Below are positions 1 through 64,000 of a stretch of 64,000 nt of DNA, piece by piece. The translations under genes were made by a program, and so were the position numbers. Origin of the DNA: Atriophallophorus winterbourni (lineage: Eukaryota; Platyhelminthes; Trematoda; Plagiorchiida; Microphallidae); contig JACCGJ010013258.1 in the NCBI GenBank assembly GCA_013407085.1, positions 62,001 through 126,000 of the forward strand. Reading direction: 5' to 3'. Below the pieces are notes generated by a model. It was not told the origin of the DNA. It worked only from the letters and a program-made list of their open reading frames with translations, and ran no database searches. Position 1 is the first letter of the stretch; the number at the start of each line of letters is the position of its first letter.

Positions 1-1990
1 TTCAAACCTTCAGGGTATACAGGTGGAGTGAAACAATAATCAATTTTATTTGCGTTTCAATGTAATGCATTATGATTTAAGGATTTCAGCCTGAAATTAC
101 CACATTTCAAATGCATAATGTACACCAGATAATTGTGTTGTTTGAAGGTTAGTTCCGTGATTGAATCAGTTGTGAATATTTTGACTCGAGCGTAAATAGT
201 TGGCACGAAATTGTAGTAATTTTTAAAGTTTTCGACAAATTATCGTTATTTTGTTTCGGGTTTAGAAAAGTCGGAGTCCATACAAGTTTGACGAGATCTA
301 GTTATCTAACATCAGGAAATTTAACAAAATATTTTGTGTAGTCAGTCCAACAATAAGCATGTTACCCTCAACACGGTTAACAGCCGATTAATCACTGTAC
401 GCAGATACACAGCAGATGTCTGACAAGTCAAACACTAATGGAGTTCTCTCACTTTTTACGAACCACATCCGAAGCCAAATGGTCACAAAACGTTGAAACA
501 TATACATGTTTATCTTATTTTTTAAAACAAAAAACCTGCACACTCTCCAGAAATATGCCTGTTCAGATAGCCCTCTCGATCTAATTTTCAATCCATTTTG
601 TACCAAACATTACGCTCAAAGTAGTCACCACACAGGGCTCACATAAACGAGATCAACAATTAACTCTTGAGAGTCGCTGACGCTTTCCATACCTTATGTT
701 TCCGAAAATGTTGCCGATTGAACTGTTGTCACGCAATCCTTCGGACACTTGGACAATGATGGGTTCGACGTGGCCATGGTCTGTCCATTTGCGGATTCCT
801 GGTCTATTGGTACAAGAGGATCGACCACAGCATATAATCCTAATGCGCGTAATTTACTCAAATCAATAGTACCTTTCCGAACTCTCACAGTGTTTGTTGT
901 ACTTATATATAGAACGAGCAAATGCTTCTCGGTGGCTTAACTATGAAAACAATCTGGAAATCTCGGGCACAAACGACCTCGTGCAAAGTGATCTGAACGT
1001 GAATGTTTAGTAAATAATTTTTTCTCAAATAATCTCATAATCACATTTTCACTTCGGAAAAGTTTCATTTGTTGATCGAATGAATACAAACACTCACCCG
1101 CTTTTCGAGCTAATTGTATCAAAGATATTTAAAAGAAAGATGATATGAGAGAGGTAATTTTAGATTACAGTGAAAGGCACATTTTTATGAAATCTTCAGA
1201 GCGTACAGGTGGAGTGAACCATTAATAAATTTTATTTGCGTTTCAATGTAATGTTATATGATTTAATGATTTCAGCATGGAATTACCACATTTCAAATGC
1301 ATATTGTACACCAGATAATTGTGTTGTTTGAAGGTTAGTTCCGTGAGTGAATCAGTTGTGAAAATTTTGAATCAAGCGTAAATAGTTGGCACGACATTGT
1401 AGTAATGTTTACAGTTTTCGACAAATTATCGTTATTTTGTTCCGGGTTTAGAAAAGTCGCAGTTCATACACGTTTGACGAGATCTAGATGTCTAACATCA
1501 GGAAATGTAACAAAATATGTTGTGTAGTCAGTCCAACAAGAAGCAGGTTACCCTCAACACGCTTAACATTACATTAATTATTGCACACAGATGCACTGCA
1601 GACGTCTGACATGTCATACACTAATGGAGTTCTCTTACTTATCACGAACCACATCCGAAGCCAAATGGTCACAAAACAATGAAACATACACATGCACATC
1701 TTTTTTTTTAAACAAAAAACCTCCACACTCCCTGGAAATATACCTGTCCTTATCGTCCTTTTGATCTGATTTGTAATTAATTTCGCACCAAACATTACGC
1801 TCATTTCGTCACCACACAGGGCTCACATGACCGATATCAAGAAATTACTCTCGAGAGTCGCCGACGCTCTCCATCCCTTATGTTCCCGAAAATATTGCCG
1901 ATTGAACTGTTGTCATGCAATCCTTGGAAAACTTGGACAATCATGGGTTCGACACGTTAATTACGACGTTCGACGCGTTAATTACTATCA
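1..1990. repeat. Macro-repeat, two head-to-tail partial units (end of module A plus start of module B)
   Basis: Two copies of the same segment follow each other with a period of about 1.19 kb: the landmark GTATACAGGTGGAGTGAA near base 15 recurs near 1201. Each copy runs from the second half of module A into the first part of module B, and related sequence recurs at 3150, 4600, 12280, 14550, 18780, 27850 and 32600. Short open frames occur, but they are not conserved between copies, so I see no gene. The change from the first to the second copy is near 950, where the text jumps back to module A (CACAAACGACCTCGTGCAAA). Confidence 0.75.
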
Positions 1991-2335
1991 CTTTTGTTCG
2001 ACAGTGAACATTTATTTTATTCAATCACTTACCATTTGCTTTTCTGTCTTTCGAGACTGTAACGTGTTCAAAGACGAATTATCAAATACAAATTATTGCT
2101 TTTGAATCAGGCAATAGAATGACACAAAAGCAAAATGTTGGACTTTTGCTATGTCCACCAATTGCGATTTAACGAGATTCACACTAACTTTCAGATCTAA
2201 GCAGAACACGTATTGCCACTCTGACCGTTCATGGGTTTGTAAAAAGCTCTTACAAATTTAATTTAGGCATGCAAGCTAAGTAATTATATCAGTCCATGTA
2301 CAAACCTTATTTTTCAGTGGCCTAGACTGATGTTC
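1991..2335. repeat. Macro-repeat module D
   Basis: Sequence from CACTTTTGTTCGACAGTGAA onward matches 6660-6850, and its later part matches the module D copies near 26300 and 31450. It joins module B to the next module A. No open frame is conserved between the copies. Confidence 0.6.
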
Positions 2336-3541
2336 AACCTTGGAACTATACATTGTAGAGCTTGAAAGTGGTCTACGGATAGCTATGAGTATGCGTGTCT
2401 GACAATCAGGAAAGGCATGCGATAAATGTTTTCTGAATCTAAAAGTTTTTTCACGGAAAGAATCGTCTACGATTTGATAACATTATAAGCTTCATTCAGT
2501 GATGTCCATCTGGTAGTTATTTTTTTACTGTTTCAAGTGTGTCTAGTTGAGGTCACCGATTAATAATTCCAATGCAACATATCGAAGCCAAGTTTAATGG
2601 GGATGCAAGTTGGTGAAATTTTAGTTAGCCACTGGAATCGTTTTGCTACAAACGTATGTCCCACAAAAATAAGGTCTATAAATAGGAGTTATTTCTGGTA
2701 TTTGCTGTATGTTTTCATGATTTGTATACATAATTCCAGTATTGTTATGTTTTCCATTTTATCGTGGGGAACGGACCAATGTCTCAATTCATCTATGTGT
2801 GAGGAGTGTTGGCCTGTTTCGTTCATGAAAGTTCTCATTCAGGTAGACTTTCATGAGGATATTTCTGTGGGTGTCTGGATGGTTTTCCATAGCTCAACTC
2901 ACTAAACAATCTACGCAAACGTTTGAAACTCCAACACAAACCACTTCGTGCAAATTGATCTGAAATTGAGTGTCAAGTGAACAATCACATTTTAAATAAT
3001 CTCAAAATCCTATTTTTACTCCTGAAATGTTTGATTTGTTGATTGAATAAGTACAAGAACTCACTTGCTAATTTTATTAAATAAATTTTAAAGACAGATG
3101 ATATGAGAAAGAAATGTTTTACATTACATTAGGAGGCACATTTTTATGAAATGTTAATGATATACACGTGGATTGCATAATTAATCAATATTATCTGCTT
3201 CCAAAATTAATGTTCTCAATGTTAAAGGTTTTAGCCTGAAAACACCACATTTCATATGCATAAAGAACCGCAGATAATTGTGTTGTTTAAAGGTCAGTTT
3301 CGTGATTGGTTTGGTTTTCAAAATTTTGATTCTAACGTATATAGCTGACACGAAATTGTAATAATGTTGAAAGTGTTCGAAATATTATAGTTCTACTGTT
3401 TCAAGTTTGGAAACATTTGGAAGTGATTGCGTGAGTTCACACAAGGTTGAAGATATCTAGTTGTCGAACATGAGAACATTCAACAACATATTTTGTGTAG
3501 TCAGTTTAACAATAAGCAATTTCCCTCCGCACGCCTAACAG
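2336..3541. repeat. Macro-repeat module A followed by start of module B
   Basis: A diverged copy of the 1 kb module A starts near the CCTTGGAAC landmark and runs into module B. Module B is interrupted at 3541 by a CR1-like insertion and resumes at 4595. The frame at 2597-2905 is not conserved in the other A copies and is not called a gene. Confidence 0.7.
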
Positions 3542-3543
3542 AA

Positions 3544-3572
3544 ATCAAAGATTCAAGGATTCAAGGATTTAT
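3544..3572 (-). repeat. 3' tail of CR1-like element, tandem octamer
   Basis: The plus strand shows ATTCAAGG repeated twice with flanking partial copies. On the element strand this is a CCTTGAAT tail directly next to the TAACAG duplication, marking the 3' terminus. Confidence 0.65.
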
Positions 3573-3727
3573 GGTTAAAAAAGTTAATTCTTTACAACAC
3601 CACAGGATAACGATATGAATGGAAACAGAAAAATAAAATAGTACAAAAGCAATAAGGATTATCAAATATAAGGCTCCTTATGTCTTTTTATGTTGCATAT
3701 ATAAGTCCGCCGCAAAGCAAGGAGAGT

Positions 3728-4594
3728 TCACCATATGTTGCGGTAGGGAATTCCAAAGAAATATAGCACGTATGGCAAAAAATTGCGCCGACAATCAATA
3801 CGGGAAATTGGAACGTAAAGGGATAAGGTATTTCCGCGTGTTACTTTACCATCACACACATCAAGCAATGGTTTCAGTGGATGTCCTCCAGTAGACACAA
3901 TTCTATATGTCAGAATAATATTGCAACGTATCCTCATTTGGGTAAAGTCGCATAGACCCAGACGTTGCAATCTTCCGGTTTACGGCACATTGCGAAGAAC
4001 AATCACTAACTTTGTTGCTCTATGATAGATTTTATCGAAGAGAGCAAAGTCTTTTCGCAGTCAAAGAGCCCAGACCTCTACCGCATACTCCATAGTAGGG
4101 CGATGGTAGACATTCATTATCCTTGGTAAGGTTACTAGACAGAATCTTCCAAATGTTCTTCGAAAGATACCCAACAATCTGTTTGATGTTCTATATGTGT
4201 TCTGGCAGTGCGCTGTGCTATTCAGGTTCCCGCTAATCCACACTCCAAGATATTTTTCCAATGAGCAATATCCTAGGTTTTCAGTTCCTAATCGATATGT
4301 CCAAGGAACATTCTTGTCCAAATGGAGCATCTTACCTTTCTGAAAGTTGAATGACATGTCATTCATGACCGCCCAATTCGACACGCTGACTAAATCCATT
4401 TGTATTTTCTCACAATCATCTGCAGAACTAATAGGAGTCTAAATTTTCATGTCATCCACAAAAAGGATCATTTTGGACGATGTGAGGGTAAGGTAAAACA
4501 TTTATGTACAGCTGAAAGAGAAGCGGGCCTAGCACAGATCCTTGTGGGACTTCACTGGTGGTTTTATACGTTTGGGATAGCGCCCCGTTAATTT
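3728..4594 (-). pseudogene. CR1-like reverse transcriptase, C-terminal part, frameshifted
   Basis: Minus-strand translation begins with VKINGALSQTYKTT, then VPQGSVLGPLLF, an RT palm motif. After a frameshift near 4480 comes ILFVDDMKI, where VDD is the polymerase catalytic motif. It continues with MSFNFQKGKMLHL, EKYLGVWIS and TMEYAVEVWAL (4061-4399), then RLGLCDFTQ and IILTYRIV, and ends with the RGNTLSLYVPISR region (3728-3970). These are the usual blocks, in order, of the RT thumb and C-terminal region of CR1-like elements. The N-terminal RT, endonuclease and ORF1 are absent. A shorter relative is at 39096-39420. Confidence 0.85.
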
Positions 4595-5084
4595 TAACAG
4601 CCCCCTGATCATTGCAACCAAATACACTCCAGACGTCTGCCAAGTCAAACACTATTTTCTTTAACCCGCTAATTGCGAACCACGAACGAAACCGAATGGT
4701 CAAATTGGTGAATTATGCATAAAACAATGAAGCATACAAAAGCTTATCTTATTTTGTAAAATTAAAAACACATCCATACTGTCCAGAAATATGCCTGTCC
4801 AGATCGCCGCTTCAATCAGATTATAAATAAATTTCGTGCCAAACATTACGCTTCAAGTCGTCACCACACATGGTTCGCAATACCGAGATCAACAAAATGT
4901 TTGGGAGTGTGGCTGACGCTGTCCATCCCTTATGTTCCCTAATATATTGTCGCTCGAATTGTTGTCATGCATTACTCCGTTAACTTTTACAATCATGGGT
5001 TCGATATGGACATTGTCTCTCCTTTCGGGGATTAATGTTCTTTTGATAGCAGAGGCTAGAATATAGCATTTGATATTATTGCTC

Positions 5085-5133
<49 letters not shown>

Positions 5134-5600
5134 TCGAATCCTTATTGCCTTTTCGAACTCTCTTATATATTGTACGAGCAAATGCGAAACCATCAAAATG
5201 TCGCATTAATATGTTTGGAAATATCGCGAACGTTTAATGGTTGATAGCCTAAACTATTCTAGATGGTTCATGCGATTATTTAAGGAGTGTATTAGATCGA
5301 ATAATATTATTTTCGTTGAATTACAGTCAAATAAATTAGCGCATGGTGCATAGCGCATTCGCAACGTGTGCGAGACTCGTGATTTCGGAATATGTGCAGA
5401 ACTCCAACCTCCGGGACAACACAATAAGGATGGATCATTGAAGGATCGTATAACACGGTGTTTTTGGACTGACAAAATTCATTGTACGAGCAAGTTTACT
5501 GAAGTGATATATAACGCACTGAAAATAGAATTAGCAAGTTTATGAGAAAGTGAAATTGATCGCTTATTTAGAAGCGTACAAGGACAAACGGAGCTAGATT
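4595..5600. repeat. Macro-repeat module B, continuation after the CR1-like insertion
   Basis: Landmarks in order: GACGTCTGCCAAGTCAAACA, a diverged GTCACCACACA segment, ACAATCATGGGTTCGA, and TTAGCGCATG. They match 12480-13480, 18960-19900 and 28080-29060 in the same order. This copy alone carries an expanded TTA microsatellite at 5086-5132. Confidence 0.75.
5086..5132. repeat. (TTA)n microsatellite
   Basis: About 15 uninterrupted ATT/TTA trinucleotides. On the minus strand they would read as a poly-Asn run, but this lies in repeat DNA and is not evidence for a protein. Confidence 0.95.
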
Positions 5601-6654
5601 AGATTCCTTAGTGCTTCGAAAATTATGGTTTACTAAGCTCATCATCACTGCATTCTGTTCGTTTCTCCGGTTCTTCAGATCACTTGGTGAATCGAAGACT
5701 AGTGACATGACATAAAGTTTTCAACCCTAGAGAGTTTGAGGTGATTAATGTCAGAACACTATCCACGCTGGTGATGGAAACTTAGATCTATATACGGATC
5801 AAGTTTCCGTCCTTACCATCAGAACAGCTACCACAATGCCCTGATGTATATACACACGTTGAGAGATTGCAAATTAAAACCGTAAGCGTAATAAAGAATT
5901 TCCTTTTCTTCTCAAAGTAGTCAATGGCTCCTTCTTCCAAAATAAAGCCCCATAGTTCCAGGATATATAATATTGTGCTTTTATCATTGTTTATATTAAT
6001 CAATTTTTTATGAATAATTTTTTATTGTCTTGTTATAATGAATACATATGAATATTTCCACATTTTAAATTTTGGCGCCAGGCGTCCACCATTCTCCTTA
6101 GAAGAAAGTATGGGTTGTATGACTACCATAAATATAATTGCATAGGTATGTGAAGATTTATCTCGTGTAAAATTCAGTAGGCGAACGTTTGGTGTGGTTA
6201 AAACTTGCTTACATCAACATCCACTCAAAAACCTGTAGCATGTTTCCCTAACTAATGGTGTTAGACGCTTCATAATTGTTTACTAGTGTGTCTGACGGAA
6301 GCGCATTCAAAGAAAAGTGACCCATCGATTTGGAGTGGAAGCTCCATACACTCTGTCATCACGCCATCGAGGATTTTGGAATGATGGTTATAAAGATGTT
6401 ATCCTTGATAAAGAGTCCAGACTCATAAAAGTGGACAAAACGCAATTGAAATGTTTCCTACCATGTCAGATACTTTTCATTCTAATTATGACAGATGCTC
6501 AAAATTCTTTTCTCGTATTGTCTCGTTCAACTAATCTTTGATATCCTGTAACCAAAATAACAATCTACAGAATAAGTCATAATTCGCACGCTTGTAGGTA
6601 GAAGGTTTCATATTTAGAATGTCATTATCGTGAAAAAATTCTAGGAAGGCGTTA
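5601..6654. other. Unassigned spacer inside the macro-repeat region
   Basis: I see no recognisable gene, RNA or repeated module. Short open frames (such as 6317-6541 and 5788-6003) have no motif I recognise and no second copy in the window. Confidence 0.4.
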
Positions 6655-7272
6655 AATAACATCACTTTTATTCGACAGTGAGCATTTATTTTATTCAATC
6701 ACTTACGTATTTCTCTTATCTCTGTTAAGTCTGTCGCGTGTTCAAAGAAGAAATATCACATATAAATATTCGCTTTTGAATCAATCAGTACAATAACACA
6801 AAAAGCAAAAACTTGGACTGTGGCTAAGTTCATCAATGAAGTGACGATGACCATATTTGAAGAGAGTTAGTTTCCCAAAATATTCGATATATCGTACCGA
6901 TATTTAATTTAAAAAAAACTGCAGAAAAGTTCAAGTGTGACGAAATGGAAAAAATGATAAAGAGATTGTCATCGAAGGTTTGGTTCCGAGGATATTCTCA
7001 TATTTAAAAAATTCCATCGCCATCACCAACCACATCCAGCAACTTGTCGCTACACGTCTCATTGTTTCACTCAACGGAAATGTTTCTTTTGACAGGAAGA
7101 TTGCCTATATATCGCAGTTCAAACATTTTAATCAATTGCGATACTACGAGATTTCTACCTGATTTAAGATCGAAGCAGAATTTGAATTGATACTCTAAAC
7201 ATTCATTATCTTACAAGATTTAACCATGCAAGCAAAAGAATAATAAAAATACATGTACAAAACTTTATTTGA
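6655..7272. repeat. Macro-repeat module D, longer copy
   Basis: Starts with sequence matching 1991-2110 and leads directly into the first unit of the module A tandem array, the same D-to-A order as at 26300-26478 and 31400-31570. Confidence 0.65.
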
Positions 7273-10200
7273 TGTAGCGTATAATAACGTTTACCCTTGG
7301 AAATATATATTGTCAAGCTTGAGAGTTTTCTACGGCTAGCTACATGTCGTACAACCAGGAAAGTTATGCGCGAAATGACTGCTGAGTCTCAGTTTGTTTT
7401 CACAGAACAGGACGTCATCGATTGGATCAGATTACAAGCTTCAATATCTTGACGACATTCAGGAAATTCCATCAAGTTAGTATTTATTCTACTGTTTGAT
7501 GTTTGTCTATTTGGGATCACCAATTATTACTTGAAATGCAACATACCAAAGCCATGTTTATGAGCATTTATGTTCGTGAAAGCGTAGTTATCCACTGTCA
7601 TCGTTTTCCTACAAGAGTATGCGCCACAACAATAGGGTGACTAACTATGACATATTTTTGTACGGCCTGTATGCTCCCTTGATTTTTTTACATTATTTAA
7701 CTATTCTCATGATTCCCATCTTATTGCGATGAACTGACTATTGTGTCTATTCATCTATGTGTGAGGAGAGTTTTCTTGTTTCGTTCGTGATGGTCTTCAT
7801 ACAGGTAGGCATCAATGAAGATATTGCTGCGGTGTGTGGATGGTCTTCGGGGGTTACCTCCAAGATAATCAGGAAAACTCAGCCGCAAACGACCTTGTGC
7901 AAACTGATCTGAACTTGAGTGTCATGTAAATAATCTTATCTCAAATAATCTCATAATCACGTATGTACTTCGGAAATGCTCAATTTGTTGATTACATCAG
8001 TACAAACACTCACCCTCCACGTCAGCTGATTGTATTTTATAAATTTCAAATATGATATTAGAGAGGAAACTTTTAGAATACAAGAAAGGCACATTCCTAT
8101 GAAATAGTTATGGTATAACGGTGGAGTGAACCGTTGATCAATTTTATATGCGTTTGAATTTAATGTTCTATGTCTTAGAGGTTTTAGCCAAAACTTGCCA
8201 CACTTTAGATGCATGATGTACGCCAGATAATTTTGTTGTTTACAAGTTAGTTCCGTGATTGTATTGGTTGTAAAAAACGTTTTTTCGCTGTAGCGTATAA
8301 TTACGTTTAACCTTGGAAATATATTGTCAAGCTTGAGAGTTTTCTACGGCTAGCTACATGTCGTACAACCAGGAAAGTGATGCGCGAAATGGTTGCTGAA
8401 TCTCAGTTTCTTTTCACAGAACGGGAGGTCTACGATTGGATCAGGTTACAAGCTTCAAAATCTTAATGGCATTCAGTGGATGTCATCAAGTTAGTATTTT
8501 CTCTCTACTTTGAAATTTGTCTATTTGATATTTCCCATCAATACTTGAAATGCAACATACTATAGCCACGTTTATGAGGATTTACGTTCGTGAAAGCGTA
8601 GCTATCCACTGTAATCTTTTTCCTACAAAAGTATGCACCACACCAATAGGGTGTCTAACTATGACATATTTTTGTATGGCCTGTATGTTTCCTTGATTTT
8701 TTTTACATTATTCAACTATTCTCATGATTCCCATCCAATTGCGATGAACTGACTATTGTGTCTATTCATCTATGTTTTAGGAGAATTTTGTTGTTTCGTT
8801 CGTGATGGTTTTCATACAGGTAGACATTAAGGAAGATATTGCTGCGGTGTGTGGATGTTCCTCGAGGGTTACCTCCAAGTTAATCAGGACAACTCAAATA
8901 TTCTCATAATCACGTTTGTAATTCGGAAATGCTCAATTTGTTGATTACATAAGTACAAACACTCACCCCCTTCTATAGCTAATTGTATTAAATAAATTTC
9001 AAAGATGATATGAGAGAGGAAACTTTTACAATACAAAAAAGGCACATTTCTATGAAATATTTATAGTATACAGGTGAAGTGAACCGTTGATCAATTTAAT
9101 ATGCGTCTTGATTTGATGTTCTATGTTTTAGAGGATTTAGCCTGAACTTGTCACATTTAAGTGCATAATGTACGACAGATAATTTTGTTGTCTACAGGTT
9201 AGTTCCGTGATTATAATGATTGTGAATACGTTTTTTGCTGTAGCGTATGTTTACGTTTAACCTTGGAAATATATATTGTCAAGCTTGAAAGTTTTTTACA
9301 GCTAGCTACATGTCGTACAACCAGGAAAGTTATGCGCGAAATGGTTGCTGAGTCTCAGTTTCTTTTCACAGAACGGGACGTCTACGATTGGATCAGATTA
9401 CAAGCTTTAAATACTTGATGGCATTCAGTGAATGTCATCAAGTTAGTATTTTTTCTCTTCTTTAAAGTTTGTGTATTTGATATTACCCATCAATTCTTGA
9501 AATGCAACATACTATAGCCACGTTTATGAGCATTTATGTTCGTGAAAACGTAGTTATCCACTGTAATCGTTTTCCTACAAAAGTATGCCCCACAACAATA
9601 GGGTGTCTTACTATGACATATTTTTGTATGGCCTGTATGTTTCCTTGATTTTTTTTACATTATACAACTATTCTCATGATTCCCATTCAATTGCGATGAA
9701 CTGACTATTGTGTCTATTCATCTATGTGTGAAGAGAGTTTTCTTGTTTCGTTCGTGATATTTTTCATACAGGTAGACATCAATGAAGATATTGCTGCGGT
9801 GTGTCGATGTTCCTCGAGTGATACCTCCAAGATAATCAGGACAACTCAGCCACAAACGACCTTGTGCAAACTGATCTGAACTTGAGTGTCATGTAAATAA
9901 TCTTATCTCAAATAATCTCATAATCACGTATATACTTCGGAAATGCTAAATTTGTTGATTACATAAGTAGAAACACTCACCCTCCCCGTCAGCTGATTGT
10001 ATTCAATAAATTTCAAAGATGATATGAGAGAGGAAACTTTTAGAATACAAGAAAGGCACATTCCTATGAAATAGTTATGGTATAAAGGTGGAGTGAAACG
10101 TTGATCAATTTTATATGCGTTTGAATTTAATGTTCTATGTTTTAGAGGTTTGATCCCAAACTTGCCACACTTTAAATGCATAATGTACGGCAGATAATTT

Positions 10201-12280
10201 TGTTGTTCACAGGTTAGTTCCGTGATTGTAATGGTTGTAAAAAACTTTTTCTCGCTGTAGCGTATAAGTACGTTTAACCTTGGAAATATATTTTCAAGCT
10301 TGTAAGTTTTCTACGGCTAGCTACATGTAGTACAACCAGGAAAGTTTTGCGCGAAATGGTTGCTAAGTCTTAGTTTCTATTCACAAATTGGGACGTCTAC
10401 GTTCATTTCAGATTACAAGCTTCAAAATCTCGATGGCATTCAGTGAATGCCACCAAGTTAGTATTTTTTCTCTTGTTTGATGTTTTTGTATTTAAGATCA
10501 CCCATTAATACTTGAAATGCAACATACTGTAGCAACGTTTATGAGCACTTATGTTCGTGAAAGCGTAGTTTTCCACTGTAATCGTTTTCCCACAAAAGTA
10601 TAATCCACAACAATAGGGTGTCTTACTATGACATATTTTTGTTTGGCCTGTATGCTTCCTTGATTTTTTTACATTATTTAACTATTCTCATGATTCTCAT
10701 TTTATTGCGATGAACTGACTATTGTGTCTATTCATCTATGTGTGAGGAGAGTTTTCTTGTTTCGTTCGTGATGGTTTTCATACAGGTAGACTTTAATGAA
10801 GATATTGCTGCGGTGTGTGGATGTTCCTCGCGGGCTACCTCCAAGATAATCAGGAAAACCCAGCCACAAACGACATTGTGCAAACTGATCTGAACTTAAG
10901 TGTCAAGTAAATAATCTTATCTCAAATAATCTCATAATCACGTTTGTTCTTCGGAAATGCTCAATTTGTTGATTACATAAGTAGAAACACTCACCCCCTT
11001 TTTTATCCAATTGTATTAAATAAATTTCAAAGATGATATGAGAGAGGGAACTTTTACAATACAAGAAAGGCACATTTCTATTACATATTTATAGTATACA
11101 GGTGGAGTTAACCGTTGATCAATTTTATATACGTCTTAATTTGATGTTCTATGTTGTAGAGGTTTTAACCTAATCTTGCCACATTTTAAATGCATAATGT
11201 ACGGCAGATAATTTTGTTGTTTACAGGTTAGTTCCGTGATTGGATTGGTTGTAAAAAACGTTATTTGCTGTAGCGTATAATTACGTTCAAACTTGAAAAT
11301 ATATATTGTCAAGCTTGACAGTTTTCTACGGCTAGCTATATGTCGTACAACCAGGAATGTTATGCGCGAAATAGTCGGTAAATGTCAGTTTCTCTTCACA
11401 GAACGGGACGTCTACGATTGGATCAGATTACAAGCATCAAACTCTTGACGGCATTCAGTGAATTTTGTCAAGTTAGTATTTATTCTACTGTTTGATGTTT
11501 GTCTATTTGAGATCACCCACTATTACTTGAAATGCAAAATACCAAAGCCACCTCAATGAGCATTTATTTTCGTGGGAGCGTAGTTATCCACTGTAATCGT
11601 TTTCCTACAAAAGTATGCCCCACAACGCTAGGGTGTCTAAATATGGCATATTTTTGTATGGCCTGTATGCTTCCTTGATTTTTTCACATTATATAACTAT
11701 TCTCATGATTCCCATCTTATTGCGATGAACTGACTATTGTGTATATTCATCTATGCGTGAGGAGAGTTTCCTTGTTCCTTTATTGATGGTCTTCATACAG
11801 GTAGGCATCAATGAAGATATTGCTGCGGTGTGTGGATGTTCCTCGGGGGCTACCTCCAAGATAATCAGGACAACTCAGCCACAAACGACATTGTGGAAAC
11901 CGATCTGAAATTGAGTGTCATGTAAATAATCTTATCTTAAATATTCTCATAATTACGTTTGTACTTCGGAAATGCTCAATTTTTTGATCACATAAGTACA
12001 AACACTCACCCACACCGTCAGCTAATTGTATTGAATAAATATCGAAGATGATATGAGACAAGAAACGTTTACAATACAAGAAAGGCACATTCCTATGAAA
12101 TAATCATGGTATACAGGTGGAGTGAACCGTTGATCATTTTTGTATGCGTTTTATTTTAATGTTCTATGTTGTAGAGGTTTTAGCCTAAACTTGACACATT
12201 TTAAATGCATAATGTACGGCAGATAATTTTGTTGTTTACAGGTTAGTTCCGTGAGTGGATTGTTTGTAAAAAATTCCGAT
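7273..12280. repeat. Five-copy tandem array of the ~1 kb module A
   Basis: The landmark GTAGCGTATAA (with small variants) occurs at 7273, 8290, 9240, 10258 and 11270, giving periods of 1017, 950, 1018 and 1012. Each unit contains, in order, GCTACATGTCGTACAACCAG (or close), GTTTTCCTACAA, TTGCTGCGGTGTGT, GATGATATGAGA and TGCATAATGTACG. The second unit is short because about 65 bases are missing near 8893, from ACTCAGCC to TCTCAAAT. Open frames of 85 codons recur at 7957 and 9924 on the minus strand but are broken in other units, so they look incidental. Confidence 0.92.
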
Positions 12281-14450
12281 TTAAACGTAAATATTTGACA
12301 TGAAATGGCAGTGATTTTTAGTGTTTAAAAAATAATCGTTCAATCGTTTCGTTATCGGAAAAGATGGAAGGGAATGAGTGAGTTCATTAAGGTTGACGAA
12401 ATCCAGATGATGAACATTTAGTAGAATGTTTTGTGTAGTCAGACAACAATAAGCATGTTGCTTTCCACATCCCACATATCTTCCAAATCAAGCACTATTC
12501 GCATTCTCCCACTAATAGTGAAACACAAGCGAAGCCGAAATCTCAAATTGTTTTACTACGCAGAAAACAATGAAAGATACACATGAATATCTTATTTTGT
12601 AAAACCAAAAAACATCCTTATTTTCCAGGGTGTCTTGATTGCCACTTCGATTATATTTTGTATTGATTTCGTGATACAAAATAGGCTTCAAGCCGATATA
12701 GACCGATAGACCCATATAGATAAATTTCTCTGGAGATGGATTGACCCTCATGTTTCCGAAAATATTGTCGTTCGGATTGCTGTTATCAAATACTCCGCAA
12801 GCTCAAACAATCATAAGTTCGCCATGAACATTGACGAAACTTTCGGTGCTTCCTGATCCTCTAGTACCAGAGCCTAGGAATTAGCATAAGATCCTAAGGC
12901 GCGTAATTTTCTCGAATCCATATTAACTTTTCGAACTCTCACAATATTTATCGCACTTTTATATCCAACGAGCAACTGCAAAACCGTCAAACTGTTATCT
13001 TTATATGTCTGAGAATATCGAGAACTATTGATTGTTGACCGCTCAAAATATTCTAGATGGATATTGCGATCATTTGAGATGTGAATCGAATAATATTATT
13101 TTAATTGAATTAAATTCGAATATATTAGCGCATGTTGCGAAGCACATTCACCACGATTGCAAGACACGTGATTTCGTAGAATGTGCATAACTATGCCCTC
13201 CGGGATATCACAATATGGATGGAACGATGAATGGAGTGGCAACACGGTATGTTTCAAGTGACAATATTCGTCTTACACCATCCGATAAACTATAACGTAA
13301 CAAGTTTATTTTCAGATCTTATTTTTCGCACATTGTGATCTAAATTCAAGTCAACACCTTCATCCAAAATGATATTCGAAGTTTAATCGGTTCAGATTTC
13401 CTGTACGAACAATTTTACTGAAGTGATATAAACGCACTGAAAATCGACTTGACAAAATTGTAAGTAATTGACGTTGACTGCTCATTTAAAGGCTTGTTTA
13501 AAAGTGAGTATGTTTAATAAGGTAGGATAGAGTGAAAAGTTATGTATATATGATTATCATAAATGCTATGATGTTTGTGAATTTTTCGTAATTACAAATG
13601 CCACAACGGGTTTTTGGGAAAACTATTGGTTTTTTTATTTGACAATTGAAAGTATTTCAGAAAATTACACGGAAGTGTTAAATAAATTTTTAAATAACTT
13701 ACCAAAGCGTACTTTTTTGAAAGTTGGAGTGACATGGAAAAATGGATGATAATATTATATATTGAAAATGTTACTATTAGAGATGAACAAAGATGAATGG
13801 CTAAATGGTTAAAACGTTGCTCAATTCAATAGTCCCGAGGTTTATGTGTGAAATCCAAATGACAATGTTTGTAAATGCAATTGGGATTACACCATATGCA
13901 TATGCTCAGGCACGTTGTAATTGAAATCTTTGAACGCACAATACTGGTGAGTCCAAACAGCGCGAACATGACAATATGGGTGATGGAAATGCATGCAGAT
14001 ACGCTTTTTAATTCATGGTTAATGGGTGTAAACGTATCCACATGTGTTTTGTCTGATGCTAATTAACAAGTGGGTCGTACTAACCTTATCCAACAGTAAC
14101 AGTAGCAGTAACAACAACAAAAACAACCGTAACCTAGTCAGCCTCTAAAAATTTGTTGCAGACTTCCCGCGGTCCACTTTCATTATAAGGTTACTCGAAT
14201 TACGAATAAAGCAAGAATCCCATTGCCTTTTTTATAATCTAATTAGTAAGTGAATGGATAAATGAATGCGAACTGACATAAACTTTCACTGCATATAGTC
14301 GTATTTCCGAAAACATTAAGTACTATTATTCCGTTTATATGCAAACTTTGTCAAACGATTATTCCTTTTTAACTTCCTTGTTTTGTTCTGAATGTTGAAA
14401 AATTTCAAATCCGGAAATTTTCACTTTGTGCTCTGCACAAGTGAATACTA
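12281..14450. repeat. Macro-repeat modules B and C
   Basis: Module B (12281-13800) follows the last A unit without a break and contains the ACAATCATAAGTTCG and TTAGCGCATGTTGC landmarks. Module C (about 13800-14450) includes GGTGATGGAAATGCATGCAG and TTGTTGCAGACTTCC. It ends with a block (about 14170-14400) that matches 35870-36090. No gene is seen. Confidence 0.75.
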
Positions 14451-15560
14451 TTTCCCCCTCCTCCAGCTAATTTTATTATATGTTTTAGAGAAAAGTGATA
14501 TTGGAAATGAATGTTTACATTACAGTGAAAGACACATTTTCATGAAGTGTTTAGGGTATAGATGTGGAGCTAACAATTAATGAATTTCATCTTCGTTTTA
14601 GTTTATTGTTCTATGGTTTAAAGCTTTCAGACTAAAGGAACCCCAGTTCAAATGCATAATGTACCGCAGATAATCGTGTTCTTTGGACTTCAGATTCGTG
14701 ATTAAATTGGTTGCGAAAATTTTGATTCAAGCGTGAATAGTTGACACCAAATATTAGTAATGTATAAAGTGTTGCGAACAATTATAGTTCTTCAGTTTCG
14801 GGTTCAGTTCATACAAGGTTAGCGATATGTAGATGTCGCACATCAGGACATTTTACAAAATATTTTGTGTAATCAGTCCAAAAAATAAGCTTGTTGCGCT
14901 TCACACTCTTATCAGCACGTTGATTATTGCACATAGAAACATTACATGTGTCAGCCAAGTCCAACTCTATTCGCGTTGTACTAATAATCGCGAAACACAA
15001 GCGAAGCCGATTGTTCAAATCGGTTTATTACGTGAAAAGTGGAACAATACGCATTGTTATTTTTTATTGGAAAACCAAGTAACAATAACACTGTCTGAAA
15101 ACATGCCGGTCCGGAACGCCCCTCTGATCTGAATTTTAATCAAATTCGTGCCAGACCTTACGCTTTAAGCCGTCGCCACACTGGGCATGCATGACCGAGA
15201 TCAACAAATGTCTCTCGAGTGTTGCTGACGCTGTCCATTTCTGAATTTTCTCACTATATTGTCACCAGAACTGTTATAATTCAATACTCTGGAAACTTGT
15301 TAAATCATGGGTTTAACATGGACGTAATTTTGGGATCTTCTTTCTCTTTGGTGATACCAGAGGCTCGGACCCAGCATATGATCCCAAAACACGCTAAATA
15401 AGGTAATCCACTTCATCTTTCCGCGATCTCACAATTTTTGTTGCACTAATTTATAAAGCAAGTCAATACTAGTACGTTGAAATGTCGTTTTAATATGTCT
15501 GAAAATTTGGAGAACTTTTAAAAAAATATTTCGGATCGTTAATTACAATTTTTAACGAGT
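14451..15560. repeat. Macro-repeat, end of module A plus module B, diverged copy
   Basis: Starts with the AAGACACATTTTCATGAA form of the module A 3' half and goes on through module B to about 15560. More diverged than the copies at 18.8-35.5 kb. Confidence 0.65.
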
Positions 15561-16339
15561 GAATAAGAACGGATTAGATTATTTTCGTTGAATTGTTGTT
15601 GTAATTGACCTCATTCGGTCGATGTCAACCAATGCTGTACATTATAATCGCATGAATGCTCATGTTCTAAAGCTTTTTAAATGAATAAACAGACCGACTC
15701 GGGAGGAACAATCTATCTGACAGGGCTGACAACGATATTCAGAACTCGGTTGTTATGTTTCGGTTGAAGGCCCAAGGCGTGATCTGCGTCCCTTAGCTAA
15801 AAGTTGTATCGGCTTGCTGACCACGCTTTACAAATGAATGAAATGTAAGCAGTTAAAAGCGAGCTCTTTATATCTCTCACTTAAACGTCTTTTTACCGCT
15901 AGTGCGGTCTTCTCAATTGTCGACTCATTAATTGCAACACAATAGGATGGACCCCTCGGATTACAACCATTTTTTTATTCAAGTCACGCAGGCGGCAGTT
16001 CCGAAATAGCGTGAAAATTATCTGTAGACAGATAGGACTGATGCATTGTATATATAACAAATTCAGCTTCTTGTTTGCCAAAAGTAAAATTGCCTACTCC
16101 AATTTACATTCTACATAAATATCACCTTATTGATTGATATTTCATAATCAATGTTTTCTAGGACAACGCATGAAAGTGATCCAAGACACATGCAAATATC
16201 ATCTTTCAATTTATCATTTGATAACTGCCAAAATATTCCACCAAGTTACCGGTTACGCATTTTTCCGGATTGTGTTACTTGGCTTATTCATTGATTGAAG
16301 CTCAATTACTTGTTGCTATTGAGAATATATTCATGATTA
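15561..16339. other. Unassigned; contains a short dispersed repeat also near 58200
   Basis: Bases about 15640-15760 resemble 58170-58300 (shared landmarks AATCGCATGA and AGGAACAATCT), and a shorter match lies near 46690-46730. On the minus strand the three share a loosely conserved translation (IVPPES, SLFI, KAVEH) that could come from an old retrotransposon ORF. I cannot name the family. The rest shows nothing I recognise. Confidence 0.3.
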
Positions 16340-17045
16340 TTCGAAAAATTTGGTATAACACAAAGTTAAAACAAAGTTTACATTTTGTAGATGGATAAAC
16401 GTGTAACAACAATGATCGCCAAACCGATTATGTGATTTCTACAAGTGATTCCAAAGACTTTGCTCCAGCAATCAGATGGTGTAACATCAAACTCCCGGGC
16501 CAAGCGATTGTATCGCCTCTATGAATCACAGATTCAAATTGTTAACTTGAAACAGCCGTTGCGGATAAACTCTCGTTACGCACGGATTAGCAGAGCAGCT
16601 GTCATGTTTTGGTACCCGCAAATAAAACCATAAATAAACGATGACTCTTTACATTCCGTATTAACTGAAGTTGTTAATTTACGGCAGTGAAAACCTAACC
16701 ACATACACAATCCACGAACGGAAGTTGAATGTTTTTCACCAAAAGAGCATCCGCCGAATCTTGAAAATATCAGGGATGAAGTAATTCATAAATATTGAAG
16801 TGATTTTCAAAGCTGGTATACTGAGCATTTGAACTCTACCATATCAACGTCGCTCCAGATTATTGAACACGTCTAATAAAAAAAGAATTATTTCATTCTG
16901 AATGATCTACTCTAAAAAGGGTTGCGATCTGTAATGAGAAAAAAAGGAAGACCTCACTCGCAAAAATATGCATTTGCAAAGGATCCATGAATCCGCATGG
17001 CATAGTCCCTCCGTGTTGTTCACAAAATGCGATTGACCGTTGATT
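16340..17045 (+). pseudogene. RTE-like non-LTR retrotransposon remnant, C-terminal end of ORF2
   Basis: This segment matches 37490-38215. Its plus-strand translation contains ISRAAVMFW, corresponding to RIGRAAVIC in the RT copy at 18204-18772. Further on it has HERKLNVFHQKSIRRILKIS and KAGILS, the post-RT block typical of RTE-like endonuclease-reverse transcriptases (arginine-rich SIRRILxIS motif). Stops and frameshifts are frequent. It lies in the opposite orientation to the minus-strand RT copy 1.2 kb downstream. Confidence 0.7.
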
Positions 17046-17720
17046 TCCGGAAACGCCTTCCCATGTTTAATGAATATTAAGAAAAGCTTTCATCCATCCA
17101 TTCATGCATTCACCTAACGTTCCATCTTTCCTTGTTTATTATTATGACGTTTCAGGACAATTTAAATATTTTTATTATTTCTACTTCACTCCAGCTGCTC
17201 AAGATTTGCAACTTCGTGAGTTATTGTGAACCGTGCAAAACGTCTCTAGGTTTATTTCCGAAAAAACTCCTTCGCATGTTTAATGAATATTAAGAAAAGC
17301 TTCCAGACAGAACGCGTTGTCAAATTTGTGATTATAAAAAATTCACAAAAATTCATACATTCTTAACTCAAAATTCTATCCCATTACTCTAATTTTCTTT
17401 CGTTGAAAACATATATCGTAAACAAATATTCAAATAAGCGTTCAAGGGCAATTACCTACAAACTTTTAAATTCAATTTCCAGAGCGTTAGATCACTTTAG
17501 TAAACATGTTTGTGAAGCAACTATGAACCGATTGAAATTCGAATTTCATTTTGGATAAACGTATTCACTTTAATGTGGATCCTTATTTGCGATCCATAAT
17601 AGCTATACAAAACAATGTAACGACATAGATTATCAGATGAGGTAAGACGAGCGTTATCACTTTGAGCGGTTCAACGTTTATCAGCGGCAACTCGAAAACG
17701 TCTACCTACTGCTTACAAAA
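17046..17720 (-). repeat. Inverted fragment of macro-repeat modules B and C
   Basis: Bases 17090-17260 are the reverse complement of the 35660-35830 segment (CTTCACTCCAGCTGCTCA versus its complement at 35730). Bases 17280-17640 are a diverged reverse complement of the later part of module B (GAACCGATTGAA versus TTCAATCGGTTC at 19866). Nearly all other copies in the window are in the forward direction. Confidence 0.65.
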
Positions 17721-18203
17721 TTGCATGGGTAATCAGTCCAAAAAAACCTTGGTACAGTTCGCGTATTGCATCCAGGTGAATATTACGTCTCGATTCATTC
17801 TTGGGTCCAACCAGTTCAACGCTAATCGCGTTCACTAACAAATTTAATAACACATATGATCCAGTCGGTTTATTGAGCATAAGATGCGCTTGTCTATATA
17901 ATATAAAATCAAACCAATTAAGCAAAACACTGTCCGGAAACATGTATCTCTCGACTGTTACATCCAGCTGGATTGTCTGAATGTCGAAAGAAACAATTCA
18001 ATGTAAATAAACACAAAACATGGTGGACATTTGAGGATCGCCTTTTGTTAGATAAATTGTTATAACCTTGTCGCTCAAACCGTTCACGAACTAGAAATCT
18101 AAAACTCGAATTAATATATGTAGAGTACTGCACATTTTCGGGCATCAAAGGACTACCGCTTGTCGCTGGTGCACTTTGTACCATACACTATTTTATTCCA
18201 ATG
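17721..18203. other. Unassigned segment between inverted macro-repeat and RTE-like RT
   Basis: Could be the 3' part of the RTE-like element next to it, but I recognise no motif. Two minus-strand frames of 76 and 88 codons have no visible family signature. Confidence 0.3.
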
Positions 18204-18772
18204 TTAACGAACAAGGTAACCGCAAGCTGAATGCAAAGACCTATACAGCACGTGCGGACAAATGACAGCTGCTCTGCCAATCCGCTTATCATTCTCCGTG
18301 TCTAGCGAGGGGTTGTCCGCAATGGTAGAACCAAGATATGTGAAGTGATGTACTGGTTCGAGCTGACAGTTTCCAACAGTGATGATTGGCGGCGATACAG
18401 TCCCCTGACCAAGGAATTTGGTCTTGCTCATGCTGATTGTTAGAACAAATTCTTTGCATGCCGACGAAAAACAGTCCATTAGCGACTGTAGGTTCTCTTG
18501 GGAGTGAGCAATAAAGGCTGCATCGTCGGCAAACAACAAGTCACGGATTATCACATCCCGTACTTTGGTTTGTGCTCTCAACCGATTAAGGTTGAAAAGC
18601 TTGCCATCACTTCGCGTGCGTATGTGAATGCCTTTTGTTCTCGTCTCAAAAGCGTGCTTCGAAAGCGGAGCAAAGAAAATGCCGAACAGCTTGGAAGAAA
18701 GAACACACCCTTGTTTGACGCCTCGGTGAATTTCAAATGCTTCTGAACTGCAACCGTTAAAATTGATGTTTA
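18204..18772 (-). pseudogene. RTE-like reverse transcriptase fragment
   Basis: A minus-strand frame open for about 190 codons carries RT motifs in order: FNGCSSEAFEIHRGVKQGCVL (its GVKQGCVL is the palm motif), then SDGKLFNLNRLRAQTKV, LLFADDAAFIAH with the catalytic ADD, LTISMSKTKFLGQ, FTYLGSTIADNPSLD and RIGRAAV. The set fits the RTE-like endonuclease-RT family. The upstream endonuclease and N-terminal RT are missing because the element joins module B at about 18772. The ORF runs on into module B sequence, so its first ~35 codons are not part of the element. The ADD box is intact, so this is the best preserved of the four RTE-like copies here. Confidence 0.85.
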
Positions 18773-21303
18773 AATTAATCGACAAATTATCGTTCATTTG
18801 TGTCGGGTTTGGAAAAAACGTTGGTGAATGCGTGAGTTCATAAAGGTTGACGAGATCTAGATGTCGAACATCGAACATTTAACAAAATATTGTGTGTATT
18901 CATTCCAACAAAAAGAATGTTGGCCTACACACGCTTAACAACCCATTAACAGTTGCACCAAGATACAATCAAGACGTCTGCTAAGTCGAACACTATTCGC
19001 ATCCTCCCAATAATCGCGAACAACAAATGAAGCTGAATGGACAAGATGGTTAATTACGCACAAAACAATGATGCTTACACATGCTTATCTTATTTTGTAG
19101 AACTAAAAAACCTCCACGCCCTCACATAAATAAGCCAGTCCCATTCGCCCCTTAGATCTGATTGTCAATCCACTTCCTGCCGAACATTACGCTTCAGCCG
19201 TCACCACACAGGTACCGCATGAACGAGATCGACAAATGTCTCTGGAGAGTGACTGATGCTGTCTATCCGAAAATATTTGTCGCTTAAACATTTGTCATCC
19301 AATTATCCGGAAAATTGAACAATCATGGGTTTGACTGCTTTGTTACCAGAGCTTTGAATTAGCAAAAGATCCAAAAGCGCGTAATTTACTGGAATCCCTA
19401 ATACCAGTTCGAACTCTCACAATTATTGTTTAACTTATATATCCAACGAGCAAATGCAAAACCGTCAAAATGTTGCATTAGTATGTCCGAAAATATCGAG
19501 AACTTGTAATCGTTGACAGCTTATAATATTGTAGATGGATATTGCGATCATGTAAGATGTGAATTAGATCGAATAATTATATTTTCATTAATTTACAGTC
19601 AAATAGATTTGCGCATGTTGCAAAGCGCATTTTGCGGCGATTGCTAGACACGTGATTTGGGAGAATGTGCAAAACTATGCACTTCGGAAAACAAAATAGG
19701 GATGGAACGATCAATGGAGTTGTAACACGGTATTTTTGAACTAACAATATACGTATTACATCACCCGAAAAACTATGACGTTACAAGGGTATTCATAGAT
19801 GTTACTCTTCGCAAATTATGATCAAAATTCAAGTTTACACGTTTAGCCAAAATTTAATTCGAAGTTCAATCGGTTCACAATTCCTGTACAAACAAGTTTA
19901 CTAAAGTGATGTAAGCACACTGAAATTAGACTTGACCAGATTGTAAAAAATTGGCGTTGACCGCTTATTCAAAGTCTGGATTAAAAATCATATTTTTTCA
20001 TGTTTATTAAAGTAATGAGCTTAATAGTATAGAGTGAAGCTTTGGTAATGTATAATTTTCATAAATTCTATGATGTTGGTTAATTTTTCGTAATTAAAAA
20101 TTTCACAAGGCGTTCTGTTAGGAAACTATCTGTTTTTTTATTTGACAATGGAAATATTGTTAGAAAATTAAACTAAAGTATTGATTAAAGTTTTAAAAAA
20201 CTTACCAACGCGTCTCTTTTTAGCAGCTGGAGTGACACGGAAAAATATATAATAATATTATATCCTGGCGATGTTATAGATAGAAATGAACAACGATGAA
20301 CGGTTAAATGTATGAGACGTTTCTCAGATCAACAGTCGTGAAGTGTGGTTGTGTAAATCAAATTACAGTGTTTGTTGATGAGATTTGTCCTAGAACATCT
20401 ACAAGTAATGACACACGTTGCAATTGAAATGTTTTCTGTTTCAATCCTGATGAGTCCAAACAGAGCGCACCCAAAGTGTGTGTGTGTGTGTGTGATGGAA
20501 ATGAATGCAGATACGATTTGTTGTTTACGGATAATGGGTTTAACGTTTTTTGATTGTGTTTTTCCATATGTAAATTAACAGGAATGTCATTTCAACCTTA
20601 TGCACCGGTGGCATACAAGCGGAAATTGTTCACCATTTCTCCACTGTTTGATGCACATGATGATCTTACTGCTAATACTTGTGAGTGCAAACTGCACAAA
20701 ACTGGCTGCGGGGTCGGTTTGGAGGAACTGCTTGCAAATGTGCGAAACTTTTATATTATTTAATAGATCAAACATTGGAAGCATCATCAGTAATTTTTTG
20801 ACATCATTTCAACATAAATGACTGCGCTCTCTACAGCGAAGTTTCAATCAACTCTCGGTAATTCAGTTATACGGTAATTTTTTTACAATTTTTCCGAAAG
20901 TGTTCCCCATGTAGGAATTATACTAAATTACTGTAAATTAGAAATTTATAAGCATTAAAAATATTCTGCGCTGTTACTATGCGGATAAAACAGAACATTG
21001 CACTGCATTTGGAAGTTGAGAAATATAAGAGAGATTAGTGTGATATTTTACCGAATAAATCAATGATATTGAGTGCATATATACAACATTGGTACAAAGG
21101 TTGTTATAGAGGGATTGTTTCGGAGTATATTGTCATAGTTATACAGAAGCCTTAACAGTACCTGTTGCCAATAGCACTCATGAAACACGTCGCGCTACTT
21201 GTCAGTACATGCCACTCTATTCGGCTCAACGATAATAATTATGGTTCCTTAAGATGCTCATGGCTCTTTACTGGTACCGCGATTTCAGTAACATAGTGAA
21301 AGT
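18773..21303. repeat. Macro-repeat unit I, modules B and C, up to the Gypsy insertion
   Basis: Aligns collinearly with 27900-30600 and 32650-35350 through all landmarks, e.g. ACAATCATGGGTTTGAC, GCGCATGTTGCAAAGCGCAT and TTTACTGGTACCGCGATTTC. Interrupted at 21303 by the Gypsy element; the same module resumes at 25478. The 5' edge is cut by the RTE-like fragment. Confidence 0.88.
20476..20494. repeat. (GT)n microsatellite in module C
   Basis: A run of nine to ten GT dinucleotides followed by GATGGAAATGAATGCAG. The equivalent positions near 13978, 29632 and 34380 carry shorter or no runs. Confidence 0.9.
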
Positions 21304-21512
21304 TGCTATATCCCGAACAGGATAAAAAAGGGCCAACGCGCACAACAGAACTCTATTGAACATATTTACATGATTTGAACAAGTTTGCGATCAATATAAA
21401 CGGACCAATGAGAGTAGAGTTGTAAGCGGATTTCAATCGATACACTGTACGCACGTGTGGGTGCATGACCGCACACACAGTCAATTATAACGTATATATG
21501 CTGCCTGTAACA
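21304..21512 (-). repeat. 3' LTR of the Gypsy element
   Basis: On the minus strand this 209 bp segment begins TGTTACAGGCAGC and ends GGGATATAGCA, so it has the TG...CA ends of an LTR. It follows a polypurine tract and ends at the host junction. There is no second copy at the other end to align against. Confidence 0.75.
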
Positions 21513-21523
21513 CCTCCCTTCTT
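21513..21523 (-). other. Polypurine tract of the Gypsy element
   Basis: AAGAAGGGAGG on the minus strand directly precedes the TGTTACA start of the LTR, the expected site for plus-strand DNA priming. Confidence 0.7.
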
Positions 21524-21689
21524 GAGAAAGTTATTGATATGATTTTATCGTAGGTTTGACATTAAGGTTTTGTACAGGCCTAAGATTCCGGTTGGAGCGT
21601 CTCTGTGGTAAAGCTTGTTGCTGCCTATCTGATGTGTTCAGCTTCTTTTGCTTTGAGTTTTTCCGTTTGAATTTCTAAAGTATCCAACA

Positions 21690-23009
21690 TGATATCAAGT
21701 GGCAGTTGACTCTTTGCGTCTTCTATTCCATAATCTTCTATGGTTCGAGGTCTAATATGGTTTACGTGTATAGCTACGTGTATACGACTGCAACTGATAC
21801 GTCACTGTGCCCAGACGACGTCCTATGGTACCTGAAATCAAATTCTCTCTCTTTCCGTAAAAGGACCTGGCATATAGTATATCACCTGCTCTATAGGATC
21901 CTCCATTAGTCTTTTCACCTGTATGCAGTCCAAAGTTTGACTGTTTTTATGTTCTGTGATTTTTGGTAGCTTGGCGCTGTGTATTGTTTTTAGTGGGCGG
22001 CCCAAAAAGAGTTCGGCAGGTTATTGTTTTCCTGGTAGCGATGGGTTTGGAGTTTTACGATACGCAAACAGGAAGGGATGCAGTTGTTCATTCCGCGTTC
22101 GTTCTCCTTCTAGCTACACAAATGCTTGTTTGAAATTATCTACAAAAGGTTCAGCGTCCCCATTGGATAGTAGATGATAAATGGGCGAATGCATGTGATT
22201 GATCGTGGGAAAGCACAAAAATCGGTGAAATCAGAAGAGGTAAACTGTGGTCCATTGTCAGTGACTAACGTTTCGGGAATGCCAAATTGAGAAAATAGCC
22301 TTTCGAAGATCGATATTGTAGAACGTGTCGTGATTCTATTCGTGGCATGAATTTCGGGCCATTTTCAATAGGCGTCAACAATGACCAAATAGTTTATCCC
22401 ATTCAAGGGTCCTTCAAATTCTGCATGATAACGTTTCCATGGTCCCGATGGAACAGGATAGGGCTGTGGTTCACATTTAGGAGGTCATTTGGCTGCTTCA
22501 TCGCAACTGTAGCATGAGCGCACCATGTTTTCAATATCACGGTCCATGAAGGGACAAAAGGCATAGTTCGGGCTGAGCGCTTTCATCCGACTGTTTCCAG
22601 GATGACCCTGAAGTAATTGTCGTAGAACAAGATGTTGTAGAGCTTCAGGAATGACTACTCGGTCGTGGAACATAAGACAGCCATCAACGATGAAAAGTGC
22701 GAATTGGCAAGTAGTTAACTGCTTGAGATATGGATCAGTGATTCTCTCAGGCCCGCCGTTTTGTTGGAATCGCATAACTTGTTGTAGTGTTCGATCGTTC
22801 GCGGTTGCCTTGCGAACTGTCGCTGCCGTTATTCGAAGATGTCTGACGCTTGCGTTAAAAACATGGTCCATCGGGTCTGCTGAAACAGAAGACACTACGA
22901 AGTTTACATTTTGGGATCGAAAACAAATGTCTGCAATGAGCCTCGAGAGTGCATCAGCGTGACCAGAGTTGCTGGTACACTTGTATCGGTGGTCAAAATA
23001 ATAAAACAA
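21690..23009 (-). pseudogene. Gypsy integrase, broken
   Basis: The N-terminal frame (22485-23009) has the HHCC zinc-binding region: HLVLRQLLQGHPGNSRMKAL and then a CYSC pair. The core continues from 22484 down: IVDAY (first Asp), LVTDNGPQF (second Asp), then after a frameshift NGDAEPFV, which holds the Glu of the D,D-35-E triad. Downstream are FAYRKTPNP and LFLGRP, usual for the C-terminal side of the core. A stop follows VDAY and several more lie downstream, so the enzyme is dead although all three triad residues can still be read. Confidence 0.85.
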
Positions 23010-23021
23010 TAATTGTGTTGC

Positions 23022-24018
23022 TCAGCGTTGTAGTCGATTTGCTGTATTTACATGTATTTTCTTCTCCGCTCCAAATATTGCCAACCATGGCTTATGATCT
23101 GTGAATAAGTTAAACTTTCGTCCGTAAATCATTTTATGGAACTTGTTAACGGCAAAGACGAAGGCCAACCCTTCTTTCTCGATCTGACTGTAGTTCCTTT
23201 CAGCAACTGTTAATGTTCTGGATACGTGCATGTTGGCTTTTTGTTTTTCATCAGGATACTTATGCAACAGTACGGCGCCGTTTCCATTTTGTGATGCATC
23301 TGCTGCAACGGTCATGGGTAGTTTTGGATCGTAGTATGCTATCAGTAGATCAGACGACAAGATATCCTTTATTCTTTTGAAGGAGCGCTGACATTCATTT
23401 GACCAATACCATTTGCTGTAGTTTGTTAATAGATAATTAAGTGGTGCTTATAGTTCGTGCATTTTTGGTACAAACTTATGATAATAATTTACCAGGCCAA
23501 GGAAAATCTGCAAGGTCAGTGTCTGGATCAGGTCGTCTACCTTCGTGAATAATTATTGTTCTCAAGTAGGTTATAGTGTCTGTCATAAGAGTGCATTTTG
23601 CTGGCCTGGCACCAAAACCGAAAAATTGATTTAAGTGATCATAATGTTCTTCGCGATTCTGGCTAGATACGGTGATATCATCCACACAGGCTTCAGCAAA
23701 GGATAATCCGCACAGCATAGTGTCCATTATTTGCTGAAAGATTACAGGAGCGCATTTGACACCGAAAGGCAGAAGATTATAACGGTACAACCCTTTGTGT
23801 GTGTTGATGGTTAGCAGCTCTTTTGATTTCTCACAAACTGGAAGATATAGGTATGCATCAGAGAGGTCAATCTTTGAAATAATGTTCCCACCATTGATCT
23901 GCGAGAATAGATCATCTAGGGTCGGTAAAGGATAATAGTGTGTCTCCAGTGATCCATTCAGGCCAAGGGAAAAATCTGTGCAAAGCCATAGTGTTCCATT
24001 TGGTTTTCTCACTGCCAC
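23022..24018 (-). pseudogene. Gypsy reverse transcriptase and RNase H, broken
   Basis: RT frame 23476-24018: MAVRKPNGTLWLCTDFS, YYPLPTLDDLFSQI, SKIDLSDAYLYLPV, YNLLPFGVKCAPVIFQ and ACVDDITVSS, whose VDD is the catalytic box with Cys where Tyr, Phe or Leu is usual. RNase H frame 23022-23360: MTVAADASQNGNGAVLLHKY with the first catalytic Asp, NYSQIEKEGLAFVFAV with the Glu, and FNLFTDHKPW with the next Asp. The RT thumb and connection (23361-23475) are frameshifted. Confidence 0.88.
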
Positions 24019-24280
24019 AATTGGTGAAGCCTATGATGAATATGTCACTGGACTCAAGACACCTTCCTTGACTAAGCGTTCTATTTCTTTTTTTCACAAC
24101 CTCCAACGCAAAATTAGCTACTGGACTCTTTTGACGAAAAACTGGACTTGTTTCCGGTTGTAAGCATAAGACTGCATGAGCTTTGATACAGAGGCCCAAT
24201 CCTTCACAAAATACCTTGAATATATCGATTGAAAATGACACATAAATCCTTTGCGCATCTAACTTCACTGGATTCAGAGT

Positions 24281-24717
24281 TTACACATTTTCGTCGGTGG
24301 CATGAGTAACTTTAGCAGAGTCATCGCAAACACTATTGAATGGTACATCCCATAGTTTGAGCTTTCCTATCCAGTCAATGCCCAAAAGATTTAGCTTGTC
24401 GTTAGCTGAAACATAGCATGTGCTGAGTAGATTTTGATCACGAAACTTGACCTTGCATTTCAAATCACCTAGAAATGTATATCTCCACCAGGAGCATTCT
24501 TGGCGATTCGAGCTGTTGAAATCATTGGTGGTTTCCCGATTACAATCCAAATCTGACGGGAAATAATGGTTATATCTGAGGCACTGACGATTTGCAATCT
24601 CACTGGATTGTCATCAATCTCGAAAGTGATGAATTTGCGCAGACTCTGGAATTGAGCACAATTTGTGACAAAAACAACATTTGAGGTGCGTCTGAATCGC
24701 GAAGTTTGATTTTGACG
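24281..24717 (-). pseudogene. Gypsy aspartic protease, catalytic Asp lost
   Basis: Downstream of the zinc knuckle, the frame 24469-24717 reads FITFEIDDNPVRLQIVSASDITIISR. Retroelement proteases have D-T/S-G/A-S at this place; here VSASD stands where DTASD is expected, so the catalytic Asp is replaced by Val. A second frame (24281-24550) carries KLNLLGIDWI, the usual end of the protease fold, so a frameshift lies within the domain. Confidence 0.7.
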
Positions 24718-25477
24718 ACAAAATTTTACCAGGTGGCCCGTTCGTCCGCATTTATAACAAGAAATCTCACGATGAGGTGGTCTACGTGTTTGATCAGAAA
24801 AAATGTGGACTAGAGCTGTGCTGGAATGCTCTTGTGATTCGATCATCTGTAGCTTCTTCATTCGAGAACGATGAATGGATCATTCCTGCATCACGTTTCA
24901 AGTTTATTAATCTCAAGTATTCAGCTGTTAGATCCCGTATGGATATTTCTGGAGTAGAAACAGGTTTTGCCACTGAACGTGTCCTCAATTCAGCGTCATC
25001 GGGTGAGGTCAATCCGACAACAAATATTAGAGCCTTAAACTTTGTTGATGTTAATTCGTTCAGTTGAAAGCGCTCACATTCCTGGCCCACACGACCGGCA
25101 TAGGTGACGATATCTCCACTGGAATACTTAGACAATTTTAGGCAATTATATCGAAAGATGAATATGAATGTTTGCTCCACAAAAATCAATTTTAACTTGA
25201 ACACTGTGTCAGACAAATTAAGTTTTCCTGAATGGTCTGGCAAGATTCAACTACAATAATGGCTGTGTTCTGAGGCACCAAGTTTTTTGCATTAAAAGGC
25301 GTACCTTAATTTGATCATCCAAAGCACCTACCTCTAAAAAAAGTATGTCTTCATATCGATCATACCAAGCACTAAAAGTAGCGCCGTTGTCTGAATCATA
25401 ATGGAATTCTTTGATGTTATTTGCAATCAAGTCTTTTAACTGATAAGTGGCGCTCACCGTGTATTGCGAAGTAGCCA
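24718..25477 (-). pseudogene. Gypsy gag with CCHC zinc knuckle, broken
   Basis: The first frame (25251-25477) starts at a TTG codon reading ATSQYTVSATYQLKDLI, with EFHYDSDNGATFSAWYDRYE, the capsid start typical of this Gypsy group. A second frame (24794-25243) continues with YNCLKLSKYSSGD and TKFKALIFVVGL. The zinc knuckle CYKCGRTGHLVKFC lies at 24718-24759. At least two frameshifts separate these parts. The missing ATG and the junction at the first codon suggest the 5' end was lost. Confidence 0.85.
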
Positions 25478-26477
25478 AAAGTAAGTCTATGAAGTTTAAT
25501 GGTACTCCTTATTCCCGTTCAAAAAAACATTTCAGCATTCAACATCAGGTATACACATAAGCTCAAATTCCGAAAAACCTTCCATAGTAAACGTATGTTT
25601 GGAAATCGTCCTCTATATGTTTCATTTCACCAGTTCACTCAGTTTTAATTTTGTAGTTTGGATGAAACATTTGTGGTACTGTCAACTACTGGTATCCCAT
25701 ATCACACTGCACGGAACATCTTTTATTTTGAACACCAAATTGGTGGACGTTATATTTCGATATTATGAAAAATGAAACAACAGAAACCGTAGACTAGGCA
25801 ACATCTGCAAATGTGTTGCAGACTACACGTGGTCTATTTTCATTGTGGGTTTATCGTAATACAAAACAACCAAGAATCGCATTGCATTTTATATAACCTA
25901 ATAAGTAATACCAATTAACTAAAATTTCCAATAATTCCTTCTTGTATTATATAAGGAAGTTTACAAAATAAAACAGGTGGTCATAATAAGGAATAGGTTG
26001 GTTTTCCATTATCTTTGACCTCATGACGTTGGGTTTGTTATGAAAAACATCTTACAAACATAGCAGCACTTGCAACACCGATAAGAAACTGATTTGCAAT
26101 TTAACTTCAAGATGAAGTGCTAACGCTACAACCGATAGACAAACGTTAGGTAGTGCGACAATATGAATATTATTAAAATATTGTATTTTAATGCACCGTT
26201 GTCGCAGAACACGAATAGTGACTAACCTGATAATAAACATTCGAAGTTGTTATAACAAATTGAATAAAGAAACTCCACTTTTCAGAACAATGATATCTCT
26301 TTAAACATTGCCATCATTCGCAATACTACGTTATTGCTACTAACTTCAGAATCGAACCAGAACACGAATTATAACTTTAACCAGTCATGGGTTTGTGAAA
26401 AAGCTCTCACTAGATTTAATTTGACCATGCAAGCTAACGAATGATATTTATCTATGTAGCAATCTAATTATGCAGTA
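25478..26477. repeat. Macro-repeat unit I, rest of module C and module D
   Basis: Resumes module C exactly where 21303 left it (GTAAGTCTATGAAGTTTAAT matches 30596 and 35347) and continues through module D, collinear with 30600-31569. Confidence 0.88.
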
Positions 26478-29400
26478 GCGTATAATTACGTTCAACCTTG
26501 GAAATATATGTTGTCAAGCTTGAAAGTGTTTTACAGATAACTCTCAGTATACAAGTCGGAGAATCAAGAGGTTCGTGCAAAAAATATTTTGATTGGATCA
26601 GGTTATAAGCCTCAAAATCCTGATGGACCTCAGTGAATCATATCGGATAGGTGTGTATTCTACAGTTTAAAGTTTGTCTATTGGGGGTCACACATTAATA
26701 CATGAAATGCAACATATCAAAACGGAGGTTTAGGGGCATTTATGTTGGTGAAAGCTTTATTAGCCACTAGGATCGTTTTCCTACAAAAGAATGCCCCACA
26801 AAAATAAAATAAAATAAAACATATTTTTGTATGACGTGTATGCTTCCTTGATTTTTATACATTATTGAACCATTGTCAAGATTCCCATTTTTTCGTGGGA
26901 AACGGACAAATGTATCTATTCATCAATTTGTGAGGAGAGTTGTGCTGTTTCGATCTTGATTGTTCTCATACAGGAAGACTTTCATAAAGATATTGTGGTT
27001 GTTTGTGGATGCTCCTCGGACAACTCAGCCACAAATCACAACGTGCAATTTGATCTGGGGTTGAGTGTCAATAACATAATCTCATAAGAAATAATCTCAT
27101 GTACTTGTTTTCACTCCGAAAATGTTTAATTTATTAATTGAATAAATACAAACACTCACGCGGTACTCCGGCTAATTTTATTAAACATATTTCAACGAAC
27201 GTTAATACCAGAAAGGCATTTTTAAATTAAAAGGAAGGCAAATTTTAATAAAATACTTAGAGTATATAAGTGGAGTGAACCTTCAATCAATTTCATCTGC
27301 GTTTCGGTTCAGTGCTCTATGTTTCAATGTTCTCAGTCTGATCTTACCACATTTCATATGCATAATGTACTGCAGATATTTGTGTTGTTTAAAGTGAGGA
27401 TCCGTGTTTGAATTGGTTGTGAAATAGTCGATTCAAACGTAAATGGGACAAGTCAGCCACAAATCACCTCGTGCAAACAGATCCGATTTTGAGTGTCAAG
27501 AAAACAATTCCATCTCACATAATTTCATAATCTCGTTTTCACTTCGGGAATGTTCAATTTATTGATTAAATAACTACAAACACTCACCCGGTTGTTCAGC
27601 TAAATCTATAAAGATATTTCAAAGAAAGATAATACGAGAAAGGTATTTTTTAGATAACAAGAAAAGCACATTTTTATAAAATAATCAGGGTATACATGTG
27701 GAGTGGACCATTATTCAATTTTATCTGCGTTTCAATTTGATTTTCTATGTTTAGGAGGTTTTAGCCTGCACTTACCACATTCCATATGCATAATGTACTT
27801 CAGATATTTGTGTTCTTTAAAGATTAGATCTGTGTTCGCATTGTTTTTGAATAAGTCGATTCAAACGCAAATAGTTGACACAAAATTGTAGTCATGTTTA
27901 AAACGTTCGACAAATTATCGTTCTTCAGTATCGGTTTTAGAATAAACGGGAGTGAATGCGTGAGTTCATACAAGGTTGCCGAGATCTAGATGTCGATCAT
28001 CAGGACATTGAAGAGAATTTTGTGTGTATTCATTCCAACAATAAGAATGTTTGCCTACACACGCTCAACAACCCATTAACCGTTGCGCCGTAATACAATC
28101 AAGACGTCTGCTACGTCAAACACTATTCGCGTTCTCCCAATAATCGCGAACAACAAATGAAGCTGAATGGACAAGATGGTTAATTACGCACAAAACAATG
28201 AAGCTTACACATGCTTATCTCATTTTGTAGAACCAAACAATTCTCCACGCCCTCACAGAAATAAGTCAGCCCTATTCACCCCTGAGATCTGATTTTCAAT
28301 CCACTCCGTGCTATACTTTTCGCTTCAGCCGTCACCACACAGGTATCGCTTGAACGAGATCGACAAATGTCACTGGGTAGTGGATGATGCTGTCTATTCC
28401 GTATGTTTCATAAAATATTGTCGGTCGAACATTTGTCATGCAAATATCCGGAAACATAAACAATCATGGGTTCGACATGGACATGGACGAAACTTTCGGG
28501 GCATCCTGCTGCTTTGGTACCAGAGCTTCGAATCAGCATAAGCTTCAAAAGCGCGTAATTTACTCGAATCCCTATTACCAGGTCGAACTCTCACAATATC
28601 TGTTGCACTTATATATCCAACGAGCAAATGCAAAACCGTTGAAATGTTGCATCAGTGTGTCTAAAAATATCGAGAACTTTTAATCGTTGACAGCTTAAAA
28701 TATTGTAGATGGATATTGCGATCATGTAAGATGTGAATTAGAACGAATAATAATATTTTATTTAAATTACAGTCAAATAGATTAGCGCATGTTGCAAAGC
28801 GCATTCGCTGCGATTGCTAGACAAGTGATTTCAGAGAATGAGCAGAACTATGCCCTCCGGCATAACACAATAGGGATGGAACGATCACTGGAGTTGTGAC
28901 ACAGCATTTTTAAACTAACAATATTCGTCTCACATCACCCGATAATTAATGACGTAAGAAGGGTATTTATAGATGTTACTCTTCGACAATTATGATCAAA
29001 ATTACATTTGAGATTTAATTGGTTCTTAGTTTTCGTACAAGCAAGTTTACTAAAGCGAGGTGAACACACTGAACATAGACTTGACAAGATTGTAAAAAAA
29101 TTGACGTTGACCGCCCATTCAAAAGCTTGATTAAAAATCATAAGTTTTCATGTTTAGTTAAGTAATGAGCTTGATATGATGAAGTGAAACGTTTGGAATG
29201 TATAATTTTCATAAGTCCTATGATGATGGTTAATTTTTCGTAATTACAAATTTCACAAGGCGTTCTGTCAGGAATCTATTCGATTTCATTGAACAAGGGA
29301 AAGAATGTCAGAAAATTAGACTAAAGTGTTAATTAAAATTTCGAAAATCTTACCAAAGCCTGCCATTGTAGAAGCTGGAGTGACATGAAAAAATGTATAA

Positions 29401-31569
29401 TAATATTATATACTGGCAATGTTATATTTGGAGATAGCAATGATGAACGGTTTAACGGATGAAACGTTTCTCAGTTCAACAGTCGTGTTGTGTGGGTGTG
29501 TAAATGAAATGACAGTGTTTGTCAATGTGTTTGGGCTTATAACATCTACAAGTATCAAGGCACGTTATAATTTAAAAGTTTTATCTTACAATCCTTATGA
29601 GTCTAAACAGCGCGCACTCGAAGTGGGTGTGTGTGGTGGAAATAAATGCAGATACGATTTGCTGTTTATGGAATATGAATTTAACGTTTTTTGATTGTTT
29701 TTCCATATGTGAATCATCAGGAAGGTCATTTCAACCTTAGGCAACAGTGGCATACAAGCGGAAATTCTTTACCATTTCTCCACTATCTGTTGCACATGGG
29801 GATCCCGATCTTACTGCTAATACTTGGTGAGTGGAAACTGCACAAAATTGACCGTGGGGTCGGTGTGGAGAAACTGCTTGCAAATGTGCAAAACTTTTAT
29901 ATTATTTAATAGATTAAACATTGAGAGAATCATCAGCATTTTTTTGTTGACATTAATTTTACATGAATGACTGCGCTCGTTACAACGAAGTTCCAATCAA
30001 CTCTCGATAATTTAGTTATACAGTAATTTTTTTACATTTTGTTCAACGGTGTCCCAATTGTAGGAATTATACTGAATTAATGTAAATTGAACATTTATCA
30101 GGATTAAAACTATTCGGCGCTGTTACTATGCGGATATAACAAAACATTGCGCTGCATTTGGATGTTGAGAAATATAAGGTTCGAAAATGTTATCACTGTG
30201 AATGTAGTTGATCAATTATGGTTTGAGAATTTAAATGACGTCACACAAATTATTGCATAACTTTTGACGAAAACCTTCCTGAAAACTTTAGTTTTGTTTG
30301 CGGTTTTTCTTTGAAAACATTTAGTAGAAAGATGAGTGTGATATTTTACCAAATGTATCAATAATATTGAGTGCATATTGAAATTTTGGTACATAGATTG
30401 TCATAGACGGATTGCTTCCGAGAATATTCTCATATTTATACGCAAGCCCTAACCGCATGTGTTGCCTATATCACTCACTAAGCACGTCCTGCTACTTGTC
30501 TTTACATGTATCCCTATTTGGCCCAACGATAATGATTCTAGTTACCATAAGATATCTATGGCTCTTTACTGGTGCCGCGATTTCAGTCGAAGTGAGTCTA
30601 TGGAGTTTAATGGTACCCCTTATTCCCGTTCAAAAAACATTTCAGCATTCAAGATAGGGTATACACATAAGCTCAATTTCCGTTGAGCATTTCATAGTAA
30701 ACGTCTGTTTGGAAATCGTGCTTCATATGTTTTATTTCAACAGTTCACTCAGTTTAAATTTTGTTGTTCAGATGAAACTTTTGTAGTATTGTCAACTACT
30801 GGTACCCCACATCACACTGCACGAAACATCTTTTATTTTGAACACAAAGTTAGAAGACGTTACATTTCGATAGAAAGAAAAATGAAACAACAAAAACCGT
30901 AGACTAGGCAACATCTGCAAATGTGTTGCAGACTACACGCAGTCTACTTTCATTGTGGGTTTATCGTTTTACGAAAAAATTAAAAATAGCATTGCATTTT
31001 ATCTTATCTAATTGGTAATAACAATTAACTAAACTTTTCCATAATTCTTTCCTGTATTATATGAGAAAGTTTACAAAATGGAACAGGTAGTCAAATTAAT
31101 GAATTGTGGGGTTTTCCATAAGCTTGGACCTCATGACGTTGGGTTTGTTATGCAAAACATCATACAAACCCAGCAGCACATGCAACACCGATAAGAAACT
31201 TATTTGGAATTTAACTTCAAGATGCAGTGCTAACACAACAACCCATATACAGCCGTTAGGTAGTGCGACAATATTAATATTATTAAAATATTTTATTTTG
31301 ATGCACCGTTGTCGCAGAACACGAATAGTGACTAATCTGATGATGGAAATTCGAAGTTGTTTTACCAATTAGAATGGAGAAACTCCACGTTTCAGAACAA
31401 TGCTCGCTCTTCAAACATTGCCATCATTTGCGATACTACGATATTCTTGCTAACTTATGAATCGAATCAGAACACGAATTACAACTTAAACAATTCATGG
31501 GTTTGTGAAAGTTCTTACTAGATTCAATTGAACCACGCAAGCTGAGGAATAATATTTATTTTTGTAGCA
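26478..31569. repeat. Macro-repeat unit II, the complete ~5.1 kb unit
   Basis: Starts at TAGCGTATAATTACG (26478) and ends before the same landmark at 31571. Order is module A (26478-27440), a second partial A (27445-27850), B, C and D. The partial second A repeats CAGCCACAAATCACCTCGTG seen near 27025. No conserved open frame is seen anywhere in the unit. Confidence 0.88.
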
Positions 31570-34500
31570 AAACTATTATGCAGTAGCGTATAATTACGCT
31601 GAACCTTGGAAAAATATGTTGTCAAGCTTGGAAGTGTTCTACAGATAGCTACCAGTATACATCTTAGAGATTCAGAAGAGTCATGCGCAACATGTTTGCT
31701 GTGTCTCAAGCGTTTTTCACAGAAAGGGATGTCACCGACTGGATCAGATTGAAGGCATCAAAATCCTGATGAAATTCCGTGAATCCTATCGGATTAATGT
31801 GTATTCTACAATTTAAAGTTTGTCTATTTGAGATCACACATTATTACATGAAATGCTACATATCAAAAACAAGGTTTGGGGGCATTTATGCTGGTTAAAG
31901 CTAAATTAGCCACTGGAATCGTTTTTCTACATACGTATGCCTACAACAATGAGGTGTCTAAATAGGACATATTGTTTGATGACCTGTATGCTTCCTTGAT
32001 TTTTATACATAATTTTACTTTTGTCAAGATTTCCATTTTTTCGTGGAAAACGGACAAATGTCTCTATCGATCTATGTGCGAGGAGAGTTTTCCTGTTTCG
32101 ATCCTAATTATCCCGACACAGAAAGACTTTCATAGAGATGTTGTGGGTGGGTGTGGATGCTCCTCGGTGTCCTACCTCCAAAACAATCGGGAAAACTCAG
32201 CCACAAATCCCCTCGTGCAAACTGATCTGAATCTGAGTGACAAGAAAATAATCACATCTGAAATCATCTCATAATCTCGTTTTCTTTCCGGAAATGTTCA
32301 ATTTATTGATTGAATATCTACAAACACTCACTTCGTTTTACACCTGATTTTATTAAAGATATTTCAAAGAAAGTTGATACTAGGAAGGAATTTGTAGATT
32401 GCAAGAAAGGCACATTTTATAAAATACTTAGGGTATACAAGCGGAGTGGACCATTAATCAATTTTATCAGCGTTTTGAATCCATTTTCTATGTTTTGGAG
32501 GATTGAACCTGAACTTACCACAATTCATATTCATAATGTAATTCAGATAATTGTGTTTTTAAAGGTTAGATCCATATTCGCATTGGTTGGGAATAAGTCG
32601 ATTCAAACGCAAATATTTGACACAAAATTGTAGTCATGGTTAAAGTGTCCGACAACTTGTCGTTCATTCGTGTCGGGTTTGGAAAAAACGGAAGTGAATG
32701 CGTGAGTTCATACAAGGTTGACAAGATCTAGTTGTCGAACATCAGAACATTAAACAAAATATTGTGTGTAATCATTCCAACAATAAGAATGTTTGCCTAC
32801 ACACCCTTTACAACTCATTAACCGTTGCACGGAAATACAATCAAGACATTTGCTAAGTCAAAAACTATTCGCCTACTCCCATTATTCGTGAACAACAATT
32901 AATGGTGGTTAATTACGGACACAACAATAAAGCATCCACATGCATATCTTATTTTGTAAAACCAAAAAACCTCTACGACCTACAGAAATATGCCAGTCCT
33001 TTTTGCCCGTTAGATCTGATTTGAAATCCACTTCGTGCTAAACATTACGCTTAAACCGTCACGACACAGGTCTCGCATGACCGAGATCGACAAATGTTTC
33101 TGGTGATTGGCTGATGCTGTCTATCCCTGATGTTTCCGAAAATATTGTCGCTCGAACATTTGTCATATAAATATCCGTAAACTTAACAATCATGGGTTCG
33201 ACATGGACATGGACGAAACTTTCGACGCATCCTGCTGCTTTGGTATCCGGGCTTCGAATTAGAATAAGATCCAGAAGCGCGTAATTTACACGAATCACTA
33301 TTACCAGTTCGAACTCTCACAAAATTTGTTGCACTTATTTATCACACGAGCAAATGCAAAACCGTCAAAATGTTGCATTATTGTGTCTGAAAATATCTAG
33401 AACTTTTAATGGTTGACGGCTTAAAATATTGTAGATGGATATTGCGATCATGTTAGATGTGAATTAGATCGAATAATTATATTTTCATTAATTTACAGTC
33501 AAATTGATTTGCGCATGTTGCAAAGCGCATTTTGCGGCGATTGCTAGACACGTGATTTAGGAGAATGTGCAAAACTATGCACTTCGGGATAACAAAATAG
33601 TGATGAAACGATCGATGGAATTGTAACACGGTATTTTTGAACTAACAATATACGTATTACATCACCCGAAAAACTATGACGTTACAAGGGTATTCACAGA
33701 TGTTACTCTTCGCAAATTATGATCAAAATTCACGTTTACACGTTTAGCCAAAATTTAATTCAAAGTTCAATCGGTTCACAATTCCTGTACAAACAAGTTT
33801 ACTAAAGTGATGTAAGCACACTGAATTTAGACTTGACCAGATTGTAAAAAATTGGCGTTGACCGCTTATTCAAAGTCTGGATTAAAAATCATATTTTTTC
33901 ATGTTTATTAAAGTAATGAGCTTAATAGTATAGAGTGAAGCTTTGGTAAAGTATAATTTTCATAAATTCTATGATGTTGGTTAATCTTTCGTAATTACAA
34001 ATTTCACAAGGCGTTCTGTTAGGAAACTATCTGTTTTTTATTTGACAATGGAAATAATGTCAGATAATTAAACTAAAGTATTGATTAAAGTTTTAAAAAG
34101 CTTACCAACGCGTGTCTTTTCAGCAGCTGGAGTGACACGGAAAAATGTATAATAATAATATATGCTGGCGATGTTATAGATAGAGATGAACAAAGATGAA
34201 CGGTTAAATGTATGAAACGTTTCTCAGATCAACAGTCGTGAAGTGTGGTTGTGTAAATCAAATGACGGTGTTTTGTTAATGAGATTTGTCTAAGAACATC
34301 TACAAGTAATAATGCACGTTGCAATTGAAATTGTTTTCTCTTTCAATCCTGTTGAGTCCAAACAGCGCGCACCCAAAGTGTGTGTGATACAAATGAATGC
34401 ATATACGATTTTTTGTTTACGGATAATTGTTTTAACGTTTTTAGATTGTTTTTTTTCCATATATGTCAATTAACAGGAAGTTCATTTCAACCTTATGCAA

Positions 34501-35530
34501 CAGATGCATAAAAGCGGAAATCGTTTACAATTTCTCCACTGTTTGATGCACATGATGATCTTACTGCTAATACTTGGTGAGTGCAAACTGAACAAAACTG
34601 GCTGTGGGGTCGGTCTGGAGGAACTGCTTGCAAATGTGGGAACCTTTTATATTATTTAATAGATTAAACATTGGAAGCATCATCGGTAATTGGTTGACAT
34701 CATTTTAACATAAATTAATGCTTTCTTTACAACGAAGTTTTATTCAACTCTCGAAAATTCAGTTATGCGGTTATTTTTTCAAAATGTTTTCCGAAAGTGT
34801 TTCACATGTTTGAATTATACTCAATTACTGTACATAAAAATTTATCAGGATTAATACTATTCTGCTGTTTTACTATGCGGATAAAACAGAACATTGCGCT
34901 GCATTTGGAAGTTGAGAAATATAAGGTTCGAAAGTGTTATAACTGTGAATGTAGTTGATCAATTATGGTTTGAGAATTGGAATGACTTCACCCAAATTAT
35001 TGGATAAATTTCAACAAAAACCTTCGTGACAACTTGAGTTTTGTTTGCGGTTTTTCTATGTAACATTTAGTGGAGAGATGACTGTGATATTTTACCGAAT
35101 AAATCAATGATATTGAGTGCATATATAGTAAATGGGTACATAGGTTGTCATAGACGGATTGTTTCGGAGTATATTTTCATAGTTATACAGAAGCCTTAAC
35201 AGAACCTGTTGCCTATAGCACTCATGAAACACGTCGCGCTACATGTCAGTACATGTCACCCTATTCGGCTCAACGATAATAATTATAGTTCCCATAAGAT
35301 GCTCATGGCTCATTACTGGTGCCGCGATTTCAGTAGCATCGTGGAAGTAAGTCTATGTAGTTTATTGGTACCCCTTATTTCCGTTCAAAAAACATTTAAG
35401 CATTTAAAATCGGGTATACACATAAACTTAATTCCCGATAGGCATTTCATTGTGAACGTGTGTTAGTAAATCGTGCTCTATATGTTTCTTTTTACCAGTT
35501 CACTCAGTTTTAATTTTGTAGTTTAGATGA
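31570..35530. repeat. Macro-repeat unit III (A, B, C; D missing)
   Basis: Collinear with unit II from its start, with only one A copy, then B and C. Module B here is closest to unit I: the stretch 33470-34000 is almost identical to 19550-20080. After 35530 the sequence leaves the unit and passes into a module C-type tail. Confidence 0.88.
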
Positions 35531-36115
35531 AATTGGAGTAATAGGATAGAGTGTACAGTTCAGACTGTATTATTTTTTGTGTATTTTTTGTAATGACCAA
35601 TTTGACAACGCGTTCTGTCTGGGAGTTTTTCGTAATATTCATTTAACATGAGAAGTTGTTTTCGGAAATAAACCTAGAGACTTTTTGCACGGTTCGAAAT
35701 AACTCACGAAGTTGCAAATCATGAGCAGCTGGAGTGAAGTAAAAATAAAAAAATAATATTGTCTTGAAACGTCATAATAATAAATAAGGAAAAATAGAAC
35801 GTTAAGTGGATGGATGAATTGATGGATGGATGGAAGGTTGGATGGATAGATCGACTGGTGCTTACTTCCATTATGGGTTCACTCGTATTACGAAACAATC
35901 AAGAATACCATTGCATTTTTTATAATCTAATTAGTAAGTAGATGGATAAATGAATGCAAACTGATATCAAATTTAACTGCATATAATCCTATTTTCGCAA
36001 ACATTCAGTAGTATAATTCCGTTTATATGCAAACTTTGTGAAACGATAATTCGTTTTTAATTTCCTTGTTTTGTTCTGAATGTTGGAAAACTTTCAACTT
36101 CGAAAATTTTCAATT
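35531..36115. repeat. Macro-repeat tail with GGAT microsatellite
   Basis: Bases 35870-36110 match 14160-14420. The segment 35640-35830 is found reversed at 17090-17280. A degenerate (GGAT)n run lies at 35804-35852. Confidence 0.7.
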
Positions 36116-36130
36116 TGTGAAATGCACGTC

Positions 36131-36175
<45 letters not shown>

Positions 36176-37489
36176 AATGTATATATATATATGTTTACCA
36201 ATTTCTTGGTATTGTTGCAGTTTGTTCAATACTTTCAGTTTCTCTCCTTAATGCTAGTTATTTTTCCCTATTCCTCCTGAGTGGGGTTACAGTTGTTTGT
36301 CGAAACCCAAATCCCGTTTTTTCTCATATGGTAAAGTTTACATTATCGACTTTAAATTAGCAACGTGTTTACTATAACTACATTCATTCAAATTGAATTT
36401 TAGAAGAAAATGCGTCGTATGTTGACAGTATAGAATGTGTTAGTCAGGTTCCTGTCGCAATTTGTCCCCGCTAGTTTTGACTTGATAATGAGTGCTAATA
36501 TACTTTATGTTTTCCTTGGTCTTGGTACTTCGTTTCGTTTTTGTGATGTCTTTTTAAGACGGTTGCGTCAATTAAGGTTCATTTCGGTCTGCTCAATTCT
36601 GTATTTTAATATTAATTAGTGCTGCGTAATACTGTAAGTGATTTTGTCATCCTAAATGAGCATATCCAACTTTTATGAGTTCTGCTGTATAGAAGAATAT
36701 AGTTAGAGTGATAGATAGATAGATCGATATATAGATAAATAGATAGATAGATATACACATGGATAGTGGGATTGGTTGATGAAATAATAATCGTTTTGTT
36801 GACATATAAATTGTTATATCAACGGGATCCATGAGCAGGAATCTATAAATAAATAATACAAAAAATTATGTACTAATATTTGAATTCAGCATTAAGATTC
36901 TTACTTTTTCCTTCTCTTCCAGGTTTCGCTAAATTGCAAAATATGATTTGATTGTAACCTTCATTTTTTTAAATAACTTCAATATAAACGGTTTTATGAC
37001 TTGCTTCACATGAACTGAAATTTGCGACGTTATTTCTCCACGTAGAAACTTTTTTGTCATTCATTTGCATAATATCCAGGATTAACATTGCAATACTCAC
37101 TTACACATTAGAAATTATTTTGTTACATATAATACACTGTGAGATTACATTTGGCATATTCAAACAGGATGGTCTGCCATATAAATTTCTTGGATTTTGA
37201 GATTGTCTTTTGCTACTGAAACTAGAGAAATACTCTCAAAATCGCATTGAATAAGGGTAATGTCATGCGTCGGTACCTTATCCAGAGCTATGCGTTAAAC
37301 GACAACCGTAGGAAATTGAACACATCCCTCAACTAGAACCAGAAATTGTATAATCACATCAGGACCAACTGCAAGAAAGCAGGCAAAAAATTAGAATTCG
37401 TTGATGGCCGGTCCCTGTTGCATGATATACATTATCCGTCGATGCAAACACTCGAAAGCAAAAGTTTGAACGTTTGAGGATATATTCTT
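36116..37489. other. Unassigned, with (AT)n and (GATA)n microsatellites
   Basis: An (AT)n tract covers 36134-36173, a shorter one follows at 36180-36191, and a degenerate (GATA)n tract covers 36710-36755. I recognise no gene, RNA or repeat module elsewhere here. Confidence 0.6.
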
Positions 37490-38215
37490 GAATATGCGAA
37501 AAATTTGGTATAAAACAAAACCAAAACAAAGTTTAAATTTTGTAGATGAATGAACGTAAACCAACAATGATCGCCAAACTGATTATGTGATTTCTACCTG
37601 TCATTCCAAAGACTTTGCGCTAGCAATCAGCTTGTGTAACATCAAACTCCTTGGTCAAGGGAATTGTATCGCCTCTATAAATCACAGATGCAAATTGCTA
37701 GCTTGAAACTGCCGTTGAGGATAAACTCTTGTTTGGCACGAATTAGCAGAGCAGCTGTCATTTTGTCCTGAGTAATCTCTCATGTTTGTAGTAACCGCAA
37801 ATAAAACCGTGAATAAAACGATGACTGTTTACAGCCCGTGTTGACAAAATGGATTGGCTTTACGGCAGTAAAACCCTGTCCACATACACAAGCCACGAAA
37901 GGAATTTCAATGGTTTCCACCAAAGGATAATCCGTCGAATCTTGAAAATATCGTGGATGAACTAATTCATAATTATTGAAGTGCTTTCCAAAGCTGGTAT
38001 ACTGAGCATGTTAACTCTACCATGTCAACGTAGCCTCAGAGTAATGAACACGTCTAATTAAAGAAAAATTATCTTATTCTGAATTATCTACTCTATAATA
38101 AGATGCAATCAGTATAGAAAAAAATAGGAAGAACCCCTTGCAAAAATATACATTTTCAAAGGATTTATGAATGCACTTGGCATAAACCCTCCGTTTTTTT
38201 AGAAATGCGTTTGAC
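37490..38215 (+). pseudogene. RTE-like retrotransposon remnant, second plus-strand copy
   Basis: Matches 16340-17045 over its length (shared AAAAATTTGGTATAA, GCAGAGCAGCTGTCAT and GCTGGTATACTGAGCAT). Translation gives ARISRAAVI, FHQRIIRRILKISWMN and SKAGILSM, the post-RT block of RTE-like ORF2. Its ILKISWMN retains the Trp that the other copy has lost. Stops interrupt every frame. Confidence 0.7.
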
Positions 38216-39095
38216 CGCTCTTATTGAAGGCCTTGTATGAAGCGTCGGATACTTGCAGAGGATGAAAATATACAGTTCTAACCGCTGAACGTCAATCGCG
38301 GCAAGGTCGTTCAACTGACTGCCCTTTGACTGCGTTATGTCTATTGTTGTATGCGCTGTTAAAAAGGTTGTTTCTTCCTAATCTAGTCATTCGATAAGCT
38401 TGAGTCTCATGTATTCAGACTGTGAATTAACAGGCCTCCTTGCATTCATAAACAAATATCATTTTTAACATCCAGTTGATTTTTAATTGAAATAGGAACG
38501 TCCAAGTTGGAGTTTTGAGCTACAAAGCCCGTTGCACGATTATAAGAGTTTTGAATCCTCACCTCCAATACGTTTATGTTTCTAATACCGAGAAATATGA
38601 TTGCGGGAAAAACACCTTTTCAACAACAAATTTCACACGTTCTACATTGTTTGAGGCTCTCCAAATATATATTCATTTTCATATTGTATTAAATAATGGT
38701 CTACTTTCAGATTATTCATATATTATAGGATTTGAATTTAAAAATAGAAAACGCCAGACACGGCATGCATATCACGTGCTTTGGCGAAAAATATCAGATC
38801 AATGAAGAACGCTCGTCGAAAACCTGGGATGAACAATGAATACCTAACTTGTGATGTAGAGGTTTCGGACCACGTTATTGACGCACTCTCGATAAAGTTT
38901 CAAATTGGTGACATTGGAAGAGTACATATGTGGTAATCAGTAATAACATTGTGACATAGGCTCCTAATTGTAAATTGTTTAATTAAATCACGAAGTCTAA
39001 CATTAGTAATACTGGGATTTTTGAAAAATACCGATGGGAAAGCGATAACTTAGATCTTATCATTGTTTTTACGAGTTCGATCGACCGTGTAATGC
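38216..39095. other. Unassigned segment
   Basis: One plus-strand frame of 96 codons (38515-38805) has no motif I recognise. Nothing else is seen. Confidence 0.35.
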
Positions 39096-39420
39096 TTATC
39101 TCTGTGAATACCGCGAAAAAGATTGCTTCTCCCGATTCGAACACTTCATTCCTTCGAATGAAACATTCATGAGCTCATTATGTACATCCATCTTCGACTT
39201 TGACCGAAGAAGGCCTGCATTACTCCTTTGGGTTATGTCACAAAGACCCAGACGTCGTGATAATTCACCGTACCTCACATTACGAGAACATATCACTATC
39301 TTTGTGACTTTGTTAGAAACATTTTTGAACTGTTTAATATCATTTCGCAACAATGTTGCCCATACCTCTTCGAACGAAAGGCGGATTTTCAATCCCCTTC
39401 GAAAGCTTTCGATTAAGAAT
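39096..39420 (-). pseudogene. CR1-like RT C-terminal fragment, second copy
   Basis: The minus-strand frame reads FEEVWATLLRNDIKQFKNV, NKVTKIVI, RNVRYGELSRRLGLCDITQR. The matching part of the copy at 3728-4399 has YAVEVWAL and RLQRLGLCDFTQ. This copy is better preserved in the NKVTKIVI block but lacks all catalytic RT motifs. It may extend to about 39550 in diverged form. Confidence 0.75.
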
Positions 39421-40059
39421 CTTCTAATTAGTTTTCTAGAAATGTGTGTAAAGCATGAACAATGTTTCTCAATTTACAATCTTCAAAACCCTAAAAGTAA
39501 TGTCAAGGCGCTCACCAAGTTATTCGATGTCAGCGAACTCCGATTGTGTTAATCGAATTGTCTTTATCATGGTGAAGTAATCTGATTTTAATACCCGATT
39601 GTAGAGAGCGAAAGATTTAACATTTGTCATTGTTGACTATCTAACCAACAACGACACATCGTATCGCCTATTCAATTCTTCAAAAAATCGAACATGTGAC
39701 GTGTGGTAAATTTCAACGAGTCACATAATTTTCATTGTACAAAATTTATTATGTAGAAAAAATCCATTGCAACTTACATCTCAGGTCAACGCCGGCTGTA
39801 AATGGAGTTATTGATGAGGATTACTGAGAAAACTTCGTGATGCAAAACAAAAAGTAAACTCGTTGGCTACCGCATGAGAAAATTGGCACGACCAAGATAT
39901 GTATTTGAACGTGCGAAATAATACATGTCGATCAGCTGAACCTATAATCATGAAAACATGGTTGTATCACATCCATTTTCATCACAGGCAAAACCAACGC
40001 CCAGTATTATACTGTCCGCCAAAGTACATAAAGTGCAAGATCCGTAAGTCTACAAGAAT
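39421..40059. other. Unassigned segment
   Basis: Bases 39421-39550 may be a diverged upstream part of the CR1-like fragment. The rest shows nothing I recognise. Confidence 0.35.
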
Positions 40060-40720
40060 GATCCGAATGCACTGAATTTAGACTTGACAAGATTTACGAC
40101 ATTACGATTCACTACTCTTTTTTATACTTGTTTATACATAATACATTTTCAACGAAGGAATAATAATGAGATTGATGGAATACAGTGAAAAGATAACAAC
40201 CTATGACTTTCAGAAATCCTAGAATTTTATATTTTAAAATTATATTATATTATCTTTAAAAGGTGGACAATTTCCGACAATATAACTGAAGAATTACTTG
40301 GAGGTTGAATATCAATGATATCATAGTCTCGAAATGTTATAATTCACAGAAAAAGAAAGATAGACGGTGAAATGGCGGGATAGATGAATGTATGGATGTG
40401 TTACAAATGATAAATATATGTTCCTTCCAACACTAGCAAATTAATCAGTCGAACATGAAAATTATGGGTTTGTGTTGAATATGAATATTGACTTTTTAAG
40501 AAGAAAAAGAAGGCATTATTTTTTAATACAAATTTTCAGCAAATCAAACTAACTCCACCACACAAATTTTTCGACGCGAATAATGAATATGACAGAAGAG
40601 TTAAACAATAATTGGTAAAATTAGGATTTCAAGTAGAGGGGGTTCGGAGAGTTATAATGTTTTCAGCTACTCATGAGTACCAATTCGCTTGAACTTTCCC
40701 AAGGTGGTCCATTAATGGAA

Positions 40721-40765
40721 GCACTGGACTCGAGTTTCGCTCTCATTAGAGCTCATCAGCAGTGC
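40721..40765 (-). ncRNA. Hammerhead ribozyme, type I, subfamily A copy 1
   Basis: On the minus strand, GCACTG (stem I) is followed by core CTGATGA, stem II GCTCT/AGAGC with loop AATG, core GAAA, a minimal stem III (AC/GT with loop TCGA), cleavage triplet GTC, and CAGTGC closing stem I. All core bases are canonical. Beyond an internal loop, stem I can add GGA:TCC pairs using flanking bases. Predicted cleavage follows the C of GTC. Identification rests on direct pairing by eye. Confidence 0.92.
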
Positions 40766-40783
40766 ATATCCGTGCTTGGTCTG

Positions 40784-40794
40784 GGATTTGAACC
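40784..40794 (-). promoter_or_regulatory. Pol III B box of subfamily A copy 1
   Basis: Minus strand GGTTCAAATCC, a match to the tRNA B box. The A box TAGCCGAATGG lies upstream at 40827-40837 on the same strand, at tRNA-like spacing. Confidence 0.8.
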
Positions 40795-40826
40795 CGGGAC
40801 CGTCTGATGCGGGGCTAATGCCTTAA

Positions 40827-40837
40827 CCATTCGGCTA
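40827..40837 (-). promoter_or_regulatory. Pol III A box of subfamily A copy 1
   Basis: Minus strand TAGCCGAATGG fits the TRGCNNARYNGG consensus. The surrounding tRNA-like region keeps a D-arm-like GCC/GGC pair but the T stem has a mismatch, so it is a promoter relic rather than a tRNA gene. Confidence 0.8.
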
Positions 40838-40968
40838 TCCCGCCACGTTCTGCTGACTGGACTTATCCAATGTGAACACAAGCGACTTGGTTTTTCTTTT
40901 TCTCACAAGCAGGGGTGCCCGACGAATTTTTCGGAAGGGGTAGCCGGTAACCGCATCAGACGGTCCCG

Positions 40969-40979
40969 GGTTCAAATCC
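40969..40979 (+). promoter_or_regulatory. Pol III B box of subfamily A copy 2 (A box lost)
   Basis: GGTTCAAATCC. This unit starts at 40951 inside the tRNA-like region, so its own A box is missing. Transcription of this unit would have to start elsewhere. Confidence 0.75.
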
Positions 40980-40997
40980 CAGACCAAGCACGGATAT

Positions 40998-41042
40998 GCA
41001 CTGCTGATGAGCTCTAATGAGAGCGAAACTCGAGTCCAGTGC
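40998..41042 (+). ncRNA. Hammerhead ribozyme, type I, subfamily A copy 2
   Basis: Stem I GCACTG (40998-41003) pairs with CAGTGC (41037-41042). Core CTGATGA is at 41004-41010, stem II GCTCT/AGAGC at 41011-41015 and 41020-41024, GAAA at 41025-41028, and GTC at 41034-41036. Predicted cleavage is between 41036 and 41037. Identical over the 45 nt to the minus-strand copy at 40721. Confidence 0.93.
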
Positions 41043-41343
41043 TTCCATTAATGGACCTCCTTGGGAAAGTTCAAGCGAATTGGTACTCATGAGTAGCTGA
41101 AAACATTATAACTCTCCGAACCCCCTTTACTTGAAACCATAACATATGCCCTTTGGATAATGACGCGAGATGCGGCGTTCCTTCTGGGAAAACCTGACTG
41201 CGGAGTGATCGGTTGGGAGACCGTGGACAGTTGCCGGCTACCCCTTCCGAAAAATTCGTCGGGCACCCCTGCTTGTGAGAAAAAGAAAAACCAAGTCGCT
41301 TGTGTTCACATTGGATAAGTCCAGTCAGCAGGACGTGGCGGGA

Positions 41344-41354
41344 TAGCCGAATGG
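41344..41354 (+). promoter_or_regulatory. Pol III A box of subfamily A copy 3
   Basis: TAGCCGAATGG, followed by TTAAGGCA. The B box starts 43 bases downstream, within the usual range for an internal tRNA-type promoter. Confidence 0.8.
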
Positions 41355-41386
41355 TTAAGGCATCGGCCCCGCATCAGACGGTCCCG

Positions 41387-41397
41387 GGTTCAAATCC
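41387..41397 (+). promoter_or_regulatory. Pol III B box of subfamily A copy 3
   Basis: GGTTCAAATCC in the tRNA-like region directly before ribozyme copy 3. Confidence 0.8.
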
Positions 41398-41415
41398 CAG
41401 ACCAAGCACGGATAT

Positions 41416-41460
41416 GCACTGCTGATGAGCTCTAATGAGAGCGCAACTCGAGTACAGTGC
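41416..41460 (+). ncRNA. Hammerhead ribozyme, subfamily A copy 3, core mutated
   Basis: Same layout exactly 418 bases after copy 2, but the conserved GAAA reads GCAA (41443-41446) and the cleavage triplet reads GTA instead of GTC. GTA still fits the NUH rule. The A to C change is in an invariant core position and should abolish cleavage. Stems I, II and III are intact. Confidence 0.88.
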
Positions 41461-42904
41461 TTCCATTAATGGACCTCCTTGGGAAAGTTCAAGCGAATTC
41501 ACATTCAATTCCAAAAAAATTCGATTTTATCTACACCGGTATTATGCGTTTCGATGGAAGAACGAAGTAGACAAAAACAACACAGCAAAAGTCGATGGGG
41601 CTTTCACTGGCATTGTTTTTCAATTAAATTTCATGGAACCTCATATTAGTTGTATTATTTTAGGATTGCGTCAGAATTAGAGTTCGGCATTTCATGGTTA
41701 CCACTCTTACGTAGACATTCAAGAAAGGCTTGCAGTTTCAACTGTCACGTGGTGCTTCACCGCACATTTAGCAAGATAATTAATTTTGCGATTGACAATA
41801 AATTAATGTTCTGCGGTGACATCAGCATTCAACCTTGCAACATTTTCAAAATACCCAGCATTTGAAAATACGGGAAATACCAAAAATATAGGATATCAAC
41901 GTTATTAATTCGCTCACTTGTTTCCGTCGCTAAAATATAAATAAAGTTATACGGAGTCAAACCCCACGAATAATCGGCCTCATAACAAAATATAACATAT
42001 GAGTATGAAATGAAGTTGGCATACTAAACGTTCTTCATGTTATGTTTTCTTTGTAGAATATCCCTGCATTCTCAACTAGAAATGAGCTTTACATATGTTA
42101 AATTTATGAAATCATCAGTAGCATTCGCACGTTTCGCTGAATAACCGACATACGCGTGCCTAACTTGAAGCTCATGTGGTTCAGTATGGAATAGAAGAGT
42201 CGGCTATTTTCTCGAATAAACAACAGATCCGGCGTACTAAATCTTTACTATACAGCCGTCAGACGTAGACAAACCACGTTAGACGCAAATGAAAGCAAAT
42301 TTCTTTCTATTGCAGCTTTAAAATAGGTCGCGAATGGAAAAAATAACGATGGATATATTGCTTTTTAAATCTGGTGTGCAAAGCATTTCCCCAATACCAT
42401 GAATGCGTCGCTTTGGTCGGCTGGGTCACGTGTACAGCACTGCACGTTTGATTTTTCAAACGAGACATGAAATCTCGTTAGAACGGTTCTATGAGTTCTC
42501 AGGGGACATTTATTTATCCGATTGTGAATAGGTATCTGTCTTCACGAGCATATGTATAACAGAGTGTGTTTCAGCATATGTGAGTGAACAGGTTGGTTGT
42601 GCATAACTGATCCGACAGTGACATACAAGCCGAACGTGTTAACCATTCCTAAAATGTTTCAAACGGATCTGGCTCCTGATCCAACTGCCCCAACCGGACA
42701 AACAACAAATAACTGGACGTGGTGTGTGTGTGTGATTGACATGCATGACAATGAGCAGCAACATATATTGGTTGTTTATAATCGCCTTGTGTGCTGACCA
42801 AAAATTACTCTGTTTATTTTTGTACTTTATAATGGTGATTCCTTTCAAGAACTATAATTAACCGTGTCATAAAAATATACTTGTGTTAATCCTTGTGTTA
42901 ATAG

Positions 42905-44665
42905 AGTGAAGAGATAAGAACCTTTGATTTTCAGGAATCCTAGAATATTATATTATAACACAATATTATATTATCTTCAAAAGGCAGAAAAAGGTAGAAA
43001 AATATAACTGATGAAAAACTTGGGGGTTCGATATCAATGATATCATAGTTTTGAAATGTTATAATTCACAGATAAAGAAAGATAGACGGTGAGATGGCGG
43101 GATAGATGAATGAATGGATGTGTTACAAATGATAAATATATGTTCCTTTCAACACCAGCAACTTAATCATTCGAACATGAAAATCATGCGTTTGTGTTGA
43201 ATATGAAATATTGACTTTTTAAGAAGAAAAAGAAGGCTTTATTTTTTTATACAAATTTTCAGCAAATCAAACCAATTCCACCACACAAGTTTTTGACGCA
43301 AATAATGAATATGACAGAAGAGTTGAACATTTTTTGGGAAATTTAGGATTGTAATTCACATTCAATTCCAAAAAAACTTCGATTTTATCTACACCGGTAT
43401 TATGCGTTTCGATGGAAGAACGAAGTAGACAAAAACAACACAGCAAAAGTCGATGGGGCTTTCACTGGCATTGTTTTTCAATTAAATTTCCTGGAACCTC
43501 ATATTAGTTGTATTATTTTAGGATTGCGTCAGAATTAGAGTTCGGCATTTCATGGTTACCACTCTTACGTAGACATTCAAGAAAGGCTTGCAGTTTCAAC
43601 TGTCACGTGGTGCTTCACCGCACATTTAGCAAGATAATTAATTTTGCGATTGACAATAAATTAATGTTCTGCGGTGATTTCAACATTCAACCTTGCAACA
43701 TTTTCAAAATACCCAGCATTTGAAAATACGGGAAATATCAAAAATATAGGATATCAACTTTATTAATTCGCTCACTTGTTCCCGTCGCTAAAATATAAAT
43801 TAAGTTATACGGAATCAAACCCCACGAATAATCGGCCTTATCACAAAATATAACATATGAACATGAAATGAAATTGGCAGACTAAACGTTCTTTATGTTA
43901 TGTTTTCTTTGTAGAATATCCCTGCATTCTCAACTAGAAATGAGCTTTACATATGTTATATTTATGAAATTATCAGTAGCATTCACACGTTTCGCTGAAT
44001 AACCGACATACGCGTGCCTAACTTTAAGCCCATGTGGTTCAGTATGGAAAAGAATAAACAACACATATGGCGTACTAAATCTTTACTATACAGCCGTTAG
44101 ACGTAGACAAACTACGTTAGACGCAAATGAAAACAAATTTCTTTCTATTGGAGCTTTAAAATAGGTCGCGAATGGAAAAAATAACGATGGATATATTGCT
44201 TTTTAAATCTGGTGTGCAAAGCATTTTCCCAATACCATGAATGCGTCGCTTTGGTCGGCTGGGTCACGTGTACAGCACTGCACGTTTGATTTTTCAAACG
44301 GGACATGAAATCTCGTTAGAACGGTTCTATGAGTTCTCAGGGAACATTGATTTATTCGATTGTGAATAGGTATCTGTCTTCACGAGCATATGTATAACAG
44401 AGTGTGTTTCAGCATATGTGAGTGAACAGGTTGGTTGTGCATAACTGATCCGACAGTGACATACAAGCCGAACGTGTTAACCATTCCTAAAATGGCTCCT
44501 GATCCAACTGCCCCAACCGGACAAACAACAAATAACTGGACGTTGTGTGTGTGTGATTGATATGCATGACAATGAGCAGCAACATATATTGGTTGTTTAT
44601 AATCGCCTTGTGTGCTGACCAAGAATTACTCTGTTTATTTTGTATTTTATAATCGTGTTTCCTTT
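42905..44665. repeat. Tandem duplication, copy 2, without the ribozyme insertion
   Basis: Near-identical partner of 40060-42850. It carries the uninterrupted site at 43342-43360. Small indels separate the copies: ATGTTTCAAACGGATCTGG at 42655 is shortened at 44494, and about 20 bases near 42200 are missing here. Confidence 0.85.
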
Positions 44666-47229
44666 CCTGTTTTACTTCTGCAAAATTTCAAATAACTTGA
44701 GACTGATCGATCACGCAGATAAGCCACGACAGAGAAAAACAGCAATAACAGTCCTCATAAATAGGAAATATAGATCGTTATCAAAGTTAAAGTGAATTCA
44801 CGTCAAGTTGAAGAGTAAAACTCACGGTCAATCGATAACACGACTTGCAACAACAAACAAGTGATCGTGATGAATATAACAGCGTATTGTTTGTTCATTT
44901 TGCAGTAATAATGACAAGGTGATTTTTTAGTTTGTTTATATAATGAGCAAAATGCACTACCGAACCAACCAGATGACATGTTGTAACTTAACCAATCAAC
45001 AATCACAGAGTGAGAATTGAGAGAACATCGCGTGCTCAAATTTTGCATGTGTGTTTGAGAAAATCAAAGATACTAGGATTATTAAGTTGAAACCTTTCTC
45101 CGTAGATTAGCTAAGATAACCTTGGAAATGAATAAGTAAACGAACGTATCGGTAAAATAGGTAAAACCCATTGCAAGATGCGTCTTAAATTCTGATTTCT
45201 GAATTCAATATCTGTTGGCATATGTGAAATCCAGCATATATTTGCCTGCAAGAAATAAAATAAACTCTGCAAATATTCTGGCATATACTAGAACAGGTAA
45301 AGATTTATCACTGATTTTTATTATTATACTGATTAGTTGCAGAAATCGGTAATGGCAATTGCGCTTTATTAGGAGTTGATATTTCAGCTTCGCTAATGTA
45401 TTGAACCACAAGCTGTGAAACGCCTCTGCGGCTTGCAAATTAGATTGAAATCGTTGTATTTTCGCGTCTTATTCTGCAAACGCCATGGATTGTACTAAAT
45501 TGCAGGTCCTTTATATCAAGCTTCACAATAAATAAAAATGTCGTTGCTCAATAGTCTTGTTGTCGACCACAAGCTGTGGTGGTTTCAATGGTCATCGTAG
45601 TCTTTCATAAGGGTTCAATCTAGCTGATCTTCCGTGTGCACCTCAGTGTACCTCGCAACAATAGCAATACGCTCACAATCAAATATTGACCACGTTATCC
45701 GACAGTCAATTTAATAAGGTTCGACAATTAAGAATTTTTACGACCTTGAACGCATACAGTTGGACAGCTTAGGACGTTGAATTCGTGCACGCCTTATGCA
45801 TGCGTTTTTCTCGATTAAATAACCAAATCAAACTTTTGGTTACGATGATCAAAGGTTTTATACTATGAATAAACCTTACAAAATCAGACGGTATTACACA
45901 ATTTAATACATTAGCTGCACTTTCGATTTCAAATTCAGTTTTTACCCAGCATACCGCCAATCGTTACGACAAATTGTTTACCCAAATCACAATACGAAAG
46001 ATCTAGTCTCACCTGTAGGTATGCAGTATGATTCGATGTTTTTGTGCGACAGTTTGTGTAGTGGCCTTGAATCTGGACAATAGCAGTTCAAATAGGGTTT
46101 CACATACATCCAACAATATTAGTCGTTTAACCATCACATCTTAAACTGTTTATTTGAACCATATTCTAAGGTTTTACAATGATTGTTCTGAAGGCAAATT
46201 TGATTCCCAAAATATCAGCCGAAACTAATGGGATTACTGCAATGACAAACCAAAATACGAATGGAAGTTCATTTCTTTCCTAAAAATAATTGGCATATGC
46301 AGCCATTCAGTTATCTTAGTTAGGCATTGTGCATTTCTCGTTTAATTGAAATGAATGTATAGATGTGTCCAATATCTTTGCATTCTGGCTCCTGTTTACT
46401 AGGGGGTAAGAAATAACTTGCATGGCAATAATTGAACCACACATTATGTATACATGCTTAGCGGTTAGTCATCATTTTCCACAAATGAAGAGTTTAAGGG
46501 ACTACACAGGATGCAGTTTATAAGAACTAACGTTCAATGCCATTTATATGCACACGGATGACGCAAGTGGTCGGTCAGTGGACGTCGTTAGCACTTGTAC
46601 ATACGAAATAATCGTTTCAAGTATCACGCTTGCCTTTTTTGGTGGACATCAACAGTTTATGTACATACTAATCGTTTCAAATTATCATGTTCCACAGCTT
46701 TTCGAATGATTAAACAGAACTCCGTCGTTGAGCATTGTGATCTGCGTTCAGCAGCCGAAAAATGAATTTGCTCTTCTGCGTGTTGCATATGACGCTTTGC
46801 GCTCAAACCAATGTGAGCGGTCAACAGAAATTTCATTCTAACTCGCAGGTCTAATTTACGATAACTTATATATTTTTCGGACGTCTTTGTGTGTCTGCCT
46901 AATGGTCGACTTGAAGAATTCAACTTACCATAGAGTAATTATTTTCGAATAAGTCCATTTTCCATTATGTGTACTTGACCAACCCACTACAGGCATCGCT
47001 GTCGTAGTATGGTGAGCATGCCCTGTAGACCAGCTTTTGGATGCACTTCAGCATTATTTACTATGTACATCTGCATTAGATTCACGATACGACGGCTGCT
47101 TTCGTAGATGAAACTCATCAATTTCCCCTTCGTATCTTGCGTCTGGCGTCGAGGTTCCATTATTGTACATACTTTTTTTCCATACACAATCAACTCGCAG
47201 CTACCTATTACACCAGCGTTCAATCGTTA
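44666..47229. other. Unassigned; scattered short open frames
   Basis: I recognise no gene, tRNA or LTR. The minus-strand frame 46657-46923 shares pieces (MNS.S..LG start, then an EIH/QIH..SA..RS block) with the frame 55607-56038 in the 2.66 kb tandem unit, which hints at a common old repeat. Bases 44955-45000 and 63150-63190 share CTACCGAACCAA and GACATGTT. Confidence 0.35.
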
Positions 47230-47745
47230 AAAAATGACAGCTTCCTTACCACAACGACAATCAATCTTTTTTTTATATAACAACAGATTATCTGCAATGC
47301 AATAACTAAGATACGTGAAGTTATGTGTTGTTTTTAACGGACAATTTTCAAAAGCGATTATTGAAGTTGATACAATCGCAGACCAAGTCTCTATTCCTGC
47401 TCATGATGATGTAGATCATTAACCCAAAGTCTTTGCATGACGACAAAAAACAGTCCATAACAGACTGGCGGTGTTCTTTGAAGTTAGCAATAATAGCTGC
47501 ACCCTCAACGAAGAGCTATTCACTGATTAGTGTATATTGTGCTATGTTGTGTGCCATTATACGGTTTGCGTTGAAAAGCTAGCCATTTGTGTGGTTGTGT
47601 AGGTAGGTGCATTATATTCTCGTCAATATAATAATACTTCAGCACGACAGCAATAAAAAGCTCGAAGGCGAGAGAGAGAAAAGTCTTTTGACGCCTCGGA
47701 AATTTCAAATGCCTATGAATCGAAACCGTTTGATAGAGGTGTGCC
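47230..47745 (-). pseudogene. RTE-like reverse transcriptase remnant, catalytic box destroyed
   Basis: Aligns along its length with 18300-18760, sharing AGATACGTGAAGTTATGT, TCTTTGCATG, ACAGTCCAT, GTTGAAAAGC, TTTTGACGCCTCGG and AAATTTCAAATGC with small changes. Where the better copy encodes LFADDAA, this one reads LFVEGAA near 47501-47520, so both catalytic Asp residues are gone. Same strand as the 18.2 kb copy and much older by divergence. Confidence 0.8.
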
Positions 47746-49739
47746 ATTTCAGTCTGTGTGAAAAACAAAATAACGAGATTTAGCCCAGTTGGTGGTAGAC
47801 AAACAGATCAAACATTTTGAAAAGACCTTTCATTGGATATAGTAGAATTGCTTCGACGAATAAATAAAAAACAGCATATAATTGCGTTCGTTGTTTCCGA
47901 CCACTTTCTTTTAGTTGTCTCAGTAAGAAGAACTTGTAAGCGAGTGATCATCCTCTGCAAAAGGCTCATTAATATTTTGAGTAAATTGTAGCCAAATATA
48001 TAAAAATAAAGTAAAAAATTTGCCTACAAACATCCAAAGGGATATTCCTCTGAAATGTTGCAGTTGTATCTGTCACCCTTATTCACAGACAACGTCATGA
48101 TCTTTGTGTTTCACATCACTTGCGGGACGCACACTTCCTTCTAGGACTAAAAAAGTTAATGGTTAAGAGTTTACTCTGCAGCATTTGACGAGCACAGGAA
48201 GAATTATGTTGTCAACAGAAGCCTGTTTTTCGCTAAGCTGTCAACTACCCTATTGAGCTTATCAAATGTATTGTGAGTATCTAGATGTTCACTACATAAC
48301 AACCGCCTACAATTTTCTAGTGTGTGGGGCTTAATCATACTGTCCAAATAGTAAAGAGGTGAATGGCAATACTATTGTTTGCATCTACTTTGTATTCTCG
48401 AAAATCGGCTTGAAATCTTGTAATTAAACCCATACAATTCGTACTTTTGGGCAACAGCACCTTATCGACTGTTTTCTATTCAGTTAAAGGTATTAAACGC
48501 CCTCCAATTAGAACCGAAGGTTTAAAACAGACTCAGACCCTGAGATCTACGCCAACCTAGACATAGCTTTTTACAGGAACCTGATGCATTCACTTCATTA
48601 TCACTTGGCCTGAAATGGAGTGCCATCTCCATTGGTGCGTTAAGATTTTTGCAATGCACTTAAATATTGGGACATAGCTTTTAATAATGCAGCAAGAGCT
48701 CACTCTCCACGGCAACACCAAAACCACTAGAACAATTAGGCTGAAAGGCTTTGAAAATGATATCATCGCAAACATTTGCAAGACGAAGTTAAATAAAACG
48801 GGACACGTTAATCCGTTTTCCATCATTGGATGTAGACACGAGGTCGTTAAATATTGATAGAAGTGTATCTTTGCCCTTAGGTGTACCGTTTTTATCGACT
48901 TTCGAGCTCCACCTGCACGGTGCAAGCTGTTTCGAAGTGCATGTCACCCGATTTGGCACTTTCTCCTGACATCAAAAGCAGTTTTGTTGAGTCACAAAAT
49001 TACGCATGAATCCCGAGAACAGGATTTTTTATCAGAAGCTATATATGACGCGCGCCATTAGAGCCTTTTTAAGTTTGTAAGATTATCCTAAGAAGCGCTT
49101 TGGCTGTGATAAAGTTGGAACATATTTTGCTGTGACAAATCTCGATGGGTTGATTGAATTTATCTTGAATTCACCTCTCTGTTACGGATTAGTTTGGATT
49201 TGTCAGGTGAATGCAATCCAAACCTGAACCATTTTCGCAATGATACACATTCGGTGTGACGAGTCTTCTGTGTCGGAAGCGATGTGTCGCCAACACTGTG
49301 CACTATAAGATTCATTGCAAACTTTCCTTTCATGATCACTTATACATTTGCTTTTATCTCATCTTAATAAATGTTCATCGAAATAAACCTTCAATGGTAA
49401 CAGAATATATGTGGTAATTATCTGAGGGAGCAGCCACTTTGTGAATCTAGCGAAGATCCTTCTAAGCACTGCTAACCAGTGGCAATACTTTTAGTATACC
49501 ACAGAACACTGCTCTGAAGACTATATAATACTGCTACTTCAAATGACACAACACATGGATAAAAGTCAGCGATGACTGGATTTGAGTCCCTGTAAGCTGT
49601 TTTCTGATTACGGAAACCGTAGACTTGCGAACTCAAGTAATACATGGATATAGATTCAAAATGCTCAATTGCATATATTTTGATCATAAACTACATGACC
49701 AATTTAGTACTGTTAATAATCATAAAGTTTGGGCAGTCC
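47746..49739. other. Unassigned segment
   Basis: Nothing recognised. The longest frame (48590-48925, minus) has no family motif I can identify. Confidence 0.35.
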
Positions 49740-50327
49740 GATCAAAATCATCATGTCATTAAACAGCGGAATAAACAATGAACAAGTTGCGGTTGAATGC
49801 CGCTTTTGCTTATATGTCCATCAAACACAAAATACGCGACCGGTTTCGTACTGTTTGCATTTGTCTGGTAGCTACAATATGACTAGGACCAATATGCACT
49901 CAACACGTTGGAGGAATGGTGAACAATTTTCGCTCGTAGGAATAAGGTTGGTATGACCAACTTGATAAATGACATGTGCACACAATTATTTGTAATGTGT
50001 AAATCAGGTAATTTGTCGGCAACGAATATCAACTAAATTATTCTATTTTCCAAACCATTATTTTATCATTTGAATTGGTTGCTCACGAAATTCTACTATT
50101 ATTAATAACTGTTAAGTGATTACCTGTGATGGCGTGAAGAATTCGAGCGGTGTGTTTCTTTGAAAATTGAAATTTTGATTATCCCACAAATTTCGAGTAT
50201 TTGATCAAGATTCTGACCGTCTGGTGGAGTAAAACGAACGACCTAGACATTGAAAACAGCCACTTACAAATAGTCACTAAAAAAACTTCGACATTTTGAA
50301 AAAAACTTGTGAGACTATTTTGTATTG
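49740..50327. repeat. Diverged partial copy related to the 2.66 kb tandem unit
   Basis: Bases 49770-49900 resemble 51570-51700 and 54230-54360 (ATAAACAATG/ATAAATAACC, GACCGGTTTCGTACTGTTTG versus GACCAGTTTTGTCCTGTTTG, GGTAGCTACAATATGA versus GGTAGGGATAATATGA). It lies just upstream of the tandem array. Confidence 0.5.
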
Positions 50328-52164
50328 AACGAATTCAATCTCGTAAAATTAGTTTGTCGCCGTCGGTGGAACATGGTCGTGCCACAAAACGGAACGAGGT
50401 TTCGTGCTACGAAACATTTTCCAATGAATGAAAATTGTGATCAAGAAGCTACAGTGTATCTCACAGCGCTCAGAGCGATGAAAAGTACAGGGTTGATCAG
50501 AATCATTTACCCACTGGCGAAGAGATGTGCGTTCCACAGAGAAGAAATGTATATCCACTTGTTAAAGATGAATTACACAGTGTATTCAAAGTGAGTGGTG
50601 GAGCACATGCTTTTCTGAAGTCGTAGGGCGAACGTCGAGAGATTTCATATCTGTTTTTTGAAATCACTTTTACCGCAAGTGTGGTCCGCCTAAAGTTTGA
50701 CTTCCTGAATTCAACTCACCCTAGTGTAAATCTTTGGGAACACGACCATTTTGAGTGCAATTTCAAGATTTCGTGGCCAAAAAATGAGAACCAACTGATA
50801 AACATGATACGTTCATCTCGCTGGATGTGCCAGTGGTCAATTTAGTTCATAGTATCATTAAATGTTTATACCAAGAAACAAACGCTACTTTAATTTTTTT
50901 CCCGGGAAATGTTACACTTTTACTCATGTCAGTTGAGCAATATTCTAAAACCTTATTGGCAACGAAATAACTAACAGATTCAATACAAAAGGATTTAATG
51001 ATACATGAATAAGCATGCAAAATATAACACTATTTTTTTAATAAAATGAGTAATCTGAGCTTCATATGAGAAAAAAAAGCAACGTGAAATCAAGATCGTT
51101 GCTACACACTTAATCAACTTCACGCTTACTGTTGACCTTTGAAGATGACGGTGCACAGAACGCACCATACAACTGAATGACCTACAATACGGAGGTGAAT
51201 CAGTCTTTTTTTCTTCGTGGTTCGCACTTATTGATTAGAGACAGTACGATCGGGTTTCGCTGAAGCTTGCAACAGCTGCACATGTTGGTCACTTTTGGAT
51301 GAGGTTGTTACGATTAACCTGTTTAATCGCATATGTCGCAACATATAAAGATTTGGTTTATACCAATGCTGATTTACAAATTGCACATTTGCATGCGATT
51401 CCATCACACACACACTGATCAGGTAGGGACAGTACCATCAGGATACGCATGCGATTGAAACAGTGCGAGAGTGTTAGATTTTCACATTTGTGATCCACTA
51501 TTGCTTTATGTTGGTAAAATCAACCTGTTCAATCACGTCTATCCAAACACATGTCGTTCGGTATTAAACACATGAACATAAATAACCATTCGTTTTTACA
51601 TGAATATACATCTTTCACAGACACACCACGACCAGTTTTGTCCTGTTTGCACTTATCAGGTAGGGATAATATGATCACAATCAGCATGCGCTTGGCACAG
51701 TGCAAATTTGTAAAAATGTGCGCGTTCAGGTCACAAATGGATACGTTTTGTGCGAGCAGTCTGATCATGTATGTGTGGCTAACCTAATTCAAAAGTGCCA
51801 TACATGCGCAGCTGGTCAACTGGATGAGCTTCCGTATGTTTACTGATAAATTTGTAAAAGGTTGCAACGTTATTTCGATTATCCGTGATTGTAGGATGTT
51901 CAATCTTATTTGAATCTTCATAAAGAATATGACTTTCGAATTTCTAGTAATATGTGCGGGAGATTTGAGGAACACTTTATTTGGTCCTGAAACCTAATTT
52001 TTAATATCAACTAAAGGATGTTAAGGTCAATTTTAGAGCGCCTAACCCAAAACGTCTATGAGAAGCCTTTCGTGGTTATCGTCAGATCACAGCGGTACCG
52101 GGTTGAACATTGTTTAAAATAATTCGCAAGTGTTTCAATGATTACCTATACAAATATCCTTGTC

Positions 52165-52195
52165 TGCACCTGATGAAGGCAAACAGCCTGAAATT
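52165..52195 (+). other. Hammerhead-like core in tandem unit 1, degenerate
   Basis: CTGATGA is followed by AGGC-AAACA-GCCT, a possible stem II, and then GAAA, matching the core order of a hammerhead. I cannot find a good NUH cleavage site with a closing stem I, so activity is unlikely. A related string (CCGATGACGAAAACAGTC) lies at 52399. Could be chance or an old ribozyme relic, for example from a Penelope-like element. Confidence 0.35.
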
Positions 52196-54825
52196 AGTTT
52201 GAGTGTGTAAGAGCACCACAATGTATTGGTCGTTTTTAAGCGCCTTGCGGGCTTGCCCGGGAATGTTTTTTGTGAGTCTGTATTCGAACACGGCGGTTCT
52301 TTTTAACAACAAGATTTTACCGTGGAATGCACATATTACATTGTTTAGCAATTATCCAGAGATTCTATGGTCACTGGACCAATTACCCCTGTCTCCACCC
52401 GATGACGAAAACAGTCGGACGCCGGTAGTGGCTTACAAAGATTGGTCACTTGAGCAACAAAATTTCAATTTAATGTAAACGTTTGTGGTTTCTACTTCTT
52501 TACAAGGAGAGAAATGAATGCTCGCTAGAAACCAATCAGAGATAAAAGTCCTCAAATAAAACGTTGTATACTATAGAAGAGGTCGAACCCTATTTCAGTT
52601 TACGTACTTCGAATGAATGGTTAACGGCTTTAACTGGATTCTACGAATTTCAAAGCTTGCTAATCAATCCTGTTCTGTCTAAATTCAATAACATTCTCAT
52701 TTAGGCCACACTGCAAATCACTGCATACATGTTGCCTAATCCCACTGAAAGGAAATTACACTATCAAATTCCAGTGTTTTTCTCCGATGATGTTGTTGGA
52801 TAACTGATTATTTTCTGTAAACACAATTATATGCAATAGTTCTACAGAATAATTATATACTACAGATAATAATCGTTTATGTTTTGCGCACGCATAGTTT
52901 TTGCGATGAATGGATTTCTTTGTAGTCCCTAAATGCTGTGTACTGATCACAGAACCCATAGATTCGCGGATAATGAGACTATTTTTTATTGAACGAATTC
53001 AATATCGTAAATTTAGTTTGCCGCCGTCGATGGAAGATGATTGTGCTACAAAACAACGAGGGTTTTGTGCTACGGAACGTTTTCGAATGACTAAAATTGT
53101 GATTAATAAGCTACACTGTATCTCACAGTGCTCACAGCGATGAAAAGTACAGGGTTGATCAGCATCAGTTACCCACTGGCGAAGTGATCTGCTTTTCGCA
53201 GAAAGAAATGTATCTCCACTTTTGTATGATGAACTACACAGTATATCCGAAGTGCGTTGTAGAGCACATGATTTTCTGAAGTCGTAGGGCGAAAGTCGAG
53301 AGATTTTATATCTGTTTTTCGAAGGCACTTGTACCGCAAGTGTGGTCCGTCTAAAGTTTGACTTCCTGAATTCAACTCACCCTAGTGTAAATCTTTGGGA
53401 ACACGACCATTTTGAGTGCAATTTCAAGATTTCGTGGCCATAAAATGAGAACCAACTGATAAACATGATACGTTCATCTCGCTGGATGTGCCAGTGGTCA
53501 ATTTAGTCTATAGTATCATTAAATGTTTATACCAAGAAACAAATGCTACTTTAATTTTTTTCCCGGGAAATGTTACACTTTTACTCATGACAGCTGAGCA
53601 ATATTCTAAAACCTTATTGGCAACGAAATAACTAACAGATTCAATACAAAAGGATTTAATGATACATGAATAAGCATGCAAAATATAACACTATTTTTTA
53701 ATAAAATGAGTAATCTGAGCTTCATATGAGAAAAAAAGCAACGTGAAATCAAGATCGTTGCTACACACTTAATCAACTTCACGCTTACTGTTGACCTTTG
53801 AAGATGGCGGTGCACAGAACGCACCATACAACTGAATGACCTACAATACGGAGATGAATCAGTCTTTTTTTCTTCGTGGTTCGCACTTATTGATTAGAGA
53901 CAGTACGACCGGGTTTCGCTGAAGCTTGCAACCGCTGCACATGTTGGTCACTTTTTGATGAGGTTGGTACGATTAACCTGTTTAATCGGATATGTCGCAA
54001 CATATAATGATTTGGATTAAACCAATGTTGATTTACAAATTGCACATTTGCATGCGATTCCATCACACACACACACTGATCAGGTAGGGACAGTACCATC
54101 AGGATACGCATGCGATTGAAACAGTGCGAGAGTGGTAGATTTTCACATTTGTGATCCACTATTGGTTTAGGTTGGTAAGATCAACCTGTTCAATCACGTC
54201 TATCCAAACACATGTCGTTCGGTTTTAAACACATGAACATAAATAACCATTCGTTTTTATATGTATATACATCTTTCACAGACACACCACGACCAGTTTT
54301 GTCCTGTTTGCACTTATCAGGTAGGGATAATATGATCAGAATCAGCATGCGCTTGACACAGTGCAGAATTTTAAACAACTTGCGCGTTTATGCCACAAAT
54401 AGATAAGTTTTGTGCGAGCAGTCTGTTCAACTACGTGTGGCTAACCTAATTCAAAGTGTCATACATGCGCAGCTGGTCAACTTGATGAGCTTCCGTATGT
54501 TTACTGATAAACTTGTAGAATATTGCAACGTTATTTCGATAATCCGTGATTGTAGGATGTTCAATCTAATTTGAGTTTTCATTAAGAATATGACTTTCGA
54601 ATTTCTAGTAATATGTGCGGGAGATTCGAGGAACACTTTATTTGGTCTCGAAACCTAATTTTTAATATTAACTGAAGGATGTTAAGGTCAATTTTAGAGC
54701 TCCTAACCCAAAAGGTCTATGTGAAGCCCTTCGTGGTTATCGTCAGATCACAGCGGTAGCGGGTTGAACATTGTTTAAAATAATTCGCTACTGTTTCAAT
54801 GATTACCTATACAAATATCCTTGTC

Positions 54826-54856
54826 TGCACCTGATGAAGGCAAACAGCCTGAAATT
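54826..54856 (+). other. Hammerhead-like core in tandem unit 2, degenerate
   Basis: Same motif as at 52165: CTGATGA, AGGC/GCCT hairpin, GAAA. The second related string is at 55058-55085. The third unit ends before this point. Confidence 0.35.
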
Positions 54857-56859
54857 AGTTTGAATGTGTAAGAGCCCCAAAATATATTGGTCGTTTTTAA
54901 GCGCCTTGCGGGCTTGCCCGGGAATGTTGTTGTGAGTCTGTATTCGAACACGGTGGTTCTTTTTAACAACTAGATTTTAGCGTGGTATGCACATATTACA
55001 TTGTTTAGCAATTATCCAGAGATTCTATGGTCACTGTACCTATTATCCCTGTCTTCACCCGATGACGAAAACAGTCAGACGCCGGTAGTGGCTTACAAAG
55101 ATTGGTAACTTGAGCAACAAAATTTCAATTTAATGTAAACGTTTGTGGTTTCTACTTCTTTACAAGGAGAGAAACGAATGCTCGCTAGAAACCAATCAGA
55201 GATAAACGTCCTCAAATGAAACGTTGTATACTATAAAACAGGTCGAAACTTATTTCAGTTTACGTACTTCGAATGAATGGTTAACAGCTTTAACTGGATT
55301 CTACGGATTTCAAAGTTTGCTAAACAATTCTGTTCTATCTAAAGTCAATCAAATTCTAATTCAGGCCACATTGCGAATCACTGCATACATGTTGCTTAAT
55401 CCCACTGAAAGAAAATTACACTATCAAATTCGAGTGTTCTTCTCCGATGATGTTGTTCGATAACTGATTATTTTCTGTAAACACAATTATATGCAATAGT
55501 TGTACAGAATAATTATATACTACAGAGAATAATCGTTTATGTTTTGCGCACGCATAGTTTTTGCGATGGATGGATTTCTTTTAAGTCCCTTAATGCTGTG
55601 TACTGATCACAAAACCCATAAATTCGTGGATAATGTGAGACTATTTTTTAATGAACAAATTCTATATCGTAAATTTAGTTTGCCGCCGTCGATGGAAGAT
55701 GATTTTGCTACAAAACAACGAGGGTTTTGTGCTACGAAACGTTTTCGAATTAACAAAATTGTGATTATTAAGCTACACTGTATCTCACAGTGCTCACAGC
55801 GATGAAAAGTACAGGGTTGATCAGCATCAGTTACCCACTGGCGAAGTGATCTGCTTTTCGCAGAGAACAAATGTATCTCCACTTGTGTATGATGAACTAC
55901 ACAGTGTATCCGAAGTGAGTTGTGGAGCACATGCTTTTCTGAAGTCGTAGGGCGAACGTCGAGATATTTCATATCTGTTTTTCGAAGGCACTTGTACCGC
56001 AAGTGTGGTCCGCCTAAAGTTTGACTTCCTGAATTCAACTCACCCTAGAGTATATCTTTGGGAACACGACCATTTTGAGTGTAATTTCAAAGTATGTGAG
56101 CAACACATCACTTCGACCGTTTTCCATTCGTAAAACCGCACACTATTCTTGGCCATTGAATGAGTACCCACTGATAAACATGATACGTTCATCACGCTGG
56201 ATGTGCCAGTGGTCAATTTAGCTTATAGTAGCAATAAATGTTCATAAGGAGAAACAAACTCTCCTTTAATTAATTTTTCCCGTGAAATGTTACAATCCCT
56301 CTCATGAAATGCTACAGCTGAGCGATATTCTGAAAATTTTATTGGCCACGGAAGAACTAGCAGATTTAATAGAAAAGGATTTGATGATACATGAATAAGC
56401 ATACAATATATAACACTATTTTTTTAATAAAATGAGTAATCTGAGCTTCATATGAGAAAAAAGCAACGTGAAATCAAGATCGTTGCTACACACTTAATCA
56501 ACTTCACGCTTACTTTTGACCTTTGAAGATGGCGGTGCACAAAACGCACCATACAACTGAATGACCTACAATACGGAGGTGAATCAGTCTTTTTTTCTGT
56601 GCGGTGCGCACTTATTGATTAGAGACTGTACGACCGGGTTTCGCTGAAGCGTGCAACCGATGCACATGTTGGTCACCTTTGGATGAGGTTGGTACGATTA
56701 ACCTGTTTAATCGCATATGTCGCAACATATAAAGATTTGGTTTAAACCAATGCTGATTTACAAATTGCACATTTGCATGCGATTCCATCACACACACTGA
56801 TCAGGTAGGGACAGTACCATAAGGATACGCATGCGATTGAAACAGTGCGAGAGTGGTAG

Positions 56860-59214
56860 ACGAAATATTTATATTTCATACATTTCGGGTAGTGAAAAGG
56901 TTTTGAGAAAACTATTTTATTCTTCATTATATATTGTTAAATGTCCAAGCATAAAAAATAAATAACTTGTACTATTGTAAGCTAAGGGACTTCGACTTCA
57001 AGCCAGTATAGTACATGAGTAAAAATTAGAATAAATGTTCCTCAATATCAATGTTACCGATAATATACGTATAATTAGCAGATGTGAGAACTACGCTGAG
57101 ATTAAATCGCAGATTTGTTTAAAGCGTCAACGTTGATGATTGCAATCGCTTCGAGGACACTGTATGCATGTTTGTCCACGTCGGAGTTAGTGTTTCACAA
57201 CACTTTTCAATTACGATCCTGTTCATAATCAAGGTTAATCCATTCTAAGAATAAATAAACCTGTCTAATTTACATACGTGATTTTTATTCGCACAACTAT
57301 CTATCGAACATGACAATATAGGTTACAACTTTATCTGACCCTAAAATAGTACCGGTCGGTAATCTTCATATAGTCATAACGTTGAGATGGTTTAACTGAT
57401 TCTAATGAATTTCATATCGTTTGTGTGCGGTTAGCGCCCCCAAATTAAACATGTTCCTAATTATGGCGTATATGGAACCATTCACAAGAAATTACGGATC
57501 ACAAACTGTCACGTTTTTGCTAATATTGTGCACCTAGGTTTACTGCTCTTGTTTAGGGTTGTATGGTGATTTTATAGACCTCATCTGCAAGTGGTGATTA
57601 CCATATGTGTCCTGCGTACCTGAGACCAAATATATTTGATCACAGCTACTTATAAGTAGTAATTGTTGCAATTATCTGTAATAACGCACATTTCCCCCAA
57701 AAATGTCAGTTTTGGTGTTCTATTTAACAACCCATCCTGAAATTATGTACGATTTTTTGAAAAATTTCGATTATTACAAAGAAAAGGAGGAGAAAATAGA
57801 AAAAGATAAACAAACAACATTTAAACACTATTGGTATTTCTAGCGGGACACCAATGTTAAATAACATGAACGAAATTTTCATATATCGTGCATAGAAATA
57901 ATCATGTAAAATTTATTTATCATCCGAATTAAATTTATCTTCAATGTATTTGAAAGAATTCATCTAAATATATATTTTGGTTCATAAGGAAACAAGGCAT
58001 TCCCCAATGAAGACTTTGCATGAGGTTGAAAGACGTGCTACGATTGTTTCACTGAATTTGCTTATCATTGATAAGGTTGTTTTGCAGCTCCTATGATGTA
58101 ACATTCGGTCTAATGTCAATACAAATAACTCTGGAAATAGGGATAATAGAATGATGACCCACTTCGGTAGATGTCGGCCATGGAGGTACAATACAATCGC
58201 ATGATATTTTTCATGTTCCACAGCTTTTCAAATGAATAAGCTTTGCGATTCTAGAGGAACAATCTTTCTCACAGGAAATGCTACCATAAGCAGTATTAGG
58301 TCGTTCGTCGTCAGTTGCATGCCAGCAATTTGATTTGCGTTCAGCGTAGAATACCGCAATTTTCAAAGAATATATTGCTAGCTTAGAGTCAATTTTGCTA
58401 GGAGTATAATAATAAAAGCATATTTTTCTAACCGAACAGAATATTTCTTCAATTAGTATTCGTCTGAAATTTTTTGTGCGAGAGCTGAGACTTAAGATGA
58501 GGTGACTTTCGTTTCATTAGCATTGTATTTCAGTGTTCCACAAATTCAAAACTTTGAATAAATTAAAGCGCCAGTTCTATTTCCATGAATGATATTGCAA
58601 CTAGCAACTACATTCAATAATGGTCGGGTATTCGGAGGCGTGTCTTTAGGAAAATATCAGTGTCCAAGCAATAAACTTGATTTATTTACCTCATGAAATT
58701 GCTCTATAGATAAATGCAATGCAAAAGATATATGAAACCAAACCTTATCCTTTCTCAGACGGGCTTGGGACCGTCCTTGGCGGAGTTCATTGAATATCAC
58801 TACTATAGAAAAAAATCAATATTCAAAAATTTATATGGTCACGAATAACCACTTAGCTTAACAATTATCTGATCGTTGTCTAGATTCGAACCGGGGAAGA
58901 GTAACCATATAATGTAACATATAATCCAGTTGAATAATTACTGTGAGTTATTGAGCAGCTGTCGTCAAAGCGTTATGTAACAAATACGTGTTCAAATTTC
59001 GAGTGAGCGTTGCTAAGTTTGGGGCGAAAAACAATAGTTCCCAGGAGGGCAATACATAGGAAACAGAAACGTAAATAATGAAAAATCGGCAATAGTTAAT
59101 TTGGAAATGAGGAAAATGACGAAAAGTCATTGACATTTTCACGAAGATATAGGTCATCGCCCATTTGCGCACTTCACGCATACAAACTATTCGAATCCGG
59201 ATCCAAGATACTGC
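56860..59214. other. Unassigned segment
   Basis: Bases 58130-58340 hold the short dispersed repeat also present near 15640. A B-box-like string lies at 58883 on the minus strand, but without an A box. No gene is recognised. Confidence 0.35.
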
Positions 59215-59520
59215 ACCGCATTACGTTTCTTTTATGAGTGAATTTTCGGATATCTTCAAAGCCTGCGCAACCTTCTGAATCATGACATCAAACACGATAT
59301 TCCAATTGTTAAACTCCCTGTTTTCAGTAGACCAAGCATACTGGCGCCTAAGAAAATCGAAGCTGTCAACCGTGAATTCGATCATATGATGGAACTCGGA
59401 ATAATCCCTTCATCAATTGCACCTTGGGTGACACCCTCAGCATCTTTGATTCATAGGCAACAATGATTCGGTGGAGTCAGCGATCCTGTCCACGTTATAA
59501 ATTCCAGAATTAATAATTTT
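59215..59520 (+). pseudogene. Second Ty3/Gypsy fragment, start of RT domain
   Basis: The plus-strand frame reads EFSDIFKA, then after a stop HDIKHDIPIVKLPVFSRPS, LAPKKIEAVNREFDHMMELG and IIPSSIAPWVTPSASLIH, followed by a stop where the RT finger block would go on. This is the conserved lead-in to Gypsy RT (PVFSRPR-LAPEK and E-LGIIRPS-SPW). About 100 codons survive, on the opposite strand to the main Gypsy element, and the two do not overlap in domain content. Confidence 0.75.
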
Positions 59521-59639
59521 CTAAGTTATTTACAGTAAGGTAGATCAGAACTTCGTTGCCCTTGTATATTATAAAATCGACCATACGCGGTGTTCGAAAT
59601 ATTGGCTGCACTACACATATTTATATTCATACTGTCGAT

Positions 59640-60056
59640 ATGTCTCATTACAAGCTATCGAAATCTTCAAGAGCGACACACCGAACTACATCTCAGTTAA
59701 AAAAATGTTCGGTGGTTATTGATGGAAATATGTACACGGTTCTGACGACTGTACGGAACCTAGGAAACAAGATTGAATCAGTCGCGGTTAAGCTATCCAC
59801 CGTTTCTAAAATTTGCAGTATATTAGAACCAATAGCTATCCTTCTTGACCCTAGTTACGTGTTAGACTCTGATCTACTTCAACAAACGAGTCGACTCATA
59901 GTGTCGCTGACCTCAGAAATTGATCAGCGTCAAAACCGTGTTAAAAATATTATTCTTCTTGATGTAGGCGATAGATATCCTTTAATGGACCTCAAAAAGA
60001 TAGTAATGTCTCGTTATGGCCTCCTCCTAGAATCGGCATCTGTAATTAGGCTTTGA
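59640..60056 (+). pseudogene. ORF1-like region of the non-LTR element
   Basis: Frame from ATG at 59640 to a stop at 60056; it is also open upstream to 59556. It starts MSHYKLSKSSRATHR, has a helical middle (NLGNKIESVAVKLSTVSKI) and ends QRQNRVKNIILLDVGDRY with a run to the stop. The KNIILLDV part recalls the start of the RNA-binding fold in ORF1 proteins of non-LTR elements. The protein is short for an ORF1, and sequence downstream is frameshifted, so it is probably the N-terminal half of a broken gene. Confidence 0.5.
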
Positions 60057-60489
60057 AAGCCTTCCAACCGCAGTTGTGCCCCGTTATTATTAAAATGTGT
60101 TCACTGAAATTATGCGTTACATATACTTAATAATCAACATGTCTTAAAATCTCTGCCTCAATTTTCCAATGTGTTGATCAAGCCAGACAACACACCCTTA
60201 CAACGCAAATGCGTTCCCAAGCGCTGCAACGTAGTAAATCCCTCAACAGTTATCCCCAATTTATTAGACCTGGATATTGTCGTTGATAATGCTACATCAA
60301 CATCTATACCCCGAGCCTCAGCTTCTGATGATATACCAACTTCAGGTAGCATCCCCTTTATAGCTAAACCTAATTTAAACATTGATAACATAACTCCTGC
60401 CCATGAATGAAATCTCACCACTATTAAAACGGTCACTGCAGATGTACGCCCCGCAGCTCGATCGTTAGGTAAATCTACTAAAAAAACTC

Positions 60490-60876
60490 GTGCTCCCTGT
60501 ATTCAAGGCAAATTCGCCACTACTTCAAGGTGGACCACACATCAATATTATGCTTAGGGCCAAGCAAAACTTTGATGAATATAAACCACCCCATGGTTTA
60601 TACACTTATCACCCCGTCCACAGACAATTCCCGGTCACATCTGACCCATTTAGCAAAATTATTCCTTCCCATAGTCCGTTCTCTCCTCAGCATTCACGTC
60701 CTCACTATCCCTCTTCAAGACCCTACCATTTTCCACTTCAATACGAGTCAGGTACCCTAGATCAGCGTACCTTCATGAACGGGAAGCCGTTTAATACATA
60801 CCTAAACCTTTTTCAAACCAGGTATATAATGATGCAAAATTTTCCTCTTCATTACCAAAACCCTTACTTAAATTAA
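60490..60876 (+). pseudogene. Proline/serine-rich linker region of the non-LTR element
   Basis: A 128-codon frame rich in Pro, His, Ser and Tyr (SPFSPQHSRPHYPSSRPYHF) with no known domain. Its end overlaps in another frame the start of the endonuclease reading frame (FSNQVYNDAKFSSSLPK), so a frameshift lies near 60810. It may be the C-terminal part of ORF1 or the N-terminal part of ORF2. Confidence 0.45.
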
Positions 60877-61634
60877 CAACATCAATTTTAGATCACTCAT
60901 GTAAATCACTTCCGGTTACACAGGTTAAGCATCCTATAATTAATCTTCTATTATTTACTGCACGGTCGATTATCTCTAAGCTTCTTACCCTTCAACATTT
61001 CTTGATCTCAAACCCGTACGAAATAGTTCTCATCACAGAGACGTGGGCATCTCGTGACATTCCCAACGTTTCACTTGAACTAGCCAACTATTTCATGTTT
61101 CGTAAGGACCGCACTCACACCCGTGCTAGTGGTATTCTCATTTATGTTAATACAGATTTTGCTGCAGAAATATACAGCTCTCATATGTTAGAAGATCTAG
61201 ATGACTCAATTTGGATCACCATACCCTCTCTTGATGCTCTCATATGGTGTATCTATAACCCACCATCTCCTTCCACACTCACTATTGATAAGCTTATAAA
61301 TGTGTTTACTGAGGCATCCGTTGCCCCTCCCAGCAATAAAATTATTGCTGGGGATTTCAACATGCCATGCATCAGCTGGAAATACCCCCACATTTCGAAC
61401 AGATTTTCAGCATTCGCTAAAACGATTAATCTTTTAGGTTTCACACAATCTGTGAGTAAGCCTACAAGACTGTCCAGCATTATAGGCTTGATCTTCACTC
61501 TAGGTACCGATCCCAGCAACGTTGAAATTTTAGTTCCACTGCCCGGTTGTGACCACAACATGGTCACTTGCGTTCTGCGACTTTTTCGGAAGCCGGCATA
61601 TATTCACAATGATGAGAAAATTTATATCAACTGA
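60808..61634 (+). pseudogene. APE-type endonuclease domain of the non-LTR element
   Basis: The frame is open from just after a stop near 60795. Motifs: INLLLFTARSIISKLL, where elements of this type usually have N-A-R-S (Asn replaced by Thr); EIVLITETWAS with the catalytic Glu; SGILIYVNTDF; NKIIAGDFNMPCISW with the GDFN block; then GLIFTL where DL-FT is usual; and PGCDHNMVTCVL with the catalytic Asp-His pair. The ORF ends at 61634. The domain is recognisable over its whole length but two usually conserved residues are changed. Confidence 0.8.
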
Positions 61635-61639
61635 ACTAA

Positions 61640-62195
61640 TTTTTCGAATCTTCTCAGAGACAAAGACCGGACTGAATTTTTCCTTTCTTCAGACTTTAAT
61701 CGTATTTCTTCGATTTTCCATGATAACCTCTTAGCATGCCTTCGAAGTTCGTCTACCTCTCATATCAAAAGAAGTAAACGAAACCCCATAACCCTTCTCG
61801 AAAAAAAGATTGATCGTCTCTCTACTTCTGCGAATCATAAGTTTGACTCCTCCTCTGTTATACGCCGACATGAGCTATGTAACTCTCTCTCAGGTATTAA
61901 ATTCCGCCTCCTAGAGCGTCAAGAAAGGAAGGCTTTTAGCAAACTCAAAGACTAAGTCTTCGAATTGTCTTACGAAGAATATATGTACCTCATTAAAACG
62001 TGACATTTATTCAATTATTTATCAAAAAGATAATGAGGATCTAGTCACTACTGATCCGCCCACAATAAGTCAGGCTTTCTCTTCATTGTTCAGCAGCTCA
62101 TTTAATATTAACATTTACCATCCATTGGCAAACAATAGCGTTCCCATAAATACTATTGACTCCTTTACTTTGACTTTAAGATAAATAAAAGAGAT
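61640..62195 (+). pseudogene. Linker between endonuclease and RT, broken
   Basis: Translations in shifting frames show KRNPITLLEKKIDRL, RLLERQERKAFSKLKD, then DIYSIIYQKDNEDLVTTD and PTISQAFSSLFSSSFNIN. This is the usual segment just before RT in CR1/Jockey-like elements (basic helix, then an ...AFSSLFSS block). Stops occur after KLKD and elsewhere. The element ends before the first RT motif. Confidence 0.65.
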
Positions 62196-62238
62196 TTCCC
62201 GTCGAACGCTTAATTGCGATCGGTCAAACGGTGGACGG

Positions 62239-62249
62239 TAGCCCAGTCA
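62239..62249 (+). promoter_or_regulatory. A-box-like element of subfamily B unit 1
   Basis: TAGCCCAGTCA followed by TTAAGGCATGG. A weaker match to the A-box consensus than in subfamily A; position relative to the B box (about 44 bases) is normal. Confidence 0.6.
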
Positions 62250-62282
62250 TTAAGGCATGGGACTACAATGGTGATGGTCGGG

Positions 62283-62293
62283 GGTTCAAATCC
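62283..62293 (+). promoter_or_regulatory. Pol III B box of subfamily B unit 1
   Basis: GGTTCAAATCC, identical to the subfamily A B box. Confidence 0.78.
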
Positions 62294-62312
62294 CACCCGA
62301 AGCGAAGGATAT

Positions 62313-62357
62313 GCACTGCTGATGAGCTCAAATAAGAGCGAAACTCGAGTCCAGTGC
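62313..62357 (+). ncRNA. Hammerhead ribozyme, type I, subfamily B copy 1
   Basis: Stem I GCACTG/CAGTGC, core CTGATGA, stem II GCTC/GAGC with loop AAATAA, core GAAA, minimal stem III AC/GT with loop TCGA, triplet GTC. Predicted cleavage is after 62351. Compared with subfamily A, stem II is one pair shorter with a larger loop. The flank after stem I reads TTACATT, which loses the outer GGA:TCC pairing. Confidence 0.92.
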
Positions 62358-62475
62358 TTACATTATGGACCGTCGTGATCAACTTTGTGAATCGTTCGAT
62401 GGGCTTGGCACGGATGAGTAGTCACAAACATAAAACAAAACAACATATTCTCCAAAAATGGCTTAAACAAAAATG

Positions 62476-62519
62476 CCCATCAGATCTAATCGGTGTTAGC
62501 TTACACCGTATCTGATGGG
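62476..62519 (+). ncRNA. Predicted stable hairpin in the subfamily B monomer
   Basis: CCCATCAGAT (62476-62485) pairs with ATCTGATGGG (62510-62519). Inside it, CGGTGT (62491-62496) pairs with ACACCG (62503-62508), leaving a six-base loop. In the circularised monomer this would be a second structured domain besides the ribozyme. Subfamily A has related but diverged sequence at 41147-41190. Confidence 0.6.
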
Positions 62520-62670
62520 AAGACCTGACGCGGAGATCTGTTCGGTTGGGCGACCACAACAGATGTTGCTGGCTCCTTCTGAACTGGTCGGGCAAACAAA
62601 GCTACTCAAATGTGCCAGTCTGGAGAACAGTTCATAAACGCTTAATTGCGATCGGTCAAACGGTGGACGG

Positions 62671-62681
62671 TAGCCAGTCGT
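62671..62681 (+). promoter_or_regulatory. A-box-like element of subfamily B unit 2
   Basis: TAGCCAGTCGT, one base shorter than in unit 1, which explains the 431 rather than 432 base spacing of the ribozymes. Confidence 0.55.
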
Positions 62682-62713
62682 TAAGGCATGGGACTACAAT
62701 GGTGATGGTCGGG

Positions 62714-62724
62714 GGTTCAAACCC
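62714..62724 (+). promoter_or_regulatory. B box of subfamily B unit 2, one change
   Basis: GGTTCAAACCC instead of GGTTCAAATCC. Confidence 0.65.
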
Positions 62725-62743
62725 CACCCGAAGCGAAGGATAT

Positions 62744-62788
62744 ACACTGCTGATGAGCTCAAATAAGAGCGAAACTCGAGTCCAGTGC
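62744..62788 (+). ncRNA. Hammerhead ribozyme, type I, subfamily B copy 2
   Basis: Same core, stem II, stem III and GTC triplet as copy 1. The outermost stem I pair is lost (ACACTG against CAGTGC), but the outer GGA:TCC pairing is kept. Predicted cleavage is after 62782, giving a 431 nt monomer from copy 1 to copy 2. Likely active or weakened; the core is canonical. Confidence 0.9.
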
Positions 62789-62895
62789 TTCCATTATGGA
62801 CCGTCGTGATCAACTTTGTGAATCGTTCGATGGGCTTGGCACGGATGAGTAGTCACAAACATAAAAAAACATATTCTCCAAAAATCGCTTAAATA

Positions 62896-64000
62896 AGCAA
62901 TGTACTCGTCATGGGGTGTGTGCGATGGCTAGTCATATTACTGTTGAACTTTCAATCAAATAATTTAGTTGTTTTCCTAAGTATTTTCATGAACATGCAT
63001 TCCATTTTTCGTTAGCGTTTTCGCCCGCTTGATGATATGTTTAAAATAATACTACTGCCAGGAACTTGGGTGGACCCTAAACGTTCTTTTGGGTTGTTTG
63101 AGCTAGCACAAACTGCGCTCTAAGAATATCAGAGTTAGAACTTACTACCGAACCAAAGCATGACATGTTATCAACCAATGAAAGATTACCGACTTGAGCG
63201 TCCAAAGGATCCTTTTGTTCGTGTTCAGTCGTTTTCTTCGACGATTTTTTCAGTTTCCCTCATGTGCTCGAACGAAGCCAATTGAGTGCTGTAACCGACA
63301 ATTCGGTCCGGGTTAAATCGAGTTAAACGTCAACGATTTCACTCTGGATATAAACACCAATGTGTCTATCCAACGGTTGAGTGACGCGTCAAGTATTCTT
63401 TCATAACTAGTATTTGAATTTATCATTTTATGTACGAGGGACCGTGAAAATTCTTGCCATTGCTGCATTGTCCTCGTTTAATTTATTTCATTGAAACTAA
63501 CTTTATTCATATTCTCCAGCAATTATTATGCCGCTGATCTGGCAAACTTGGAGTATGTTGTAGATGGCAGCAAAGGGATGTGGAGATTTGCATCATGTTT
63601 TTAATACACGTGAAGTTATTACCCTAACTTACACAGAAGAAAAATTGAGATACTCAATTATTCAGCAGATTTGAATCAACACAGATTTCAATAAAAAATG
63701 CAACGCTATTTGTGACAAATACAATTGCTTTAATGTAGCAAACAAATCATTTTCAATGTTCCGCGTGTTTAATACGATAAATCTAGGCTGGGCAGAAAAA
63801 GTGAGTCATCAACAGAAAACAAATTCGAACGAACAACATTGAATACCACATGAATCTAAATCTATACATACCCTTTTCAACTTACCCAATCGCTTTTTGG
63901 AGCAGGGCCTTTGAATCGGCCATGCTCAAAATTATTGTTTTCATGCGTTTTTATTTTTTCAGTCAACAAGGTAACTTTTGTTTTTGAAGCGGTTTAACAT
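62896..64000. other. Unassigned segment
   Basis: No RT or other coding motif continues from the non-LTR element on either strand. A short match (CTACCGAACCAA, GACATGTT, CAACCAATGA) to 44955-45000 lies near 63150. Nothing else is seen. Confidence 0.4.

Follow-up and report, generated by a model that had tools for sequence, protein, structure and literature searches.

A probable non-autonomous retroelement with tRNA-like heads and tandem type I hammerhead ribozymes

The closest described counterparts of the repeats analysed here are the SINE-like elements Sm-alpha and Sj-alpha of Schistosoma (blood flukes), short non-coding repeats that likewise join a tRNA-derived head, reported for Sm-alpha, to a type I hammerhead ribozyme (PMC2770079, PMC8490949). 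Of 2,368 tRNA-Gln-TTG-like sequences in S. mansoni, 2,342 were assigned to SINEs that resemble Sm-alpha, and about 38,500 candidate hammerheads came out of a motif search (PMC2770079). Because Sm-alpha has been published as a tRNA-derived SINE with a hammerhead (PMC2770079), a tRNA-headed hammerhead element is already in print. Metazoan non-LTR retrozymes are described as tandem type I hammerhead repeats of 150–450 bp, a range into which our 418- and 431-nt units fall, with RNAs of about 170–400 nt, slightly shorter than these units (Cervera and de la Pena 2020; PMC7229834). According to a 2020 review they seem to be promoterless and to have no motif that would indicate a partner element (PMC7761336), whereas the units described here carry A- and B-box-like motifs. 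Penelope-like elements with hammerheads have a very short stem III and a tandem arrangement in common with our repeats (PMC7761336), but the unit here is non-coding. The Rfam family Hammerhead_HH9 (RF02275) shares the stem II GCUC/GAGC and the core (36.3 bits, against a gathering score of 52), and the tandem repeat context sets our units apart from it. The topology here is type I, in contrast to the type III hammerheads within LTRs that characterize plant LTR retrozymes.

On these features we class the element as a further tRNA-headed hammerhead SINE of the Sm-alpha kind or as a metazoan retrozyme, a kind already known. Our analysis suggests with fairly high confidence that both loci arose by insertion of a single non-autonomous retroelement that has two diverged subfamilies, A (418 nt) and B (431 nt), and an Sm-alpha- or retrozyme-like cycle. 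Transcription of retrozymes in animals and the reverse transcriptase that mobilizes them are open questions, and within the literature searched a single paper paired retrozymes with RNA polymerase III, a study of tRNA- and 5S-bearing LTR elements that touches on retrozymes in passing. Both questions become testable here through the complete A and B boxes of one subfamily, the intact ribozymes and a copy that is probably twin-primed.

Hammerheads and tRNA-like heads at two loci

The window, that is, the whole 64-kb stretch of DNA analysed, holds two repeat loci: locus A, which extends over 40621–41499 by BLAST, and a better preserved sister array, locus B, 21 kb away. The parts of locus A are as follows.

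40621–40951, minus strand: inverted retrozyme-like copy, unit A positions 243–418 and then 1–155 (BLAST)
40721–40765, minus strand: type I hammerhead with intact core (RF00163 35.0 bits, E 5.1e-05; strict scan)
40784–40794, minus strand: B box of the minus head, GGTTCAAATCC
40821–40837, minus strand: A box of the minus head, TAGCCGAATGGTTAAGG
40951, no strand: inversion junction, where the minus copy meets the plus copy with no spacer (BLAST ends, alignments)
40951–41499, plus strand: plus copy of 549 nt, 1.31 tandem units with a period of 418 (BLAST)
40969–40979, plus strand: B box of the first plus unit, with no A box upstream (alignment, pattern)
40998–41042, plus strand: type I hammerhead with intact core, predicted cut at 41036/41037 (RF00163 35.0 bits; strict scan)
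41344–41400, plus strand: tRNA-like head, A box at 41344–41360 and B box at 41387–41397 (RF00005 20.9 bits)
41416–41460, plus strand: hammerhead with GAAA changed to GCAA and GUC to GUA, probably inactive (fails the strict scan)

Locus B comprises the following.

62205–62893, plus strand: sister array of 689 nt, 1.6 tandem units with a period of 431 (BLAST of unit B, alignments)
62239–62293, plus strand: first tRNA-like head, A-box-like motif degenerate, B box intact (RF00005 16.7 bits, below gathering)
62313–62357, plus strand: type I hammerhead B1, intact, predicted cut at 62351/62352 (RF00163 37.4 bits, E 8.3e-06)
62671–62724, plus strand: second tRNA-like head (motifs; no Rfam tRNA match listed)
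62744–62788, plus strand: hammerhead B2, intact, predicted cut at 62782/62783 (RF02275 35.3 bits at 62745–62787, below gathering 52; strict scan)

Three sites in the 64-kb window score above the gathering threshold of the type I hammerhead model RF00163 (34 bits), and a below-threshold Rfam search adds two matches to RF02275, at 41408–41473 (+; 29.6 bits against a gathering score of 52) and 62745–62787 (+). A strict scan, which required the core together with stems I, II and III of 5, 4 and 2 bp, recovered four of these five hammerheads and no other site in the window, and it gave no hit in 100 simulated windows from a first-order Markov model. Four of the five hammerhead cores are therefore intact by the strict scan, and three of the five exceed the RF00163 gathering score. 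All three motifs that the earlier note had claimed for locus A were recovered within 40721–41460 by Rfam and sequence patterns, and two of them, at 40721–40765 (−) and 40998–41042 (+), pass the strict scan, in keeping with its count of two canonical cores. The third, at 41422, has the core GCAA instead of GAAA and the cleavage triplet GUA instead of GUC. A GUA triplet can still be cleaved, but more slowly, and loss of the invariant A13 should disable the hammerhead core; with A13 changed to C, this second plus-strand hammerhead of locus A is probably inactive. Patterns of these hammerheads gave no match in viral contigs and prokaryote genomes, a search from which records near the window were possibly excluded.

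A third hammerhead family, considered for the core-like string CTGATGAAGGCAAACAGCCTGAAA at 52170–52193 and 54831–54854, was rejected, as it fails the strict scan. This string has no proper stem III or cleavage triplet and no Rfam entry at E up to 10, and both copies sit within a repeat of about 2660 bp. Elsewhere, 58738–58792 (−) gives a weak match to the type-P1 twister ribozyme (27.4 bits against a gathering score of 67.2, E 0.12).

The B box GGTTCAAATCC ends 18 nt upstream of each of the three locus A hammerheads, where the earlier note had given about 15 nt, and the proposed association of a B box with every motif stands; at locus B, the hammerheads start 19 nt after the B box. The pattern GGTTC[AG]ANNCC has five matches on both strands of the 64 kb, and all five are heads of loci A and B, while the looser pattern GTTC[AG]ANNC has 21 matches. 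Every one of the five units thus has a B box, and an A-box-like motif accompanies four of them, being degenerate in both B heads; these A-box-like motifs were searched with a pattern derived from the same heads. As proposed, two of the three locus A motifs have A boxes (40837–40821 on the minus strand and 41344–41360 in the second plus unit), and the first plus motif has none because the plus repeat starts between the two boxes, at 40951. The tRNA model RF00005 scores 20.9 bits at the A head (41344–41400) and 16.7 bits at the first B head, against a gathering score of 29, and there is no RF00005 match to the other tRNA-like heads among the Rfam matches listed for the loci. ARAGORN found no tRNA gene at the window. 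These sub-gathering scores, the ARAGORN result and the degenerate A boxes of locus B count against the retroelement explanation. On reading the sequence, the A head has a canonical-looking D arm, and both B heads lack the D-loop GG. We find here the arrangement of an Sm-alpha type SINE, in which a tRNA-derived head with pol III boxes lies ahead of a hammerhead, and the earlier proposal of retrozyme-like tandem hammerhead units with a tRNA-type promoter finds support in the sequence.

The heads also bear on whether the repeat is a described Sm-alpha or Sj-alpha element or its direct ortholog, new only in this species and with the same mechanism as our preferred explanation. The T arm of unit A presumably resembles tRNA-Pro, which speaks for this identity, but the D arm of the A head, which we take to be of the Ser/Leu type, speaks against it. 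A tRNA-Gln origin is reported for Sm-alpha, and the heads here presumably look otherwise. The tRNA-Gln-TTG-derived SINEs of S. mansoni resemble the hammerhead-bearing Sm-alpha family, and about 650 of 951 S. japonicum tRNA pseudogenes derive from tRNA-Pro-CGG, which is not linked to Sj-alpha there (PMC2770079). Compared by length, however, the element W36.2_W001, described as strongly similar to SMalpha, has 335 bp against 418 and 431 (PMC8490949); unit length may, as the earlier note put it, set the repeat apart as a separate family. We consider an identity with Sm-alpha or Sj-alpha rather unlikely.

Architecture of the arrays and origin of the inversion

The plus copy of locus A consists of BLAST pieces at 40951–40987, 40988–41405 and 41406–41499, which correspond to unit positions 382–418, 1–418 and 1–94. 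An exact 418-nt period had been claimed for the plus strand and is borne out by cores at 41004 and 41422; the accompanying description of tandem plus-strand units holds for this step, although the array is just 1.31 units long. The sole complete plus-strand head (41344–41400) is followed by the mutated hammerhead and then, at 41525, by a TTTT. The minus copy has a complete head with an intact hammerhead downstream of it, and the first T4 on that strand lies at the repeat edge (plus-strand AAAA at 40617). The earlier note had locus A making 418-nt RNAs, which its architecture does not support: the intact plus-strand hammerhead has no A box and the complete head precedes the mutated one, so efficient production of such an RNA would not be expected. 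By the same token, this copy should yield few or no reads that join 41454 to 41037. Locus A is, from its sequence, a damaged insertion and a poor source of unit RNA.

An inverted 5' part followed by a forward 3' part is the twin-priming pattern of target-primed insertion known from LINEs. The minus copy matches unit A at 97.7% over 176 nt and 97.4% over 155 nt, and locus A is probably a twin-primed insertion by LINE- or Penelope-type machinery. Since the plus part exceeds one unit in length, twin priming here would have required a circular or multimeric template. The inverted half could instead stem from a second, independent insertion or from an artefact of assembly; the 2–3% difference between the minus copy and the plus unit is what separate copies might show, and no convincing target-site duplication was found at locus A, but the halves adjoin at 40951 with no intervening base and in the very arrangement that twin priming produces, and we regard this alternative as doubtful. 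Flank comparison revealed no convincing target-site duplication at either locus: exact flank matches of at least 6 nt comprise one at locus A (6 nt, off the boundary) and, at locus B, one of 7 nt off the boundary and one of 6 nt at the left edge, which belongs to the element itself.

At locus B, the cores lie at 62319 and 62750, a step of 431 nt. On the sense strand, the interval 61938–62971, which spans both heads and both cut sites, is free of TTTT (the neighbouring ones are at 61934 and 62972). TTTT is absent from 3.4% of random 418-nt stretches of the window and from 0.5% of 689-nt stretches, and also from 44% of mononucleotide shuffles of unit A and 41% of those of unit B; because the window is T-richer and shuffled units are often free of TTTT, its absence is a weak argument that pol III reads through. 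Of the two loci, B is the better candidate for the source of a circle.

The same structural data bear on a further explanation, in which the loci are satellite DNA that is no longer transcribed, its hammerheads and tRNA boxes being relics and its copies having been multiplied and inverted through DNA recombination. One of five hammerheads is broken, one of five units has no A box, no convincing target-site duplication is present, and recombination can create inversions. However, arrays of just 1.31 and 1.6 units, intact ribozyme cores in four of five cases and a strict B-box match in all five argue against a satellite, which we judge improbable.

Next to array B, at 60795–62184, lies a LINE endonuclease ORF (Exo_endo_phos) on the same strand, together with an open stretch to 62184 that ends just before about 62205. 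A tblastn search for a continuation of the LINE behind the array gave no match beyond 61784 with 131 retroelement proteins, which are possibly too distant. Given this lack of a match, a LINE–retrozyme fusion or a truncated LINE is possible next to the array; an array interrupting the LINE is possible as well.

Relationship of the two units and predicted RNA folding

Whole-unit identity between A and B is 56% with gaps counted; it peaks at 89% in the final 38 columns, where the hammerhead core lies. The central block, outside the head and ribozyme, reaches a local score of 99, whereas none of 1000 mononucleotide shuffles exceeded 50, and on this alignment evidence the A and B bodies are homologous outside the ribozyme and the head. 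The GC content of the window is 36.7%; it is 51.0% in unit A and 47.3% in unit B, a value below 50% being a trait of metazoan non-LTR retrozymes. A 5S rRNA origin of the central block, as in SINE3, was also considered and rejected, no 5S match being listed at E up to 5 for either locus.

The two circles differ in predicted structure. A 431-nt B circle is predicted to fold at −138.7 kcal/mol, 4.4 SD below 100 dinucleotide shuffles, none of which reached so low a value, and the predicted fold of the A-unit circle is unremarkable (z −0.7, with 22 of 100 shuffles folding as well). Single 45-nt hammerheads favour an alternative fold by 3.5 to 5.8 kcal/mol, a result that counts against the retroelement explanation. 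Two copies of B1, by comparison, pair through the 8-nt palindrome ACUCGAGU into a structure of −34.9 kcal/mol in which both hammerheads are canonical, while one copy alone folds at −12.7 kcal/mol. This modelled dimer would fit dimeric cleavage. A review regards dimeric self-cleavage as a possibility for the minimal hammerheads that Penelope elements carry (PMC7761336), and axolotl retrozymes are described as needing dimers for higher cleavage rates (PMC7229834).

Proposed cycle and neighbouring retroelements

The case for one retroelement at both loci rests on the hammerheads, the strict B boxes at all five heads and the homology of the A and B bodies; on the minus and plus copies that adjoin at 40951, with long pieces 97–98% like unit A; and on the absence of TTTT in B, the fold of the B circle and that of the B1 dimer. 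In the cycle that we propose, RNA polymerase III would start at the tRNA-like head and read through the unit into the next, and the hammerheads would cleave the RNA at one site in every unit, probably most readily in dimeric form, the very short stem III of each lying within the palindrome ACUCGAGU. A host ligase could then circularize the unit, and a LINE- or Penelope-type reverse transcriptase would copy the circle for more than one turn and insert the product at an arbitrary phase. The metazoan retrozyme model in print is this same cycle with no promoter (PMC7229834; PMC7761336).

More tentatively, the element may represent a distinct clade of promoter-carrying retrozymes, in which the circle itself contains a tRNA-like pol III promoter, immediately ahead of the ribozyme, and locus A arose by twin-primed, target-primed reverse transcription on a circular or multimeric template made by the ribozyme; we hold this to be possible, if somewhat short of an even chance. 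If it is true, every circle would re-insert its own promoter, which lies inside it, and locus A would point to LINE or Penelope machinery.

Other retroelement sequences occur in the window. A Pfam scan that covered 10 of the 25 listed ORFs matched retroelement domains in six of the ten (reverse transcriptase, RNase H, integrase, zinc knuckle or endonuclease). Three protein searches gave 11, 855 and 0 proteins, with 120 of the 855 listed, and the organisms among those listed are a coral, fishes, a turtle, a crustacean and a snail, which form no consistent group. The domains and these protein matches suggest that the genome is that of an animal, and the likeness to Sm-alpha raises a mere suspicion of a flatworm. 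At 22485–24879 (−), separate ORFs carry an LTR-retrotransposon-like zinc knuckle, a reverse transcriptase, an RNase H and an integrase zinc-binding domain. A repeat at 50542–56755 is present in three copies spaced by about 2660–2725 nt, each with a reverse transcriptase match (at about 50570, 53220 and 55780), and a further repeat, at 7254–12291, comprises five copies at a spacing of 952–1015 nt.
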